A stretch of DNA of 64,000 nucleotides from Acidobacteriota bacterium. GTDB taxonomy: Bacteria > Acidobacteriota > Thermoanaerobaculia > UBA5066. Below are positions 1 through 64,000 of this stretch, one piece after another; the stretch's first letter is position 1, and each line of letters begins with the position of its first letter. The stretch covers positions 62,001 to 126,000 of the forward strand of contig JAKOVQ010000016.1 in the NCBI GenBank assembly GCA_029781975.1. The letters are read 5' to 3'. The position numbers and the translations under genes are program-made. The notes beneath the pieces are model-generated. The model saw only the letters and a list, made by a program, of their open reading frames with translations, was not told the DNA's origin and did not search any database.

Positions 1-2
1 CC

Positions 3-3000
3 ACGGGCGAGGCCGACAGCGCGGACCTCGAGTTCAGCGTCTCCCGCTCGCTCGGCACCTACCTCGGCGCCGGCCTCCTCAGGAGCCTCGACGGCGGCGA
101 GAGCTGGACGCGCGTCGACGTCGACCTGCCGCCCAACGCCGTCCTCTCGCGCGTCGTCCCCCACCCCACCGACCCGAGCCGCGTCCTCGTCGGCGTCTAC
201 ATCTGGCACGACGTGGAGGCGGGGAGGGCGCGCGTCGGCGGCGTCTACCTCTCGACCGACGGGGGCGTCCACTTCTCCCGGACCCTCAACCACGCCGTGA
301 GCGACCTCGTCCAGGACCCGAACGCCGCCGGCACGGTCTGGGCGGGGATCGGAGTCACCGGCGGCTGCACCTCGTGCACCCTGAAGTCCGGGGTCTACGT
401 CTCGACCGACTTCGGCGCCACCTGGACGCCCTCGCTCACCGCGGACACCCCCGGCGCCACCTTCGCCGCCCAGACGGGGAACGTGAAGCTCGGCCTCTCG
501 CGGACGAACCCGCTGACCCTCTACGCCTCGATCGTCGACACCGGCGACAAGCACGACGGCGGAGGGATCTTCCGGTCGGCCGACGGCGGGGCCACGTGGG
601 TCAAGCGCGCCGTCCACGTCGGGATGTGCCCCTCGAGCGGGCTCAACCAGTGCTCGTACGACCACGTCATCCTGCCGAGCCCGACGAGCCCCGACACCGT
701 CTACTTCGGCTCGGTGGACCTCTACCGCTCCACCGACGGCGCGGCGTCGTGGAAGATGCTCACCAACGTCTACAGCGCCGGCGGCAGCGTCCACGTCGAC
801 CACCACGCGATGGCGATCCCCCCGTCGGCGCCCGACACCGTCTACTTCGCCAACGACGGCGGCCTCTACCGCTCGACGGACGGCGGCACGACGTTCGAGA
901 ACCTGAACGCGTCCCTCGGCCTGATCCAGTTCAACGGGATCGCCCTCCACCCGACGAACCCCGACCTCATGATGGGAGGGACCCAGGACAACGGGAACCT
1001 CCGGTACACCGGCTCGCCCCTCTGGGAAGACCGGACCGGGTCCGACGGCGGCTTCGACCTGATTCGCGCCGACGACCCGAGCCAGGTCCTCGCGGCGAAC
1101 TACTACGCCTACATGAACTTCTCGCAGGACGGCGGGATCGACTTCGCCGACGTGACGCCCTTCGGGAAGCTGATGACCCTTTCCGGCGACGCGAAGGAGC
1201 CGATGGGTTTCTACCCTCCCGCGATGGCCGCGCCGGCGGCTCCGGGCCTCGTCTTCCTCGGGACGCAGCGGCTCTGGGCGAACCCGACGTTCGGGAGGGA
1301 CCCCTCGCAGTGGGCCCCCCGCTCGGCGGCCGCGATCACGGCGACCCGCATCAGCGCCCTCGACGTCCTCGGGGACGGGAGCGGCCCCGCCTGGATCGGG
1401 AGCTCGTCCGGCGAGGTCTACTTCTCGACCGACGGCGGTGCGACCTTCACGAAGCGGAGCGACGGCCTCCCGGCCGCGTTCGTCAGCTCGATCCACGCGG
1501 TCACGCCCGACGGCCTGTCGGCCTACGCGACGTTCGCCGGCTACCTCGGGAGCCCGTCCCGCCACGTCTTCGTCACGACGGACGGCGGGGTGACCTGGAC
1601 GAACGTCACCTCGAACCTCCCCGACGTCCCCGTCAGCGCCCTGGCCGTCGCGCCGGCCGACCCGTCGACCCTCTTCGTCGCCACCGACGTCGGCGTCTTC
1701 CGCTCCGCCGACTCCGGGGCGAGCTGGACGTCGCTGAACGAGGGGCTGCCGAACACCACCGTCACCGCCCTCGCGTTCCACCCCGTCACGCGAGACCTCG
1801 TCGCCTCGACCTACGGGCGAGGCGCCTGGCGTCTCCCGTTCGCCGTCTGGAGCGTGCCGGTCGGCCCCGCGGCCGACTTCGCCTTCGCGCCGGCCGACCC
1901 GGCGCCGCGGCAGAGCGTCCTCTTCGAGGACCGGAGCACCGGAGGGGCCACGGCCTTCGCGTGGGACTTCGGCGACGCCACCCCCGCCTCCGCGGAGAGG
2001 AGCCCTCGCCACGCCTACGCCGCGGCCGGGACCTACCCGGTCCGGCTGACGATCACGGCGCCGGGGGGGAGCAGCACGAAGACGCGGAGCGTCACGGTCC
2101 GGGCCGGGGTCACGCAACCCGTCACCTTCCAGGTCCCCGTCGTCCTCGACGTCTTCGGCGCGGCGTCGACCCACTACACGTCGGACCTCGTCCTCGTGAA
2201 CCGAACGGCGGCCGACGTCCGCGCCTCGCTGGTCTACGTCCCGGCGCCGGGGACTCCCGGGGCCGGGGGGCCCCGCCTCCCCGAGCTCGTCCCGGCCGGG
2301 CAGGAGCTCCGCTTCGCCGACCTCCTCGACCACCTCCGGTCGAGCGGCTACGCGCTCCCGCCGAGCGGCCCCGCGCAGGTGGGGACCCTTCGCGTCACCT
2401 TCGAGGACGCCGCCGACGCGAGCCAGCTCTTCGCCGGGTCGCGGACGTCCACTCCCAACCCCAACGCCGCGGTCGGGGGGAGCTTCGGCCTCTTCGCCGC
2501 CGGGGCCCTCCCGTCCGAGGCCGTGGCCGGCTCGACCGCCGTCTTCGGCCTGAAGCAGGACGCGTCCGCCCGGTCGAACCTCGCGGTCGTCGACGTCCCG
2601 CCGTCCGATACCGAGGCGGGCTCCCCCGCCCGGCTCTCGATCCAGGTGATGGACGGCGCGACCGGCGCCGCCGCCGGGAGCCCCGTGGAGGTGACGCTGG
2701 CGCCCGCCGAGTGGCGGCAGCTCGACCAGCTCCTCGCGCCGTCCGGCGTGACGAACGGCTGGGTCCGGATCACGCGGACGGGAGGGACGAACCGGTTCCT
2801 CGCCTACGGCGTCGTGAACGACGGCTCCGGGGCGGGGAAGGGGACCTCCGACGGCAGCTACGTCCCGGCCGGCTCGCCGGACGGGCTCGTCCCGATCGTC
2901 CTCCGCGTCAGCGCGGGGGGGACGCTCTACACGACGCAGCTCGCCCTCGCGAACCCGACCGCGGCCGCGGTCATCGCGCAGGTCACCTACACCCCGGCCC

Positions 3001-3620
3001 CCGCCTTCGGCGGCGGCCCCGCCGTCACGGCGTCCGTCCCGCTCGCCGCAGGCCGGCAGCTCGTGGTCCCCGACGTCATCCTCTGGCTACGCGACACGCT
3101 CGGCCTCCCGCTCCCCGCAGGGGACGGCAACCAGGCCGGGACCCTCCTCGTGACCGGGGCCGTGGCGGTGGCGCGGACGACGAGCCCGAACCCGGACGCC
3201 TCGGTGGGCGGCTCGTTCGGCCTCGCCTACGGAGCGGTCCCGGCGGCGGCCCGGGCCCGCTCGGAGGCGTGGGTCTACGGCCTCGTCCAGGACGGGGCGA
3301 CCCGCTCGAACCTCGCCGTCGCCGACGCCCGGGTGGGGAGCGCCACCGCGCAGAGCTACCGGATCGACGTCTTCGACGCCGGCGCCGGGGCGGGCGATGG
3401 CGCGACTCCTGCATGGAGCACGACGATCTCCCTGAAGGGGGGAGAGTGGTACCAGGAGAGCGGCATCCTCTCGACCGCGGGGCTGACGCGGGGCTACGCG
3501 AGGGTCCGCGCCGAGTCGGGGAGCTCCGACTTCGTCGCGTACGGCGTCCTCAACGACGGGGCCGGTCCCGGGGAGAGGACGTCGGACGGAAGCTACGTCC
3601 CGATGAGCGGGGTGCGGTGA
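3..3620 (+). CDS. Secreted Asp-box beta-propeller/PKD protein, 5' end outside window
   Basis: The reading frame is open from the window edge, so the N-terminus and any signal peptide are missing. From about nt 90 to 1740 it carries at least eight Asp-box motifs of the form S/T-x-D-x-G-x-x-W/F (STDGGVHFS, STDFGATWT, TTDGGVTWT, SADSGASWT), typical of sortilin/BNR propellers found in exported glycan-binding or surface proteins. A PKD-type domain follows at nt 1860-2105 (WDFGD motif and the HAYAAAGTYPVRLTIT strand). The C-terminus is two tandem ~240-residue modules (about nt 2128-2874 and 2887-3617). They share the openings VPVVLDV/VPIVLRV and the endings TSDGSYVP. No catalytic residues were recognised; the role is probably extracellular binding or adhesion. 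An internal GTG at 213 is an artificial start. Confidence 0.85.
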   Translation, partial: TGEADSADLEFSVSRSLGTYLGAGLLRSLDGGESWTRVDVDLPPNAVLSRVVPHPTDPSRVLVGVYIWHDVEAGRARVGGVYLSTDGGVHFSRTLNHAVSDLVQDPNAAGTVWAGIGVTGGCTSCTLKSGVYVSTDFGATWTPSLTADTPGATFAAQTGNVKLGLSRTNPLTLYASIVDTGDKHDGGGIFRSADGGATWVKRAVHVGMCPSSGLNQCSYDHVILPSPTSPDTVYFGSVDLYRSTDGAASWKMLTNVYSAGGSVHVDHHAMAIPPSAPDTVYFANDGGLYRSTDGGTTFENLNASLGLIQFNGIALHPTNPDLMMGGTQDNGNLRYTGSPLWEDRTGSDGGFDLIRADDPSQVLAANYYAYMNFSQDGGIDFADVTPFGKLMTLSGDAKEPMGFYPPAMAAPAAPGLVFLGTQRLWANPTFGRDPSQWAPRSAAAITATRISALDVLGDGSGPAWIGSSSGEVYFSTDGGATFTKRSDGLPAAFVSSIHAVTPDGLSAYATFAGYLGSPSRHVFVTTDGGVTWTNVTSNLPDVPVSALAVAPADPSTLFVATDVGVFRSADSGASWTSLNEGLPNTTVTALAFHPVTRDLVASTYGRGAWRLPFAVWSVPVGPAADFAFAPADPAPRQSVLFEDRSTGGATAFAWDFGDATPASAERSPRHAYAAAGTYPVRLTITAPGGSSTKTRSVTVRAGVTQPVTFQVPVVLDVFGAASTHYTSDLVLVNRTAADVRASLVYVPAPGTPGAGGPRLPELVPAGQELRFADLLDHLRSSGYALPPSGPAQVGTLRVTFEDAADASQLFAGSRTSTPNPNAAVGGSFGLFAAGALPSEAVAGSTAVFGLKQDASARSNLAVVDVPPSDTEAGSPARLSIQVMDGATGAAAGSPVEVTLAPAEWRQLDQLLAPSGVTNGWVRITRTGGTNRFLAYGVVNDGSGAGKGTSDGSYVPAGSPDGLVPIVLRVSAGGTLYTTQLALANPTAAAVIAQVTYTPAPAFGGGPAVTASVPLAAGRQLVVPDVILWLRDTLGLPLPAGDGNQAGTLLVTGAVAVARTTSPNPDASVGGSFGLAYGAVPAAARARSEAWVYGLVQDGATRSNLAVADARVGSATAQSYRIDVFDAGAGAGDGATPAWSTTISLKGGEWYQESGILSTAGLTRGYARVRAESGSSDFVAYGVLNDGAGPGERTSDGSYVPMSGVR

Positions 3621-3677
3621 GAAGCGCCCCGGGAGACTAGAATCCCAAGGGCGGGAACCCCCGCCGGAGGACTCGAG

Positions 3678-4619
3678 ATGCGGATTCGGACGAGACACGC
3701 CTGCGCGCTCGCGCTCGGAGCGGCGCTCCTCCTCGGAGGGACTCTCTTCGCCGGCCAGCAGGGCCGGATCGTGGGAACGGTCACCGACGGCAAGGGAGCC
3801 CCGATCCCCGGGGTCGCCATCACCATCACGACGCCGTCGATCACCAACTTCAAGCTCTCCCTGACGACCGACGAGAAGGGGAAGTACGGGACGATCCTCA
3901 ACGACGCCACCCTCATCTACAACTACAAGTTCGAGAAGCCCGGGTTCATCCCGCAGCAGCAGCAGAAGAAGGTCCCGATCGGCCAGACCGAGACGCTCGA
4001 CGTCCAGCTCCTGACGCAGGAGCAGGCGATCGAGAAGGGGGTCGTCAAGCAGGTCGTCGACCCGTACACCGAGGCCTACAACGGCGCGGTCGACAAGTTC
4101 CAGGCGGGCGACCTCGACGGCGCCCTCGAGCTGGCGCACAAGGCGACCGAGCTCGGCCCGGACAAGGTCGGCGCGTGGGACATGGCGACGAAGGTCGCCT
4201 TCGCCAAGAAGGACTGGGACCACACCGTCGAGTTCGGCGAGAAGGCCCTCGCGCTCGAGGCCGACCTGCCGGACCTCTACGCCCCCCTCGCCGAGGCTTA
4301 CCGGCAGAAGGGCGACAAGGCGAAGGCCGCCGAGTACGACAAGAAGTTCACCGCGGCCAACCCCGACAACCCGCAGGTCCTCTACAACCAGGCGGTCGAC
4401 TCCTACAACAAGGGGGACTTCAAGGCGTCCGAAGCGACGCTCCGCAAGGTCGTGGAGCTCAAGCCCGACTACGCGATGGCCCACTTCCTCCTGGGGATGT
4501 CGTGCGTCAACACGAACAAGATCCCCGACATGAAGAAGCACCTGAACGAGTATCTCCGCCTCGAGCCCAAGGGGAAGGAGGCCGCGACGGCCAAGGAGAT
4601 GCTCGACGCCTTCAAGTGA
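3678..4619 (+). CDS. Exported carboxypeptidase-regulatory-like/TPR protein
   Basis: 313 residues. The start is supported by GGAGG eight to twelve bases upstream. The N-terminus has a basic stretch and hydrophobic core (ALALGAALLLGGTLFAG), which reads as a Sec signal peptide ending near residue 28. Residues ~30-115 form a carboxypeptidase-D regulatory-like (transthyretin-type) beta-sandwich, with the GRIVGTVTDGKGAPIPGV signature usual in these domains. The rest (~125-310) is helical, with several TPR-like units (for example PQVLYNQAVDSYNKGDF). Such proteins are common in the envelope of Acidobacteriota and are thought to bind protein or glycan partners; no enzymatic function is suggested. A TAGAAT hexamer at about 3639 could be its -10 box, giving a leadered mRNA. 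Confidence 0.85.
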   Translation: MRIRTRHACALALGAALLLGGTLFAGQQGRIVGTVTDGKGAPIPGVAITITTPSITNFKLSLTTDEKGKYGTILNDATLIYNYKFEKPGFIPQQQQKKVPIGQTETLDVQLLTQEQAIEKGVVKQVVDPYTEAYNGAVDKFQAGDLDGALELAHKATELGPDKVGAWDMATKVAFAKKDWDHTVEFGEKALALEADLPDLYAPLAEAYRQKGDKAKAAEYDKKFTAANPDNPQVLYNQAVDSYNKGDFKASEATLRKVVELKPDYAMAHFLLGMSCVNTNKIPDMKKHLNEYLRLEPKGKEAATAKEMLDAFK

Positions 4620-4689
4620 GGGCCCGGGGGAGCCGCGCGGCCGCCCGCCGGACGCGCCTCCCCCCGCGCCCCGCTCCCGCGGAGCAGAC

Positions 4690-5304
4690 ATGCATCCCTT
4701 CGTGATCGGCGTGGCCGGCGGGACCGGCTCGGGCAAGACGACCGTCGTCAACGCGATCCGCCGCCGGGTCGGCGAGGAGAGGATCACCGTCGTCTCCCAC
4801 GACTGGTACTACCGCGACTGGGTCGACCTGCCCCAGGACGCCCTCGCCCTCAAGAACTTCGACCACCCCGACTCGCTCGAGACCGACCTCCTCGTGAGGC
4901 ACGTGCGGGCGCTGAAGGACGGGGCCGCCGTGGAGGCCCCCGTCTACGACTTCAAGACGCACCGCCGGGCGCGGGAGACGCAGCGGGTCGAGCCGAAGAA
5001 GGCCGTCATCGTCGACGGGATCCTGATCTTCGCCGAGCCCGAGCTCCGGAAGCTGTTCGACATCCGGATCTTCGTCGACACGGACGCCGACGTCCGCCTG
5101 ATCCGCCGGGTCAAGCGCGACATCGCCGAGCGGGGCCGGACGGTCGAGAGCGTCTTCCAGCAGTACGAGTCGACCGTCCGCCCGATGCACCTGGAGTTCG
5201 TCGAGCCGTCGAAGCGGTGGGCCGACCTCATCGTCCCCGAGGGGGGCGAGAACCAGGTCGCCCTCGAGTTCCTCTTCGCCCGGCTCGAGCAGCTCCTCCG
5301 GTAG
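4690..5304 (+). CDS. udk: Uridine kinase
   Basis: 204 residues, matching the compact size of the uridine/cytidine kinase family. It phosphorylates uridine or cytidine with ATP or GTP in pyrimidine salvage, in the cytosol. The P-loop AGGTGSGKTT is at residues 9-18. The following SHDWYYRDW and the YDFKTHRR segment match the conserved nucleoside-binding strand and lid of Udk, and VDGILIFAEPELR carries the family's DGI..F motif. The ATG lies 70 bases after the preceding gene. A 9-bp GC-rich inverted repeat follows the stop. Phosphoribulokinase is related, but the length and motifs favour Udk. Confidence 0.9.
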   Translation: MHPFVIGVAGGTGSGKTTVVNAIRRRVGEERITVVSHDWYYRDWVDLPQDALALKNFDHPDSLETDLLVRHVRALKDGAAVEAPVYDFKTHRRARETQRVEPKKAVIVDGILIFAEPELRKLFDIRIFVDTDADVRLIRRVKRDIAERGRTVESVFQQYESTVRPMHLEFVEPSKRWADLIVPEGGENQVALEFLFARLEQLLR

Positions 5305-5334
5305 CCGCCGGCCCCGCGCCGCGGCGCCGGCGGC
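5304..5334 (+). terminator. GC-rich hairpin after udk
   Basis: GCCGCCGGC at 5304-5312 pairs perfectly with GCCGGCGGC at 5326-5334 across a 13-base loop. No T-run follows, so it may be an mRNA 3' stabiliser or a weak terminator rather than a classical intrinsic terminator. Confidence 0.35.
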
Positions 5335-5390
5335 GAACCGACGGATAATCCGCGCACGGCCCCGGCACGGCGGACAGGAAGGAGGCCGTC

Positions 5391-6572
5391 ATGACGATCT
5401 CCATTCGCATGGTCTCCGGCTCCCTGGCCGGACGGGAGTTCTCCTTCGAGAAGGAGCTCGTCCGGGTCGGGGACTCCGCGACCGCCGACGTGATCCTCGA
5501 TCCGACGCAGCCGGACAACGGCGGCGCCCGGGGGCGCGTGATCGAGGTCTCGAGGGAGGGGGCCGGGTACCGGGTCCGTTCGGTCGGCGACCGCGAGCTC
5601 TCGGCGCAGGGCCAGGCTCCCATCGACCGTCTCGTGATGGCGGGGAGCGAGGTCCGCTTCGGCGCCTGGGGTCCGATCTTCACCGTCGGCCCCGCCGTCC
5701 CGGCGGCCTCCGCGACGGCGCCGGCCCCCGTCCTCGGCGACACGACGGCCTCGGTGACGGCCGTCTCTCCGCCGACCCTGACCATGGGGGCGCCGTGGGA
5801 GGAGCTCGACGCCCGCCCCGCCGACGACAGCCAGGCGCGCCGCCCGCGCGACGTGAGGGAGCTGGCGGGCAAGCCGGGCGAGAAGCCGGTGGGCGAGAAG
5901 ACGGTCTACCGGATGATCGAGGACGCCCTCGGGAGGGCGCGCGGCACCGCCGAGGCCGGGTTCGTCCAGAAGTCGACCGTCTTCGTCCGCGAGCTCGTCT
6001 CCGACACCATCAGGAGCTCCACGCGCTCCCTGAAGATCGGCCTCGCCCTCACCGGCGCGGCCCTCGTCGTCCTCGCGGCGGCCCTCGCCTACAACGTCTG
6101 GGCGACGCGGCGGACGGTGGTGGCGGTCACGAAGGCCGCGGACGAAGGGGTCGCCAGCGTCCGGCAGGAGATGGGGACCCGGCTCGGCGAGATGAAGAGC
6201 GAGCGCGACGCGCTGGCGGCCGAGGCGGACGACCTGGGGAAGAAGATCGGCGCCCTCGAGCAGAGCGCCGACGCCAGCCAGGCCGCCGTCGACGAGCTGA
6301 AGGGGCGCCTGCGCGACGCCGAGGCGCGCCGCAAGGAGCTGGAGGCGCGCCTCGCGCGCTCCCTCGCCGCGCTCGAGGCCGACCGGAACGCGCTCGGCCA
6401 GGAGCTCGAGCGGCTCAAGCGCGAGCAGGCCGCCGACCGGCAGCGGCAGGCGGCCGAGCTGGAGCGGCTCCGGCGCGAGCAGGCCGCCGCGGGCGCGGCG
6501 GCTCCCGCCCCCTCCGCGCCGGCCCCCGAGCCGGTCCAGGCGACGCCGGCCCCGGCTCCGCCGCCGCGATGA
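5391..6572 (+). CDS. FHA-like domain membrane protein with long coiled coil
   Basis: 393 residues with a clear GGAAGGAGG ribosome-binding site. Residues ~1-105 resemble a forkhead-associated fold (GREFSFEKELVRVGDSATADV and later AGSEVRFGAWGPIFTVG). The canonical SxxH is not evident, so phosphothreonine binding is uncertain. Residues ~110-205 are a Pro/Ala-rich linker and helical region. A single transmembrane helix lies at ~208-228 (IGLALTGAALVVLAAALAY). From ~235 to 375 there is a long heptad-like coiled coil rich in Glu, Arg and Leu, then a Pro/Ala tail. It overlaps the downstream kinase gene by ATGA, so the two products are probably made together and interact. I infer that it is a membrane-anchored scaffold or substrate of that kinase. 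Confidence 0.75.
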   Translation: MTISIRMVSGSLAGREFSFEKELVRVGDSATADVILDPTQPDNGGARGRVIEVSREGAGYRVRSVGDRELSAQGQAPIDRLVMAGSEVRFGAWGPIFTVGPAVPAASATAPAPVLGDTTASVTAVSPPTLTMGAPWEELDARPADDSQARRPRDVRELAGKPGEKPVGEKTVYRMIEDALGRARGTAEAGFVQKSTVFVRELVSDTIRSSTRSLKIGLALTGAALVVLAAALAYNVWATRRTVVAVTKAADEGVASVRQEMGTRLGEMKSERDALAAEADDLGKKIGALEQSADASQAAVDELKGRLRDAEARRKELEARLARSLAALEADRNALGQELERLKREQAADRQRQAAELERLRREQAAAGAAAPAPSAPAPEPVQATPAPAPPPR

Positions 6573-7747
6573 GCCGGGCGCTCCCGCGGCACCTCATCCC
6601 GGGGTTCGACATCATGGAGCGCCTCGGGAGGGGGGGCGCCGCGGGAGTCTTCCGCGCCTACCGCGAGGTCGACGGCCTGGAGGTCGCCCTCAAGGTGATG
6701 AACATCGGGGCGCTCGACCCGGAGTTCCGGCCGGAGGAGCGGTTCCGCCGGGAGTCCGAGATGCTCTGGCGGGTCAGCCACCCCGTCCTCCCGGTGATGT
6801 ACGGCTACGGCGTCACCGACCACCAGTACGCCTGGCTCGCCCTCGAGCTCGTCCACGGCGAGCCGCTCGGGAGCTTCGCCGAGCACCCGGCGATCGAGCT
6901 GATCCACATCTTCATCCGGCTCTCCGAGGCGCTCGCCGAGGTGGCGCAGGAGGGGATCGTCCACCGGGACGTCTCCCCCGACAACATCCTCGTCACCGAG
7001 CGGTTCCGGAGGCTCGCCCCGAAGCTGATCGACTTCGGCGTCGCCAAGGACCTCTTCGCCTCGGCCGCCGGCGGTGGGCTGACGCAGAGCGGGTCGTTCC
7101 TCGGGAAGTTCGCCTACGCCTCGCCCGAGCAGATCGTCGGCCTCCCGCCGGGACAGACTCTCGACTTCCGCTCGGACGTCTACTCGCTCGGGATCACGAT
7201 GTACGAGCTCCTCTCGGGGAGGAAGGCGGTCCAGGGGGAGGGGATGGCGGCGATCGTCGACGCGCACGTCAAGGGGAACATCCCTCCCCTCGTCCTGGCC
7301 CCCGAACGGGGAGGGCCGGCGCCCCGCCTCTCCGCCCTCGTCTCGCGGATGACCGCGCGCCACCGCGAGGAGCGCCCCGCATCGTGGGAGGAGGTGATCG
7401 CCGAGCTCTGGATGTGCCGCGCCGAGCTCGCGCCCCTCTCCGAGACCCTCGCCCGCAAGGGGCTGCCGCGGCGGGCGGCGGAGACCCCACCCTCCCCGAA
7501 GGACCACGGGCCCCAGGCGGAGGCCCGGGAGTCGGCCCCGCCGGCGCCCGTTCCCGCCGCGGCTCTGTCCGGCGGCGCGGGCCCCGGGGTCGACCTGATC
7601 CGGCGGGAGGTGGTCCTCGGGCGCGCCGTCCTCGCCTTCGGCGTCATCGCCTTCCTCGCCTCGCTCGCCTTCGCGGTCCACGTGGTCGTCCGGGCGCCCC
7701 GGCCCGCCCCGCCCCCGACGCCTCTCCCCGCGGCCGCACCGCGCTGA
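6569..7747 (+). CDS. Ser/Thr protein kinase with C-terminal membrane anchor
   Basis: 392 residues. ATG 6569 overlaps the stop of the FHA-like gene (ATGA), indicating translational coupling. Kinase landmarks are in order: glycine loop LGRGGAAGVF (residues 19-28), catalytic lysine in VALKVM (~42), HRDVSPDN catalytic loop, DFGVAK metal site, ASPEQI in the activation segment and a DVYSLGITMYELLSG helix. After the kinase fold (~13-280) comes a Pro/Ala-rich linker, one hydrophobic helix (AVLAFGVIAFLASLAFAVHVVV) and a short proline-rich tail. Unlike the four other kinases in the window it has no propeller or TPR domain. All residues needed for catalysis are present. The probable partner is the FHA-like protein upstream. 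Confidence 0.88.
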   Translation: MSRALPRHLIPGFDIMERLGRGGAAGVFRAYREVDGLEVALKVMNIGALDPEFRPEERFRRESEMLWRVSHPVLPVMYGYGVTDHQYAWLALELVHGEPLGSFAEHPAIELIHIFIRLSEALAEVAQEGIVHRDVSPDNILVTERFRRLAPKLIDFGVAKDLFASAAGGGLTQSGSFLGKFAYASPEQIVGLPPGQTLDFRSDVYSLGITMYELLSGRKAVQGEGMAAIVDAHVKGNIPPLVLAPERGGPAPRLSALVSRMTARHREERPASWEEVIAELWMCRAELAPLSETLARKGLPRRAAETPPSPKDHGPQAEARESAPPAPVPAAALSGGAGPGVDLIRREVVLGRAVLAFGVIAFLASLAFAVHVVVRAPRPAPPPTPLPAAAPR

Positions 7748-7788
7748 GCGGCGAGTCGGGAGGGCCCCGGACCTGCCCCGGGCGGCCT

Positions 7789-9015
7789 TCAGCGCATCTG
7801 GGCCGCCAGGTCGTCCGGGTGCGCCGACCTCAGGCGCGCCTCGGCCTCGGTGACGAGCCCCTTCTTCACCAGGCCGGCGAGCGACTCCTCCATCGTCACC
7901 ATCCCCAGCCGGCGCCCCAGCGTCAGCTCGGAGAGGAGCTGGTGGAGCGTGCCGCGGCGGATGTGCGACCGGATCGAGTCGTTCGCGAGGAGCACCTCCA
8001 CGGCGACGACCCGGCCTGCGCCGTCCTTCCGCGGGACGAGCTGCTGGCAGACGACCGCCGAGAGGGCGAGCGAGAGCTGCTGTCGCACCTGCCCCTGCTG
8101 CTCGGCGGGGAAGACGTCGACGATCCGGTGGACCGTCTGCGGGACGTCGTTCGTGTGGAGCGTCGTCAGGACGAGGTGCCCCGTCTCGGCGGCCGTCAGG
8201 GCCGTCCGGATCGTCTCGAGGTCGCGGACCTCGCCCACCAGGATCACGTCGGGGTCCTGGCGCAGCGCCGAGACGAGCGCCGCCTGGAAGCTCGGCGCGT
8301 CCGACCCGACCTCCACCTGCTCCACGAGCGACGTGCCGTGCCCGTGCTCGTACTCGACCGGGTCCTCGATCGTGACGATGTGGCGCCGCTCGGTCCGGTT
8401 GATCCGGTCGACGAGGGCCGCGAGCGTCGTCGTCTTGCCCGAGCCGGTGGCGCCGGTGACGAGGACGAGCCCGCGCGAGGCGCGCGTCAGGTCGTAGAGC
8501 GCCTCGGGCAGGCCGAGGTCGGCGAGGGTCGGGATCTTCCGCGGCAGGACGCGGATCGCCGCAGCCGCCCCCCGGCGGCTCCTATGGAGGTTGACCCGGA
8601 AGCGGCCGAGGGCGCCGGTCTTCAGCGAGAGGTCGACCGTCCCCTGCTCCTGGTAGCGCCGCCGCCGCTCGGAGGAGAGGGTGGGGGCGAGGAGGTCGAA
8701 GGCCTCGGCCGGGCCGAGCGGCTCGGCGCCCGAGAGGACCGGCTCGAGCTTGCCGTGGAGCCTCAGGGAGGGGGGAGCGCCGGGGACGAGGAGGAGGTCG
8801 GTCCCCCCGCGGCGGACCGTCTCGCCGAGGAGGGTGGCGAGGCGCGCCGGGACGTCGGCCTCGGCCGGCGCGGCGCTCTCGGAGACCGGGGCCAGGGCCG
8901 CCGGGTCCTCGCCGCGCACGACCTCCAGGCTCGGGACCTCGGGCTCCTCCGGGGCTCCGCCCCGGGCCTGGGCGTTGAGCGAGCGGATCAGCCGGTTCAG
9001 GTCGTCCGTTTCCAC
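7789..9015 (-). CDS. pilT: PilT-like twitching-motility ATPase
   Basis: 408 residues, GTG start. It belongs to the type II/IV secretion ATPase superfamily; PilT proteins drive type IV pilus retraction as cytoplasmic hexamers. Visible features are Walker [11 protein letters not shown] (~residue 190), the Asp box [10 protein letters not shown], Walker B-region [12 protein letters not shown] and the His box [11 protein letters not shown]. The last ~60 residues continue as in PilT proper. An extra ~60-residue N-terminal extension rich in Glu, Pro and Ala precedes the PAS-like N domain. Length and motifs favour PilT/PilU over PilB. No other pilus gene is in the window. It is divergent from tyrS, with a TACACT hexamer six bases before the GTG and no Shine-Dalgarno, so a leaderless mRNA is likely. 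Confidence 0.85.
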
Positions 9016-9021
9016 GCCGGG

Positions 9022-9027
9022 AGTGTA
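9022..9027 (-). promoter_or_regulatory. -10-like TACACT for pilT gene
   Basis: Read on the minus strand, TACACT ends six bases before the GTG at 9015. That places the predicted transcription start at or within a base or two of the start codon. Confidence 0.5.
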
Positions 9028-9069
9028 CGGATGCCGGAGGTCCGGCGTCTCCCCCCGCAGGGCCTCCGC

Positions 9070-9075
9070 TACACT
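9070..9075 (+). promoter_or_regulatory. -10-like TACACT for tyrS
   Basis: TACACT ends eight bases before the tyrS GTG; the intervening bases are C-rich with no Shine-Dalgarno. The same hexamer occurs in the divergent pilT promoter 43 bases away, so the 68-base intergenic region holds back-to-back promoters. Confidence 0.5.
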
Positions 9076-9083
9076 CCGCCCCC

Positions 9084-10322
9084 GTGACCACCTTCCCCCC
9101 CGTGAGAGACCAGCTCGACCTCCTCCTGAAGGGGGTCGACACGTGCGTCCAGGCCGACGAGCTGGAGAAGAAGCTCGCCCGCGCCGCGAAGACCGGCACC
9201 CCTCTGAGGGTCAAGGTCGGGTTCGACCCGACCGCCCCCGACCTCCACCTGGGCCACACCGTCGTCTTCCGGAAAATGCGGCACTTCCAGGAGCTGGGGC
9301 ACGAGGTCGTCTTCCTGATCGGCGACTTCACCGGGCGGATCGGCGACCCGACCGGCAAGAAGGCGACGCGCCCCCAGCTGACGATGGAGGAGGTCCTCGC
9401 CAACGCCGAGACCTACAAGGCGCAGGTCTTCAAGATCCTCGACCCGGTGAAGACCGTCGTCGACTTCAACGGCCGCTGGCTCGACGCCCTCGGCGCCGAC
9501 GGGATGATCCGCCTCGCGGCGAAGTACACCGTCGCCCAGCTCCTCGAGCGCGACGACTTCTCCAAGCGCTTCAAGGCAGGGAAGCCGATCGCCGTCCACG
9601 AGCTCCTCTACCCCCTCTGCCAGGGCTACGACTCCGTCGCGCTGAAGGCCGACGTCGAGATGGGGGGGACCGACCAGCTCTTCAACCTCCTCGTCGGCCG
9701 CGAGCTGATGCGCTCCTACGGCCTCGAGCCGCAGGTCGTCCTGACCGTCCCGCTCCTCGTCGGCCTCGACGGCGTCGAGAAGATGTCGAAGTCCCTCGGC
9801 AACCACATCGGCGTCGCCGAGCCTCCCGACGAGATCTTCGGCAAGGCGATGTCGCTCTCGGACGCGATGATGTGGGCCTACTGGACGCTCCTGACCGACC
9901 TCCGCCCCGCCGAGATCGAGGCGCTGAAGGCGTCGGTCGCCTCGGGCGAGCGCCACCCGAAGCGGGTGAAGATGGACCTGGCGCGCCGCTTCGTCGCCGA
10001 CTTCCACGGCGAGGAGGCCGCGGCGGCCGCCGAGGCGGAGTTCGAGCGCCGCTTCTCGAAGTCCACCGGGCCCGTCCAGGCCGAGAGCGTCCCCCTCCCC
10101 TCCCCGCCCCCCGACTCGGTCGCCTCGCTCCTCGTCGCCCTCGGCCTCGCCCCGAGCAAGAACGTGGCGCGGCAGAAGGTGAAGGAGGGGGCGGTCGAGA
10201 CGTCGGACGACGGGGTCGCCTGGACGAGGGCCGACAACCCCGCGGCCCCGTTCCCTCTCGTCCCCGGCGCAGCGCGCTTCGTGCGGGTCGGCAAGCGCTT
10301 CGTCCGCGTCACCGCCCCGTGA
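9084..10322 (+). CDS. tyrS: Tyrosyl-tRNA synthetase
   Basis: 412 residues, GTG start. It charges tRNA-Tyr in the cytosol. Class I signatures are visible: HLGH at residues 55-58 in the context [13 protein letters not shown], and KMSKS at about 233-237. The region between, with [13 protein letters not shown] and MGGTDQLFN, matches the tyrosine-binding part of the TyrS family (the TyrZ-like branch with HLGH). A C-terminal S4-like RNA-binding segment is seen at ~345-405 ([19 protein letters not shown]). The stop overlaps the next GTG as GTGA, coupling it to a tyrosine-biosynthesis dehydrogenase. Confidence 0.95.
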
Positions 10323-11140
10323 GCCGGCCTCCCCGCCGGACGCTCCTCCTCGTCGGCGGGGCCGGGCGGATGGGGCGCCTCCTCGCGCGCTTCTTCTCGC
10401 GCCGCGGCTTCCGCGTCGCCATCGCGGACCCGCGCGGCGCGCTCCCCGGCTTCCCCTCGGCCGGCCTCGACGCCGCCCGCGACGCCGACGTCGTCCTCGT
10501 CTCGGTCTCGCTGGAGGGGACGGCCGACGCCGTCCGCGACGTCCTCGCGCGCGACCCGCGCGGCCTCGTCTGCGACGTGGCGAGCGTGAAGGCCCCCGTC
10601 GTCCCGCTCCTGACGAGGGCCGCGCGGAAGGGGCTCCGCGTCGCCTCGCTCCACCCGATGTTCGGGCCCTCGGTGCGGACGCTGAAGGGCCACGACCTGA
10701 TCGTCTGCGACGCGGGGAACGCGGCGGCGGCCGAGGAGGCGCGGCGCCTCTTCGACGGCGCCGGGCTCCTCGTGAGGACGATCCCCCTCGCCGAGCACGA
10801 CCCGTGGGTGGCGCGGACGCTCGGCCTCGCCCACCTCCTCGCCCTCGTCGCCGGGTCGGCGCTCGGGGCTTCGCACGTCGACCTGACCGCCCTCGACGGC
10901 CTCGCCTCGACGTCGTTCCGGAACCTCCTCGCGCTGGCGCGGCCGATCCTCGAGCAGGAGCCCGACCTCACCCTCCCGATCCAGCGGCTCAACCCCGGGA
11001 CGAAGGCCACGCTCGACGTCCTCTCGCGAGAGATCGACTCGTGGCGCGAGGCGCTCCTCGGGAGCGACCCCGCGGCGTTCGAGAGGAAGCTCCGGGGCGC
11101 CCGCCGCGCCCTCGCCCGTCACCGCGCCGGCAGCTCGTAG
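10319..11140 (+). CDS. tyrA: Prephenate/arogenate dehydrogenase
   Basis: 273 residues, GTG start overlapping the tyrS stop (GTGA). The N-terminal Rossmann fold begins [18 protein letters not shown], a GxGxxG-type dinucleotide site typical of TyrA, which oxidatively decarboxylates prephenate on the way to tyrosine. Family landmarks include [17 protein letters not shown] (the conserved HPMFGP block of prephenate dehydrogenases) and a helical C-terminal dimerisation domain. No chorismate mutase or ACT domain is attached. It forms an operon with tyrS, joining tyrosine supply to its use. Its last 22 bases overlap the convergent membrane-glycosyltransferase gene. Confidence 0.9.
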
Positions 11141-12939
11141 ACGTCGACGCCGTCGACCGTCGCCAGCAGCTTCAGCCGCGCGCGGAACGCGGCGACCACC
11201 GGGACCTTCGACGGATCGGGCGCCACCGGGAGGAGGCTCCACCGGGTGCCGCCGCCGTAGCCGGGGGTGACGAGGAGGTACCGGACGCCGAGGGCGCGCG
11301 CCTTCACGACGAGATCGGCCGCCGACGCGCCGGAGGCGAGCCAGCGGCGAAGGGGCGGGTCGTTGAGGATCCCCTCCACGACGAACGGCCGGTCGAGGTA
11401 GTAGGGCCCGGGGTAGTCGAGCGCCATCACGCCCCCCGGCGGGAGCCGGTCGAGGAAGCGCGCGGCCCTGTAGCCGGGGACCGTCCTCGCGAGGAAGGCC
11501 TCCCGGCCCACGCGGCCGGAGAGGTAGTCCGCCGGCCCGAACTGGGTCGCCAGCGCGCGAGCCGACGTCGCCAGGGCCGGGAGCGAGAGGACGACGGCCG
11601 CGACCCCCGCCCAGCGTCCCAGCCAGCGCCCGAGCGCGACCGCCGACACCACGGCGAGCCCCGCGAACATCGGGATCAGGTAGCGCGCCGGCGGATGCCA
11701 GAGGAGCCCGACGAGGAGGAACGGCACCACCAGACCCAGGAGCGGCCGAGCCCTCCTCACGGGAACGACGACGAGGAGGAGGAAGAGCCCCGCCAGGCTC
11801 TGGATCCCCACGACGTCGTCGACGCCCGCTCCCGGCTCGCCGGAGAGCCAGGCGAGGCCGAGCGGCCCCGTGGCGACGGGTCGGTAGTTCGTCGCGTAGA
11901 CGAGCGACGACGACGAGACCCCGGGGATCGGGACGTGGAGGAGCCCGTGCCCGACCGGGTAGATCGGGTCCGACGTCCAGACGAGGTTCCGGACGGCGAA
12001 GGGGGCGAAGGCGAGGATCCCCAGGAGCGCCGTCATGGCGAGCGTCTCGCCGCGCCTCCCGCGCGGCGCGCCGAAGGTCGCGGCCAGGGCCACTCCCGCC
12101 GCGCCGGGGGCGGTCGTCAGCTTCGTGGCGAACGCGGCCGCGAGCGTCACCCCGCAGAGTCCCGGCGGCCTCGCCCCGCGGCGCCCGACGAGGAGGGCCC
12201 CGACGAGGAGGTGGAAGGCGCCGATGTGGTCCACGAAGGCCGCCGTCGCCGGGAGCGCGGCCACCGGCGCGGCCGCGAGGAGGAGGGGCGCGGCCATCGC
12301 GGCGCGGCGCGACCGGCCCGCCTCGTAGGCGAGGAGCGCGAGGACCGCCAGCTCGGCGACGAAGAAGCCCGCGTGGACCCACTTGGCCGTCTCGCCGCCG
12401 GCGAGGGCGGTGGCCACGAGGTAGAGCATCCCGGCCGTCTGCGGGAAGAAGCCGGTCACGTCCCACGGATACGTCGTCACGTGGCCCGTGAGGAGGAAGA
12501 GGCGCGGGTGCGCCACCTGGTAGCGGATGCCGTCCGAGTCGACGAGGGGGAGGAGGAGCTGCGGGAGGAGCGCGGCGACGGCGGCCGCGAGAGCGAGCGA
12601 GACGAGCGGAGCGGCGCGGGAGAGGAGCGCGAGGCGGCGTGCCGCCCGCCGGACGGCCCGGAGGTAGGGCCGGAAGGAGCGCGCGCCCCAGGCGAGGAGA
12701 AGGCCCCAGACCGCCGCGATCGCCCAGGTCCCGAGGGCGGTGCCGGCCAGGAACGAGAGCCAGCCGCTCGCGAGCATCCCGAGCGAGAGGGCGAGCGGCA
12801 CCGCGTGGACGGCGTGCCGGGGCCGGACGCGCTCCGGAAGGAGCCCCCAGCCGATCAGACCGAGGGCTCCGAGGAGGAGGGCCGCGACGGCGGCCCGCCC
12901 GAGCCCGGCCGCCAGGACGGCGACCGCCGCCCCGGTCAT
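11119..12939 (-). CDS. Polytopic membrane glycosyltransferase-like protein (GT39/GT-C type)
   Basis: 606 residues with GGAAGGAG just upstream of the ATG. About twelve hydrophobic segments are visible. An acidic first-loop motif (LVDSDGIRYQVAHPRLF, ~residues 130-146) fits GT-C enzymes that transfer sugars from polyprenyl-phosphate donors at the membrane. The soluble C-terminal end (~500-606) has RYLLVTPGYGG and ends [14 protein letters not shown], as seen in many uncharacterised bacterial family-39-like proteins. Substrate unknown. Its 3' end overlaps tyrA by 22 bases. gluQRS lies 33 bases upstream, so the leftward genes may be co-transcribed. Confidence 0.7.
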   Translation of the reverse strand: MTGAAVAVLAAGLGRAAVAALLLGALGLIGWGLLPERVRPRHAVHAVPLALSLGMLASGWLSFLAGTALGTWAIAAVWGLLLAWGARSFRPYLRAVRRAARRLALLSRAAPLVSLALAAAVAALLPQLLLPLVDSDGIRYQVAHPRLFLLTGHVTTYPWDVTGFFPQTAGMLYLVATALAGGETAKWVHAGFFVAELAVLALLAYEAGRSRRAAMAAPLLLAAAPVAALPATAAFVDHIGAFHLLVGALLVGRRGARPPGLCGVTLAAAFATKLTTAPGAAGVALAATFGAPRGRRGETLAMTALLGILAFAPFAVRNLVWTSDPIYPVGHGLLHVPIPGVSSSSLVYATNYRPVATGPLGLAWLSGEPGAGVDDVVGIQSLAGLFLLLVVVPVRRARPLLGLVVPFLLVGLLWHPPARYLIPMFAGLAVVSAVALGRWLGRWAGVAAVVLSLPALATSARALATQFGPADYLSGRVGREAFLARTVPGYRAARFLDRLPPGGVMALDYPGPYYLDRPFVVEGILNDPPLRRWLASGASAADLVVKARALGVRYLLVTPGYGGGTRWSLLPVAPDPSKVPVVAAFRARLKLLATVDGVDVYELPAR

Positions 12940-12972
12940 TGCTCCTTCCTCACGACGTCTCCCGTCCGGCCG

Positions 12973-13908
12973 TCACGCCCGGGCCCCGCCGCCCTCCGCG
13001 AGCTCCACCGGACCGTGCGGGATCCGCGCCGGGTCGAAGGAAGCGACGGTCGCGGCGAGCGCCTCGGCCGGCCCCTCGCGGCTCGAGCGCCGCTCCCGCT
13101 GGCCGAGGAGGGCCAGGACGAGCGCCAGCGTCCCGGAGACGCGCCGCGCGTCGAGCGTCTCGAGCGGCAGCGCGCCCCAGCGCTTGCCGAGCTTCTTCCC
13201 GTCGGGGCCGACGACGAGCGGGAGGTGGCCGTACGCCGGCTCCGGCAGCCCGAGCGCGCGCTGCAGGAGGATCTGGCGCGCCGTCGACGAGAGGAGGTCC
13301 GCCCCGCGCACGACCTGCGTCACGCCCTGCGCGCCGTCGTCGACGACGACCGCGAGCTGGTAGGCGAACGGCCCGTCCGCGCGGCGCACGACGATGTCTC
13401 CCACGGCGCGGGCGGTCTCCTCGGAGCACGGCCCGAGGAGGAGGTCCCGCCACGTCACCTCCCCCTCCGGCACCCGGAACCGCACCGCGCGCGCCGCGCG
13501 CCCGGGGGGGAGGCCCTCCCGGCAGGTCCCGGGGTAGACCGGGCCGCCCGGCTCGACCGCGTCCGACGCGTCGGGCGCCGCCGCCGCGGAGGCGATCTCC
13601 GCCCGCGAGCAGGCGCAGTCGAAGACGGAGCCCTCCTCCCGGAGCCGCGCGAGCGCCTCCTCGTAGAGCGCCGTCCGCCGCGACTGCACCTCCACCGCCC
13701 CGTCCCAGAGGAGGCCGTACCGCTCGAGCGCCCGGAGGATCTCGTCCGCGGCGCCCGGGACGACGCGCGGCGCGTCGAGGTCCTCCATCCTCACCAGCCA
13801 CCGTCCCCCCGCCGCCCGCGCGAAGAGCCACGACCCGACGGCTGCGACGAGGCTCCCGAGGTGGAGCGGCCCGGTGGGCGACGGCGCGAAGCGGCCGACG
13901 ACCGTCAG
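12973..13908 (-). CDS. gluQ: Glutamyl-Q tRNA(Asp) synthetase
   Basis: 311 residues. It is a paralogue of the GluRS catalytic core that attaches Glu to the queuosine of tRNA-Asp. Class I motifs are present: RFAPSPTGPLHLGSLVAA (HLGS for HIGH), a zinc-ligand cluster CACS followed by PGTC, and GKKLGKR in place of KMSKS. There is no anticodon-binding domain, as expected for GluQRS (~300 residues) and unlike full GluRS. The only plausible initiation codon before the first conserved strand is CTG at 13908. It overlaps the TGA of the upstream gene (CTGA); no in-frame ATG, GTG or TTG is close. Translation is therefore probably by coupling or reinitiation. Confidence 0.85.
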   Translation of the reverse strand: MTVVGRFAPSPTGPLHLGSLVAAVGSWLFARAAGGRWLVRMEDLDAPRVVPGAADEILRALERYGLLWDGAVEVQSRRTALYEEALARLREEGSVFDCACSRAEIASAAAAPDASDAVEPGGPVYPGTCREGLPPGRAARAVRFRVPEGEVTWRDLLLGPCSEETARAVGDIVVRRADGPFAYQLAVVVDDGAQGVTQVVRGADLLSSTARQILLQRALGLPEPAYGHLPLVVGPDGKKLGKRWGALPLETLDARRVSGTLALVLALLGQRERRSSREGPAEALAATVASFDPARIPHGPVELAEGGGARA

Positions 13909-15668
13909 GGAGCCGTCCCCGCGCGCCCCGCCGCGCGGAGCGCCTCGACGAGCCGCCGGTGCCGCGCCAGGAGGCGGACGTAGCGTTCCTCGGTTGGCCC
14001 CCCCTTCGCCCGGACGATCGCGGCGAGCCCCGCCCTCTGCGCCGAGCTCCAGCTCGCCACGCCGAGGAGGTCGAGGAGCGGGGCCAGGCCCTCGAGCGCC
14101 GCGGCTTCCGAGGGGGAGGGCCGCGTGCCGAGCCCCAGCGCGCGGGCCACGCGCCGAGTCGACTCCTTCGCCCCCCCGCCGGGCGACGGCTTCGACGCCG
14201 CGGCGTGCCGCTGGATCGCGAGGCCGAGGCGCCGGATGTGGAACCCGTCCCACGCTCCCCGCGTCGCGCCCTCGACGTCGTGGACGACCCCCCCCGCCGC
14301 CAGCCGCCGGAGCGTCGCCGGCGACGTCCGCGTCCCGGGGCGCGCCGCGAGCCGCGCCTCCTCGCGCCGCACCAGCCGCTCGAGGGCGGGGTCGGCGCTC
14401 CGGAAGCCGAGCTTCCGATAGAACCAGAAGGCGCCCGAGGCGATCGCCTCCTCGTTCTCGTGCCCCACCTGGTACGGGTCGACGGCGAACGTCCGCGCGC
14501 CGAGGAGCTGCTCGAGGAGCCGGAGGAGCCGCGCGTAGAGATACGCCGACTCCCCGTCGCGGAACGCGTAGAAGACGTTGAGGCTCACGTCGACCCGGTC
14601 CGCGAGGGCGAAGGCGTCGCCGTAGCCGACGGGGACCCCGTTCTTCACGAAGAACGTCCCGTACCCCGCCCGGAGCGGCAGGCGCCGGTCCGCCGCGATC
14701 CCGCACACCCACAGCTCCAGCCCGCGCCCCGCGTCGGCCCTCACCACCGAGCCCGGGTCGCCGTGCGTGAAGGCGTAGAGCTCCCGGTACCGCACCGCCA
14801 TCGCCGCCTGCGCGGCCGCCAGGAAGGCGGTCCCGTCGCGCCGGGAGACCCGCTCGGTCGGAAGAGGCGGCCCCGCGAGCTCCCCGGAGAGGGAGACGTC
14901 GCGCCGCGCGAGGAGAGGACCGTCGTGAAAGAAGGCGTCGCACCGGGGCGGGAGCCGCATCCCCGTCCGCGTCTCCCGGGCGTCGGGCTCCCACGCCAGC
15001 TGGAGCCCGAGCGCGTCCCAGAGCTCCGCCTTCTCGGCCGGGCTCCGCGGCAGCCCGTCGAAAGCGGAAAGGAGCCACGCGGCGTCCGGCACCCCCCCGC
15101 GCGCCGCATCGACCCACTCGCGGAAGGCGACGTTCGCGTCGACGAGCGCCTCCTCGGGGAGGAACGGGAGGAACCTCGGAAGCGCCGAGCCGAGCCGGTC
15201 GGGCTGGTCGACGGCGTCCCAGTCGACCCGGAGCGACCCGGGCCGCCGGGCGGCGATCTGCCGGGCGACGTCGAACGAGAACGGCATCGCGATCGGGACC
15301 CCAGCGATCCCCGCCGCCTCGTAGCCGTCGAGGGGCGAGAGGTCGCACCCGGCCTCCGCGAGGGCCGCGACCCGGCCCGCCGTCCCGGCGAGGAGCCTCT
15401 CGGCCCTGTCCCTCACGCCGGGCGAGTGGGGGTAGGCGCGAAGGGAGAGCGCCGCGTCGTGGAGCCGGACGAGGGTCTCCGGGTCGTCCACGCGCAGCGT
15501 CAGGGCGTTCCCGAGCGCCGCCTCGGCCTCGTTCGCCCCCGGCCGGAGCCGCCGGGCGGCCTCCAGCCGCTCCAGCGGGCCCGGGCTTGACGCCCGCCGC
15601 CGGCGGTCCTTATAGTCCGCGGTCTGCCCGGGGCCCCGTGTCTCGGCGGTTCTTTGACCCTCGCGCAT
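13905..15668 (-). CDS. Conserved protein of unknown function with GNAT-like C-terminal segment
   Basis: 587 residues from the ATG at 15668, one base beyond the tRNA-Asn gene. The true start may be further in, since the first ~35 codons overlap the tRNA promoter and look non-conserved; a GTG near 15495 is the next good option. Visible features are an early LVRLHDAALSLRAYPHSP block and a central region with WVCGIAADRRLPLRAGYGTFF. Around residues 400-460, GHENEEAIASGAFWFYRKLGF resembles the acetyl-CoA-binding end of GNAT acetyltransferases. No signal peptide or membrane segment is seen. The 3' end overlaps gluQRS. I do not recognise a characterised function; co-occurrence with gluQRS hints at tRNA or translation-related work. 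Confidence 0.65.
   Translation of the reverse strand: MREGQRTAETRGPGQTADYKDRRRRASSPGPLERLEAARRLRPGANEAEAALGNALTLRVDDPETLVRLHDAALSLRAYPHSPGVRDRAERLLAGTAGRVAALAEAGCDLSPLDGYEAAGIAGVPIAMPFSFDVARQIAARRPGSLRVDWDAVDQPDRLGSALPRFLPFLPEEALVDANVAFREWVDAARGGVPDAAWLLSAFDGLPRSPAEKAELWDALGLQLAWEPDARETRTGMRLPPRCDAFFHDGPLLARRDVSLSGELAGPPLPTERVSRRDGTAFLAAAQAAMAVRYRELYAFTHGDPGSVVRADAGRGLELWVCGIAADRRLPLRAGYGTFFVKNGVPVGYGDAFALADRVDVSLNVFYAFRDGESAYLYARLLRLLEQLLGARTFAVDPYQVGHENEEAIASGAFWFYRKLGFRSADPALERLVRREEARLAARPGTRTSPATLRRLAAGGVVHDVEGATRGAWDGFHIRRLGLAIQRHAAASKPSPGGGAKESTRRVARALGLGTRPSPSEAAALEGLAPLLDLLGVASWSSAQRAGLAAIVRAKGGPTEERYVRLLARHRRLVEALRAAGRAGTAP
15587..15616 (+). promoter_or_regulatory. Sigma-70-type promoter for tRNA-Asn
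   Basis: TTGACG (15587-15592) and TATAGT (15611-15616) are separated by 18 bases, close to the housekeeping consensus. The tRNA begins 52 bases downstream, leaving room for a 5' leader trimmed by RNase P. The promoter lies inside the 5' part of the opposing gene if that gene starts at 15668. Confidence 0.75.
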
Positions 15669-15743
<75 letters not shown>

Positions 15744-15789
15744 CTTTCCTTTCCCCGCCAACCCGACCCCCGGGTGGCGGTTAACGACG

Positions 15790-15815
15790 AACGCCGGCCC
15801 CCGAGGCCGGCGTTT
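15790..15815 (+). terminator. Intrinsic terminator-like hairpin after tRNA-Asn
   Basis: AACGCCGGCC (15790-15799) pairs perfectly with GGCCGGCGTT (15805-15814) around a five-base loop, followed by a short T stretch. It sits 47 bases after the tRNA and separates it from the sigma-54 activator gene. Confidence 0.7.
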
Positions 15816-15966
15816 CGCGTTGGAAGGGCGTTGTTCGGCACCGTGGCGCGGGGATGCGATTCAACGGGCGCGAGCCTCGACCGCACGGACCCGAGAGCGG
15901 CCGGCGGCCCGTCCGGGGGGCATGGCCGTCGCCCCACGGGACTCCGGGTCCGGCGCCTCCGGAAGC

Positions 15967-15972
15967 TATCCT
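15967..15972 (+). promoter_or_regulatory. -10-like TATCCT for the sigma-54 activator gene
   Basis: TATCCT ends eight bases before the chosen GTG (15981). No convincing Shine-Dalgarno intervenes, so the activator mRNA may be leaderless. Confidence 0.45.
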
Positions 15973-15980
15973 CCGCCGGA

Positions 15981-17912
15981 GTGAACGATCCGGCTCGGCC
16001 CGGCGGGGGCCTCGGGGACGAGGCGGCGCTCCTTCGCGCGCTGCTCGAGGGGACGGCGTCCGCCACCGGAGAGGGCTTCTTCGGGGCCCTCGTCGAGCAC
16101 CTCGCGCGCGCCCTCGGGGTGGCCGGGGCGTGGGTCACCGAGCTCGATCGGGCCGCCCGCCGCCTGAGGGCCCGGGCGTTCTGGATCGGGGGGCGGTTCG
16201 TCGAGGGCTTCGCGTACGACCTGGCCGGGAGCCCCTGCGAGACCGTCATCGACAGCCGGCGCCTGGTGCTCGTCCCCGACGGCGTCGACGGCCTCTACCC
16301 CCGCGACCCCCAGCTCGTGACGCTCGGCGCCGTCAGCTACGCCGGCTTCCCGATGCACGACGCGGCCGGAGAGGTCGTCGGCCACGTCGCGATCTTCGAC
16401 ACCCGGCCGCTCGCGGCGGACCCGCGCGTCGAGGCGCTCCTCCGGATCTTCGCGTCGCGTGCCGCGGCGGAGGCGGACCGCCTCGACGCCGAGCGGCGCG
16501 TCGCCGCGCAGCGGGCACGCCTCGACCGGCTCGTCGAGGGGGCGATGGACGCGATCCTCGAGCTCGACGAGCGGCTCGTCGTGACGCACGCGAACGGGGC
16601 CGCCGGCCGGACGTTCGGCGCCCTGCCGGGAGAGCTCGTCGGCGTCCCCTTCCGCGGCCTCCTCGCGGACGGCGAGAGGCTCGACGCGGCGCTCCGGGAC
16701 CTGGACGGCAGGCCCCCCGCGGAGCGCTTCGCCTGGCTCGCGGGCGAGCTCCCGGCGCGAAGGAGGGACGGGGCGCCGTTCCCCGCCGAGGCGTCGATCG
16801 CGCGCCACGACGTGCCGGGAGGGGGCGGCTTCACCGTCGTCCTCCGGGACGTCCGCGAGCGAAGGGAGGCCGAGGCGCGGATCGGGAGGCTCCTCGAGGA
16901 GGCCGAGTACCTCCGCGACGAGGTGCGCGCGCTCTCCGGTGGAGGCGAGATCGTCGGCCGCAGCGTCCCGCTCCGCCGCGCGCTCGCCGCGGCGGCCCAG
17001 GTGGCGCCCACGTCCGCCTCCGTCCTCCTCCTCGGGGAGACGGGGACCGGGAAGGAGCTCTTCGCCCGCGCCGTCCACGACGGGAGCCCGCGGCGGGAGA
17101 AGCCCTTCGTCCGCGTCAACTGCGCCGCCATCCCGTCCACGCTGATGGAGAGCGAGCTCTTCGGCCACGAGCGGGGCGCGTTCACGGGGGCCGTCCGGAG
17201 CCGCGAGGGGCGGTTCGCCCTCGCCGACCGGGGGACGCTCTTCCTCGACGAGGTCGGCGAGCTGTCCCCCGAGCTCCAGCCGAAGCTCCTCCGCGTCCTC
17301 CAGGAGGGGGAGTTCGAGACCGTGGGAGGGACGAGGACTCGGAAGGTCGACGTGAGGATCGTGGCGGCGACGCATCGCGACCTCGAGGCCGAGGTGCGCG
17401 CCGGCCGGTTCCGCGAGGACCTCTACTTCCGCCTCGCCGTCTTCCCCATCCGCCTGCCGCCGCTTCGGGAGAGGGGAGACGACGTCGTCCTCGTCGCCCG
17501 GACGCTCCTCGCGCGCATCGCGCGAAGCCTGGGGCGGCCCGTTCCGGGGCTCGACGAGGCGGACGTCGCGCTCCTCCTCTCGCACTCCTGGCCCGGGAAC
17601 GTCCGCGAGCTCTCCAACGTCCTCGAGCGGGCGGTCATCACCGCCGGGGGCGGACGCCTCGACCTCGGCCGCGCCCTCGGCGCCGTCGCGCCGGCCGCGC
17701 GGCTCCCGGAGCCCCCGGCCGACCCGCCGCGGCGGCTCCTCACCGACGCCGAGATCCGCGACCTCGAGCGTGCGAACCTGAGGGCGGCGCTGGAGGCGGC
17801 GGGAGGACGCGTGGCGGGACCCGCCGGCGCGGCGGCACGTCTCGGCATTCCGGCGTCCACGTTCGCCTCCCGGCTGCGATCGCTCGAAGTCGAGACGAAG
17901 CGGCGGCGCTGA
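15981..17912 (+). CDS. Sigma-54-dependent transcriptional activator (GAF-PAS-AAA+-Fis HTH)
   Basis: 643 residues from GTG 15981. The open frame extends upstream through the terminator hairpin, so longer starts are unlikely. A GAF domain at ~15-165 (VIDSRRLVLVPDGVDGLYP, GFPMHDAAGEVVGHVAIFD) is followed by a PAS domain at ~180-295 (AILELDERLVVTHANGAA). The AAA+ core (~320-545) has Walker A GETGTGKELF (~350), the sigma-54-contacting GAFTGA loop (~400) and Walker B GTLFLDEVGEL (~420). A Fis-type helix-turn-helix ends the protein (AAARLGIPASTFASRL). All residues needed to remodel RNA polymerase-sigma-54 are present. The GAF and PAS domains should sense a small molecule or redox cue. Immediately downstream are a repeat cluster and a -24/-12 promoter driving osmC, its likely target. 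Confidence 0.93.
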   Translation: MNDPARPGGGLGDEAALLRALLEGTASATGEGFFGALVEHLARALGVAGAWVTELDRAARRLRARAFWIGGRFVEGFAYDLAGSPCETVIDSRRLVLVPDGVDGLYPRDPQLVTLGAVSYAGFPMHDAAGEVVGHVAIFDTRPLAADPRVEALLRIFASRAAAEADRLDAERRVAAQRARLDRLVEGAMDAILELDERLVVTHANGAAGRTFGALPGELVGVPFRGLLADGERLDAALRDLDGRPPAERFAWLAGELPARRRDGAPFPAEASIARHDVPGGGGFTVVLRDVRERREAEARIGRLLEEAEYLRDEVRALSGGGEIVGRSVPLRRALAAAAQVAPTSASVLLLGETGTGKELFARAVHDGSPRREKPFVRVNCAAIPSTLMESELFGHERGAFTGAVRSREGRFALADRGTLFLDEVGELSPELQPKLLRVLQEGEFETVGGTRTRKVDVRIVAATHRDLEAEVRAGRFREDLYFRLAVFPIRLPPLRERGDDVVLVARTLLARIARSLGRPVPGLDEADVALLLSHSWPGNVRELSNVLERAVITAGGGRLDLGRALGAVAPAARLPEPPADPPRRLLTDAEIRDLERANLRAALEAAGGRVAGPAGAAARLGIPASTFASRLRSLEVETKRRR

Positions 17913-17918
17913 CGGGAG

Positions 17919-17973
17919 TCGCGAGATTTCGCGAGCCTCCTCGCGAACTTCCGCGACCCGCGAGCTCCCGCGA
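17919..17973 (+). repeat. Six TCGCGA/CCGCGA repeats, candidate upstream activating sequence
   Basis: Three palindromic TCGCGA copies begin at 17919, 17929 and 17941; three CCGCGA copies begin at 17951, 17958 and 17968. Four of the five spacings are 10-12 bases, close to one helical turn. The cluster starts seven bases after the activator stop codon and lies about 60-110 bases upstream of the -24 element, the usual distance for enhancer-binding-protein sites. The pair TCGCGA-GATT-TCGCGA is itself an imperfect inverted repeat. Confidence 0.65.
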
Positions 17974-18028
17974 GCCGCCCGCCGGAGGCAACTCCTTCCC
18001 CGTCAGCGAATCGCCGCGCGCGCGAAGC

Positions 18029-18044
18029 TGGCACCCGGTTCGCT
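18029..18044 (+). promoter_or_regulatory. Sigma-54 (-24/-12) promoter of the osmC gene
   Basis: TGGCACCCGGTTCGCT matches the TGGCACG-N4-TTGC consensus. GG (18030-18031) and GC (18042-18043) are separated by exactly ten bases; the differences are C for G after TGGCAC and C for T before the -12 GC. The predicted start of transcription is near 18055, giving a ~45-base leader that contains a purine-rich ribosome-binding site before ATG 18099. Confidence 0.75.
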
Positions 18045-18098
18045 CTCTTCCCTTTCGAGCCGGGAAGAAGAGCCCGGGACGAACGAAAGGACGAAGCC

Positions 18099-18683
18099 AT
18101 GAAGACGAACAAGGGGATGCTGAACGGGATCGACGTCGATCGCCTCCTCGCGACGGCCGACGCGATCGGCAAGGAGACGTCCCTCGCCACCTTCCGCTTC
18201 CGCGCCCGGAACAGCTGGGTGCGCGGCGCCCACAACCGCTCGACGATCCAGGACTTCTACGGGGCGGGGCAGGAGGACTCGTCGAGGACGACGCCCTTCG
18301 TCCTTCACGGCGGCGAGCCGCCGGTGCTCCTCGGCGAGAACGAGGGCCCGAACGCCGGCGAGTACGTCCTCCACGCCCTCGCGGGCTGCCTGACGACGAC
18401 CCTGGTCCTCTACGCCGCCGCGCGGGGGATCCGCCTCGACGAGGTCCGCTCGACGCTCGAAGGGGACGTCGACGCGCGCGGATTCCTCGGGCTCGACGAG
18501 TCGGTCCGGAACGGGTTCGAGAAGGTCCGCGTCACCTTCCAGGTGAAGGGGGACGCGACGGACGAGCAGCTCGAGGAGCTCTGCCGCCTCGCGCAGGACC
18601 GCTCGCCCGTCTTCGACATCGTCACCCGCCCGGTCCCGGTCGAGGTGAAGCTCGCGAGGGGCGCCGACCGGAAGGTCGCGTGA
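18099..18683 (+). CDS. OsmC/Ohr-family peroxiredoxin-like protein
   Basis: 194 residues, starting after AAAGGACGAAG. OsmC proteins are cytoplasmic dimers that reduce organic hydroperoxides through a peroxidatic cysteine. The HALAGCLTTTLVLYAAARG helix has that Cys (~residue 97). The second family cysteine, normally in a CPV context, is Ser here (DRSPVFD, ~168); another Cys lies eight residues earlier (EELCRLAQDRS, ~160). It may therefore belong to the OsmC-like branch with altered resolving chemistry. The N-terminal TFRFRARNSWVRGAHNRSTIQDFYGAGQ segment is typical of longer OsmC-like proteins. It is preceded by a sigma-54 promoter and followed by an 11-bp terminator, so it is a monocistronic unit controlled by the adjacent activator. 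Confidence 0.9.
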   Translation: MKTNKGMLNGIDVDRLLATADAIGKETSLATFRFRARNSWVRGAHNRSTIQDFYGAGQEDSSRTTPFVLHGGEPPVLLGENEGPNAGEYVLHALAGCLTTTLVLYAAARGIRLDEVRSTLEGDVDARGFLGLDESVRNGFEKVRVTFQVKGDATDEQLEELCRLAQDRSPVFDIVTRPVPVEVKLARGADRKVA

Positions 18684-18697
18684 TTCCCGGTGGAGGG

Positions 18698-18726
18698 GCG
18701 GGCCCCGGAGATTCGCCGGGGCCCGC
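18698..18726 (+). terminator. Strong intrinsic terminator after osmC
   Basis: GCGGGCCCCGG (18698-18708) pairs perfectly with CCGGGGCCCGC (18716-18726) around a seven-base loop, giving an 11-bp stem followed by TTCCTCTC. It lies 14 bases after the stop codon. Confidence 0.75.
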
Positions 18727-18815
18727 TTCCTCTCGTCCCGACGGCTCCGTTCCATGAGCCCGGAGCGCGGCGGCGCCTGTCACGCCGATCGGTCTGCCCG
18801 ACGGTCCCCCAGCCG

Positions 18816-18821
18816 TAAGAT
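18816..18821 (+). promoter_or_regulatory. -10-like TAAGAT
   Basis: TAAGAT ends seven bases before ATG 18829 of the isocitrate-lyase-family gene; no Shine-Dalgarno is present. A leaderless transcript is likely. Confidence 0.45.
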
Positions 18822-18828
18822 CCGGCGC

Positions 18829-19647
18829 ATGAAGGTAGCTGCGAACCAGAGCCGCGCGGCCGCGTTCCTGGCGATACATCGGCCGGGCGCCGGGTTCATC
18901 CTGCCGAACGCCTGGGACGGCGGCTCGGCGCGGATCCTGGAACAGGCCGGGTTCGCCGCGATCGCGACCACCAGCGCCGGGATCGCCTTCAGCCGTGGTG
19001 CCGCCGACGGCACCATGGAGGGGCCCGAGATGCTCGACTGCATCGCGCGGATCGTGTCGGCCGTCGCGTGCCCGGTGAGCGCCGACCTGGAGTCCGGTTA
19101 CGGCGCGACCCCGGACCACGTTGCCGCGACGGTCGCCGCCGCGGTCGGGCTCGGGGTGGTCGGAGGCAACCTGGAGGACGTGACCCGGCCCGGGGAGCTG
19201 CTCCCGATCGACGCTGCCTGCGAGCGTCTCGAGGCCGCGCGGAGCGCCGCGCCGGCCGGCTCGTTCGTGCTGAACGCGCGCACCGACGCCTACATGATCG
19301 GGCGCCCGGACGCCTTCGCCGAGACGGTGCGCCGGGCCGAACGCTACCTGGCTGCCGGAGCCGACTGCATCTTCGTCCCCGGCGTCTCCGCCGCCGAGGA
19401 GATCGGCAGGCTGACCGCTGCGGTCGGCGCGCCGGTGAACGTCGTCGCCGGGCTGGTCGAGCCGGTGCTGGACGCTGCCACCCTCCGTTCGCTGGGCGTC
19501 GCCAGGATCAGCGTCGGCGGCACCCTCGCCCGCGCCGCCCTCACCCTGGTCGAGCGGGCCGCTCGGGAGATGGCCGACCACGGCACCTTCGGATTCGCCC
19601 GGGGCGCCATCCCGTACGCCGACCTGCAGCAGCGCTTCAGCCGCTGA
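18829..19647 (+). CDS. Isocitrate lyase/PEP mutase superfamily protein
   Basis: 272 residues. The PEP-mutase/isocitrate-lyase TIM barrel is recognisable from LPNAWDGGSARILEQAGF near the start, PVSADLESGYG (metal-binding Asp and Glu) and NLEDVTRPGEL. Members cleave or form C-C or C-P bonds in alpha-hydroxy/keto acids. The KKCGH/KRCGH catalytic loop of true isocitrate and methylisocitrate lyases is absent, so the substrate is unknown. Codon use differs clearly from its neighbours: by eye Leu is mostly CTG (about 15 CTG to 7 CTC), whereas the adjacent osmC gene is overwhelmingly CTC. That points to recent horizontal acquisition. It is flanked by the osmC terminator and a convergent gene. Confidence 0.85.
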   Translation: MKVAANQSRAAAFLAIHRPGAGFILPNAWDGGSARILEQAGFAAIATTSAGIAFSRGAADGTMEGPEMLDCIARIVSAVACPVSADLESGYGATPDHVAATVAAAVGLGVVGGNLEDVTRPGELLPIDAACERLEAARSAAPAGSFVLNARTDAYMIGRPDAFAETVRRAERYLAAGADCIFVPGVSAAEEIGRLTAAVGAPVNVVAGLVEPVLDAATLRSLGVARISVGGTLARAALTLVERAAREMADHGTFGFARGAIPYADLQQRFSR

Positions 19648-19780
19648 GCTGACGTACCGGCCACCGGTTCATCCGCCCTGGAAGCGAGGCGATGAGGCCC
19701 CGTGCCTCGCCAGAACGCCATCCGGGCATCTGGGGACGGGGAGCGGGCCCCGTCTGCACGCCACGTGGCGCTCCGCGAGG

Positions 19781-20242
19781 CTAGCGGGGTGCGATCTTCC
19801 GGTGGATCTCGTGGATCGCCATCAGCGCGGCGGTCGCGTAGAGACGGTGGTACTCGGCGACCATCTCGCCGCTCGTGATGACCGGGTCGGTCGCCACGAG
19901 CTTCTCGGCCTCCTCCGGCGTGTCGACGGCGAACAGGAACATCCCGCGCCAGTCCGTCTTGTCTCCGAAGGGCCCCGCGACGACCAGCTTCCCGGCGTCG
20001 GCGAGCCGCCTGATGTTCGCGAAGTGGCCCTTGAACACCTCGTCGCGGCCGGGTCCGTCCGGAACGCGACGCGGCCCCGTCTTCAGGATTACCAGGACGT
20101 AGCTCCGCATCCCGCGTTCGTCCGCGCCGAGCTGCCGGGCCAGCGCCGGATCCGGGACGGACGCCTGGGCCGCCTGGGCTCCGGCGACGGCAGCGTACAG
20201 GTTCAAGAGGCAGAGGATCCCGGCCGCGAGCGCCGCTCGCAT
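19781..20242 (-). CDS. Exported YciI-like protein
   Basis: 153 residues with GAGGGGGA before the ATG. The first ~23 residues (ALAAGILCLLNLYAAVAGAQA) form a signal peptide. The remainder has the ferredoxin-like YciI fold pattern: a YVLVILKTGPRR strand, a central HFANIRRLADAGKLVVAGPFGD segment with the conserved His, and FLFAVDTPEEAEKLVATDP. YciI-like proteins are usually cytoplasmic, so the signal peptide is unusual. No catalytic role can be assigned. It ends convergently to the isocitrate-lyase-family gene and is preceded 32 bases upstream by another exported protein, so the two probably form an operon. Confidence 0.8.
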   Translation of the reverse strand: MRAALAAGILCLLNLYAAVAGAQAAQASVPDPALARQLGADERGMRSYVLVILKTGPRRVPDGPGRDEVFKGHFANIRRLADAGKLVVAGPFGDKTDWRGMFLFAVDTPEEAEKLVATDPVITSGEMVAEYHRLYATAALMAIHEIHRKIAPR

Positions 20243-20274
20243 CGATTCCCCCTCGACGGGCCGCGACGCCCGCC

Positions 20275-20739
20275 TCATCTCGCGGCGGTGAAGGTGGCGT
20301 CGAGGACGACCCCCTTCTTCTTGTCCCCGGGATCCGAGGAGACGACCCCGGAGAACCCCGTCCCTGGGTCGAGCTTGACGTGGAAGTACCCGGAGACCGC
20401 GGTCGGGTTGTCGCCGACGTAGAGCTGCGTCCGGAAGTCCTGTCGGTCCTTGTCGAACCAGAAGCCGATCCCCTGGAACCTCTGCTTCGTCGTCGGCCGG
20501 TAGCCGATGAGGTCGAACTCGGACTTCCATTTCTCCACGGGAACCTTCTGGTCCGTGAGGAGGAGGATCACCGGCTTCCGATCGTCCGTCTGGTCCACGA
20601 ATGTGGCGGCGTTCGCCAGGGTGATCGTCTTTCCCTCCCACGTGAGGGTCCCCTTCGCCGTACCCGGCGCCGGACGGTCCGCCGCGGTGAGCGGCAAGGC
20701 GACGAGGGCAACGAGAATGGGCATCACGATCGTTCTCAT
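20275..20739 (-). CDS. Exported protein of unknown function
   Basis: 154 residues with a GGAGGAGG ribosome-binding site. A signal peptide is clear (MPILVALVALPLTAADRPAP, cleavage after ~20). The mature part (~130 residues) is rich in beta-strand pattern: GTLTWEGKTITLANAATFVD, then VSGYFHVKLDPG. No family was recognised. It lies upstream of, and probably co-transcribed with, the exported YciI-like gene. Confidence 0.75.
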   Translation of the reverse strand: MRTIVMPILVALVALPLTAADRPAPGTAKGTLTWEGKTITLANAATFVDQTDDRKPVILLLTDQKVPVEKWKSEFDLIGYRPTTKQRFQGIGFWFDKDRQDFRTQLYVGDNPTAVSGYFHVKLDPGTGFSGVVSSDPGDKKKGVVLDATFTAAR

Positions 20740-20921
20740 CCGAATCCTCCTCCCGGGACCGATCGGTCCCGGGTCGTTCCCGTCTCTCCACGAGGGATGT
20801 GTGGCCCCGGGACATTGTAGCCACGGCGACGTCCCGCCTTCCATTCCGGTCCGGTCGCGGTCCCCGCGGGAGGAAGGCTGCAACACCGGGCGAGCGCGTC
20901 CGTCCCGGCGATGCCGTGACG

Positions 20922-22064
20922 CTACAGGTCCCGCCGGAACCGGGTGGTCGAGAAGCCCGCCACGATGAACGCGATGAGGCCGATCGTGGCCTCGCCGGGA
21001 CGACGGACGAACCAGACGAGCCACGCGACGGCGGCGCCGAGCGCCGCGAGCTTGAAGAACCCGAAGCCGATCCTCGCCAGCTTCGTCCGGGAGCTGGCGT
21101 CCGGCCCCCCGAGAAGCCACTGGACCGGGTGCTTCCCGGGGCTCCATGCCGTCAGCGGCTTCCCCGCCGAGAGGGCGGCGATCTCCTTCACGACGCGAGT
21201 CAGCGTCTCGTCCAGGTGGTTCTCGAGGACCGCGGCCGCGACCTCGCGCTCGATCCGCTCGACCTGCTCGCGGGGGAAGCGGCCCCGGACCTCGTCGGCG
21301 GGGCGCAGGACGACCGCCGGGGCGGGGACGCCCTCCTCGCGGCGGAGGAGCAGCACGATCCGGCCCGGCCAGGCGGCCGCGAGCTGCTCCGCCCTCTCGC
21401 TCGGGCCGAAGAACTTCATCTCGGGGTTCTGGGCGAGGACGATCGGACGTCCGGCTTCTTTCGAGGCCGCCTCGATCGTGACGGCGAGGTCCGCCGCCTC
21501 GGACGAGCCCCGTGGCCACGTCCCGAAGATCGGCGGCGGCGCCGGCGGGACGGGAGGCGGGGCCTTGTAGTCCGCCGGGATCCCGAGGAGGGAGGCGATC
21601 CGGTCGATGACGTCGAGGAGCCCCCGCTCCGCCTCCCCCGCGAAGACGGCCTCGACGTCCGGGGCGGCCGGCGCGAGGAGCTCGCGGACGCGCTCGGGGA
21701 CGTCGCGCCCGCAGACGAGACGGGCCCGACGCGCCCCGGGGAAGGCGAAGAGGATCACGTCCTCCTCCCAGGACTCGTCCTTGGCGCGCGAGCGCCAGGA
21801 CCTGCGGAGCTCCTCGATCGCCTCGTCGGGCGACGAAGCCGTCGCGCCGGGGACGGTGTAGATGTGGGGGACGTACCACCCGCCGTCCTGCACCGCGCTC
21901 GATGGCGCCTGCTCGAGTTGCCTCAGACGGGTGACGACGCGTTGCCTCGCCTCCGGGGACAGGAACGCCGCGTCGTCGACGAGGGCCGTCGGGAGTCCGT
22001 TCACGATCACCTCTCCCCTGGCGAGGACGTCCCTTCCGGCGGGCAGAGGAACGGCCAGCGACAT
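20922..22064 (-). CDS. Membrane protein with TPM-like N-terminal domain
   Basis: 380 residues. Residues ~25-165 resemble the TPM domain (TLP18.3/Psb32/MOLO-1), with ALVDDAAFLSPEARQRVVTRL and DVILFAFPGARRARLVCG. A Pro-rich linker (~175-190) is followed by a second alpha/beta region with LLLRREEGVPAPAVVL. Two hydrophobic helices close the protein (FKLAALGAAVAWLVWFV, TIGLIAFIVAGF). Typical TPM proteins begin with a signal peptide; none is visible from ATG 22064 and no strong ribosome-binding site precedes it, so the start may be wrong or the domain cytoplasmic. Function unknown. Confidence 0.6.
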   Translation of the reverse strand: MSLAVPLPAGRDVLARGEVIVNGLPTALVDDAAFLSPEARQRVVTRLRQLEQAPSSAVQDGGWYVPHIYTVPGATASSPDEAIEELRRSWRSRAKDESWEEDVILFAFPGARRARLVCGRDVPERVRELLAPAAPDVEAVFAGEAERGLLDVIDRIASLLGIPADYKAPPPVPPAPPPIFGTWPRGSSEAADLAVTIEAASKEAGRPIVLAQNPEMKFFGPSERAEQLAAAWPGRIVLLLRREEGVPAPAVVLRPADEVRGRFPREQVERIEREVAAAVLENHLDETLTRVVKEIAALSAGKPLTAWSPGKHPVQWLLGGPDASSRTKLARIGFGFFKLAALGAAVAWLVWFVRRPGEATIGLIAFIVAGFSTTRFRRDL

Positions 22065-22125
22065 CGCGTGGAGAGCGAAGCGTCTCCCGTGGACGCGCCC
22101 CGGGTCGGCGGCCTCACCCGACCCC

Positions 22126-22965
22126 TCATCCCGGCTGCCGCTGCCGGACGCGGGCCTGGAGCAGGAGGAACGAGATCGTCGTGACGACCCCCGCCAGCAT
22201 CACGAAGAGCTCGATCCCGGGCCCCTTCGCGCCGCGCGGGGAGAGGGCGAGCCCGACGAGGAGGGGCGCGACGAACTGGTTGGCGAAGAGCCCCGCGAAG
22301 ACCACCCGGTTCGCCCAGCCCTCCGCGAGGAATCCCCAGAGGAAGAGCCTGGGGTTGGAGATCACGGCGCCGATGGCGTAGAGCGCCATCAGGGCCATCT
22401 CGAGGAGGGAGATCCCGACCCGGGGGTCGGCGGGGACGCTGAGGTAGGTGGGGTTGCCGAGGAGGTAGCCGAGGAGGCTCAGCCCCCCGGGGACGAGCGC
22501 CAGGTGGAGGAGCACGTCGTCGAGGATGAACGCCGACCGGGGCGTCTCGCGCAGGACGATGGCGATGTCGTAGAGGGAGAAGAGGACGAGGCCGATGGAG
22601 GTCATCACCGAGGTCAGGACGATTCCGTCGAAGCTCGCCCAGAGCCCGGGCGGCATGATCGCGAGGAGGAGGATCGAGGAGACGTTGCCGCCGAGGACCA
22701 GCCCCGTCATGGCGAGGCCGAGGCTCAGGGGCCAGGTCTGCGCGTGGAGCCGCGCCTGGCGAACGACCGCCAGGATGAGCAGCGAGAACGCCGTGAACGG
22801 CGACAGGACCGGTGCCGTGGACGTGTAGAGGAGCGGCCGGCCGAGGACCCAGGCCAGGATCGCCCCGGCCGTCGCCACGACGAGCACCGCGTCGACCCCG
22901 GTCGTCAGCCGTCGCCCCGGGCCGCCGGGGACGAAGGCGTCGCGGCCCGGGGCCTGGATGGTCAT
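22126..22965 (-). CDS. Seven-helix-type integral membrane protein, unknown function
   Basis: 279 residues. ATG 22965 is fixed by AGGAGGTGA six bases upstream, a perfect Shine-Dalgarno; upstream in-frame codons are therefore not used. About seven hydrophobic helices alternate with short loops (for example VDAVLVVATAGAILAWVLG, FTAFSLLILAVV, GLVLGGNVSSILLLAIMP). The topology resembles the membrane sensor part of some kinases, but no kinase or output domain follows. Family not recognised. Confidence 0.7.
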   Translation of the reverse strand: MTIQAPGRDAFVPGGPGRRLTTGVDAVLVVATAGAILAWVLGRPLLYTSTAPVLSPFTAFSLLILAVVRQARLHAQTWPLSLGLAMTGLVLGGNVSSILLLAIMPPGLWASFDGIVLTSVMTSIGLVLFSLYDIAIVLRETPRSAFILDDVLLHLALVPGGLSLLGYLLGNPTYLSVPADPRVGISLLEMALMALYAIGAVISNPRLFLWGFLAEGWANRVVFAGLFANQFVAPLLVGLALSPRGAKGPGIELFVMLAGVVTTISFLLLQARVRQRQPG

Positions 22966-23085
22966 GGGGGTCACCTCCTGGCCTGGCGAGAGGTCGTGCA
23001 CCACGCGACACCTCCTCGACGTGCTCGGCTCTTCGGGCGGAGGATATCCGGACGGGCGCCCGCACCCTCCCGACGACCGATCGCG

Positions 23086-23733
23086 TCAGCGGTCCCGATA
23101 GCGCTTCGCCACGGCGAGGTCCCTCCGCAGCTCCTCGGCGTTGCGCCGCGGACCGTAGCCGGGGGTGTCCCTCTGGATGCGCCAGCCTTCCTTCAGGGGA
23201 CCCGCGTCGACCACGTCGAACCCGAACGTGTCGAGCATCTCGCCGACGACGGCCTTCGCGGACGGGTCGTCGCCCGCGATGACGAGCGCGCGCCGGTTCG
23301 GCGTTCCCCTGGGCTGCCCGTGCGTGGTGAGCTCGGCGGCATAGATGTGGTTGAAGGCCTTGACCACCTTCGACCCCGGGAGGTGGGCCTGGAGGAGCTC
23401 CGACGTGGTCGTCGACTCGTCGTCGAGCTCGGGGATCTGCCCGTCGCGCTGCGGGTAGTAGTTGTTCGTGTCGATGACCACCTTGCCGGCCAGGGGCTCC
23501 ACGGGGACGCTGCCGATGTTCTTGAGGGGAATCGTCACCACGACGACGTCTCCCTCCTTCGCTGCCTCGACCGGCGTGGCGGCGCGGGCACGCGGGCCGA
23601 GCTCCTTCACGAGCGCCGCCAGCGTCTCGGGGCCCCGCGAGTTGCTGATCACCACGCCATAGCCGTGCGCCACCGCGAGGCGCGCGACCTGGCTTCCGAT
23701 GTGTCCCGCTCCGATGATTCCTATGGTCGTCAT
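23086..23733 (-). CDS. NADPH-dependent F420 reductase/NADP oxidoreductase-like protein
   Basis: 215 residues, taking the ATG immediately before the nucleotide-binding strand. MTTIGIIGAGHIGSQVARL is a GxGxxG Rossmann motif, followed by VVISNSRGPETL, where Ser and Arg would contact the NADP phosphate as in F420:NADP oxidoreductases. VVVTIPLKNIGSVP, VIDTNNYYPQRDGQ and VKAFNHIYAAEL match that coenzyme-F420-dependent NADP oxidoreductase-like family, many bacterial members of which do not use F420. It probably catalyses hydride transfer between NADP(H) and an unknown partner. Confidence 0.85.
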   Translation of the reverse strand: MTTIGIIGAGHIGSQVARLAVAHGYGVVISNSRGPETLAALVKELGPRARAATPVEAAKEGDVVVVTIPLKNIGSVPVEPLAGKVVIDTNNYYPQRDGQIPELDDESTTTSELLQAHLPGSKVVKAFNHIYAAELTTHGQPRGTPNRRALVIAGDDPSAKAVVGEMLDTFGFDVVDAGPLKEGWRIQRDTPGYGPRRNAEELRRDLAVAKRYRDR

Positions 23734-23946
23734 GGGCGAGATGGTGCCACAGGCGGTTGTCGGAAGAGAGCCGGGGCGTCGCGCGTGCCGGACCGATGAG
23801 CGTCGACCGGCCCCTCGGGTACGTCCGGCTTCGCGGACTTCCGCCACAAGGCTGGAATGGGCCCGGCCGCAGGAGGACGGCGGCTATGGCGCCTTTCCGC
23901 CTCCACCGACACGCCGAGCCGGGCCGGGCGACCGCGCGGAGGGTCC

Positions 23947-26577
23947 TCAGCGAAAGTCGGTGATCATCACCGCGTCACGGGTCACGGTCCCCCGGGCGAC
24001 GAAGAGGACGCTGTCCGACGAGAGGTCGAAGCTCCAGATCGCCTGCTCGAACCGCTCGAGCCTCCTCGGCTCGCCCCGGAGCGGGTAGATCCAGATGTCC
24101 GTCCAGGACGAGACCAGGAGGGCGTCGCCCTCCCGCGTCCACCGGACCTGGCGGCATCCGGCCTGGCGCGAGGCCGCGCTCCAGACCTCCTTCCCTTCGG
24201 CGTCGATGACCTCGATGCGTGTCACGTCGCCGCCGGCGTCCTCCCGGAGGAAGGCGATCCGGTCCCCTGCCGGTGCGTAAACGGGGCCGCGCGCAAGCCC
24301 GGCGGTCAGCTGTCTCGGAGGCCGGCCGTCGGCGAACGCCGCCCAGAGCCTCCGGTCGATCGAGTAGGCGAACGAACCGCCGTCGGGGCTGACGGCGATG
24401 GGCGCGTCGTCGATGCCGCCGACGACGACCTTCCGCTCCCGGCCCCCGGCGTCGGTCACGCACAGCTCGGCTCCCGCGTTCGTGAAGGAGACGTACGCGA
24501 CGCCACCGGAGAACGCCACCGGGTACTCGTCGCGGAACGGACGGCTGAGGAACGGTCGTCTCTGGCTCCCGTCCGCGTTCATGACCCAGAGCGTGGTGGT
24601 GCCGTTCTCGATGGAGGAGAGGACGAGCCGGCCGTCCGGCATCGTCGAGACCCCCGCGACGCCGTCGAAGTGACCGCTCGAGATCCCCTTCGGCGCCCCG
24701 GTCCCGCCGAGGGCCTTTCTCGCGATGTTCACCGTGGCGTCCGCGACGTCGGCCACGAGCCGGGAGCCGTCGGCCGAAACGCTGACCTCGCGGTAGAAGA
24801 GGAGGTCGTTCGTGATCCGCCGCGGCTCGCCGGAGGGGACCGGGATCAGCCAGATCTGGTTCCCCGTCCCCGTCACGGCGTGGACCTCCGCCTCGGTCCT
24901 CGCCCCGATCGCCACGATCCCCTTTCCGTCGGGCAGCCATTGCAGCGCGCTCAGGGAGATCCACCCGGAGCTCGAGAGGAGCGTCTCCCGGCCGCTCTCC
25001 GGGTCGAACCCGACGAGGTCGGCCCGGTCGGGATCCCGGAGCCTCTTCACCGAGACCGCGATCGTCCGCCCGTCGGGAGACCACGAGGGGCGGGTGAAGA
25101 AGATCGGGGCGAAGAGCTCGGGGTATCGCCTCACGGCCAGGGCCCGCTCGCCCGTCCCGTCGAGGTTCGCGACCATCAGGGCGCTCTCGGAAGGCGTCGG
25201 GAACTCCTTCCTGAGCCAGGCCAGCCGCTTCCCGTCGGGAGAGAACGTCGGCCCGCTGTCGACCCCCGAGGCGAGGCGCTGGGGAGGGCCGCCGATCGTC
25301 GAGACGCGATAGAAGGCCCCGCGGGGCTCGGCCGCGCTCGACACGGCGTAGACGATCGAGTTCCCGTCCGGGCTGAAGGCGCACCCCGAGAGCCCCGCCG
25401 GCCGCGGAGGCACGAGCTCGAGCTCCTCGCCGCTGGCGATCTGGCGCAGCCAGAGGCTCTCGCCTCCCGTGTCGAACCGGGAGTAGACGACGAAGCGGCC
25501 GTCCGGGGAGATCGCGACGTCGACGAGGTTCCCCTTGGCGGTGATCCGCCGGAAGGCGGCCTCCCGAGGGACGGGCGCGGAGCGCGTGCCCCGCCACACG
25601 ACGGCCGCGCCGGCCGCGAGGATGATGAGGAACGCCCCGAGCGCGGGAAGGGCCCACCCGGGCCGTGGCCGGCGCCCGCTTGCGGAGGCCGGCGCGATCC
25701 CGGAGCCGAGCTCGCGGAGCAGCGCGCGCAGGTCGAGCGCCAGGTCCTTCGCGGTCTGATAGCGCTCGTCCGGAGACTTCGCCAGGGCCTTCTGGACGAT
25801 CCGCTGGAGCTCGACCGGCGCGCCGGGCGCGAGCTCGCCCACGGGGCGCGGCGTCTCGTGAAGGGTCTTGTGCAGCGTCTCGATCGGGCCGTCCGCCCGG
25901 AAGGCGCGCACGCCGGTGACCATCTCGTAGAGGATGCAGCCGAGCGAGAAGATGTCGGACCGCGCGTCGACCGGCTCCCCGCCCGCTTGCTCGGGGGACA
26001 TGTAGCCGACCGTTCCGAGGACGGTGAGGGACTGGGTGGCCGCCCTCGGGAGCGTCGGGGCCGCCGTGTCGAAGGAGAAGCTCCTCTCGGGCTGGAGCTT
26101 GGCCAGGCCGAAGTCGAGGACCTTCGCGTAGCCGTCCGGCGAGACCATCACGTTCTCGGGCTTCAGGTCCCGGTGGACGACGCCCGCGCCGTGCGCCGCG
26201 GAGATCGCGTCGGCGACCTGCGCCGTCAGCGCGAGGGCGCGCCCGAGCGGGAGCCGCCGGGCGGCGAGGAGCTGGCGAAGGGTCGATCCCTCGATCTTCT
26301 CCATCGCGATGAAGTGGACTCCGTCCTCCTCGCCGATCTGGTAGATCGAGACGATGTGCGGGTGGTTGAGCGCCGCCGCCGCGCGCGCCTCCTGCTCGAA
26401 GCGCGCGAGCCGGCTCGGGTCCGAGACGGCGCCTGGCGCGAGGACCTTGATCGCGACGTGCCGGTCGAGCGAGGGGTCGACGGCGTCGTAGACGACGCCC
26501 ATCCCGCCGCTGCCGAGCAGCGACACGACTCGGTAGGGACCGAGACTCCCGCCCACCAGGTCGTCCGTTCCGCGCAT
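23947..26577 (-). CDS. Ser/Thr protein kinase with extracytoplasmic TolB/WD40-like propeller
   Basis: 876 residues, with GAGGAGAGG before the ATG. The kinase domain (~10-275) has the glycine loop LLGSGGMGVVYDAVD, HRDLKPEN catalytic loop, DFGLAKL and MSPEQAGGE. All catalytic residues are intact. A single transmembrane helix (WALPALGAFLIILAAGAAVVW, ~residues 300-322) follows. The rest is a TolB/PD40-type beta-propeller with repeated SPDGRFVVYSR, SPDGNSIVYAV, SPDGKRLAW and SPDGRTIAV motifs, predicted to lie outside the cytoplasmic membrane. This architecture is characteristic of Acidobacteriota and relatives; the propeller presumably senses a ligand. A TACACT hexamer lies 20 bases before the start, so the mRNA is probably short-leadered. 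Confidence 0.93.
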   Translation of the reverse strand: MRGTDDLVGGSLGPYRVVSLLGSGGMGVVYDAVDPSLDRHVAIKVLAPGAVSDPSRLARFEQEARAAAALNHPHIVSIYQIGEEDGVHFIAMEKIEGSTLRQLLAARRLPLGRALALTAQVADAISAAHGAGVVHRDLKPENVMVSPDGYAKVLDFGLAKLQPERSFSFDTAAPTLPRAATQSLTVLGTVGYMSPEQAGGEPVDARSDIFSLGCILYEMVTGVRAFRADGPIETLHKTLHETPRPVGELAPGAPVELQRIVQKALAKSPDERYQTAKDLALDLRALLRELGSGIAPASASGRRPRPGWALPALGAFLIILAAGAAVVWRGTRSAPVPREAAFRRITAKGNLVDVAISPDGRFVVYSRFDTGGESLWLRQIASGEELELVPPRPAGLSGCAFSPDGNSIVYAVSSAAEPRGAFYRVSTIGGPPQRLASGVDSGPTFSPDGKRLAWLRKEFPTPSESALMVANLDGTGERALAVRRYPELFAPIFFTRPSWSPDGRTIAVSVKRLRDPDRADLVGFDPESGRETLLSSSGWISLSALQWLPDGKGIVAIGARTEAEVHAVTGTGNQIWLIPVPSGEPRRITNDLLFYREVSVSADGSRLVADVADATVNIARKALGGTGAPKGISSGHFDGVAGVSTMPDGRLVLSSIENGTTTLWVMNADGSQRRPFLSRPFRDEYPVAFSGGVAYVSFTNAGAELCVTDAGGRERKVVVGGIDDAPIAVSPDGGSFAYSIDRRLWAAFADGRPPRQLTAGLARGPVYAPAGDRIAFLREDAGGDVTRIEVIDAEGKEVWSAASRQAGCRQVRWTREGDALLVSSWTDIWIYPLRGEPRRLERFEQAIWSFDLSSDSVLFVARGTVTRDAVMITDFR

Positions 26578-26597
26578 CCTCTCCTCGGTCGGACGGC

Positions 26598-26603
26598 AGT
26601 GTA
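26598..26603 (-). promoter_or_regulatory. -10-like TACACT for the kinase at 26577
   Basis: On the minus strand TACACT ends 20 bases before the ATG. The space between holds the GAGGAGAGG ribosome-binding site, so this is a leadered variant of the promoter pattern seen elsewhere in the window. Confidence 0.45.
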
Positions 26604-26695
26604 CCCGAGCGCCCTGCTCGTCCCTCCCCGACCGAGAGCCGGGACGGGACCCCCGTCGGTCCGCTCCTCCGCTTGATTCCTGCGCTCGGGCTCCC

Positions 26696-26701
26696 TAGAT
26701 T
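26696..26701 (+). promoter_or_regulatory. -10-like TAGATT before hydrolase remnant
   Basis: TAGATT ends six bases before a GTG at 26708, the probable original start of the decayed hydrolase gene. The promoter-like sequence survives although the frame downstream is broken. Confidence 0.35.
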
Positions 26702-26707
26702 CCCTCC

Positions 26708-27459
26708 GTGCGCTCCGGTCGGCCTCCGCGGGCTCCTCGCGCGTTTACGCGCCGGACCGACGCGGAGCCCGCGCGCTCGAGCCGGCCGCCGCTCGGGAGG
26801 TGCGGATCGGGGACCCCGCCTGGATGGGCTTCTTCTCGTGTCTCGCCCGCTGGCACACCGTGCTGGCCTGCGACAAGCAGGGGTGCGGACTCTCCGGGCG
26901 CGACAGGACCGGCTTCGGCCGGGAGCGCGACGTCGAGGACGCCTGGACGGTTGTGAGCCAGCTCTCACCCGAGCGCCTCTCGATCTTCGGAACGTCGCCG
27001 GGAGGTCCGGTCGACGTCGCCGACGCGGCCGCGCGCCCGGAGCAGGTGGAGAGGCTCGTCCTCTACGACAGCCGCGGGCGCGGCGCCGACGTCTCCCGCG
27101 ACGGCGGGACCTCGTTCGTCGCGCTCGGCCGGGCGAGGGGCCTCGGCTCGCGGACGATGGTGACGCTTTTCCGGCCGGCCAGCCTCGACGACCCGACCGC
27201 GCTCGGGGTCGTCCTGAAGGGGGAGCGGGCCGCCGCGACGCGCGACATGGCGAGCCGGCTGCTCGAGGGGGACGGCCACGTCCCGTGGCTCGGAGACGTC
27301 GAGGGCGTCCTCCGCCCGGTCGCCGAGCTCCTCGGCGACGACGTGACCGGGGGCGCCCGTCCTTTCGAAGCCCAGGCCAGGAGCCGTCCGGCCGCAGCCG
27401 CAGCGCCCGGGTGGGCCGAGGTCCGGGAGCGGACGCGATTCATCCAGAGCACGCGCTGA
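26708..27459 (+). pseudogene. Decayed alpha/beta-hydrolase
   Basis: The recognisable part is in the frame from GTG 26800. DPAWMGFFSCLARWHTVLACDKQGCGLSG corresponds to the strand-loop region before the nucleophile elbow, and FGTSPGGP is a degenerate elbow with Ser retained. GDGHVPWLGDVEGVLRPVAELLGD is the C-terminal His region seen in alpha/beta-hydrolases linked to LuxR or cyclase regulators. From memory of that family, about 50 residues between MASRLLE and GDGHVPW, including the acidic catalytic residue, are missing. The N-terminal region is out of frame relative to the GTG at 26708 that has a promoter-like TAGATT. I read this as a pseudogene with an N-terminal frame disruption and an internal deletion; a short functional protein from 26800 cannot be excluded. 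Confidence 0.5.
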
Positions 27460-27508
27460 GGCGGCCGCCCCGTCCCGGCGCCGGGAAGATGGGAAAGGGG
27501 GAAGGGAC

Positions 27509-28084
27509 GTGAGCGAACCAGTTGACATCGCCGGTCAGGGGAAGCTCTCGATCGCCGCCGACGCGAAGGCCCCGCTGCTCGTCGTCTTCGGCGGCATCGA
27601 CGTCGAAGGGGTCCACAGCGGGGTCTACATGTGGAAGTACATGGACCCGGTCAAGGACCGGTACCACGTCTTCGTGGCGCGCAGCAACACGGTGAACGGC
27701 GCCCAGGCCTACCGCGCGCTGACGGGCATGGTGAAGGAGAAGGGCCTCACCCCGTCCAGCCAGGTCCTCTACCTCTTCTCGGGCGGCTACAGACCCGGGA
27801 TGGACCTCCTGCCCGGCGAGGGGGCCGGGCTCTTCTCCGCGATCTACCTCGTCGACATCTGGATGGGGGTGACCCAGAAGTCGGGCTCCGTGGTCCCGGA
27901 CTTCTACAAGAAGCTCGTGGACGCCAACGCGTCGAAGATCACCTACGTCTACACCGCGTTCGGGGCCAACAACGACGCCGCGAGGGACTACATCGCGGGC
28001 AAGGCGAAGGCGATCCCGGTCAAGGGCTCGGGGATGTCGGCCCACATGAGCACGAACACGGTGGCCGTCGGGACCCTCCCGTAG
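27509..28084 (+). CDS. Protein of unknown function (191 residues)
   Basis: GTG start after a purine-rich AAAGGGGGAAGGGA. Soluble alpha/beta pattern with no signal peptide: PLLVVFGGIDVEG opens as a strand-loop, KDRYHVFVARS is a second strand, and SQVLYLFSGGYRPGMDLLPG resembles a strand plus Gly-rich turn. ITYVYTAFGANND and SAHMSTNT close it. The alternation recalls alpha/beta-hydrolase or Rossmann-like folds, but no GxSxG, Walker or dinucleotide motif is intact. I do not recognise the family. It is flanked by a hydrolase remnant and an MFS transporter; a hairpin separates it from the latter. Confidence 0.7.
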   Translation: MSEPVDIAGQGKLSIAADAKAPLLVVFGGIDVEGVHSGVYMWKYMDPVKDRYHVFVARSNTVNGAQAYRALTGMVKEKGLTPSSQVLYLFSGGYRPGMDLLPGEGAGLFSAIYLVDIWMGVTQKSGSVVPDFYKKLVDANASKITYVYTAFGANNDAARDYIAGKAKAIPVKGSGMSAHMSTNTVAVGTLP

Positions 28085-28113
28085 GGGCGGCCGTCGTCGC
28101 GGGCACCCGAAGG

Positions 28114-28136
28114 TCCCCGGGTCCCCTCCCCGGGGA
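28114..28136 (+). terminator. Hairpin between orphan gene and MFS gene
   Basis: TCCCCGGG (28114-28121) pairs with CCCGGGGA (28129-28136) around a seven-base loop. No T-run follows; the next base begins the -35-like element of the MFS promoter. Possible terminator of the upstream gene. Confidence 0.4.
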
Positions 28137-28165
28137 TCGACAAGCCGCGCCCGCGCATCGAGAAT
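28137..28165 (+). promoter_or_regulatory. Promoter of the MFS gene
   Basis: TCGACA (28137-28142) and GAGAAT (28160-28165) are 17 bases apart. GAGAAT keeps the key A and T of a -10 box and ends eight bases before ATG 28174, so the transcript should be leaderless or nearly so. Confidence 0.5.
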
Positions 28166-28173
28166 GCCTCCCC

Positions 28174-29409
28174 ATGTCGGCGCCCGAGAAGCACCCGCTG
28201 TCGCAGGTCCTCAGCCTGACCGTCTTCGTGGCGGCCCTCGGGTACTTCGTCGACATGTTCGACCTGCTCCTCTTCCCCATCGTCCGGCAGCCGAGCCTGA
28301 CGGACCTCGGCGTCCCGCAGGGGGACGCGCAGGTCTCCGCCACGTTCTTCCTGCTCAACTCCCAGATGGTGGGGATGCTGCTGGGCGGGATCTTCTGGGG
28401 CGTCCTCGGCGACAAGAAGGGGCGCCTGTCGACGCTCTTCGGGAGCATCGCGCTCTACTCCGTGGCGAACATCGCCAACGCCTTCGTCCACGGGATCCCG
28501 TCCTACGCCGCCTGGCGCTTCCTGGCGGGGCTGGGCCTGGCGGGCGAGCTGGGCGCCGCGGTGACGCTGGTGAGCGAGATCCTCCCCCGGAATCTCCGGG
28601 CGTACGGCACCGCCATCGTCGCGGGGGTGGGGATCTTCGGGACGGTGACCGCGAGCCTCGTCGGCAAGTACTTCCCCTGGCGGACCGCCTACCTCGTCGG
28701 GGGAGGGCTGGGCCTCGTCCTCCTGGTCACCCGCTTCAGCCTCCGCGAGAGCGCGATGTTCCGGGACCTCGGCCACCAGGCCGGCGTGACGCGCGGAGAC
28801 TTCCTGAGCCTCTTCACCAGCGGCGAGCGCTTCCTCCGCTACCTCCGCTGCATCCTCATCGGCCTGCCGACCTGGTTCGTGGTGGCGATCCTCATCACCT
28901 CCGCGCCCGAGTTCGCCCCGAAGGTCGGCGTGACGGGACCCGTGGCGGCCGGGACCGCCGTGGCCTTCTGCTACAGCGGGATCACGCTGGGGAGCTTCGG
29001 CTCCGGCATCCTCAGCCAGGTCTGGGGGAGCCGGAAGAAGGTCGTCCTCGTCTTCATCCTCGGGACGCTCGCCGGCGTCGCCACCTACCTCACCGTCCGA
29101 GGGATGTCCCCGGCCGCCTTCTACGTGCTGACGGGGTTCCTGGGCCTGATGGCGGGCTACTGGGCCGTCTTCGTCACCATCGCCGCGGAGCAGTTCGGCA
29201 CGAACCTGAGGGCCACGGTGGCCACCACGGTCCCGAACTTCGTGAGGGGGGCCGTCCCGCTGATCACGGGCGGCTTCTCCCTGCTCCGGGAGCCGCTGGG
29301 CTACGTCGGCAGCGCCTGGACCGTGGGCCTCGTCTGCATCTCCCTCGCGCTGGTCTCCCTCTGGGGGATGGCCGAGACGGCGGGGCGCGACCTGGACTTC
29401 CTGGAGTGA
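28174..29409 (+). CDS. MFS transporter
   Basis: 411 residues with about twelve hydrophobic helices. The loop-2 motif GDKKGRLSTLFGS (a G-D-K-K-G-R variant of the MFS signature) and RFLAGLGLAGELGAAVTLVSE in helix 4/5 place it in the major facilitator superfamily, resembling the metabolite:H+ symporter branch (AEC/sialate-like). Acidic FVDMFDLLLFP in helix 1 fits proton coupling. Substrate cannot be told. It is monocistronic by layout: promoter-like elements upstream and a hairpin after the stop. Confidence 0.88.
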   Translation: MSAPEKHPLSQVLSLTVFVAALGYFVDMFDLLLFPIVRQPSLTDLGVPQGDAQVSATFFLLNSQMVGMLLGGIFWGVLGDKKGRLSTLFGSIALYSVANIANAFVHGIPSYAAWRFLAGLGLAGELGAAVTLVSEILPRNLRAYGTAIVAGVGIFGTVTASLVGKYFPWRTAYLVGGGLGLVLLVTRFSLRESAMFRDLGHQAGVTRGDFLSLFTSGERFLRYLRCILIGLPTWFVVAILITSAPEFAPKVGVTGPVAAGTAVAFCYSGITLGSFGSGILSQVWGSRKKVVLVFILGTLAGVATYLTVRGMSPAAFYVLTGFLGLMAGYWAVFVTIAAEQFGTNLRATVATTVPNFVRGAVPLITGGFSLLREPLGYVGSAWTVGLVCISLALVSLWGMAETAGRDLDFLE

Positions 29410-29432
29410 CGCCGGGCGGGTCGTGCCCGGCG
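29410..29432. terminator. Hairpin between convergent genes
   Basis: CGCCGGGC (29410-29417) pairs perfectly with GCCCGGCG (29425-29432) around a seven-base loop, starting at the base after the MFS stop codon. With no T-run its efficiency is uncertain; it could serve both converging transcripts. Confidence 0.45.
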
Positions 29433-29475
29433 CTGCCGGCCCGTTCCGGCTCACGCGGAGCGGCGGGCGAGACTC

Positions 29476-30051
29476 CTAGCCGCCCGCTTTCGATCCGCGC
29501 TCCTCGAAGAGGACCGACGCGCCCGTGACGGTCAGGTCGAAGTCGAGGTGCCGGACGGCGCCCGGGGCGCCGGCGGCGATCGAGGAGAAGACCTGGCGCG
29601 CGATCCGTTCGGCCTCGCGCCGCCCGTAGGAGCCGCCGGGAGCGGAGGTCCCTTCCTGCCGCGGCTCGTCCGGCAGCTCGACGCCGGCCTCGGTCCGCAG
29701 GCGGGCGCGTCGAAAGGCGTCCGGCAGCGGCGGGTCCGAGGGGACCAGAAAGCGGCCGTTCAGCTCCCCCGTCTGCCCCGGCACGAGGGGTCCGAAGGGG
29801 GTGACGGTCTCCTGGGTCGCGGAGAAGCAGCGGATGGCGATCCGGGCCTCGAGGATCCAGCTCAGCCGGCCCGCCGCGCCCTTCGCGTGCTCGGCGAAGC
29901 GAACCGGGTAGCCCGCCGCCCCGTCGGCGGCCACGTCCACGGCGGTCGGACACGCCGTGCAGAGGTAGAGGCGCGCGCCGGGCTCTCCGTCGATCCGCGC
30001 GCCGCACGCGGGGCAGACGAGGGCGAGGAGGCGGGGCTCCGGCGCCGTCAT
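29476..30051 (-). CDS. Zinc-ribbon protein, third member of a paralogous trio
   Basis: 191 residues. ATG 30051 overlaps the upstream stop as ATGA. The N-terminus has two CxxC pairs (CPACGARIDGEPGARLYLCTAC, residues ~13-34) predicted to bind zinc. The middle part repeats the pattern of its two upstream paralogues: a GYPVRFAEHAKG strand followed by LSWILEARIAIRCFSATQ. A C-terminal ~100 residues of beta/alpha pattern contains LDFDLTVTGASVLFEERG. Unlike the other two it has no membrane helix, so it may be the soluble subunit of a complex. Function unknown. Confidence 0.7.
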   Translation of the reverse strand: MTAPEPRLLALVCPACGARIDGEPGARLYLCTACPTAVDVAADGAAGYPVRFAEHAKGAAGRLSWILEARIAIRCFSATQETVTPFGPLVPGQTGELNGRFLVPSDPPLPDAFRRARLRTEAGVELPDEPRQEGTSAPGGSYGRREAERIARQVFSSIAAGAPGAVRHLDFDLTVTGASVLFEERGSKAGG

Positions 30052-31139
30052 ACGGGCCTCGGACGGAGGCGCGGGTCGGCCTCCACCTCCGCGCGCTCGG
30101 CGGCCACCTGCTGGTCGTGGTCGTCTTCCAGGTCGAACAGCGCGGCGCCCCGGTGGACGCAGTACCCCTCCTCGACCTCGGCCCCGTAGCGGAGGGCCCG
30201 GTATCCCGCCAGCGCGCTCTTCACGCCGAGGAATCCGATTCCGAGCGCGAGGGCTCCGCCCAGGCCGATCGTGAAGAGGAACCCCTGCAGGTCGTCCGAC
30301 GATTCGGCCGCCAGCCGGAAGGCCAGGAGCACCGTCCACGCCGCGGCGATGAGGAGCCACGCCCCGAGCGGGGTGAGCGCCGCGAAGAAGAGGGCGCGGG
30401 AGAGGTCGCTCCCCGGCGCCCTCCCGTAGGCGACCGCGCCGTCCCGGGCGTCGAGGACGACGGCGTACTCCCTCCCCGCGACCTGGTAGGGGACGCGCCA
30501 GACGGGGTAGCGGACGATCGTCCTCCGCTCGCCGAGAAGGTCGAGGCGCTCCCCGGTCACCGTGTCGAGCTCCTCCCGGACGCGAGCCTTCTCGACCCAG
30601 GCCCCGCGCGCGGCCTCCTCGAGCGCGTCGACGCTCTCGGTGATCGGGACCACCTCTCCCCCGGCCGCCGCCTTCCCCTCGTACCAGGCCCCCGTCGGGA
30701 CGCCCCCGAGGGGCGGGAGCCGGGTGACCCCCACCTCGCCGGTCGCGAAGAGGGGGAAGGTCTCGTCGTGGGGGGTCAGGACGTGACGCTCCTCGTCCGA
30801 CATGGTCTCCTTGCCGTCGCGGTCCTTTGCCTTCTTCGTGCCGAAGATCCAGCCGACGAGGTCGCCTTCGATCCGGGCGAACGGGAGATAGAGGAGCTGC
30901 GGGGCGCCGAGCGTGGCCGCCTGCGCGAGGAACGCGCGCTTGCGCCGCCCCCGGAGGAAGGCCCGGGCCGACCGCGTGGCTTCCGCCGCGCCGAGGACGG
31001 GGAGGACGAGACGTTCGGGCGTGCCGGCGGGCACCAGGTGGAGCAGCGTCCTGCACGAAGGGCAGGTCCCCGTACGCGCGCCGGTCGGCGCCGCGTCGTT
31101 CGCCCCGCACTGGGGACAGCTGAGGGCCTGCGTTCCCAT
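30048..31139 (-). CDS. Zinc-ribbon membrane protein, second member of trio
   Basis: 363 residues. It overlaps both neighbours (TGATG at its start, ATGA at its end). The N-terminal zinc ribbon is CPQCGANDAAPTGARTGTCPSC. A soluble middle domain includes LLYLPFARIEGDLVGWIFG and RYPVWRVPYQVAGREYAVVLDARDG. It ends with two transmembrane helices (FFAALTPLGAWLLIAAAWTVLL; FLFTIGLGGALALGIGFLG) and a charged cytoplasmic tail. The LPF/YPVW plus strand pattern recurs in the other two trio proteins. No enzymatic motif recognised. Confidence 0.7.
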   Translation of the reverse strand: MGTQALSCPQCGANDAAPTGARTGTCPSCRTLLHLVPAGTPERLVLPVLGAAEATRSARAFLRGRRKRAFLAQAATLGAPQLLYLPFARIEGDLVGWIFGTKKAKDRDGKETMSDEERHVLTPHDETFPLFATGEVGVTRLPPLGGVPTGAWYEGKAAAGGEVVPITESVDALEEAARGAWVEKARVREELDTVTGERLDLLGERRTIVRYPVWRVPYQVAGREYAVVLDARDGAVAYGRAPGSDLSRALFFAALTPLGAWLLIAAAWTVLLAFRLAAESSDDLQGFLFTIGLGGALALGIGFLGVKSALAGYRALRYGAEVEEGYCVHRGAALFDLEDDHDQQVAAERAEVEADPRLRPRPV

Positions 31140-31903
31140 CAGAAGAGCTTCGCCACGAGCCAGGCGACCGCTGCGCTCAGGGGGAGGATGGCCGCGTAGG
31201 CGATCAGGGTCGCCGCGGCGGGCGCGGGCTGTCCCGTCGCGACGCCGGTGAACGAGAAGCCGGGGAGCACGTAGGCGAGGAGGGTCGCGACCGCGAGGAG
31301 GTTGAAGGGCCACTCGGCCTTCTTCGGGAACGGGCCCGGCCGGACCTCGCCGCGCGCGGCGTCGACCGCCGCGGTGTACGCCATGCCGCGGAAGGAGTAG
31401 GTGAAGCGGTAGAAGGGGACGTGGACGAGGGCCAGCTCCAGGACCTCCTCACCCTCCAGCTCCGCCCGGAACGCGGCCGCGGACACGGTCGGCTGCGGGA
31501 AGTCGGACGCGCCGGGGAAGGGGTGCGTGTCTCCCGTCAGCCGGATCATCGAGGCGGGCGGGATCAGCCGTCGCCTCGCCTCGAGCACGGCCGCGTCGTC
31601 GGCCCGGCGCTCGTGGGTCCGCTCCCCGCCCTTTCCGCGGGTCCGTGCGAACCAGACCGGGAGCCACTCGAGCCGCGGCGTTCCGATCGCGGCGTCCGGG
31701 AGGCCGACGACCGGCTCGCTGCCGCTCATCCAGCGGAGCAGGGACCGGAGCGCCGCCGCGGGGTCGAGCGACGGGCGGACGGCGTAGCGCGCCATGACGG
31801 CGCCCTCCTCCACGAGGAGGGGCGAGCGGCAGTAGGGACAGGAAGCCCACGTGCTCCCGAGGGTCCGGGAGACCTCGCCGCCGCAGACAGGGCATTTCTC
31901 CAT
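31139..31903 (-). CDS. Zinc-ribbon membrane protein, first member of trio
   Basis: 254 residues. It starts 12 bases after the lipocalin stop and shares TGATG with the next gene. The zinc ribbon CPVCGGEVSRTLGSTWASCPYC occupies residues 4-25. A middle domain with RLEWLPVWFARTRG and LALVHVPFYRFTYSFRGMAYTAAVDA corresponds to the LPF-type repeats of the second member. It ends in two membrane helices (FNLLAVATLLAYVLPGF; TLIAYAAILPLSAAVAWLVAKLF). Together with the next two genes it forms a tightly coupled unit whose products probably assemble at the membrane. Function unknown. Confidence 0.7.
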   Translation of the reverse strand: MEKCPVCGGEVSRTLGSTWASCPYCRSPLLVEEGAVMARYAVRPSLDPAAALRSLLRWMSGSEPVVGLPDAAIGTPRLEWLPVWFARTRGKGGERTHERRADDAAVLEARRRLIPPASMIRLTGDTHPFPGASDFPQPTVSAAAFRAELEGEEVLELALVHVPFYRFTYSFRGMAYTAAVDAARGEVRPGPFPKKAEWPFNLLAVATLLAYVLPGFSFTGVATGQPAPAAATLIAYAAILPLSAAVAWLVAKLF

Positions 31904-31915
31904 CGGGCGGGAATC

Positions 31916-32461
31916 TTACGCAGGCGACGGCGCCTGGAGGGTGCGGACGAGGCGCGACGTCTCGTAGCGCTTGGCGTCGAGGCGCGCGACGATGCCCTGG
32001 TAGGTCGCCTCGTCCATCGTCGGGGTGCGGCTCAGGATCCAGAGGGAGTCGCGGCCCGGGTGGCCGACGACCGCGTACGAGTAGTCCGCCGAAAGGTCGA
32101 TGATCCAGTAGTCCCCCCAGAACGGGCGGAAGAAGCTCACCTCGAGCTTCGCGTTCGTCGTCCGGTCGACCACGCGGGCGCGCCCGAGCGCCGTCTTCTC
32201 CGGCCCGTCGAGCGAGCCCTGGCGGCAGCGGTTGAGGACGTCGACGTCCCCGTTCTCGCGGAGCGTGTAGGTCGCCGTCGTCGCGGTGCAGCCGCGCTGG
32301 AAGCTCTGCGGGAAGCTGGAGATCTCGTACCAGGTCCCGGCGTAGCGCGAGAGGTCGACGCGCGCGACCGTCTCGAGCGGGGGGAGGCCCAGCCGCTGCG
32401 TCGTGGTGGGCGCGCAGCCCATCGTCAGGAGCGACCAGAGGATGCCGGCGAGGCGCTTCAC
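31916..32461 (-). CDS. blc: Outer-membrane lipoprotein lipocalin
   Basis: 181 residues from GTG 32461. The N-terminus is a lipoprotein signal peptide with lipobox LTMGC (Cys at ~16). The lipocalin core follows: the first GxW block YAGTWYEISSFPQSFQRGC, the second strand NGDVDVLNRC, then YWIIDLSADYSYAVVGHPGRDSLWILSRTP, characteristic of bacterial Blc. Blc-type proteins bind fatty acids or lysophospholipids at the outer membrane. It lies 12 bases upstream of the zinc-ribbon trio, on the same strand, and probably leads that operon. Confidence 0.9.
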   Translation of the reverse strand: MKRLAGILWSLLTMGCAPTTTQRLGLPPLETVARVDLSRYAGTWYEISSFPQSFQRGCTATTATYTLRENGDVDVLNRCRQGSLDGPEKTALGRARVVDRTTNAKLEVSFFRPFWGDYWIIDLSADYSYAVVGHPGRDSLWILSRTPTMDEATYQGIVARLDAKRYETSRLVRTLQAPSPA

Positions 32462-32559
32462 CGGCCCGATGCTCCCACACGTCCGGGACCGCGCCTCTCC
32501 CCGGGCGGTCGGGACGTCGGGCGGGCGGGGTCTCCGGCGCCAGCGGTCCGGGCGGGGGG

Positions 32560-32600
32560 CCGGCGTAGACTCCGCCGCGATAATCCGGACCAGGGGCGGC
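32560..32600 (+). repeat. Kinase leader repeat, copy 1
   Basis: A block beginning CCGGCGTAGACTCCGCCGCGA (21 bases, 32560-32580) is identical to 35365-35385; similarity continues through ATCCGGA and GGGGCGGCCC. TAGACT and TAATCC within it are -10-like. Both copies precede near-identical kinase 5' ends. Confidence 0.7.
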
Positions 32601-32620
32601 CCCCCCCGGGAGGAGAAGCG

Positions 32621-35275
32621 ATGGCTCTCGCACCCGGGAGCAGGCTCGGACCGTACGAGGTGCTCTCGCCGATCGGCGCGGGAGGGATGGGCGAGGTCTA
32701 CCGGGCCAGGGACGATCGCCTCGGGAGGACCGTCGCGATCAAGGTGCTGTCGTCTCGCCGCTCCGCGTCGCCCGAGGCCCGCGAGCGCTTCCTGCGCGAG
32801 GCGCGGACGGTCTCGCAGCTCTCCCACCCGCACATCTGCGCCCTCCACGACGTCGGCCGCGAGGGTGACACCGACTTCCTCGTCATGGAGTACCTCGAGG
32901 GCGAGACGCTCGCGGACCGGCTCGAGAAGGGTCCGCTCCCCGCCGGGCTGGTGCTGTCCCTCGGCGCCGAGATCGCCGCGGCGCTCGACCACGCCCACCG
33001 ACACGGGCTCGTTCACCGCGACGTCAAGCCGGGCAACGTCATGCTGACGAAGTCGGGGGTCAAGCTGCTCGACTTCGGCCTGGCCCGGGCCCTCGCCCCG
33101 GCCGGCTCCGCGATCGGGCTGACCGACCTGTCGACGGCCGACCGGCCGCTCACCGGCGACGGCGCCGTCCTCGGAACGTTGCCGTACATGGCGCCGGAGC
33201 AGCTCGAGGGGAAGGCGACGGACGCGCGAACGGACGTCTTCGCCCTGGGCGCGGTCCTCTACGAGATGGCGACGGGCCGGCGGCCCTTCCCGTCGGCCAG
33301 CCAGACGTCCCTGATCTCCGCCATCCTGAGGGACGACCCGCCGGCGATCTCCTCCGTCCGGCCCGAGTCGCCTCCGGCCCTGGACCGCGTCGTCGGGGCC
33401 TGCCTGGCCAAGGACCCCGACGACCGCTGGCAGAGCGCCGCGGACCTGGCGCGGGAGCTGCGGTGGATCGCCGACGGCCCGACCTCCGGCGGGCAGGCTC
33501 CCGCGGCCGCACCCCGGAAACGGCGCGAGCTCCTCGCGTGGGGAGTGGCCGCGACGGCGATCCTCGCGGCCGCGCTCGCCGCCCTCCTGCCGCGCCACGC
33601 TCCGCCGAGACCGGGACCGCTGCGGTTCAAGATCCTGGCGCCGCCCGGCCAGAGCTTCTTCCCCATCGCGCTGCTCTCCCCGGACGCGTCACGCCTTCTC
33701 GTCCTCCTCCGGGACGACGGAGGGAAGAACGTCCTCGCGGTGAGACCCCTCGACAGCCTCGAGGTCCGCCTGCTGCCGGGCACCGGCGACGCCCGCGGAG
33801 GCTTCTGGTCGCCGGACGGACGCGAGGTGGCCTTCTTCGCGGAGGGAAAGCTCAAGCGGATGAGCTCGGACGGCGGCCCCGCGCAGACCCTCTGCGAGAG
33901 CGGCGCCGCTGTGTGGGGTGCGTGGAGCCGCGAAGGGACGATCCTCTTCGAGAAGGAGTTCGGCGGCCCCCTCTTCGCGGTTCCGGCGGCGGGAGGAGCG
34001 CCGCGGCAGCTCTACGCCCCCGGCGCGGCGGGGGAGGACGTCCACCAGAACCAGCCGTGCTTCCTCCCGGACGGGCGGCATTTCGTCTTCCTCGCGAGCA
34101 ACGCCGACTTCACGAGGAAGCGGATCGTCCTCGGCTCGCTCGACTCGAGCGAGGTCCGCCCGCTCTTCCCCTCGGACTCCTCTGCCGTCTACGCCGAGCC
34201 CGGGTACCTGCTCTTCGCGCGGGACGACGCCGTCCTCGCGTGGAGGTTCGATCCCCACGGCCTCCGGCTCGTCGGCGAGCCGGTCCCGGCGTTCTCGGGC
34301 GTCCACTGGGAGAGGGCCGACAACTACCTCTCGCTCTCGGCGGCCGGCAACCGCGTCGCGTACGGCTCCTGGGCGCTGCGGCGCCGGCTCGCCTGGGTCG
34401 ACCGGAAGGGACGCGAGCTGGGCAGCCTCGGCGAGGTCGGAGGGTACACCGACGTCCGGATCTCGCCGGACGGCCGAAGGGTGGCGGTCGCCCTCCGCGA
34501 CCCGTCCCACAACCACAACGAGGACATCTGGGTCCTCGACGTCTCGCGCGGGACCGCCGTGCGGGTCACCGCCTCGCCGATGGACGACTTCAACCCGGCG
34601 TGGTTCCCGGACGGCGACCGGATCGCCTACGTCTCCGACCACTTCGGCTTCTACAACCTCTTCGAGCGGCCGGCGGGCGGCGGCCCCGAGAAGGTCCTGG
34701 TCCGGTCGGAGGAGGACAAGACGGTCCCGACCGTCCTCGCCGACGGCCGGCACATCCTGGTCGGCGTCCAGGCGTCCGGCGTCTTCTCCCGGGAGATCGT
34801 CGACGTCGCCGACCCGAGGCGACCCCTTCGCCTGGGCACCGGCTCCGGGTTCTCCGAGGAGCATCCCTCGATCTCCGCCGACGGCCGCTGGTCCGCCTTC
34901 GATTCGATCGAGTCGGGTCAGAGGGAGGTCTACCTGCAGCCGGTCCCCGACGGCCCGAGGCGGCAGGTCTCGATCGGCGGGGGACAGATGCCCGTCTGGA
35001 GACGAGACGGCCGCGAGCTCTTCTACGCGGCCCGGGACGGGACGCTGATGTCGGTCGCCCTCGGTCCGCAGGGAGGCGGGCTGGAGCTCGGCGAGCCGCA
35101 GCCGCTCTTTCCCCTCCAGCTCGACCTGAGCGGCGAGCTGCCGTGGACCCGGCTGCCGTACGACGTCACCCCGGACGGGCAGCGGTTCCTGGTGATCCGT
35201 CGGGCGCGCGGCGTCGAGCCGGACGGCGTCGTCGTCGTCACCGACTGGACCGGGGCGCTCGCGGGCGGACGGTGA
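32621..35275 (+). CDS. Ser/Thr protein kinase with TolB/PD40-like propeller
   Basis: 884 residues with GGGAGGAG eight bases before the ATG. The kinase (~10-275) has IGAGGMGEVYRARD, VAIKVL, HRDVKPGN, DFGLARA and MAPEQLEGKATDARTDVF, so it should be active. A membrane helix (LLAWGVAATAILAAALAALL) lies near residue 305-325. The external ~550 residues form a propeller with SPDASRLLVLL, SPDGREVAFFAEG, ISPDGRRVAVA, WFPDGDRIAYV and ISADGRWSAFDS repeats. The first ~85 coding bases are almost identical to those of the next kinase gene, but the remainder diverges strongly and the output domains differ. Confidence 0.93.
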   Translation: MALAPGSRLGPYEVLSPIGAGGMGEVYRARDDRLGRTVAIKVLSSRRSASPEARERFLREARTVSQLSHPHICALHDVGREGDTDFLVMEYLEGETLADRLEKGPLPAGLVLSLGAEIAAALDHAHRHGLVHRDVKPGNVMLTKSGVKLLDFGLARALAPAGSAIGLTDLSTADRPLTGDGAVLGTLPYMAPEQLEGKATDARTDVFALGAVLYEMATGRRPFPSASQTSLISAILRDDPPAISSVRPESPPALDRVVGACLAKDPDDRWQSAADLARELRWIADGPTSGGQAPAAAPRKRRELLAWGVAATAILAAALAALLPRHAPPRPGPLRFKILAPPGQSFFPIALLSPDASRLLVLLRDDGGKNVLAVRPLDSLEVRLLPGTGDARGGFWSPDGREVAFFAEGKLKRMSSDGGPAQTLCESGAAVWGAWSREGTILFEKEFGGPLFAVPAAGGAPRQLYAPGAAGEDVHQNQPCFLPDGRHFVFLASNADFTRKRIVLGSLDSSEVRPLFPSDSSAVYAEPGYLLFARDDAVLAWRFDPHGLRLVGEPVPAFSGVHWERADNYLSLSAAGNRVAYGSWALRRRLAWVDRKGRELGSLGEVGGYTDVRISPDGRRVAVALRDPSHNHNEDIWVLDVSRGTAVRVTASPMDDFNPAWFPDGDRIAYVSDHFGFYNLFERPAGGGPEKVLVRSEEDKTVPTVLADGRHILVGVQASGVFSREIVDVADPRRPLRLGTGSGFSEEHPSISADGRWSAFDSIESGQREVYLQPVPDGPRRQVSIGGGQMPVWRRDGRELFYAARDGTLMSVALGPQGGGLELGEPQPLFPLQLDLSGELPWTRLPYDVTPDGQRFLVIRRARGVEPDGVVVVTDWTGALAGGR

Positions 35276-35364
35276 CTCCCCGGACCGGCCCCTCCGGGGT
35301 CCCGTCTCCGCCCGTGGCGCGCCTTCTCCGCGTTCGACGTCGTCCCCCAGGAGACGTAACCGGC

Positions 35365-35408
35365 CCGGCGTAGACTCCGCCGCGAGGATCCGGAACGGGG
35401 GCGGCCCA
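35365..35408 (+). repeat. Kinase leader repeat, copy 2
   Basis: Second copy of the leader block; CCGGCGTAGACTCCGCCGCGA is identical to copy 1 at 32560. TAGACT could be the -10 element, leaving a ~45-base leader with a GAGAGA ribosome-binding site before ATG 35423. Confidence 0.7.
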
Positions 35409-35422
35409 CCCGAGAGAGAACG

Positions 35423-37843
35423 ATGGCTCTCGCACCCGGGACCAGGCTCGGACCGTACGAGGTCCTCTCGCCGATCGGCGCGGGAGGGATGGGCGAGGTC
35501 TACCGGGCCCGCGACCCCCGCCTGGGCCGTCAGGTCGCGGTGAAGGTCCTTCCGGAGGAGGTGGCCTCGAGCCGGGAGCGGCTTCGCCGCTTCGAGCGGG
35601 AGGCGCAGGCCGCCTCCGGGCTGAACCATCCCAACGTCGTGACGATCCACGACGTGGGGGAGACGGACGGCGTCCCGTGGATCGCGATGGAGCTCGTGGA
35701 GGGCTCGAGCCTGCGCCAGCTGATGGCGGGCGGCGCCCTGCCCCCGAAGCAGGTGCTCTCGGTCGGCGCCCAGCTCGCCGCGGGCCTGGCCAGGGCCCAC
35801 GGCTCGGGCATCGTCCACAGGGACCTCAAGCCCGAGAACGTCATGGTGACGCCGGAAGGCCTCGTCAAGATCCTCGACTTCGGCCTGGCCAAGGCAGCCG
35901 CCGAGCCCTTCGAGGGAACCGAGGCCCCCACGGCCACGCGGCAGACGGGGGCCGGCGTCGTCCTCGGGACCGTCGGCTACATGTCGCCGGAGCAGGCGAC
36001 GGGCCGACCGGTGGATCACCGCTCGGACCAGTTCGCGCTGGGCGCGATCCTCTACGAGATGGCGTCGGGCCGGCGGGCCTTCCGGCGTCCGACGCCGATG
36101 GAGACCCTGACGGCGATCCTGAGGGAGGAGCCCGAGCCCCTCTCGTCCATCCAGCCGGCGACGCCCGCTGCGCTCGCGTCGATCGTGGAGCGTTGCCTCG
36201 CCAAGGAGCCCGACGGGCGCTACCACTCGACGCGGGACCTCGAGCGGGACCTCGCGGAGGTGCGCGACCGCGCGTCGGGCCCTCCTCGACCGACGGCACC
36301 GAACCGGGGCGGCCGGCGCCTGCGCACGGCAGCCCTCCTCGCCGTCCTGGCCCTCGCCGCCGGGGCGCTCGTCGTGGTGCTGCGCGCGCGCGCCAGGTCG
36401 CCGGCGCCAGGCGCCGTCCGGTCGCTCGCCGTCCTGCCGCTCAGGCCGCTCGTCGGCAACGCGGCCGACGAGGCGCTGGGGCTGGGGATCGCGGACACGA
36501 TCATCCGCGGCCTGAGCCGCGCCGGGGCGATTCCCGTCCGGCCGCTCTCGGCGGTCCGCCGCTATTCGACGGGGGACGTGGACGCCGTGTCGGCGGCGAG
36601 GGAGCTCCGGACGGACGCCGTCCTCGAGGGCTCGGTCCAGCGGGCGGGGGGAGAGCTCCGGGTCAGCGTCAACCTCCTGCGGGCCGACGACGGGCGGTCG
36701 ATCTGGACCGAGTCCTTCGACGTCCCGGACACCCAGGTCTTCGAGGTCGAGGACGCGGTCTCCGACGCCGTGGTCAGCCGGCTGCAGCTCCACCTCGAGC
36801 CCGTCCAGCGCGATCGGATGAAGAAGCGCTTCACCGAGGACCCCGAGGCGTACGAGGCCTTCGTCCTCGGGGCGAGCGAGGAAGGCAAGGCCGGGCCCGG
36901 CTGGGGTGCCGAGCACCTCCGCAAGGCAATCGGCAGCTACGAGCGCGCCGTCGCCCTGGACCCTCGCTACGCGCTGGCGCACGCGCGGCTGGCCGGCGCG
37001 TACCTCTGGCGGGACCTCTTCTTCGAGCCCGGCGCGGGCTTCCTGGAGAAGGCGAAGAGCGAGGCGGAGCGGGCCGACCAGCTCGACCCGGAGCTCGCCG
37101 AGACGCACATGGTCCGGTACCAGATCGCCTGGAGCCACTACCAGGGCTTCGACATCGAGGCCGCGCTCCGGGAGCTCCAGGCCGCGCGGAGGCTCGATCC
37201 GCTCGTCGGCACCGACGAGCTGGCGATCCTCTACGCGCACATGGGGCGGACCGCCGCCTTCCGGCGCGAGGTGGCCCGGGGGCTGCAGATCGATCCGTCG
37301 TCGCAGACGACGAGGAGATTCAGCGTCGAAGGGCTCGTCCTGCTCGGGCTCCCGGACGAGGCCCTGGCTCTCGCGCAGCAGCTGGGGATCCCGCTCACGG
37401 AGGCCCGTTTGCCGATGGCTCTCCTCTCGAAGGGGCGGCTCGACGAGGCGCGCGCCGCCACGGAGGAGCTCCTGAAGGAGTCCCCGGGTCAGCACGTCGC
37501 CGTGGCGATGCGGGAGCTGGTCGCGGTCGTCTCGCACGAGCGGCCGGCCGACGAGGCGGCGATCACCCGGGCTCTGGAGAAGGGCAAGCTGCTGCGCGAC
37601 TACCACCACACCCTTTACGCCGTGGCCTGCATCCGGGCGGCGCAGGGCGACGCTCGGGGGGCGGTCGAGATGCTGCGCCGGACGGTCGCCGCGGGGATGC
37701 CGGACCGGACGCTGTTCCTCGTGGATCCCCTCCTCGCGCGCGTGCGCCCCACCGCCGAGTTCGCCGCGTTCGACGCGGAGCTCGAGGGGAGGTTGCGACG
37801 CCTCGAGGACGAGATCCCTGCAGCCGCTCCGCCCCGCCCCTGA
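35423..37843 (+). CDS. Ser/Thr protein kinase with FlgO/TolB-N-like and TPR domains
   Basis: 806 residues. The kinase domain (~10-275) has IGAGGMGEVYRARD, VAVKVL, HRDLKPEN, DFGLAKA and MSPEQATG. A membrane helix is at ~303-324 (TAALLAVLALAAGALVVVL). Next is the domain found between kinases/cyclases and TPRs (RSLAVLPLRPLVGNAADEALGLGIADTIIRGLS ... VRRYS; ~335-445), related to the adenylyl-cyclase-associated TolB-N/FlgO region. The remaining ~340 residues are TPR helices (for example AVALDPRYALAHARLAGAYL). The output side therefore differs from its propeller-bearing neighbour although the 5' end is nearly identical. Substrates unknown. Confidence 0.92.
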   Translation: MALAPGTRLGPYEVLSPIGAGGMGEVYRARDPRLGRQVAVKVLPEEVASSRERLRRFEREAQAASGLNHPNVVTIHDVGETDGVPWIAMELVEGSSLRQLMAGGALPPKQVLSVGAQLAAGLARAHGSGIVHRDLKPENVMVTPEGLVKILDFGLAKAAAEPFEGTEAPTATRQTGAGVVLGTVGYMSPEQATGRPVDHRSDQFALGAILYEMASGRRAFRRPTPMETLTAILREEPEPLSSIQPATPAALASIVERCLAKEPDGRYHSTRDLERDLAEVRDRASGPPRPTAPNRGGRRLRTAALLAVLALAAGALVVVLRARARSPAPGAVRSLAVLPLRPLVGNAADEALGLGIADTIIRGLSRAGAIPVRPLSAVRRYSTGDVDAVSAARELRTDAVLEGSVQRAGGELRVSVNLLRADDGRSIWTESFDVPDTQVFEVEDAVSDAVVSRLQLHLEPVQRDRMKKRFTEDPEAYEAFVLGASEEGKAGPGWGAEHLRKAIGSYERAVALDPRYALAHARLAGAYLWRDLFFEPGAGFLEKAKSEAERADQLDPELAETHMVRYQIAWSHYQGFDIEAALRELQAARRLDPLVGTDELAILYAHMGRTAAFRREVARGLQIDPSSQTTRRFSVEGLVLLGLPDEALALAQQLGIPLTEARLPMALLSKGRLDEARAATEELLKESPGQHVAVAMRELVAVVSHERPADEAAITRALEKGKLLRDYHHTLYAVACIRAAQGDARGAVEMLRRTVAAGMPDRTLFLVDPLLARVRPTAEFAAFDAELEGRLRRLEDEIPAAAPPRP

Positions 37844-37981
37844 CTCCGCTTCGCCGGGGGCCGCCCGGCCCGGCGTGTGGTCTCGCCGCGGACGGCCGGG
37901 AGCGGGCCGACGCCACCCGTTCACCCGTCGGCGGGACGGCGCACCGGCATTCGGAGACTCGAACCCCTTCCCGGATCGTCT

Positions 37982-37987
37982 TATCCT
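37982..37987 (+). promoter_or_regulatory. -10-like TATCCT for the multiheme cytochrome
   Basis: TATCCT ends six bases before GTG 37994; no Shine-Dalgarno is present. Predicted leaderless start. Confidence 0.45.
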
Positions 37988-37993
37988 CCGCCC

Positions 37994-39754
37994 GTGCTCG
38001 GCCGCGCCGTCGTCGCCGCCCTGAGCGTCGCCGGGCTGACCACGGCGCTCGTCCTCGGCCTCCGGCCGGACCGGGCCGGCGCTCGAGCGGGCGAGGAGGA
38101 CGCCGGATACGTCCCGTCGGGAACGTGCCGCGCCTGCCATCCGGACCACTACGCTTCGTGGGCACGGACGTTCCACGGCCGGATGACGCGCGAGGCCGGC
38201 CCCGAGACGGTCCTAGGCGATTTCGAGCGGCGGAACACGATCTCGTACGAAGGGATCGAGGCTCGGATGGGGTTCGCCGACGGCGGCTACGCCGTGACGT
38301 TCCGCTTCGCGGACGGGAAGAGCCGGACGGAGCGGATCGTCCGGACGATCGGCTCGCGGCGCCTTCAGCAGTACCTGATCCACGCCAACGGCCGGTTCCT
38401 TCGAATCCCGGTGGCCTGGGACCGGCTGCGCGGGAGGTGGGTCCACCTGAACGGCTCGTTCTTCGAGCCGGACGGCACCGACCCGTTCCGCCACTTCAGC
38501 GTCTGGGACGGCAACTGCGTCTTCTGCCACAACGTCAAGGCGCAGCCGAAGCGAGACTCCACGACGGGCCGCTTCGCGACCGAGGTGGCCGAGCTCGGAA
38601 TCGCCTGCGGGGCCTGCCACGGCCGGCTCGGCCCGCACGCCGACCGGGCGCTCTCGCCGTTCACGCGAACGGCGTGGCGGCTCGTCTCCTCCCTCGACCG
38701 CGACGCCGTCGACCCCGCCTCCCTCGCGCAGGACCGGTCCGTCATGGTGTGCGGTCATTGCCACGGACAGCGGATCCCGGAGCCGGAAGACCGGATCGCC
38801 GAGATCATGTCCCGCGGCGATCCGTTCGATGCCGGCGAGGACCTCTCCGCCTTCTACCGTCCGATCTCGCGCGAGACGACGGTCGGAACGGTCTCCTTCG
38901 CCGCGCGCTTCTGGGGCGACGGGTCGCCGCGCCTGACGGCCTACGAGTACCAGGGTCTGCTCCGCTCCGCCTGCTTCACGAGAGGCGCCGGGACGGGGCG
39001 CCTCACCTGCCTCACGTGTCACTCGATGCACGACGGGGACCCGAGGGGAATGATTCGCCAGGAGAACCGGAGCGACGCCCCCTGCCTCGGCTGCCACGCG
39101 CGGTACGCGACCTCCTCGGCGCTGAGGGCGCACACGGGGCACGAGCCGGCCTCGCGAGGAAGCCGCTGCTACGCCTGTCACATGCCGCGCGTCGTGTACG
39201 GCGTGATGTCCGTCCACCGCACCCACCAGATCTCGATCCCCGACCCGCGGCTCACCGCCGAGGAGGCCGTCCCGAACGCGTGCAGCCAGTGCCACGCCGA
39301 CCGTTCGCTCGCCTGGGCGCTCGACGCGTCCCGGCGCCTCTGGCCCGCCCGCTTCGGCGCCTCCGCCGCGCTCTCCCCGCGCTTCGACGTCCCGGAGGGA
39401 CCGCGCGAGCTCTTCGCGGGTGACGCCGTGATGCGCGCGCTCGCCGCAGAGACTCTCGGCGGCGGCGTGGCTTCCGTGGTCGACCCGGCCTGGGCCCGCC
39501 CGTTCCTCCTCGCCGCATTCGAGATCGAGAGCTACCCGGTCGTCCGCATGTTCGTGGCCGACTCCCTCGCCTCCGGGGGAACGGATCTCCCGAAGCCAGA
39601 CCCCCTCGCCGACCCCGCGGCGAGGGCCACGGCACTCGCCCCATGGCTCGCGCGCCAGGCGACCGCCGGTCCGGGGCCTCTCGCGCGCGCCCGCGCGCTC
39701 GCCGAGTCCCTCGGGAAGACCCGGACCGAGACGGACGTGGAGGTGGGGGAATGA
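37994..39754 (+). CDS. Eight-heme c-type cytochrome
   Basis: 586 residues. The N-terminal hydrophobic helix (VVAALSVAGLTTALVLGL) is a signal peptide or anchor, so the protein is periplasmic. Eight CxxCH heme-attachment motifs occur in order: CRACH, CVFCH, CGACH, CGHCH, CLTCH, CLGCH, CYACH, CSQCH. The segment ACHPDHYASWARTFHGRMT recalls uncharacterised multiheme cytochromes of Acidobacteriota, Planctomycetota and Verrucomicrobiota; the heme order does not obviously match octaheme nitrite or hydroxylamine enzymes. After the last heme a ~150-residue C-terminal domain is heme-free and Ala/Leu-rich. Likely role: periplasmic electron transfer or a redox enzyme. A small membrane gene follows 19 bases later and may supply the membrane electron connection. 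Confidence 0.9.
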   Translation: MLGRAVVAALSVAGLTTALVLGLRPDRAGARAGEEDAGYVPSGTCRACHPDHYASWARTFHGRMTREAGPETVLGDFERRNTISYEGIEARMGFADGGYAVTFRFADGKSRTERIVRTIGSRRLQQYLIHANGRFLRIPVAWDRLRGRWVHLNGSFFEPDGTDPFRHFSVWDGNCVFCHNVKAQPKRDSTTGRFATEVAELGIACGACHGRLGPHADRALSPFTRTAWRLVSSLDRDAVDPASLAQDRSVMVCGHCHGQRIPEPEDRIAEIMSRGDPFDAGEDLSAFYRPISRETTVGTVSFAARFWGDGSPRLTAYEYQGLLRSACFTRGAGTGRLTCLTCHSMHDGDPRGMIRQENRSDAPCLGCHARYATSSALRAHTGHEPASRGSRCYACHMPRVVYGVMSVHRTHQISIPDPRLTAEEAVPNACSQCHADRSLAWALDASRRLWPARFGASAALSPRFDVPEGPRELFAGDAVMRALAAETLGGGVASVVDPAWARPFLLAAFEIESYPVVRMFVADSLASGGTDLPKPDPLADPAARATALAPWLARQATAGPGPLARARALAESLGKTRTETDVEVGE

Positions 39755-39773
39755 CGCCGGAGGTCGAAGCCCG

Positions 39774-40211
39774 ATGAACGCGCCGCCCCCCTCGTCCGAC
39801 CGCTCCCTCCTCGCCCAGGGCTGGGCAGGCCTCGCCCTGTTCATGGCCGTCGGGTTCGTCCTCGAAAGCCTGATGGCCTGGAAGACGCCTGCCTACCTCG
39901 ACGACCCGATCCGGCGCGAGCTCCTGCGCCTCGCGCACACCCACGGGACGCTCCTCCACGCGCTCCTCCTCGTCCTCGGGGCGACGGAGCCCCGCCTCGC
40001 GCGCCCCGTCCCGGCCGGCGCTATCCGCTGCCTCCGCCTCGGAGCGGTCCTCCTGCCGCTCGGCTTCCTCTTCGGAGGTCTCTGGCACCCCGAGGGCGAT
40101 CCGGGCCACGCGATTTGGCTCGTCCCGGCGGGCGCGCTCCTCGCGCTCGTCGGTGTCTTCGGAGTCGCGTTCACGGCGCTCGCGAGGGAAGGGGCCCGCC
40201 AGCCGCGTTGA
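39774..40211 (+). CDS. Small four-helix membrane protein with conserved-looking histidines
   Basis: 145 residues. Four hydrophobic segments: LALFMAVGFVLESLMAW, LLHALLLVLGA, LRLGAVLLPLGFLFGGLW and AIWLVPAGALLALVGVFGVAF. The stretch LAHTHGTLLHALL resembles the HxH patterns in small heme- or copper-associated membrane proteins, and HPEGDPGHAIW holds two more His. Lying 19 bases after the octaheme cytochrome, it may be its membrane partner. Family not recognised with certainty. Confidence 0.65.
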   Translation: MNAPPPSSDRSLLAQGWAGLALFMAVGFVLESLMAWKTPAYLDDPIRRELLRLAHTHGTLLHALLLVLGATEPRLARPVPAGAIRCLRLGAVLLPLGFLFGGLWHPEGDPGHAIWLVPAGALLALVGVFGVAFTALAREGARQPR

Positions 40212-40304
40212 ACGATCGCACGGGAGGCCCCCTCCTCGGCCTGCTCGACGGCGTCTCACCCGGGAACCGGGCGGGACGGGCTTGCGTAAGAGGAAGAGAT
40301 CGCC

Positions 40305-41567
40305 ATGTCGAAGAACCTGAAGGGCGTCCTTCTCGCGGTCGGCGGTCTCGTCCTCGTCGGCGCGGGCGCCGCCGCCTACTCCTCCCGGAACAAGGGGGTC
40401 GTCCCGGTCGTCGCGGCGACGGTGGAGCCCCAGGACATCGTCGCCAAGGTCACGGCCAACGGGAAGATCCAGGCGGAGAACAGGGTCGAGCTGTCCGCCC
40501 TGGTCATGGGCCAGATCGTCAACCTCCGCGTCAAGGAGGGGGACCGCGTCAGGAAGGGGGACTTCCTCCTGCAGATCGACCGGAACCGGGCGGCTGCCGA
40601 CGAGGCCGGCTCGGCGGCCGCGCTCCTGGCCAGCGGGAACGACCGCGACTCGGCCCGGACCGCCATGGACCAGGCCGAGCGCGACTACCAGCGGGTCCGC
40701 GCCAACTTCGAGGCCCGGATCGCCTCCGAGGCGGATTACGAGAAGGCCCGGGCGGCCCTCGAGAGCGCCCGGGCGGCCTACGCCGCGGCGCGCAACCGGG
40801 TCGACCAGACCCGGGCCGGCCTGAACGCGAACCGCGACACCCTCGCGAAGACGACGATCCTGGCCCCGATCGACGGCATCGTCACCACCCTCCGGGTCAA
40901 GGCCGGCGAGGTGACCGTGATCGGGACGATGAACAACCCCGGCACCCAGCTGATGACGATCTCGGACATGTCGACCGTCCAGGCCGTCCTGATGGTGGAC
41001 GAGACCGACACCCCGACCGTCCAGGTCGGACAGAAGGCCCTCCTCACCATCGACGCGTACGGGGGGAGGACGTTCCAGGCCGTCGTGACCGAGGTCGGGA
41101 ACTCGCCGATCCTCAAGGACGACGCCGACCTGGCGGGCCTCACGACGACCTCAGACGCCATCAACTTCAAGGTGAAGGCGAACCTCCTCGCGCCGCCGCC
41201 GGGGATCCGGCCCGGCTTCTCGGTGACGGCGGACATCATCACGGGGACCAAGCCAAGGGCGCTCGCCATCCCCCTGGCGGCCGTCGTCATCCGGGACTCG
41301 CCGAAGGGCGAGAAGACCGAGTCGGGCAAGCTGAAGACCGAGGAAGGGGTCTACGCCATCAGGGACGGCAAGGTGTCGTTCGTCCCGATCCGGACGGGCC
41401 TCGCCGGCGACCTCGTGATCGAGGTCGTCTCCGGGCTCGAGAAGGGTCAGCGGATCGTCACCGGGCCGTTCAAGGCGATCCGCCAGATCAAGGACGGAGA
41501 CCGCGTCAGCGAGATGTCCGACAAGGAAAGGAAGGCCGCCGAGGCCCAGGGGGCGGGGGCGTCGTAG
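40305..41567 (+). CDS. MacA/HlyD-family periplasmic adaptor
   Basis: 420 residues with AAGAGGAAGAG before the ATG. The N-terminal helix (LLAVGGLVLVGAGAAAYSS) anchors it in the cytoplasmic membrane. The lipoyl-like halves flank a coiled-coil hairpin: VTANGKIQAENRVELSALVMGQIVNLRVKEGDRVRKGD, helices ~95-190, then KTTILAPIDGIVTTLRVKAGE. Beta-barrel and membrane-proximal domains follow (ISDMSTVQAVLMVDETD; GFSVTADIITG). This is the membrane-fusion protein of a tripartite ABC exporter of MacAB type. The next two genes encode FtsX/MacB-type permeases; no ATPase gene is adjacent. Confidence 0.9.
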   Translation: MSKNLKGVLLAVGGLVLVGAGAAAYSSRNKGVVPVVAATVEPQDIVAKVTANGKIQAENRVELSALVMGQIVNLRVKEGDRVRKGDFLLQIDRNRAAADEAGSAAALLASGNDRDSARTAMDQAERDYQRVRANFEARIASEADYEKARAALESARAAYAAARNRVDQTRAGLNANRDTLAKTTILAPIDGIVTTLRVKAGEVTVIGTMNNPGTQLMTISDMSTVQAVLMVDETDTPTVQVGQKALLTIDAYGGRTFQAVVTEVGNSPILKDDADLAGLTTTSDAINFKVKANLLAPPPGIRPGFSVTADIITGTKPRALAIPLAAVVIRDSPKGEKTESGKLKTEEGVYAIRDGKVSFVPIRTGLAGDLVIEVVSGLEKGQRIVTGPFKAIRQIKDGDRVSEMSDKERKAAEAQGAGAS

Positions 41568-41578
41568 CGAGGTCGCCG

Positions 41579-42793
41579 GTGCCCGTCTCCGAGATCCTCC
41601 TGACCGTGACCCAGGCGCTTCGGCGGAACAAGCTGCGGTCGGGCCTCACCCTCCTCGGCGTGATCATCGGCGTCACGACCGTCGTCTCGGTCCTGTCGGT
41701 CATCACCGGCCTGAACGACTACGTCCTGAGCAAGGTCGTCAACCTGAACCCCGACGTCATCGTCTTCACGAAGTACGGGATCATCCGGAGCCGCCAGGAG
41801 TTCCTCCTCGCGCAGAAGCGCAAGCCGATCACGCTCCGCGACATGAAGGTCGTGAGGTCCGAGTGCCTCTCCTGCGGCGCGGTCGGGGCCCAGGGCGACC
41901 AGGTGGCCAACGTCCGGGCCGGCCGCCGGAAGCTGTCCGCCGTGCCAATCACGGGATACACCGCCAACACGGTCTCGCTCCTGAACATCGAGCTGGAGGC
42001 GGGGCGGTTCTTTACCCCCACCGAGGACGAGCACTCCTCGGCCGTCGCGGTCATCGGGTACGACGTCAAGGACCAGCTCTTCCCGACGCTCGACCCGATG
42101 GGGCGGACGATCTACGTCCACGGCTACCCGCTGCGGGTCGTGGGGCTCCAGGCCAAGCTGGGGAAGGTCCTCGGCCAGAACCGGGACAAGGTCGTCTTCG
42201 TCCCCCTCTCCTTCATGCAGAAGGTGATGACGTCGAACGAGGGGATCGCCATCCTCGTCCGCCCGGCCCGGGGGATGAAGGGGCTCGACGAGGTCGAGAG
42301 CGAGGTGCGGGTCATCCTCCGCTCGCTCCGCCGGACCCCGTTCCGCGACGACGACCCGTTCGGCGTCGTCGGGTCGGAGGCGATCCAGGAGCTCTGGCGC
42401 TCGATCTCGGCGGGCGCCTTCGCGCTGATGGTCCTGATCTCCGGCATCTCGCTCGTCGTCGGCGCCATCGTGATCGCCAACATCATGTTCGTGTCGGTGG
42501 TGGAAAGGACCGCGGAGATCGGCCTGAGGATGGCGCTCGGCGCGCGCCGGCGCGACATCCGGCGCCAGTTCCTCCTCGAGTCGGCCGTCCTCGCCACGCT
42601 GGGCGGCGCCATCGGCGTCCTGGCGGGCGCCGGCGTCGCCCTGGCCGTGAGCCGGGTCTTCCCCGCCGAGGTCCGGCTCCCGTTCGTCGCCGTCGGCCTC
42701 CTCACCTCCACGGTCACGGGAGTCCTGGCGGGGCTCGCTCCCGCGGCGTCGGCCTCCCGCCTCTCGCCGATCGAGGCGCTCCGCCGTGAGTGA
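41579..42793 (+). CDS. MacB/FtsX-type ABC permease (no ATPase domain)
   Basis: 404 residues, GTG start 11 bases after the adaptor stop. Four helices with a large periplasmic domain between helices 1 and 2, as in MacB and LolC/E: LRSGLTLLGVIIGVTTVVSVLSVI near the start, then FALMVLISGISLVVGAIVIANIMFVSVVERTAEIGLRMALGARR, and two C-terminal helices ending RLSPIEALRRE. The ERTxEIGLRxAxGA motif is the coupling-helix signature. The N-terminal nucleotide-binding domain of true MacB is absent, so an ATPase must be supplied in trans. Confidence 0.9.
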   Translation: MPVSEILLTVTQALRRNKLRSGLTLLGVIIGVTTVVSVLSVITGLNDYVLSKVVNLNPDVIVFTKYGIIRSRQEFLLAQKRKPITLRDMKVVRSECLSCGAVGAQGDQVANVRAGRRKLSAVPITGYTANTVSLLNIELEAGRFFTPTEDEHSSAVAVIGYDVKDQLFPTLDPMGRTIYVHGYPLRVVGLQAKLGKVLGQNRDKVVFVPLSFMQKVMTSNEGIAILVRPARGMKGLDEVESEVRVILRSLRRTPFRDDDPFGVVGSEAIQELWRSISAGAFALMVLISGISLVVGAIVIANIMFVSVVERTAEIGLRMALGARRRDIRRQFLLESAVLATLGGAIGVLAGAGVALAVSRVFPAEVRLPFVAVGLLTSTVTGVLAGLAPAASASRLSPIEALRRE

Positions 42794-42805
42794 GGAGACC
42801 GCTCC

Positions 42806-44074
42806 GTGAACCCCCTCCTCACGGCGCTCCGCCGCGGCTTCGCCTCGAACGTCCGGTTCGCGGGGATCGCGATCCGCGAGCACAAGCTCCGGTCGGGCCT
42901 GACGATCCTCGGCATCGTCGTCGGGGTGACGACCGTCATCGCCATGGTGGCGATCGTCGTCGGCTTCAACAACAACGTGATCGGGAACCTGAAGGCGTTC
43001 GGCGCCGACCGGATCGAGGTCGGCAAGTACGACGAGCGCTTCGGGCCCGGCGGGCCGCTCGACGACGAGGAGCGCAGGCGCCCGAACCTCACCGTCGCGG
43101 ACGCCGAGGCGCTGCGGCAGGCGATTCCGGAGGCGGTGGTCTCGACGCTCGTCTCGTACGACGACGCCGAGATCCGGGTCAAGAACGGGAACCTCGTCGC
43201 CAACTACCCCTACGTCATCGCCGCCGACGACTTCTACCTCCCCTCCACGGCCCACAGCATCGCGCGGGGCCGCTTCTTCACGCCCGTCGAGGTGGCGCAC
43301 AGCGCCCTCCTCGTGATCCTCGGCGCCGAGGTGGAGGAGGCGATCTTCCCGAAGGAGGACCCGATCGGCAAGGACGTCACCGTGAACGGGATGCGCTACC
43401 GCGTCGTGGGAGTGCTGGCGAGAAAGGGGGCGCAGTTCGGTTACTCGCCCGACAACAAGATCGTCCTGCCGCACGGGGCCTTCGCCCGCCAGTTCGGCTT
43501 CCGCATCCTGCGCGACGGCGTGAGGCTCAGCATCGTCCCGAAGCGGACGGAGGACCTCGACGCGGTGGTGGAGAAGACGGTCGCCGTCCTCAGGGCGCGC
43601 CGCAGGGTCCCCTTCGACAAGCCCAACGACTTCGCCGTCGTCACCCCCGACCAGCTCATCTCCCAGTTCCGGGCGATCACGGGCGGGGTGACCGGCGCCA
43701 TGGTGTTCATCGCGCTGATCTCCCTCGCGATCGGAGGCGTCGGGGTGATGAACATCATGCTCGTGTCGGTCACGCAGCGGACCCGCGAGATCGGCATCCG
43801 CCGGGCCGTCGGCGCGCTGCGGCGCGACATCGTCGTCCAGTTCCTCGTCGAGGCGGTCACGCTGACGAGCGTGGGCGGAGCCGTCGGCGTGGCGCTGGGG
43901 ATCCTCATCGCGGTGGGGGTCCGGGCCGTCGTCCCCGCCCTCCCCACCTCCGTGCCGATCTGGTCCCCGGTCCTGGGCCTCCTGGTCTCGATGAGCGTCG
44001 GGATCTTCTTCGGCGCCTACCCGGCCGTGAAAGCCTCGCGCCTCGACCCGATCGAGTCGCTCCGGTACGAGTAG
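42806..44074 (+). CDS. Second MacB/FtsX-type ABC permease
   Basis: 422 residues, ATG 12 bases after the first permease. Same four-helix plan: LRSGLTILGIVVGVTTVIAMVAIVVG, a periplasmic MacB-PCD-like domain (~60-275), then AMVFIALISLAIGGVGVMNIMLVSVTQRTREIGIRRAVGALRRD and a C-terminus ending RLDPIESLRYE. The two permeases probably form a heterodimer served by the MacA-like adaptor. No Walker A motif is present here or in the neighbouring genes. Confidence 0.9.
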   Translation: MNPLLTALRRGFASNVRFAGIAIREHKLRSGLTILGIVVGVTTVIAMVAIVVGFNNNVIGNLKAFGADRIEVGKYDERFGPGGPLDDEERRRPNLTVADAEALRQAIPEAVVSTLVSYDDAEIRVKNGNLVANYPYVIAADDFYLPSTAHSIARGRFFTPVEVAHSALLVILGAEVEEAIFPKEDPIGKDVTVNGMRYRVVGVLARKGAQFGYSPDNKIVLPHGAFARQFGFRILRDGVRLSIVPKRTEDLDAVVEKTVAVLRARRRVPFDKPNDFAVVTPDQLISQFRAITGGVTGAMVFIALISLAIGGVGVMNIMLVSVTQRTREIGIRRAVGALRRDIVVQFLVEAVTLTSVGGAVGVALGILIAVGVRAVVPALPTSVPIWSPVLGLLVSMSVGIFFGAYPAVKASRLDPIESLRYE

Positions 44075-44163
44075 GGAGAACCCCGTCGCGGAGCGCCCTC
44101 CGCGTTCCGGTTCGAGCGGCGCGCCCGGAGGGCCGCTCGCGGGGCGACCATCGACGGAGCCGG

Positions 44164-44169
44164 TAGACT
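44164..44169 (+). promoter_or_regulatory. -10-like TAGACT for the M28 peptidase
   Basis: TAGACT ends seven bases before ATG 44177. No Shine-Dalgarno intervenes. Predicted leaderless start. Confidence 0.5.
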
Positions 44170-44176
44170 CGCCGGC

Positions 44177-45859
44177 ATGAGACACGGACTTGGCCTGTTC
44201 CTCGCCAGCGCGCTCGTCGTCGCCGCACCCGGCCGCGCCGCGGAGCCCGCGATCCCGAAGGAGCAGCGGGACGCCGCGAGGGAGATCACCCCCGAGCGGC
44301 TGCGCGCGCACATCCGGTTCCTCGCGTCGGACCTCCTCGAGGGGCGCGGCCCGGCGACCCGCGGGGACCGGCTCGCCGAGGCCTACATCCAGGCCCAGCT
44401 CGAGGCCCTCGGCCTCGCCCCCGGCGCCCCGGAGGGAGGCTTCATCCAGAAGGTCCCGCTCGTGGCGATCCGGCCGAGCTTCGCCGGCCCGGCGGTCTTC
44501 CGGTCGGAGCGCGGGGTCGTGCAGGGGACGCCCGGCGAGAACCTCGTCGCCTCCTCCGGCGTCCAGGCGCCCGAGGCGAGGGTCGACGACGCCGAGGTCG
44601 TCTTCGTGGGCTACGGCATCCAGGCGCCCGAGTACCGCTGGGACGACTACAAGGACGCGGACCTCCGGGGGAAGGTCCTCCTGGTCATGAACAACGACCC
44701 CGAGGGGAGCCCCTCCGAGCCGGATCTCTTCGCCGGGAAGACGCGGCTGAGGTACGGCCGGTGGGACTACAAATACGCCATGGCCGGCAGCAAGGGGGCC
44801 GCGGCGGCGATCGTCATCCACACGACGCCGTCGGCCGGCTACCCGTGGCAGGTCGTGACGTCCTCGTGGAGCGGCGAGCTGTTCGAGCTGCCGGACGACG
44901 GGACGCCGCGCGTGAAGGTGAAGGCCTGGGCCACCGAGGAGCTGGCGCGCGCGATCGCCGCCCTCGGGGGGAAGGACCTCGACCAGCTGCGCGCCGCGGC
45001 CGAGGAGCGATCGTTCCGGCCCGTGCCGCTCGGCGTGAAGATGTCGTTCGCCATCGCCAACGCGATCTCGAGGAAGGAGTCGGGCAACGTCATCGGCATC
45101 CTCCGGGGCTCCGACCCGGTGCGCGCGAACGAGGCCGTCCTCTACACGGCCCATCACGACCACTTCGGCGCGAAGCCCGGCGCGAAACCGGGCGCGGAGC
45201 TGATCTACCACGGCGCGCTCGACAACGCCTCCGGCGTCGCGGCCATCCTGTCGGTGGCCCGGGCCTTCGCGAGCCTCCCGGCGAGGCCGGCCCGGTCGAT
45301 CGTCTTCGCGTTCGTCGCCGGCGAGGAGCAGGGGCTCCTCGGCTCGCAGTGGCTCGCCGCCCACCCGCCCTTCCCGGCGGGACGGATCGCGGCCGACATC
45401 AACGTCGACGGGATCGGCTGGTTCGGAAGGACGCGGGACCTGTCGATGATCGGCCTGGGCAAGTCCTCCATCGACGACGACGTCCGGGCGCTCGCCGCCC
45501 TGCAGGGACGGACGGTGACGCCCGACCCGTTCCCCGACCGCGGGACGTTCTACCGCTCCGACCAGTACAGCCTCGCCCAGGTCGGCGTCCCCGCGGCCTA
45601 CCTGCGGGGCGGGACCGACGTCATCGGCAAGCCCGAGGGCTTCGGGCGCGAGGAGCAGGAGCGGTTCGTGAGGGACGACTACCACCAGCCCTCCGACTCG
45701 ATCCGGGAGAGCTGGGACCTCTCGGGTGCCGTCGAGGACGTGCAGCTCGACTTCTACCTGGGGTGCCGGCTGGCCGACGCGGCCGGGATGCCGCGGTGGA
45801 AGAGCGGGGACGAGTTCGAGCCGGCGCGCAGGAAGGCGCTGGCGGCGCTGGCGAAGTAG
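44177..45859 (+). CDS. Exported M28-family zinc aminopeptidase
   Basis: 560 residues. Signal peptide FLASALVVAAPGRAAE. Residues ~30-95 are helical, then a PA-domain-like insertion (VVFVGYGIQAPEYRWDDYKDADLRGKV). The M28 metal site is complete: TAHHDHFG (His), LDNASGVA (Asp), AGEEQGLLG (catalytic Glu and ligand Glu), INVDGIG (Asp) and a later DDYHQPSD (His). Such enzymes remove N-terminal residues from peptides in the periplasm or outside the cell. It lies about 100 bases after the permease genes but seems to have its own promoter. Confidence 0.92.
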   Translation: MRHGLGLFLASALVVAAPGRAAEPAIPKEQRDAAREITPERLRAHIRFLASDLLEGRGPATRGDRLAEAYIQAQLEALGLAPGAPEGGFIQKVPLVAIRPSFAGPAVFRSERGVVQGTPGENLVASSGVQAPEARVDDAEVVFVGYGIQAPEYRWDDYKDADLRGKVLLVMNNDPEGSPSEPDLFAGKTRLRYGRWDYKYAMAGSKGAAAAIVIHTTPSAGYPWQVVTSSWSGELFELPDDGTPRVKVKAWATEELARAIAALGGKDLDQLRAAAEERSFRPVPLGVKMSFAIANAISRKESGNVIGILRGSDPVRANEAVLYTAHHDHFGAKPGAKPGAELIYHGALDNASGVAAILSVARAFASLPARPARSIVFAFVAGEEQGLLGSQWLAAHPPFPAGRIAADINVDGIGWFGRTRDLSMIGLGKSSIDDDVRALAALQGRTVTPDPFPDRGTFYRSDQYSLAQVGVPAAYLRGGTDVIGKPEGFGREEQERFVRDDYHQPSDSIRESWDLSGAVEDVQLDFYLGCRLADAAGMPRWKSGDEFEPARRKALAALAK

Positions 45860-45935
45860 GGCCTTCCCTGGTCGGGGGCCGGCGCGGCGACGCGGGGGAA
45901 CGGGAGGCGTCGCGCCGGCGGAAAGGTGGAGCGTC

Positions 45936-47666
45936 GTGGAGAGAACACCCGAGGAACATCACCTGATCGCTCCCCACGGCGGAGAGCTCGTCTCCTGCCT
46001 GGTCGACGCGGAGCGGGCGGCCCGGCTCAGGGCTCGGTCGCGAGGCTGGCCGTCGTGGGACCTGACCCCCCGGCAGCTGTGCGATCTCGAGCTCCTCCTG
46101 TCCGGGGCCTTCTCGCCTCTCCGGAGCTTCCTGGGACGGGCGGACTACGAGTCGGTCTGCGAGAGCTCCCGGCTCGCGAGCGGGCTCCTCTGGCCGATCC
46201 CCGTCGTCCTCGACGTCCCCGCGGCCTCCCACGACGCCATCGCGCCCGGCGCGACCATCGCCCTCCGCAGCCCGGAAGGCGTCATGCTCGCGGCGCTCCA
46301 CGTGGAGGAGAGCTGGTCCCCCGACCGCCGGGCCGAGGCCGAGCGGGTGTACGGCACGACCAGCCCGGAGCACCCGGGAGCGAGGGCCCTCCTCGAGGAG
46401 ACGAATCCCCGGTACGTCTCCGGGCGCCTCGAAGGCATCGAGCTGCCGACCCACTACGACTTCCGGTCGCTGAGGCTCACGCCGGCGGAGCTGCGGGCCG
46501 AGCTCGCGAGGCTCGGGTGGCGGCGCGTCGTCGCGTTCCAGACGCGCAACCCGATGCACCGCGCCCATTTCGAGCTGACGCTCCGGGCCGCCCGGGACGC
46601 GGAGGCGAACCTCCTCGTCCACCCGGTCGTGGGGCTCACCAGGCCGGGGGACGTCGACCACTACACGAGGGTCCGCTGCTACGAGCTCCTCCTCCACCGG
46701 TACCCGGCGTACACCGTCAAGCTCGCCCTCCTCCCGCTCGCCATGCGGATGGCGGGCCCGCGGGAAGCGCTGTGGCACGCCATCATCCGCAAGAACCATG
46801 GCGCCACGCACCTCATCGTGGGCCGGGACCACGCGGGCCCGGGCTCGCGCCGCGACGGGACGCCGTTCTACGACCCGTACGCCGCGCAGGAGCTCCTCCG
46901 GGAGCACGAGGACGAGCTCGGAATCCGGATGGTCCCCTTCCGGATGACTGCCTGGGTCGCGGAGCGGGACGAGTACGTGCCCGAGGACGAGCGGGCGCCT
47001 GGCACCCGCGTCCTCGACCTCTCCGGGACGGAGCTCCGCCGTCGGCTCCTCGAGGGGCGTGAGATCCCGCCCTGGTTCACGTTCCCGGAGGTGGCGGAGG
47101 AGCTCCGGCGTCGCTACCCGCCGCGGTCACGCCAGGGCTTCACCGTCTTCTTCACGGGGCTCTCGGGCTCCGGCAAGTCGACGATCGCGAACGCGCTCCT
47201 GGTCCGGTTCCTGGAGATGGGGGGCCGGCCGGTGACGCTCCTCGACGGCGACGTCGTCCGCAGGCACCTGTCGTCGGAGCTCGGCTTCTCGAAGGAGCAC
47301 CGGGACCTCAACATCTTCCGGATCGGCTTCGTCGCGTCGGAGATCACAAAGAACGGCGGGATCGCGCTCTGCGCCCCGATCGCGCCTTACGACGAGGCCC
47401 GGAAGGCGGTCCGCGCGCAGGTCGAGGCCCACGGGGGGTTCGTCCTCGTCCACCTCGCGACGCCCCTCGAGGTGTGCGAGGCGCGGGACCGGAAGGGCCT
47501 CTACGCCAAGGCCCGCCAGGGGATCGTCAAGGCGTTCACCGGCATCTCGGACCCCTACGAGGCTCCCCTCGACGCCGAGATCGTGATCGACACGACCGAC
47601 ACGTCGCCGGAGGAGGCGCTGCAGCAGGTGATCCTGCACCTGGAGCGGGCCGGCTACGTCGCGTAG
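45936..47666 (+). CDS. Bifunctional ATP sulfurylase/APS kinase
   Basis: 576 residues, GTG start preceded by GGAAAGGTGGA. Residues ~1-390 are ATP sulfurylase: QTRNPMHRAH is the nucleotide-binding signature, HPVVG is the adjacent strand and GRDHAGPG the second conserved block. Residues ~395-576 are APS kinase, with P-loop GLSGSGKST, DGD and the KNGGIALCAPIAPY lid. The fusion converts sulfate to PAPS for sulfation or assimilation. All motifs of both halves are intact, so the kinase half is probably catalytic, unlike fungal ATP sulfurylases where it is regulatory. No other sulfur genes are nearby. Confidence 0.95.
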   Translation: MERTPEEHHLIAPHGGELVSCLVDAERAARLRARSRGWPSWDLTPRQLCDLELLLSGAFSPLRSFLGRADYESVCESSRLASGLLWPIPVVLDVPAASHDAIAPGATIALRSPEGVMLAALHVEESWSPDRRAEAERVYGTTSPEHPGARALLEETNPRYVSGRLEGIELPTHYDFRSLRLTPAELRAELARLGWRRVVAFQTRNPMHRAHFELTLRAARDAEANLLVHPVVGLTRPGDVDHYTRVRCYELLLHRYPAYTVKLALLPLAMRMAGPREALWHAIIRKNHGATHLIVGRDHAGPGSRRDGTPFYDPYAAQELLREHEDELGIRMVPFRMTAWVAERDEYVPEDERAPGTRVLDLSGTELRRRLLEGREIPPWFTFPEVAEELRRRYPPRSRQGFTVFFTGLSGSGKSTIANALLVRFLEMGGRPVTLLDGDVVRRHLSSELGFSKEHRDLNIFRIGFVASEITKNGGIALCAPIAPYDEARKAVRAQVEAHGGFVLVHLATPLEVCEARDRKGLYAKARQGIVKAFTGISDPYEAPLDAEIVIDTTDTSPEEALQQVILHLERAGYVA

Positions 47667-47803
47667 CGCGAGCCGGGCACGGGGCCGGCGCCGGGGAGGG
47701 GAGAGGCCGGTCGCCTGCCCTGCGGCTCGGCCGTCGGGCTCTGGGCCACGTCGGCGGTCGAGGCGGCCGCGGCCGCATGCCCCTCGGACCCTTCCCGCCA
47801 CCC

Positions 47804-47809
47804 CATAAT
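47804..47809 (+). promoter_or_regulatory. -10-like CATAAT before mini-ORF and UbiA gene
   Basis: CATAAT, close to TATAAT, ends six bases before GTG 47816, the first codon of a 15-codon ORF that runs into the UbiA gene start. Confidence 0.5.
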
Positions 47810-47815
47810 CGCGCC

Positions 47816-47863
47816 GTGGAGGAGACCGGCATGGCGCCCGTCGGGTGCGGAGCGGTCAGGTGA
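47816..47863 (+). CDS. Candidate 15-residue leader peptide ORF
   Basis: VEETGMAPVGCGAVR, from GTG 47816 to TGA 47861-47863. The stop overlaps the GTG (47860) of the UbiA-type gene as GTGA. A good -10-like CATAAT sits six bases upstream. If translated as a leaderless ORF it would deliver ribosomes to the UbiA start by coupling. Alternatively this is simply untranslated leader. Confidence 0.35.
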   Translation: MEETGMAPVGCGAVR

Positions 47864-48786
47864 CGGCGGCTCCGCCGCCGCCCCCGGCCGGGACGCCGCG
47901 GCGCGGGGCCGTCGCCGTCGTCCTGGCGGCGGTCCGCTGGCACCAGTGGGCGAAGAACGTCCTCGTCCTGGTCCCGCTCGTCGCGGCCCACCGGGTGGGG
48001 GAGACGGCCCTCGTCCTGAGGACGCTCCTCGCGTTCGTCGCGTTCTGCCTCTGCGCCTCGGCGGGGTACCTCGTCAACGACGTCGTCGACCTCCCCCACG
48101 ACCGGGCGCACGCCCGGAAGCGGGGACGTCCCCTCGCCGCGGGCGAGATGACGCGGGGAGGGGCTCTCGGCCTGGCAGCGGTCCTGGCGGCCCTGTCGGC
48201 GGCAGCTGCCCTCGCGCTCCCGTGGCGCTTCGGCCTCGCCCTCCTCGCCTACTTCCTCCTCGCGCTCTCCTACTCGCTCGTCCTCAAGCGTCTCGCCCTC
48301 GTCGACGTGGTCGTCCTGGCCGTCCTCTACACCCTCCGGATCGTCGCGGGGGGGGCAGCCGGGCCCCTCGACGTCTCGTTCTGGCTCCTCGCCCTCTCGC
48401 TCTTCCTGTTCTTCTCGCTCGCCCTCGTGAAGCGCTACACCGAGCTCCTCGGGCTCGGGGGACACGAAGGCGCGGAGCCCCGGGGGCGCGGCTATCGGGC
48501 CGGAGACCTGGGCCTCCTCCAGGCGCTCGGGGCCTCCTCGGGCTGCCTCGCCGTCCTCGTCGTGGCCTTCTACGTCAACAGTCCCCGGAGCGCCGCCTTC
48601 TACGCGAGACCCCAGGTCATCTGGCTCCTCTGCCCGCTCCTCCTCTACTGGGTGAGCCGCGTCTGGCTGAAGGCGGCGCGGGGCGAGGTGCGGGACGACC
48701 CGGTGGTCTTCGCGATCGGCGACGGGCCGAGCTGGGCCGTCGTCGCGCTGGGGCTCGTCATCATGGTCGTCGCCCTCGTCCCCTGA
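47860..48786 (+). CDS. UbiA-family prenyltransferase, decaprenyl-phosphate phosphoribosyltransferase-like
   Basis: 308 residues from GTG 47860 (GTG 47845 is an alternative). Eight to nine hydrophobic helices. The first Asp-rich motif NDVVDLPHDRAHARKRGRPLAAG, with K-R-x-R-P-L-A-A-G, is the signature of the DPPR-synthase branch, which transfers phosphoribose from PRPP to polyprenyl phosphate. LYTLRIVAGG is the second conserved region. The product could feed arabinose- or ribose-containing glycan synthesis, but no partner genes (epimerase DprE1/2) are nearby. Confidence 0.85.
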   Translation: MTAAPPPPPAGTPRRGAVAVVLAAVRWHQWAKNVLVLVPLVAAHRVGETALVLRTLLAFVAFCLCASAGYLVNDVVDLPHDRAHARKRGRPLAAGEMTRGGALGLAAVLAALSAAAALALPWRFGLALLAYFLLALSYSLVLKRLALVDVVVLAVLYTLRIVAGGAAGPLDVSFWLLALSLFLFFSLALVKRYTELLGLGGHEGAEPRGRGYRAGDLGLLQALGASSGCLAVLVVAFYVNSPRSAAFYARPQVIWLLCPLLLYWVSRVWLKAARGEVRDDPVVFAIGDGPSWAVVALGLVIMVVALVP

Positions 48787-48840
48787 CGGCGCCGCGAGGC
48801 ATGCCCCGCACGGGCTCCCCCGGCGCTCGGGAACCGGCGT

Positions 48841-48846
48841 CAGAAT
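48841..48846 (+). promoter_or_regulatory. -10-like CAGAAT before alkyltransferase-like gene
   Basis: CAGAAT retains the conserved A and T of a -10 box and ends nine bases before ATG 48856; no Shine-Dalgarno. Confidence 0.35.
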
Positions 48847-48855
48847 CTCGCGCGC

Positions 48856-49182
48856 ATGCCCCTCGCGAGCGCCACTTACCTGAGGATCTACGCGGTCGTC
48901 TCGCGGATCCCGAGAGGCCGCGTGGCGACCTACGGCCAGGTCGCCGCGCTCGCCGGCCTGCCGGGCCACGCCCGGCTCGTCGGGTACGCCCTGAGCGCGC
49001 TGCCGGACGGGAGCCGCGTCCCGTGGCAGCGCGTCGTGAACGCGCAGGGGCGCGTCAGCCCGCGCTCGTCCGGCTCCGGCCACGACACGCTCCAGGCGGT
49101 GATCCTCCGGCGCGAGGGGGTCCGGTTCGGGCGGGACGGGGCGATCCGCCTCGCCGCCTGCCAGTGGCGCCCCCGGCGCTAA
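48856..49182 (+). CDS. Alkyltransferase-like DNA-repair protein (ATL)
   Basis: 108 residues, the size of the DNA-binding domain of O6-methylguanine methyltransferases. RIPRGRVATYGQVAALAG is the winged-helix recognition segment, and VPWQRVVNAQGRVS occupies the place of the PCHRVV active site. Trp replaces the alkyl-accepting Cys, the defining change of ATL proteins, which bind O6-alkylguanine and hand it to nucleotide excision repair. It is followed 12 bases later by a membrane protein gene. Confidence 0.9.
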   Translation: MPLASATYLRIYAVVSRIPRGRVATYGQVAALAGLPGHARLVGYALSALPDGSRVPWQRVVNAQGRVSPRSSGSGHDTLQAVILRREGVRFGRDGAIRLAACQWRPRR

Positions 49183-49194
49183 GCTCTTCCCGTC

Positions 49195-49737
49195 ATGCGC
49201 CGGTTCGAGGCAGCTCCCTGGTCCACCGCTCTCAGGCTCGTCTCCTTCCTCGGCGCAGGGGTCCTCCTCGCCGTCGGATACACGGTCGGCCGCGCCATCC
49301 CGCGCACCGGTCACGCCCCGGTCGCGGAAGCAGCGGGCCGCGTCGTCCTTCCCGTCTTCCTCCTCGTTGTCGTCGGCTCCCTCCTCTTCGTCGTCACCGG
49401 CTACCACCTCGAGGGGACGTCGCTCCTCGTCCACCGGCCTCTCTGGCAGTCGCGCATCGACCTTCGGGGCCTCGAGAGGGTCTGGCACGACCCCGCGGCG
49501 ATGCGCCGGTCGCTCCGCCTCTTCGGGAACGGCGGGCTCTTCTCCATCACGGGGCTCTACCGGAACTCCACCCTCGGGACGTACCGCGCCTTCGTCACCG
49601 ACCCGGCGCGAGCCGTGGTCCTGAGGAGCCCGGCCCGCGTCGTCGTGGTCTCCCCGGCCTCTCCCCTCGAGTTCGTGAGCCACGTCGCGACGCTCGTCCC
49701 GGGGGTCGCCGTCGGGCCGGCGCCGCGACGGGCCTGA
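49195..49737 (+). CDS. Membrane protein with bacterial PH-like domain
   Basis: 180 residues. Two N-terminal helices (LVSFLGAGVLLAVGYTVG; VVLPVFLLVVVGSLLFVVTGY) are followed by a ~110-residue domain with the pattern of bacterial PH proteins: YHLEGTSLLVHRPLWQSRIDLRGLERV and RAFVTDPARAVVLRSPARVVVVSPASPLEFV. No enzymatic motif. Function unknown; possibly a small sensor or scaffold. Confidence 0.7.
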   Translation: MRRFEAAPWSTALRLVSFLGAGVLLAVGYTVGRAIPRTGHAPVAEAAGRVVLPVFLLVVVGSLLFVVTGYHLEGTSLLVHRPLWQSRIDLRGLERVWHDPAAMRRSLRLFGNGGLFSITGLYRNSTLGTYRAFVTDPARAVVLRSPARVVVVSPASPLEFVSHVATLVPGVAVGPAPRRA

Positions 49738-49780
49738 CCCTCCGCGCCCTTCGGCCGGACGCCTCCGGGCCGCGCCTTCC

Positions 49781-50221
49781 TCAGGGCCGGCGGAAGAGCT
49801 GGAGGAGGGCGTGGCCAAGGCGGAGGACGAGGACGCTGCAGAAGCCCGTGAGGAGGACCCAGGCGAGGGCGCGAGCCCGCTCGTTCGGCCGCGCGCCGGC
49901 GCCGAGGATCGGGCCTGGCCCGGCGGCGTGCTCGAAAGCCGGACGCCTGCTGCCCGGCATCCCCTGGATCAGGGCGACCGCATCGTCGAGATCCCCCTTC
50001 GGCACCCACACGGCCGTCGGCTGGCCCACGATCGGCTCGGTCAGGACCGGAGGGAGGGAGAGCCCGCCCGGCAGGTCCTGCCTCAGGAGCGGCAGCATCC
50101 CGGCGTCCTGGAGCGCGCTCGCCACGAGGCCCGCCTCGAGCGGGTCGGTGCTCCGGAAGACGACGACCAGCTCGGTCGAGGGAGCGCCGTCGTCCTCGGA
50201 CACGAGGCGCGTGTCGTTCAC
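49781..50221 (-). CDS. DUF2007-like putative signal-transducing protein with C-terminal helix
   Basis: 146 residues from GTG 50221. The segment ELVVVFRSTDPLEAGLVASALQDAGMLPLLRQ matches the DUF2007 (putative prokaryotic signal transducing protein) fold, a small beta-alpha-beta domain related to PII-like folds. TAVWVPKGDLDDAVALIQG closes the domain at ~95. The C-terminus is one hydrophobic helix (ALAWVLLTGFCSVLVLRLGHALL). Divergent from the acyltransferase gene and convergent with the PH-like gene. Confidence 0.75.
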   Translation of the reverse strand: MNDTRLVSEDDGAPSTELVVVFRSTDPLEAGLVASALQDAGMLPLLRQDLPGGLSLPPVLTEPIVGQPTAVWVPKGDLDDAVALIQGMPGSRRPAFEHAAGPGPILGAGARPNERARALAWVLLTGFCSVLVLRLGHALLQLFRRP

Positions 50222-50353
50222 GCTCCGATCGTCGCACGGCTTCCGTCCCGTGGGGTGCGCCCCGCGCGCCCCGGCGAGCGGGACCCTCACGGCCGCGCCG
50301 GCGGCACGGCGCTCCTCTCCGTTCCGCGGTAGAGTTCCGCCCACCCCGGGACC

Positions 50354-51781
50354 ATGACCGAGACCGTCTCGCTGCCGCTCTGGCTGGCTGCCGTCGTCTT
50401 CCTCCTCGCCGCCCTGGCGCTGGTGGAGCGCCTCCTCCTTCCGGGGGTGAAGTGGGTGGTGCGGCGGCGGGTGAACCGCGTCCTCGACGAGGTGGACCGG
50501 CGGCTGAAGATCCGGATCCAGCCGTTCAAGCTGACGAAGCGGCAGGTCCTCGTCGAGCGGCTCCTCAACGACCCGCCGGTCCTCGAGGCGATCGACGCCG
50601 CGTCCCGCGAGGAGGGGATCCCGATCTCGACCGCCTACGCGCGCGCCGCCGCCTATGCCGAGGAGATCGTCCCGGGCTTCAACGCCTACGTCTACTTCCG
50701 CGTCGGCTACTTCCTCGCCCGCCAGGCCGCCCGCGCCCTCTACCGCGTCCGGCTGGGCGAGGCGGCCGAGCTGGCGGCCGCCGTCCCCGAAGGGGCGACG
50801 GTCGTCTTCCTGATGAACCACCGCTCCAACATGGACTACGTCCTGGTGTCGTACCTCGTCGCCGAGAGGACGGCGCTGAGCTACGCCGTCGGCGAGTGGG
50901 CGCGCGTCTGGCCGCTCCAGACCCTCTTCCGCGCGATGGGGGCCTACTTCATCCGGCGCGACTCGCGGAACGCGCTCTACCGGAGGGTGCTCGAGCGCTA
51001 CGTCGCGATGGCGACGGCCGGCGGCGTCACGCAGGCCGTCTACCCCGAGGGGGGGCTGACGCGGGACGGCCGGCTCCGGCCGCCGCGGCTCGGGATCCTC
51101 GACTACATCGTCCGCTCCTTCGACCCGTCCGCGGGGCGCGACGTCGTCTTCGTCCCGGTCGGCCTGAACTACGACCGCGTCCTGGAGGACCGGACCCTCC
51201 TCCTCGACCTCGACCCCGCCGCCGCCCGTCCCGGCGCGGGAGGCGCCTCCCTGAGGACGGCGGCGTTCCTCCTCCGGAACCTCGGCCTGATGGCGAGGAA
51301 CCGGTGGCGCCGGTTCGGGTACGCCTGCGTCCAGCTGGGCCCGCCGGTCTCGCTCCGGAGGTACCTCGGCGCGCGCGGGATCGACCCCCGCGCCCTCCCG
51401 CGCGAGGAGAGGATCGCGCGCGTCGGGGAGCTGGCGAACGAGCTGATGGCCGCGATCGCGCGCGTCGTCCCCGTCGTCCCGGTCGCGCTCGTGGCGACGG
51501 TGTTCGTTCGCTGGCCGGAGCGATCGTTCACCGAGCTCGAGCTGAAGGCCGAGGCGCTCCGCCTGATCGGGGAGCTGGAGGCGGCGGGGGCGAAGGTCCA
51601 CGTCCCGCGCCACGACCGCGACTACGCGATCTCGGTCGGCCTGAGGATGCTGACGCTCCGGCGCGCGGTGACGGTCGCGGACGGCCTCCACCGCGCCGAC
51701 CCGCGGGAGCTGCGGCTCCTGGGCTACTACGCGGGGAGCATCGAGCACCTCCTGCCGCGCCAGGAGGAAGGGGCGGCCTGA
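50354..51781 (+). CDS. PlsB-like glycerol-3-phosphate acyltransferase
   Basis: 475 residues. An N-terminal helix (LPLWLAAVVFLLAALALVERLLLP) anchors the protein. The acyltransferase core has motif I NHRSNMDY (HX4D), motif II around GAYFIRRDSRN, motif III YPEGGLTRDG and a later VFVPVGLNYDR. That order is typical of PlsB/PlsC-type enzymes that acylate glycerol-3-phosphate at the inner membrane; the spacing and length favour the PlsB-like (GPAT/DHAPAT) branch. The N-terminal ~100 residues resemble the helical region of bacterial GPATs. The C-terminal 150 residues are helical. Confidence 0.85.
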   Translation: MTETVSLPLWLAAVVFLLAALALVERLLLPGVKWVVRRRVNRVLDEVDRRLKIRIQPFKLTKRQVLVERLLNDPPVLEAIDAASREEGIPISTAYARAAAYAEEIVPGFNAYVYFRVGYFLARQAARALYRVRLGEAAELAAAVPEGATVVFLMNHRSNMDYVLVSYLVAERTALSYAVGEWARVWPLQTLFRAMGAYFIRRDSRNALYRRVLERYVAMATAGGVTQAVYPEGGLTRDGRLRPPRLGILDYIVRSFDPSAGRDVVFVPVGLNYDRVLEDRTLLLDLDPAAARPGAGGASLRTAAFLLRNLGLMARNRWRRFGYACVQLGPPVSLRRYLGARGIDPRALPREERIARVGELANELMAAIARVVPVVPVALVATVFVRWPERSFTELELKAEALRLIGELEAAGAKVHVPRHDRDYAISVGLRMLTLRRAVTVADGLHRADPRELRLLGYYAGSIEHLLPRQEEGAA

Positions 51782-51901
51782 CAGGGCGGGCGGGCGGCGG
51801 GGAGAGAGCTTCTCCCCGGACGACACCGGCGCCGGTTCTCGCCCGCTGCTAAGCTGGCCGGCCGGGTCCGGCCGCGAGCCGGCCCCGTTCCGGAGGAAGC
51901 C

Positions 51902-52945
51902 ATGGTCCGACGCGCGACGCTGCCCGGGATCCTCGCCCTCGTCCTCCTCGCCCCCCTCTCCGCCCCCCTTCGCGCCGCCGACGAGCCCGACCTCGCCGCG
52001 CGGGTCAAGAAGCTCGAGTCCGACGTCGACGACCTGAAGTGGCAGGTGGACGAGACGCGGAAGTCGGCCGACGACGCGCTCTTCTGGCTTCGCCTCTCGG
52101 ACGTGGCCGAGGTGGACAAGGTGATGGTCGCCGGGCCGCCGAACCCGCGCGCGAAAGAGCGCTACGGGATCAGGAACGAGCGGCACCCGATCCGCTTCAG
52201 CCAGTACGTCTTCGTCCCGAGGAAGCTCGACAGGTCGAGGAAGCACCCCCTCGTCGTCCTCCCGCACGGCGGCGTCCACGGCGACTTCGGCACCTACCAC
52301 GTCCACATCGTGAGGGAGATGCTCGACCGCGGCTGGGTCGTCGTGGCCCCGGAGTACCGCGGGTCGACCGGCTACGGGAAGGGGTTCTACGAGGCGATCG
52401 ACTACGGCGGCCTCGAGGTGGACGACGTGATCGCCGGCCGCGACTGGGCCGTGGAGCAGCTCCCGTTCGTGGACGGGTCGCGGACCGCCATCGTCGGCTG
52501 GAGCCACGGCGGGCTGATCGCGCTCCTCGCCGCGATGGACCACCCGGACAAGTGGAAGGCCGCCTACGCCGGCGTCCCGGTCACCGACCTCGTCGCGCGC
52601 CTCGGTTACCACGAGCAGTCGTACGAGGACGAGTTCGCCGCGAAGTACCACGTCGGCAAGAAGGTGGTGGAGGACGTCGACGAGTACCGGCGCCGCAGCC
52701 CGGTGACCCACGTGGACAAGCTGAAGGTGCCGCTCCTCGTCCACGCGACGACCAACGACCGCGACGTGAACGTCCTCGAGACCGAGAACCTCGTCGCGGC
52801 CCTGAAGGCCGCCGGCAAGGACTTCCAGTACAGGATCTACAAGGACGCTCCCGCCGGCCACAGCTTCAACCGGATCGACACGGCGCTCGCGCAGGAGTCG
52901 CGGAAGGAGATCTGGGCCTTCCTGGAGAAGTACTTCGGGCGCTGA
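51902..52945 (+). CDS. Exported S9-type serine hydrolase
   Basis: 347 residues, GGAGGAAG before the ATG. Signal peptide LPGILALVLLAPLSAPLRAA; residues ~28-65 are a short coiled coil (LAARVKKLESDVDDLKWQVDE). The alpha/beta-hydrolase domain follows: oxyanion strand VVLPHGGVHGDFG, EYRGSTGYGKGFYEA (prolyl-oligopeptidase signature), nucleophile elbow GWSHGG, catalytic Asp in TTNDRDVNVLE and His in APAGHSFN. The catalytic triad is complete. No separate propeller domain is present, so it is a compact peptidase or esterase. Confidence 0.88.
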   Translation: MVRRATLPGILALVLLAPLSAPLRAADEPDLAARVKKLESDVDDLKWQVDETRKSADDALFWLRLSDVAEVDKVMVAGPPNPRAKERYGIRNERHPIRFSQYVFVPRKLDRSRKHPLVVLPHGGVHGDFGTYHVHIVREMLDRGWVVVAPEYRGSTGYGKGFYEAIDYGGLEVDDVIAGRDWAVEQLPFVDGSRTAIVGWSHGGLIALLAAMDHPDKWKAAYAGVPVTDLVARLGYHEQSYEDEFAAKYHVGKKVVEDVDEYRRRSPVTHVDKLKVPLLVHATTNDRDVNVLETENLVAALKAAGKDFQYRIYKDAPAGHSFNRIDTALAQESRKEIWAFLEKYFGR

Positions 52946-53145
52946 GGAGGAAGCGGGGAGGGGGCCGGGAACGCCCCGGGAACCTGCAGGGAGCGGCCCA
53001 CGCGGGGGCGGTGGAGCCGACCGGCGACCGGGTCCCCCCTGAGCTCGTGGCTCGGAGCCTCCCGGTCAGCAGGGAGCGGGAGGACGACGGGTGCCCGTCG
53101 CCGAGGCGGGCGCCCCGCGGGTCTCGCCGCGCGGCCGCTCCGTGC

Positions 53146-53151
53146 GAGGAT
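53146..53151 (+). promoter_or_regulatory. -10-like GAGGAT before tag
   Basis: GAGGAT keeps A and T at the two most conserved -10 positions and ends seven bases before GTG 53159. Weakest of the series. Confidence 0.3.
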
Positions 53152-53158
53152 CGGCGGC

Positions 53159-53803
53159 GTGACATCCGCCTCCGACGGCCTCGTCCGCGGCGCCGACGGG
53201 CGGCTCCGCTGCTTCTGGGGCTCCGCAACCGACGACTACGCCGCCTACCACGACCGCGAGTGGGGCTTTCCGGTCACCGACGACCGGCGCCTCTTCGAGA
53301 AGCTCTGCCTCGAGGGGTTCCAGGCGGGGCTCTCGTGGCTCACGATCCTCCGGAAACGGGAGGCGTTCCGCCGGGCGTTCGCCGGCTTCGATCTCGACGC
53401 GGTCGCCCGCTTCGGAGCGAAGGACGTCGAGCGGCTCCTCCTCGACCCGGGGATCGTCCGCCATCGCGGGAAGATCGAGTCGACCGTGAACAACGCGCGG
53501 CGGGCCCGGGAGCTCGCCGCCGAGCACGGGTCGCTCGCGGCGTTCGTCTGGGGCTTCGAGCCCGACGCGGCGACGCGGCCCGCGCGCCTCACGCGCGCCG
53601 CCCTGTCCGCGCTCTCCTCGACTCCCGAGTCGAAGGCGCTCTCGAAGGAGCTGAAGCGGCGGGGCTGGAGCTTCGTCGGGCCGACCACGGTCTACGCCTT
53701 CATGCAGGCGATGGGGCTCGTGAACGACCACCTCGAGGGATGCTGGGTCCGCGAGGCGGCGGAGGGAGCCCGGCGGAAGCTCCGGCGGCCGGGGCGCCGC
53801 TGA
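53159..53803 (+). CDS. tag: DNA-3-methyladenine glycosylase I
   Basis: 214 residues, GTG start. Removes 3-methyladenine from alkylated DNA in base-excision repair. The N-terminal RCFWG ... YHDREWGFPV block carries the Cys and His, and NDHLEGC near the C-terminus carries the second His-Cys pair, together forming the Tag structural zinc site. The helix-hairpin-helix-like core EGFQAGLSWLTILRKREAFRRAFAGFD is strongly Tag-like. The extended N-terminus (~20 residues before RCFWG) is slightly longer than in E. coli Tag. Confidence 0.93.
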   Translation: MTSASDGLVRGADGRLRCFWGSATDDYAAYHDREWGFPVTDDRRLFEKLCLEGFQAGLSWLTILRKREAFRRAFAGFDLDAVARFGAKDVERLLLDPGIVRHRGKIESTVNNARRARELAAEHGSLAAFVWGFEPDAATRPARLTRAALSALSSTPESKALSKELKRRGWSFVGPTTVYAFMQAMGLVNDHLEGCWVREAAEGARRKLRRPGRR

Positions 53804-53878
53804 CGAGCCGACCCGGGGCCCGCGGGCGCGCGCGGGCCTCGCGGCCGGCAGGATCGAGGGAGGGGGGGGAGAGCCGCG

Positions 53879-54826
53879 ATGCGGATCGGCATCGACCTCG
53901 GCGGGACGAAGATCGAGGCGCTCGCCCTCGGCGACGGAGGGGCGGAGCTCCACCGGGTCCGGCGGCCGACGCCCCGGAGCTACGAGGGGTCGATCGAGGC
54001 GATCGTGGAGCTCGTCGCCGAGCTGGAAAGCGGGCTCGGCGGGCGCGCGACGGTCGGCGTCGGAATGCCGGGAGCCCTCTCGCCCGCCACCGGGCTGGTG
54101 AAGAACGCCAACTCGACCTGGCTGATCGGCCGTCCCCTCGGAGCGGACCTCTCCGCGCGGCTCGGGAGGGAGGTCCGCCTCGCGAACGACGCTAACTGCT
54201 TCGCGCTCTCCGAGGCCTCGGACGGCGCGGCGGCCGGCGCGGGGTGCGTCTTCGGCGTCATCGTCGGGACGGGGACCGGTGGCGGCCTCGCCGTCCACGG
54301 GAGGATCTGGACGGGGCCGAACGCCGTCGCGGGAGAGTGGGGCCACAACCCGCTCCCCTGGCCGTCCTCTGACGAGTGGCCCGGCCCGCGCTGCTACTGC
54401 GGCAAGACGGGGTGCATCGAGACGTTCCTCTCCGGGCCGGGCCTCGCCCGCGACTACCTCGTCCACGCTGGAGAGGGCAGGGCGAACGCGACGGCCGAGG
54501 AGGTGGCCGCGCTCGCCTCGTCCGGCGACGGCGCGGCGCGGGACGCCCTCTCGCGGTACGCGGAGCGGATGGCGCGCGCCCTGGCCTCGGTGATCAACGT
54601 CGTCGACCCGGAGGTCATCGTCCTGGGCGGGGGCCTCTCGCGCCTCCCTCACCTCTACGAGGAGGTGCCGCGCCAGTGGGGGCGCTGGGCCTTCTCGGAC
54701 CGGATCGACACGCGGCTCGTGCCCCCGCGGCACGGCGACTCGTCGGGCGTCCGCGGCGCCGCCTGGCTCTTCACCGAGGAGGAGGGGCGCGCGGCGGAAG
54801 GGGCCGCGGGCGCCACGCTATCCTGA
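53879..54826 (+). CDS. ROK-family sugar kinase
   Basis: 315 residues with GGGAGGGGGGGAGAG before the ATG. GIDLGGTKIEALAL is the phosphate-1 motif, GVGMPGALSP the sugar-binding turn, and GTGTGGGLAV phosphate-2. GHNPLPWP and CYCGKTGCIETFLSGPG form the ROK zinc site (His plus three Cys) and resemble fructokinase Mak and N-acetylhexosamine kinases. All catalytic motifs are intact. The SIS-domain gene follows four bases later, suggesting amino-sugar use; fructose is an alternative substrate. Confidence 0.9.
   Translation: MRIGIDLGGTKIEALALGDGGAELHRVRRPTPRSYEGSIEAIVELVAELESGLGGRATVGVGMPGALSPATGLVKNANSTWLIGRPLGADLSARLGREVRLANDANCFALSEASDGAAAGAGCVFGVIVGTGTGGGLAVHGRIWTGPNAVAGEWGHNPLPWPSSDEWPGPRCYCGKTGCIETFLSGPGLARDYLVHAGEGRANATAEEVAALASSGDGAARDALSRYAERMARALASVINVVDPEVIVLGGGLSRLPHLYEEVPRQWGRWAFSDRIDTRLVPPRHGDSSGVRGAAWLFTEEEGRAAEGAAGATLS
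54819..54824 (+). promoter_or_regulatory. -10-like TATCCT before the SIS gene
   Basis: TATCCT lies inside the last codons of the ROK gene and ends six bases before GTG 54831; a possible internal leaderless promoter. Confidence 0.35.
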
Positions 54827-54830
54827 CCGC

Positions 54831-55874
54831 GTGACCGAGCCGAGCCGGCCCCGCCGCTCCGTCCTCCTGGGCGAGATCCGCGAGCAGCCCGACGTCCTCG
54901 AGCGGCTCCTCTCCCGCGAGAGGGGTCGCGTGGCGCGGATGGGGAGGGAGCTGGGGCGGCGCGACCTCCGCTTCGTCCTGATCGCCGCGCGCGGGACGTC
55001 GGACAACGCGGCCCGCTACGCGCAGTACGCCCTGGGGCTGACGCGGCGGCTCCCGGTCGCCCTGGCCGCCCCCTCGCTGACGACCCTCTACGCCCGCCCG
55101 CCGCGGCTCTCGGGCGCGCTCGTCGTCGGGATCTCGCAGTCGGGCCGCTCGCCCGACGTCGTCGAGACGGTGGCCGCCGCCACGCGCGCGGGGGTCCCGA
55201 CGCTGGCGATCGTCAACGACGTGGAGAGCCCCCTCGCCCGCGCGGCCGAGCGCGTCCTCCCCCTCCACGCCGGCGAGGAGCGGAGCGTGGCGGCCACGAA
55301 GACGTACACCGCCCAGCTGGCGGCGGTCGCGCTCCTGGCCACGGCGCTCGCCGACGACCGGCGCCTCGCGCGCGGCCTCTCGTCCCTCCCCGGCGCGGTC
55401 GCCGAGGCGCTCGGCGCCGAGGGGTCCGCCCGGCGCGCGGCCCTCCTCCTGGCGGGCGCCTCGCGCGCCGCCGTGATGGGGCGCGGCCTCAACTACCCGA
55501 CGGCCCTCGAGCTGGCGCTGAAGCTGAAGGAGCTGGCGCTCCTCGAGGCCGAAGGGTTCTCGACCGCGGACTTCCGGCACGGCCCGATCGCGCTGGCGGG
55601 ACCGGGCTACCCCGTCGTCGTCGTCTCGCCTCCCGGGAGCGTCACCGCGCCCGACCTCGCCGAGCTGGCCGCCGAGCTGCGCCGGCGCGGGAGCGCCGTC
55701 CTGACGATCGGCGAGGGCGAGCGTCCCGCCATCCGGCTCCCGCGCGTGCCGGAGCTCCTCAGCCCGGTCGTCGCCGTCGTCCCCGGCCAGCTCCTGGCGT
55801 ACCACGCCTCGCGCCTGAGGGGACACGACCCCGACCGGCCGCGCGGCCTCGCCAAGGTCACCGAGACCCGGTAG
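54831..55874 (+). CDS. Double-SIS-domain isomerase/deaminase (GlmS-isomerase-like, NagB-II type)
   Basis: 347 residues, GTG start. Two SIS domains without the glutaminase half of GlmS. ARGTSDNAARYAQYAL and VVGISQSGRSPDVVETVAAA (phosphosugar-binding Ser cluster) form the first; GRGLNYPTALELALKLKEL with GFSTADFRHGP is the second-domain signature shared by GlmS and glucosamine-6-phosphate deaminase of the NagB-II/AgaS type. Probably deaminates or isomerises an aminohexose phosphate. Its operon partner is the ROK kinase, so together they could take a (acetyl)amino sugar into glycolysis; a deacetylase (NagA) is not in the window. Confidence 0.85.
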   Translation: MTEPSRPRRSVLLGEIREQPDVLERLLSRERGRVARMGRELGRRDLRFVLIAARGTSDNAARYAQYALGLTRRLPVALAAPSLTTLYARPPRLSGALVVGISQSGRSPDVVETVAAATRAGVPTLAIVNDVESPLARAAERVLPLHAGEERSVAATKTYTAQLAAVALLATALADDRRLARGLSSLPGAVAEALGAEGSARRAALLLAGASRAAVMGRGLNYPTALELALKLKELALLEAEGFSTADFRHGPIALAGPGYPVVVVSPPGSVTAPDLAELAAELRRRGSAVLTIGEGERPAIRLPRVPELLSPVVAVVPGQLLAYHASRLRGHDPDRPRGLAKVTETR

Positions 55875-55936
55875 GCCGGCGCCCTCGACGGGAGGGGGCG
55901 GAGGCGCTAACGTGACGGAAAACGGAAGGAGCAGTG

Positions 55937-56356
55937 ATGGGGCTCGACGTCTTCCACCAGGTCCTGCTGAGGCTGCACGAAGCGTGCGGCGGTGACCTGC
56001 GCGTCCACGTCAACATCATCGACGTCCTGCGCAAGGAGCGCCTCCTGGGGAACCAGGAGATGATCTTCGGGCGGCTCCTGCGCGAGGGCTGGGTCGCCAA
56101 CGCGCCCGGCGAGAACCGGGTCTTCGTCACCCCCTGGGGGGTCGACGAGCTCCGGAGGGCCCAGGAGCTCGACTCCGCCCCGGCCGCCACGCCGGAGACG
56201 GTCTCGAAGGCGACGGGAGCCGCCCGGCTCGCGCGCGAGCTGGCGGCGGCGCTCGACGAGCTGGCCGCGGCGCCGAAGGTGACGGCCAGGCTGAAGGGCC
56301 AGGTGAAGAAGGCGCAGGCGGCGCTCGCCGAAGCGGTCGCCGCGGCCCTGGAGTAG
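55937..56356 (+). CDS. Small protein with possible winged-helix fold
   Basis: 139 residues. AAGGAG lies five bases before ATG 55937, favouring it over the GTG three bases upstream. The first ~75 residues (VFHQVLLRLHEACGG, IDVLRKERLLGNQEMIFGRLLREGWVA and VFVTPWGVDELRRAQEL) look like helix-helix-helix-wing and could bind DNA. The C-terminal half is a long Ala/Leu/Glu helix. It lies 17 bases before the kinase gene, probably in the same transcript. Family not recognised. Confidence 0.65.
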   Translation: MGLDVFHQVLLRLHEACGGDLRVHVNIIDVLRKERLLGNQEMIFGRLLREGWVANAPGENRVFVTPWGVDELRRAQELDSAPAATPETVSKATGAARLARELAAALDELAAAPKVTARLKGQVKKAQAALAEAVAAALE

Positions 56357-56373
56357 AGCGGCCCGCACGCCGC

Positions 56374-59010
56374 ATGCCGCTCGCGCCCGGCAGCCGCCTG
56401 GGGCCCTACCAGATCGTCGCGCCGCTCGGCGCGGGGGGGATGGGAGAGGTCTGGCGGGCGCGCGACACGGCGCTCGAGCGCGACGTCGCGCTGAAGGTCC
56501 TCCCCGAGCGGCTCTCCTCGGACCCGGACGCCCTCGAGCGGTTCCAGCGCGAGGCGCGGGTGGTCGCCGCGCTCTCGCACCCCTCGCTCGTCGCCATCCA
56601 CGGCTTCGGCGAGGAGCAGGGCCTTCACTACGCGGTCCTCGAGCTCCTCGACGGCGAGCCGCTGTCGGCCTTCCTCGCGCGCGGCCCGCTCCCCGTCCGC
56701 CGGGCGCTGGAGTGGGCGGTCGAGATCGCGAGCGGCCTGGGCGCGGCCCACGAGAGCGGCGTCGTCCACCGGGACCTGAAGCCAGACAACCTCTTCGTCA
56801 CCCGGGGCGGCCGCGTCAAGGTGCTGGACTTCGGCCTGGCCCGCGACGTCCGCCTCCCCGCGCCGCGGATCACGACGCCCGGCCTCGTCGTCGGGACGGC
56901 GGCGTACATGTCCCCGGAGCAGGTGCAGGGGATCGACGTCGGGGTCGGCTCGGACATCTTCTCGTTCGGGTCGGTCCTCTTCGAGATGCTGACCGGGCAG
57001 AGCCCGTTCGCTCGGGCGACGGCCGCCGAGACGATGACGGCCGTCCTGCGCGACGAGCCCCCGGACCTCCTCGCCCTCCGCCCCCTCCTCCCCCCGGCCC
57101 TCGCCCGGATCGTCCAGCGCTGCCTGGAGAAGCGGCCGGAGGAGCGGTTCCGCTCGGCCGCGGACCTCGCCTTCGCCCTGGCGGCCGTCGTCGACCCGTC
57201 CGCCGCGGGACGGTCGTCGTCGGCCAAGGCCGCCGTGACCGAGGGGCGCTTCCGGCTCCCCCGCTCCCGAAGGCTGCGGGCCGCCCTCGGGGGAGCCGCC
57301 GCCGTCGTCCTCCTCGCCGCCGGGTTCGCAGCGGGCCGGCGGGCGGGGAGTCTCTTCGGACGGGCGGCCGGGGCGCAGGCGCCTCTCGTCCGCCTCGCGC
57401 TCGCGGCGCCGGCGCCGTCCGACCTCGCGCTCGGCGACCAGTTCCCGGCCCTCGCCCTCTCCCCCGACGGCACGCGGCTCGCCTGGGTCGCAAACGTCGG
57501 GGTGACCACCGAGATCCGGCTCCAGTCCCTCGACGCCGGGACGTCGGCGCCGGTCTCCGGGACGGAAGGGGCGGAGGCCCCCTTCTTCTCCCCCGACGGC
57601 GCATGGCTCGGCTACTTCCAGGGAGGCGCCCTCCGGAAGCTGCCGCTCTCCGGAGGGGCGCCGGTGACGATCTGCAAGGCGACGAACCCGCGCGGGGTCT
57701 CGTGGAGGAGCGACGGGACGCTCCTCGTCGTGCCCGGGACCTACGGCGTCGTCTGCGAGGCGACGGCCGAGGGCGGCCCGCTCCGCCCGCTCTCGGCCCT
57801 CGACGCCGAAAGCGGCGAGAGGGCGCACCGCTGGCCCGTCGCCGTGCCGGGGAGCCGTTCGTTCGTCTACGCGGTCGGCCGGGGGAGCTCGTGGGACGAC
57901 GCCGAGATCGTCGCGCAGGGACCCGACGGCGCGAGGAAGCTCCTCGTGAAGGGGGGGACCGATCCCCGCATCCTCCCGTCGGGTCACCTCCTCTGGGCGC
58001 GGCACGGGGCCCTCTTCGCCGCGCCGTTCGACGCGCGGCGGCTCGCGCTGGCGGGCCCGGCGGTCGAGGTCGCCACGGACGTCCTGACGACGGCGAGCGG
58101 CGTGGCACAGGCCGCCGTCTCCCCTCGCGGAGCGCTCCTCGTCGTGCCTGCCGCCGCCGGCGACCGGCGCTCGCTCCTCCTCTGGGCCGACCGGGACGGG
58201 ACGCTCCGCCCCGCGCTCGAGCGGCCCGAGCGGTTCACCGCGCCGCCTCGGCTCTCGCCCGACGGCCGGCGCCTCCTCCTGACGATCGACGAGACCGTCT
58301 GGGTCCACGACCTCTCGCGCGGGACGAGGACCCGCCTGACCACGGGCGCGCGCGCCATCTACCCCGCGTTCGCCGGGGCGGACCGGGTCGTCTTCGCCTC
58401 CGAGCGCGACGGGCCCTGGAGCCTCTACGCCGTCGCCGCCGACGGGAGCGGCGGCGAGACCCCCCTCGGCCCCGCGCCGAAGCCGCGGATCCCGTACGAC
58501 GTCTCGCCGGACGGACGCCTCCTCCTCTACGGCGAGGGGGCGGACGACGCCCTCTTCGTCCGTCCGCTCGACGGGCCGGCGGACGCGGCACGCCCGGTGG
58601 GCGAGGCCGCCGACGCGCAGGAGGCGCGGCTCTCGCCCGACGGGAGGTTCGTCGCCTCCATCTCCACCCGGTCGGGCCGGCCCGAGGTGGTCGTCCGTCC
58701 CGCCGGCGGCGGGACGGGGCGCTGGCAGGTCTCCGCGGACGGCGGCCTCTCGCCCCGCTGGGCTCCGGACGGGCGGACGATCTACTACCGGAACGGGCGG
58801 CGGCTGGTCGCCGTCCCGCTCGTCCCGGGCCGCGGCTTCGACCTCGGTCCGGCCGCGACCGTGCTCGAGGCGCGCTTCACCAGCTTCGAGGTGGGGCGCG
58901 ACGGAAGGTTCCTCCTGGCGGTCCCGCCGGCGGACGAGGGGCGGCTCCCCCTCGCGTGGCTCGACGGATGGCTCGCGGAGGTCAGCCGGCGCGCTCCGCG
59001 GGACCGCTGA
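56374..59010 (+). CDS. Ser/Thr protein kinase with TolB/PD40-like propeller
   Basis: 878 residues. The kinase domain (~10-270) has LGAGGMGEVWRARD, VALKVLPERLS, HRDLKPDN, DFGLARDV and MSPEQVQG. A membrane helix follows (LGGAAAVVLLAAGFAAG, ~305-325). The propeller (~345-870) contains LSPDGTRLAWV, FSPDGAWLGYF, LSPDGRRLLLT, VSPDGRLLLYG and WAPDGRTIYYR repeats. The start MPLAPGSRLGPYQI parallels the MALAPG starts at 32621 and 35423, although the DNA here is more diverged. Its last 29 bases overlap the convergent gene. A short possible DNA-binding protein precedes it. Confidence 0.92.
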   Translation: MPLAPGSRLGPYQIVAPLGAGGMGEVWRARDTALERDVALKVLPERLSSDPDALERFQREARVVAALSHPSLVAIHGFGEEQGLHYAVLELLDGEPLSAFLARGPLPVRRALEWAVEIASGLGAAHESGVVHRDLKPDNLFVTRGGRVKVLDFGLARDVRLPAPRITTPGLVVGTAAYMSPEQVQGIDVGVGSDIFSFGSVLFEMLTGQSPFARATAAETMTAVLRDEPPDLLALRPLLPPALARIVQRCLEKRPEERFRSAADLAFALAAVVDPSAAGRSSSAKAAVTEGRFRLPRSRRLRAALGGAAAVVLLAAGFAAGRRAGSLFGRAAGAQAPLVRLALAAPAPSDLALGDQFPALALSPDGTRLAWVANVGVTTEIRLQSLDAGTSAPVSGTEGAEAPFFSPDGAWLGYFQGGALRKLPLSGGAPVTICKATNPRGVSWRSDGTLLVVPGTYGVVCEATAEGGPLRPLSALDAESGERAHRWPVAVPGSRSFVYAVGRGSSWDDAEIVAQGPDGARKLLVKGGTDPRILPSGHLLWARHGALFAAPFDARRLALAGPAVEVATDVLTTASGVAQAAVSPRGALLVVPAAAGDRRSLLLWADRDGTLRPALERPERFTAPPRLSPDGRRLLLTIDETVWVHDLSRGTRTRLTTGARAIYPAFAGADRVVFASERDGPWSLYAVAADGSGGETPLGPAPKPRIPYDVSPDGRLLLYGEGADDALFVRPLDGPADAARPVGEAADAQEARLSPDGRFVASISTRSGRPEVVVRPAGGGTGRWQVSADGGLSPRWAPDGRTIYYRNGRRLVAVPLVPGRGFDLGPAATVLEARFTSFEVGRDGRFLLAVPPADEGRLPLAWLDGWLAEVSRRAPRDR

Positions 59011-59764
59011 TCCCGCCGCCGCCCGAGGCGGGAGGGACGAGCCCCGCCGACGCCTCGAGGCGGGTGGCCGACCGGCGGGCCTCCTCGAGACGGTCCGCCG
59101 GGACCGGGAGGCGAACGCGCATCCCGAGCCCCGGAAGCGTCAGGCCGACCGAGCGCCAGCGGAGGGAGAGGCTCAGGTGCGCCGGCGCCTCGCCCTCCAC
59201 GGCCGCGCCCCGGAGCTCGTAGCCTCCGGGGAGGAGCGGCGCCCGCCGTGCCCAACGGACCGCCAGGGGCCCGGCCACGACGCGCCGCGGCTCGATCGTC
59301 ACCGGGGGCGTCTCCTCCGCGAGGGCGTCGAGCGCCGCCCACCGGAGGGCGACGACGCCGGCGCCGAAGACCGCCCCGACCGCGGCCCACCCCGCGAGGA
59401 GAGCGACGAGGAGCGGCGCCCCGGCCTCCGGGCGGGGCGGGCCGAGGAGGACGTCCGCGAGGCCCGGGACGAGGAAGCCGGCCGTGGCGCGCGGGATCGT
59501 CCGGAACGCCCGACGCCTCTCGAGCGCGACGAAGGCCGTCCACTCGTCGGCCGACGGGCGGAGATGGGCGACGACCGGCTGCAGGCCCGTCAGCTCGCGC
59601 TCCTCCTCGCGACGCGTCCTGACGGCCGCCAGGAGGAGAAACGCCGCGACGGCGAGGAGCGCTCCCCCGGCGCGGACGACCGGCCGGCCGCCCGAGACGA
59701 GGAGCGCGGCCGCCGCCAGGCCCGCCGCGGCCGCGAGGAGCCGGAGCCGCTCGGAGGCCGTCAC
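58982..59764 (-). CDS. Membrane protein of unknown function
   Basis: 260 residues from GTG 59764, which overlaps the aldehyde dehydrogenase stop as GTGA. Two N-terminal helices (LLAAAAGLAAAALLVSGG; GGALLAVAAFLLLAAV) precede a cytoplasmic segment; a further pair (LLVALLAGWAAVGAVFGAGVVAL) sits mid-protein. A ~130-residue C-terminal domain shows beta-strand alternation (LSLSLRWRSVGLTLPGLGMRVRLPVP). No family recognised. Its 3' end overlaps the convergent kinase by 29 bases. Confidence 0.65.
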   Translation of the reverse strand: MTASERLRLLAAAAGLAAAALLVSGGRPVVRAGGALLAVAAFLLLAAVRTRREEERELTGLQPVVAHLRPSADEWTAFVALERRRAFRTIPRATAGFLVPGLADVLLGPPRPEAGAPLLVALLAGWAAVGAVFGAGVVALRWAALDALAEETPPVTIEPRRVVAGPLAVRWARRAPLLPGGYELRGAAVEGEAPAHLSLSLRWRSVGLTLPGLGMRVRLPVPADRLEEARRSATRLEASAGLVPPASGGGGISGPAERAG

Positions 59765-61179
59765 CGGAGGACCAGCAGCCGCTCCTCCGTCATCTCGCGG
59801 TAGGCGAAGGAGGGCCCTTCCCGTCCGACTCCCGACTCCTTGACACCTCCGTACGGCATCGGGTCGCACCGCCACGTCGGCACGTCCCCCTGGACGATCC
59901 CCCCGACGTGGAGGGTCTCCCACGCCCGCCGGAGCTTCGCGACGTCGCGGGTGAAGAGCCCCGCCTGGAGCCCGTAGCGCGAGTCGTTCACCGCCGCGAG
60001 CGCCTCGTCGAAGGCGTCGTACGGCGCGAGGACGGCGACGGGGCCGAAGACCTCGCTCGAGACGACCGGCTGGTCGGCCGGGACCTCCGAAAGGAGCGTG
60101 GGCCGGACCACCGGGCCTTCCGCCGTCCCTCCCGCCAGGAGGCGTCCCCCCGCGGCGCGCGCCCGCGAGACCCAGTCGAGGACGCGCTCGCCGTTCGCCG
60201 CGTCGATCATCGGCCCGCAGAGGGTCCGGGGGTCCGCCGGGTCGCCCGCGACGACGGCCTCCGTCGCCGCGGCGAGGAGCTCGACGAAGGCCGGGTAGAC
60301 GGAGCGGTGGACGAGGACGCGCTGGACGCTGATGCACGACTGTCCCGCGTAGGCGAAGGCGGCGGCCGCGATCCGGCGGGCCGCGTCGGCGAGGTCGTCC
60401 CAGTCGGGCTCGACGACGACGGCCGCGTTCCCGCCGAGCTCCAGCGTCACCCGCTTGTCCCAGGCGGCCTTCTTCAGCCCCCAGCCGACCTCGGCCGAGC
60501 CGGTGAAGGTGAGGAGGGCGAAGCGGCGGTCGGTCACGAGCGGGGAGAGGTCCGAGGCGCGGCTCGGAACGACGGAGAGCGCGCCGGGCGGGAGGCCCGC
60601 CTCGACGAGCGCCGCGCCGAGGGCGAGCGCGGCCGAGGGGGTCTGGCTCGCCGGCTTGAGGACCACGGGGCAGCCCGCCGCCACGGCCGGGGCGAGCTTG
60701 TGGCAGACGAGGTTCAGGGGGAAGTTGAACGGCGTGATCGCCAGGACCGGCCCGACCGGGACCCGCTTCACGAGGGCGAGCCGCCCGGCGCCGCTCCCGA
60801 AGCCCGAGAGGTCGCGCGCCTCCACCTCCGGGTAGCGGGCGACGTGCGCCGCGGCGAGGAGCGTGTCCCCCGCGCGCTCGACCTCGGCACGCGCCAGGGC
60901 GAGGGGCTTGCCCGCCTCCTCGACGAGGATCGCGGCGAGCTCGTCCTTCCTCGACAGGAGCGCGGCGCGGGCCCCCTCGAGGACCGTGGCGCGGCGCTCC
61001 GCGGAGAGGGCCGCGAGGGCCGGGGCCGCGGCGGCGGCGGTCGCGGCCGCCTCGGCGAGGTGGGCGGGGCCGGCGCGGGCGACGCGCGAGACGGGCCGGC
61101 CCGTGAAGGGGGAGCGGACCTCCAGCGTCCCCTCCCCGTCCCTGAGGTCGCCGCCGAGGATCAGCCGGGCCTCTCGCAT
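59761..61179 (-). CDS. Aldehyde dehydrogenase family protein
   Basis: 472 residues with GGGAGGGG before the ATG. Oxidises an aldehyde with NAD(P)+. ITPFNFPLNLVCHKLAPAVAAG is the cofactor-binding region, FTGSAEVG the dinucleotide loop, LELGGNAAVVVEPD holds the general-base Glu, and GQSCISVQRV carries the catalytic Cys. PYGGVKESGVGREG near the C-terminus is the usual anchor loop. Overall it resembles NADP-glyceraldehyde-3-phosphate or lactaldehyde dehydrogenases, but the substrate cannot be assigned. It is coupled by overlap to the membrane protein downstream. Confidence 0.92.
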   Translation of the reverse strand: MREARLILGGDLRDGEGTLEVRSPFTGRPVSRVARAGPAHLAEAAATAAAAAPALAALSAERRATVLEGARAALLSRKDELAAILVEEAGKPLALARAEVERAGDTLLAAAHVARYPEVEARDLSGFGSGAGRLALVKRVPVGPVLAITPFNFPLNLVCHKLAPAVAAGCPVVLKPASQTPSAALALGAALVEAGLPPGALSVVPSRASDLSPLVTDRRFALLTFTGSAEVGWGLKKAAWDKRVTLELGGNAAVVVEPDWDDLADAARRIAAAAFAYAGQSCISVQRVLVHRSVYPAFVELLAAATEAVVAGDPADPRTLCGPMIDAANGERVLDWVSRARAAGGRLLAGGTAEGPVVRPTLLSEVPADQPVVSSEVFGPVAVLAPYDAFDEALAAVNDSRYGLQAGLFTRDVAKLRRAWETLHVGGIVQGDVPTWRCDPMPYGGVKESGVGREGPSFAYREMTEERLLVLR

Positions 61180-61201
61180 CGCCCCTCCCTTCCGTCCCGC
61201 C

Positions 61202-62737
61202 TCAGCCGAGGCCGAAGAACCGCTCGATCCGGCCGAAGAGCGTACCGTGCTCGGTCTCGAGCCGGCGCCGCTTCGCCTCCTCCGTCAGCCCCTCGCGGGC
61301 GGCCGCCAGCTCGACCTCCCGCGCGGCGAGGACCTCCGACATGTCGCGGGCGATGGCGGGGCGGGCCATCAGCACCTCGCGGAACCTCTCCTTGTCGAGC
61401 CGCCAGCACTCCACCTCGGTGAGGGCCACGACCGTCGCGCGGCGCGGCTCGCCGGTGAGCATCCCCATCTCGCCGAAGATGTCCGGCGCGGTCAGCCGGG
61501 TGATGGCCTTGGGGGGGGCTCCCGCGATCGAGACCCTCACCTCCGCGGTCCCGCGCGTCAGGACGTAGAGCGAGTGGACCTCGCGCCCCTGGACGACGAT
61601 CGCCTCCCCGGGAACGAACGGGGCGTGGAGGAGGCCGCTCGCCAGCGTGTCCCGCTCCTCGGGGGTGAGCGAGGCGAAGAGGGGGACCCTGTCCAGGGCC
61701 GCCCGCCGCTCCTCGTGCTGCCGCTTCTCGTGCCTCGCCTTCCGCTCGGCGTCCGCCGCCTTGGTGAAGAGGGTCGCCGCCGGGATCGAGAAGGGGATGC
61801 CGGCGCGGCGGAGGGCGTACGCGACGCGCGTCCGGACGACCGAGTCGGTCGGGTCGTCGAGGAGGAGGTCGGTCAGCCAGTACCGGACGGCGTAGGACGC
61901 CCAGCTGTCCTTGAACTCCATCAGGACGACGTTCGGCTCCGGCGTCGCCGCCACGTTCGGGATCGGCGCGCGGCAGATCGCGTCGGTCACCGTCGTGATG
62001 ACGTCGGTGGGGGGCGTCCGGTAGTCGACGTTGAAGAAGACCCAGCGGCGCTGCTTCACCTCCGGCCACCGCGTCGACCGGCCGAGGACGAGGACCGGCG
62101 ACTTCATCAGGACGCTGTTCGGGACGATCAGGGTGTCGCCGTTCCTCGACTCGATCGACGTCCGGCGCCAGTTGATCTCCCTCACCTTCCCCGAGACGTC
62201 GCCGAACTTCACCCAGTCGCCGGGGCCGAACGCCCCGTCGACCTGGAGGAAGACGCCCCCCATGACGTTCGAGAGGGTCTCCTGCATCGAGAAGCCGATC
62301 ACCGCGGTCACCACCGCCGAGGTGGCCACGATCCCCGCCACGTCGACCTTGTGCGTCGCGAGGAGGTAGAAGGTGAAGCCGACGTAGGCCAGCGCGACCG
62401 CCAGGTCGCGGACGATCCGGGGGACGTCGAGCCGCGCGAGCGGGAGGAGCCCCGCGAAGAGGATCACGGCGAGGAGGCCGAGGCCGGCGAGCCCCTCCAG
62501 GAGCTGCGCGAGGAATCGGACCGCCTCGGCCCCCCTGAGAAGGCCGGCGAGATGCAGCCCCTCCGCCACCACCCGGAGGGCCAGCGACCCCGCGAACGCG
62601 ACGCCGAGCCGCGCCAGGTGGGCCCTCTCGCGCCTCACGAGGAGCGACGTCAGCACCGCCACCACGGCGAAGAGGAGCCCCGCCCGGAGCGTCTCCGGCT
62701 CCCTCAGCAGCGCGGCCTCGAACGCCTGCATGGCCAT
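61202..62737 (-). CDS. MscS-type mechanosensitive channel fused to a cyclic-nucleotide-binding domain
   Basis: 511 residues from ATG 62737. Four hydrophobic helices occupy ~15-130. The MscS pore-lining helix and beta-domain follow (VAGIVATSAVVTAVIGFSMQETLSNVMGG; GDWVKFGDVSGKVREINWRRTSI; NGDTLIVPNSVL; ~130-240), then the alpha/beta cytosolic domain. From ~345 to 465 is a CRP/cNMP-binding domain: VPLFASLTPEERDTLASGLL, FVPGEAIVVQG, IFGEMGMLTGEPRRATVVALTEVE. The Glu and Arg of the phosphate-binding cassette (GEM..L...PRRAT) are present, so nucleotide gating is plausible. A helical tail ends the protein. A TAGCGT hexamer lies five bases before the start. Confidence 0.92.
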   Translation of the reverse strand: MAMQAFEAALLREPETLRAGLLFAVVAVLTSLLVRRERAHLARLGVAFAGSLALRVVAEGLHLAGLLRGAEAVRFLAQLLEGLAGLGLLAVILFAGLLPLARLDVPRIVRDLAVALAYVGFTFYLLATHKVDVAGIVATSAVVTAVIGFSMQETLSNVMGGVFLQVDGAFGPGDWVKFGDVSGKVREINWRRTSIESRNGDTLIVPNSVLMKSPVLVLGRSTRWPEVKQRRWVFFNVDYRTPPTDVITTVTDAICRAPIPNVAATPEPNVVLMEFKDSWASYAVRYWLTDLLLDDPTDSVVRTRVAYALRRAGIPFSIPAATLFTKAADAERKARHEKRQHEERRAALDRVPLFASLTPEERDTLASGLLHAPFVPGEAIVVQGREVHSLYVLTRGTAEVRVSIAGAPPKAITRLTAPDIFGEMGMLTGEPRRATVVALTEVECWRLDKERFREVLMARPAIARDMSEVLAAREVELAAAREGLTEEAKRRRLETEHGTLFGRIERFFGLG

Positions 62738-62742
62738 CGACC

Positions 62743-62748
62743 ACGCTA
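62743..62748 (-). promoter_or_regulatory. -10-like TAGCGT for the MscS-cNMP channel
   Basis: On the minus strand TAGCGT ends five bases before ATG 62737, without a Shine-Dalgarno between them. Confidence 0.35.
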
Positions 62749-62835
62749 GCACAGGAGGCGGCCGCCGGCTCCCCCGCGGAGCCCGCTGGAAGGGGGCCGG
62801 GAATGGCCCGCCCCCGTCCATCGTTGACAATCCCC

Positions 62836-62853
62836 ACGGGCCCCCGGGCCCGT
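62836..62853 (+). other. Inverted repeat before antiporter gene
   Basis: ACGGGCC (62836-62842) pairs perfectly with GGCCCGT (62847-62853) around a four-base loop, ending seven bases before ATG 62861. It could be an operator or an mRNA hairpin covering the ribosome-entry region. Confidence 0.4.
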
Positions 62854-62860
62854 CGAACCG

Positions 62861-63955
62861 ATGACCGTCCTCCTCTTCCTCCTCGGGATCGGCCTCCTCG
62901 TCCTCGGGGCCGACCTCCTCGTCCGTGGCGCGGCCCGCCTCGCCACCGCGGTCGGGATCTCCCCCCTCGTCGTCGGGCTGACCGTCGTGGCCGCCGGGAC
63001 GGGCTCCCCGGAGCTGGCCGTCAGCCTCCGGGCCGCCCTCGCGGGGAATGCGGACCTCGCCTACGGGAACGTCGTCGGGAGCAACGTCGCGAACGTCCTC
63101 CTGATCCTCGGCATCAGCGCCGCCGTGGCCCCTCTCGCGGTCTCCCCGGCGCTCCTCCGGCGGGACCTGCCGTGGATGGCGGGAGCCTCGGTGCTCACCC
63201 TCCTCCTCGCCCTCGACGGGCGGATCGGCCGGGTCGACGGGGCGGTCCTCCTCTCCCTCGGCGTCGCCTACACCCTGATCTCCGTCCGCGCCGGGCGCCG
63301 CGAGGCGCGGCCGGTCCCGGTCGACCCGACGGGGCAGGCCGCCCGCCGCCCTTCGTGGCCGCGCGACGCCGCCTCTGTCGCCGCGGGCCTCGCGCTCCTC
63401 GTCCTCGGCGCGCGGTGGCTCGTCGACGCGGCCGTCGCGTTCGCGCGCGCCCTCGGGGTCTCCGACCTCGTCGTCGGGCTGACCGTGGTGGCGGTCGGCA
63501 CGTCGCTCCCCGAGGTCGCCACCTCCGTCCTCGCGTCGGTCCGCGGCGAGCGGGAGATCGCCGTGGGGAACGTCGTCGGCAGCAACGTCTTCAACCTCCT
63601 CGTCGTCCTCGCCCTCACCGCGCTGGTGGCACCCGCCGGGATCGAGGTGGCGGCGGGTGCTCTCCGGGTCGACACCCCGGTGATGATCGGCGCGGCGCTG
63701 GTCTGCTTCCCGGTCTTCCTCACCCGCCACCTCGTCGCCCGGCCCGAGGGGTTCCTCCTCGTCGGCCTCTACGGCCTCTACACCGGGCACCTCGTCCTGG
63801 CCGCCCAGGCGAGCCCGTACCACGGCCGCTTCGCGGCCTTCACCGTCTTCGTCGTCCTGCCCGCCGTCACCGCGCTCCTCGGCCTCGCCCTCCTCCGGGC
63901 GCGGCGGCAGCGCGCTCCCGGGGCGGGGAATCCGCCCCGCGTGGCCGACGCGTAG
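62861..63955 (+). CDS. Calcium/sodium antiporter (CaCA family)
   Basis: 364 residues, about ten membrane helices in two inverted repeats. Each half carries an alpha-repeat: LVVGLTVVAAGTGSPELAVSL with GNVVGSNVANVLLILG in the first half, LVVGLTVVAVGTSLPEVATSV with GNVVGSNVFNLLVVLALTAL in the second. These hold the GxSPE/GTSLPE ion-binding Glu residues of the YrbG/NCX-Mj type. Catalyses Ca2+/Na+ (or H+/K+) exchange at the inner membrane. No typical -10 box was found, although TTGACA occurs at 62824. The remaining 45 bases of the window hold nothing recognisable. Confidence 0.93.
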   Translation: MTVLLFLLGIGLLVLGADLLVRGAARLATAVGISPLVVGLTVVAAGTGSPELAVSLRAALAGNADLAYGNVVGSNVANVLLILGISAAVAPLAVSPALLRRDLPWMAGASVLTLLLALDGRIGRVDGAVLLSLGVAYTLISVRAGRREARPVPVDPTGQAARRPSWPRDAASVAAGLALLVLGARWLVDAAVAFARALGVSDLVVGLTVVAVGTSLPEVATSVLASVRGEREIAVGNVVGSNVFNLLVVLALTALVAPAGIEVAAGALRVDTPVMIGAALVCFPVFLTRHLVARPEGFLLVGLYGLYTGHLVLAAQASPYHGRFAAFTVFVVLPAVTALLGLALLRARRQRAPGAGNPPRVADA

Positions 63956-64000
63956 TCGCCCCGGCCGAGTCGCTCGTGGAACCCTCCTCGCTCCTCCTCC

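Follow-up and report, generated by a model that had tools for sequence, protein, structure and literature searches.

Three overlapping zinc-ribbon genes in an Acidobacteriota genome are a variant layout of the YdjG/YdjI type

Do a lipocalin gene and three overlapping genes for zinc-ribbon proteins encode one membrane machine, and if so of which kind? The question is raised by a window of 64,000 nucleotides from an Acidobacteriota bacterium (the host, G000), in which open reading frames place the lipocalin and genes A, B and C on the minus strand, transcribed in that order (Table 1). The lipocalin ends at 31916, leaving a 12-base gap to the start of A at 31903, the stop of A and the start of B have one base in common (TGATG), and B runs four bases into C (ATGA). 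On re-reading, the coordinates, strand, junctions and gap given in a first-pass annotation proved exact. The window also contains several large serine/threonine kinase genes whose C-terminal parts are of repeat or sensor type (23947-26577, 32621-35275, 35423-37843 and 56374-59010); one of them begins 160 bases from the lipocalin, upstream and on the opposite strand.

Table 1. Features of the locus, with examples of the partner family G1 from other loci.
Feature	Position	Strand	Remarks or basis
Lipocalin gene, Blc-type	31916-32461	minus	adjoins A upstream; judged outside module
Gene A, 254 aa	31139-31903	minus	zinc ribbon ahead of YdjG-type domain; pair of membrane segments at C-terminus
Gene B, 363 aa	30048-31139	minus	zinc ribbon ahead of YdjG-type domain; pair of membrane segments followed by a tail
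Gene C, 191 aa, soluble	29476-30051	minus	zinc ribbon, then short motifs resembling PFW/PF
Zinc ribbon of A, residues 4-25	31829-31894	minus	sequence; Cys invariant in A-family alignment
Zinc ribbon of B, residues 8-29	31053-31118	minus	sequence and trio comparison
Zinc ribbon of C, residues 13-34	29950-30015	minus	sequence; no variation in the four Cys across 19 C proteins
Membrane segments of A, residues 200-218 and 233-251, predicted	31151-31306	minus	hydropathy
Membrane segments of B, residues 246-264 and 284-302, predicted	30234-30404	minus	hydropathy
G1 examples	L021:3119-3673; L131:3947-4459; others		alignment of G1 family

All three products start with a single CxxC-CxxC ribbon, as had been noticed at first reading (C4/C7/C22/C25 in A, C8/C11/C26/C29 in B and C13/C16/C31/C34 in C). 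Hydropathy likewise agrees with the earlier picture of paired membrane helices in two proteins and a soluble third, finding two segments each in A and B and none in C, except that B does not end with its pair and continues for a tail of about 60 residues. Searches of Pfam, NCBIfam and PDB sequences returned only generic zinc-ribbon matches for A, B and C, those in Pfam and NCBIfam falling below the cut-offs, and AlphaFold models built from two-sequence alignments gave no usable structure (pLDDT 41-42).

The kinship of the three proteins was analysed with profiles from which the ribbon had been trimmed. A and B are recognisable as relatives even as single sequences (E 9e-9), and their trimmed profiles score 124 over 164 columns against a maximum of 14.6 in 40 column shuffles, so that by this comparison the two are paralogues along their whole length. 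The scores of C are lower and its alignments short: 24.7 over 28 columns with A (shuffle maximum 12.6), 24.8 over 17 columns with B (13.9) and 28.3 over only 14 columns with YdjG-type proteins (15.2). One B-versus-C shuffle had scored 126 on smaller alignments; the maximum of 13.9 was obtained with larger alignments and a stricter parser. Where C aligns with B and YdjG the columns are those of a PFW strand motif, and where it aligns with A those of a PF motif further on; the later strand motif flagged in the first-pass annotation is the stretch in which C and B align beyond the ribbon. All three pairs thus exceed every shuffle, as expected if the proteins are mutually similar, and the proposed origin by tandem duplication holds for A and B. 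For C it is less secure: because the matches beyond the ribbon are weak and span so few columns, C is only probably a reduced relative of A and B.

The domain that follows the ribbon places A and B in a known family. A YdjG-type profile, again ribbon-trimmed, scores 73.9 against A and 102.9 against B, with shuffle maxima of 21.3 and 23.2, and on these scores the homology of A and B with YdjG-type proteins extends through this domain. The profile was built from relatives; the link to Bacillus subtilis is drawn instead from gene layout, annotation and published description. In that organism a pair of ribbons, a domain related to YpeB and a membrane segment make up YdjG (PMC11237479), and YdjG and YdjH are required to localise YdjI and PspA at the membrane (PMC8581546). 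Contig C6 of the host itself (L064) carries a Band_7_1 SPFH gene followed by the gene of a two-ribbon protein, a canonical SPFH-YdjG pair. Plasmids of Comamonas, Vibrio, Tsukamurella and Enterococcus encode relatives of this two-ribbon protein 3' of an SPFH gene; the Enterococcus row continues with a TPM gene, which completes the set of parts of B. subtilis ydjGHI. Such pairs, annotated as 'TFIIB-type zinc ribbon-containing protein', occur in many bacteria. DNA binding read from that annotation alone was considered and rejected.

The trio shares with the canonical pairs their domain order and type of partner, but each pair has a single two-ribbon protein of about 350-390 aa where the trio has three one-ribbon proteins. 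With pspA-ydjGHI of B. subtilis it shares the homology of A and B to YdjG-type proteins through ribbon and next domain, the C-terminal membrane segments and, in its closest relatives, linkage to a Band_7_1 SPFH protein that resembles YdjI in its C-terminal ribbons. It differs in that A and B have one ribbon each rather than the two of YdjG-type proteins, in being made of two YdjG-type proteins and a soluble C, in having G1 (described below) in its operons instead of TPM (YdjH) and PspA, and, in the window, in the absence of an adjoining SPFH gene. Neither a TPM (YdjH) nor a PspA gene stood beside any trio whose neighbourhood was read; the PspA gene of the host is at C24:152162, outside the window. 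The first-pass annotation knew no characterised system of this design. In the open-licence literature searched, no account of the three-gene arrangement came up, which bears that out as far as the layout goes, whereas its parts are of the YdjG/YdjI type known from B. subtilis; the trio is a variant layout of that type.

Protein and profile searches of genomes from the same family, class and phylum recovered 22 full A-B-C trios in 21 genomes of the phylum, counting a second set in the host, plus one B-C pair. Every trio member has its ribbon and the order is A-B-C at all 22 loci, so the order is conserved, as the first reading required. Most junctions overlap by a few bases, with exceptions such as a 119-base A-B gap in G051, the gene starts compared being those of the longest plausible frame as chosen by the analyst. 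A broad C profile (E 1e-8 or better) matches 38 of 347 sampled genomes of the phylum, in 29 of 189 genera, the weakest of these matches being fused forms. At six other loci, indeed, one protein of 409-671 aa combines a C half with a ribbon half like that of A/B, a fusion which argues that A/B and C act together, and the fused protein of G019 is encoded directly 3' of an SPFH gene. Three of the fused proteins have N-terminal membrane segments and three do not (L105, L107, L108, L109, L110 and L113). Outside this set, a scan of other genome contigs with A gave one ribbon-level match, on a Pseudobdellovibrionaceae contig (L020) and unrelated beyond the ribbon, and a search for C in 291 genomes of that contig's phylum, run without a positive control, gave none. 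At five loci (L066, L067, L068, L069 and L070) the trio was seen by eye to lie between Mur-ligase-like and long-chain acyl-CoA ligase-like genes, flanks that are suggestive of envelope metabolism.

The proposed partner of the trio is most evident among its closest relatives. In a tree of A the window copy groups with exactly five others (G033, G054, G058, G051 and G024; support 98/96), and in all five the trio ends a five-gene operon, G1-SPFH-A-B-C, whose SPFH protein has a Band_7_1 domain and C-terminal ribbons. G1 is a helical-looking protein of about 160-190 aa with no Pfam match and the motif PGxxGYxxRExRRExD, encoded nearly always directly 5' of the SPFH gene. The distant genome G178 has the order G1-SPFH-A-B up to a contig end, its C being found with a partial B on another contig stretch. 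No SPFH gene lies next to the window trio. The second host trio (L029, G000:C38:290000-306000, 6597-8874, minus strand) is complete and of another clade, its A grouping with those of G011, G010, G026 and G126; it has neither an SPFH nor a lipocalin neighbour, and no SPFH gene was found in the stretches read beside the trios of these four genomes.

Of 13 further genomes examined that carry a trio or a fusion, 10 encode a G1-SPFH pair at another place in the genome; in G026, G103 and G260 an SPFH gene was seen without G1 (in G260 at a contig end). The host pair lies at about 77.8-79.4 kb of C38 (L117, 4849-6413), flanked on both sides by ribbon proteins. The whole row at L117 (G000:C38:73000-84000; 3201-6912, minus strand) consists of a ribbon protein, G1, an SPFH protein with a terminal SHOCT domain and a 541-aa multi-ribbon protein, and is a further arrangement of the same parts. 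Across the phylum sample, Band_7_1 occurs in 33 of the 38 genomes with C against 123 of the 309 others (Fisher p 2e-8, uncorrected for shared ancestry). A lower-scoring SPFH subclass that includes the G1-linked proteins occurs in 28 of 38 against 22 of 309 (p 1e-19, likewise uncorrected and with the class boundary set post hoc). At six loci (L118, L119, L120, L124, L125 and L129) the SPFH gene, mostly with G1, adjoins a gene that appears secA-like from its N-terminus, possibly a link to protein export.

We propose, with confidence that stands at an even balance, that A-B-C is the ribbon/membrane module of an SPFH (flotillin-like) scaffold system related to YdjG-YdjH-YdjI, its partner being supplied in trans in this host. 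A and B would be inner-membrane hairpin proteins with a cytoplasmic, zinc-binding ribbon and a YdjG-type domain, and C a short soluble relative bound to both. The three would jointly tether a cytoplasmic SPFH protein, along with its helical partner G1, to the inner membrane and set its position there, and the SPFH-G1 scaffold may then stabilise or organise the membrane under envelope stress. The host trio, parted from SPFH genes, may act with the G1-SPFH pair of C38 or with the YdjI-like protein of C6; this partner encoded elsewhere is, for the window copy, the weakest step of the explanation. In favour of the proposal are the YdjG profile scores, the YdjG-type genes 3' of SPFH genes, the operon of the clade and that of G178, the 22 loci, the fusions, the occurrence of Band_7_1 and the published roles of YdjG and YdjH (PMC8581546). 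Weighing against it are the want of an SPFH gene beside the window trio, the long branch on which the window A sits (1.45), the weakness of C outside the ribbon and the lack of TPM or PspA beside the trios. A link to envelope stress had been suggested at first reading by way of the lipocalin; it is plausible by way of YdjG homology and SPFH linkage.

More tentatively, and with confidence short of even, the parts may make up a distinct scaffold machine of this phylum that has neither PspA nor TPM alongside, in which G1 and SPFH would work with three YdjG-derived ribbon subunits, arisen by duplication (A/B) and reduction (C), and G1 would replace PspA. An unlikely alternative dispenses with the scaffold altogether: the trio would be a membrane-tethered regulator whose ribbons bind nucleic acid or RNA polymerase while the membrane part senses stress. 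The ribbons do look similar to RNA polymerase subunit P and to ribbons of the TFIIB type, and the ribbon of YdjG has been suggested to bind DNA (PMC9239133), but such matches are generic for zinc ribbons, and SPFH operon linkage, the fusion beside an SPFH gene and co-occurrence all favour partnership with SPFH. Somewhat less probable again is that the window trio is a decaying or repurposed orphan, its ancestral job now falling to the second trio or to the C6 pair. The SPFH neighbours that it lacks are present throughout the rest of its clade, the host also holds a canonical SPFH-YdjG pair besides the second trio, and because its branch is so long the role of the window A may have shifted; against decay, however, none of the three frames is broken, the twelve ribbon cysteines are all present and both overlaps survive.

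There remains the lipocalin. It matches Pfam Lipocalin_2 (E 2e-48) and the NCBIfam Blc model (1.6e-36, below the cut-off of the latter), so its assignment to the family of Blc-type bacterial lipocalins stands. Its lipobox is a degenerate LTMGC where close orthologues have LAGC. Orthologues were found in five genomes (G005, G009 and G004 at 73-76% identity, G057 and G030 at 57-58%), all with other neighbours and none with A, B or C adjacent. In eight trio-bearing relatives (G010, G011, G024, G026, G033, G051, G054 and G058) the whole genome gave no lipocalin match. The genome-search match in G009 (L097, G009:C577, 4509-5039) was counted with one in-frame TGA, probably an effect of match extension, the gene at the locus being open for 176 aa. 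Lipocalin and trio may share a transcript in this one genome, but a single functional operon of the two, serving lipid binding or envelope stress, is accordingly very improbable, since the lipocalin shows no conserved partnership with the trio, and neither the shared strand and short gap nor the lack of a promoter- or terminator-like site before A, weak evidence in a scan that found none anywhere in the region, outweighs this. The lipocalin, which we rejected as a functional partner, is most likely a mere neighbour, and the link to lipid binding is unsupported.

SPFH proteins without a membrane anchor of their own require adaptors. The trio is a natural variant, with two YdjG-type subunits, a soluble third and fusions, and it leads to testable predictions about which parts make contact. 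Its operons point to G1, a helical partner family without a Pfam name, and it extends the YdjG/YdjI branch of the bacterial envelope-stress machinery past the layouts in the papers searched.
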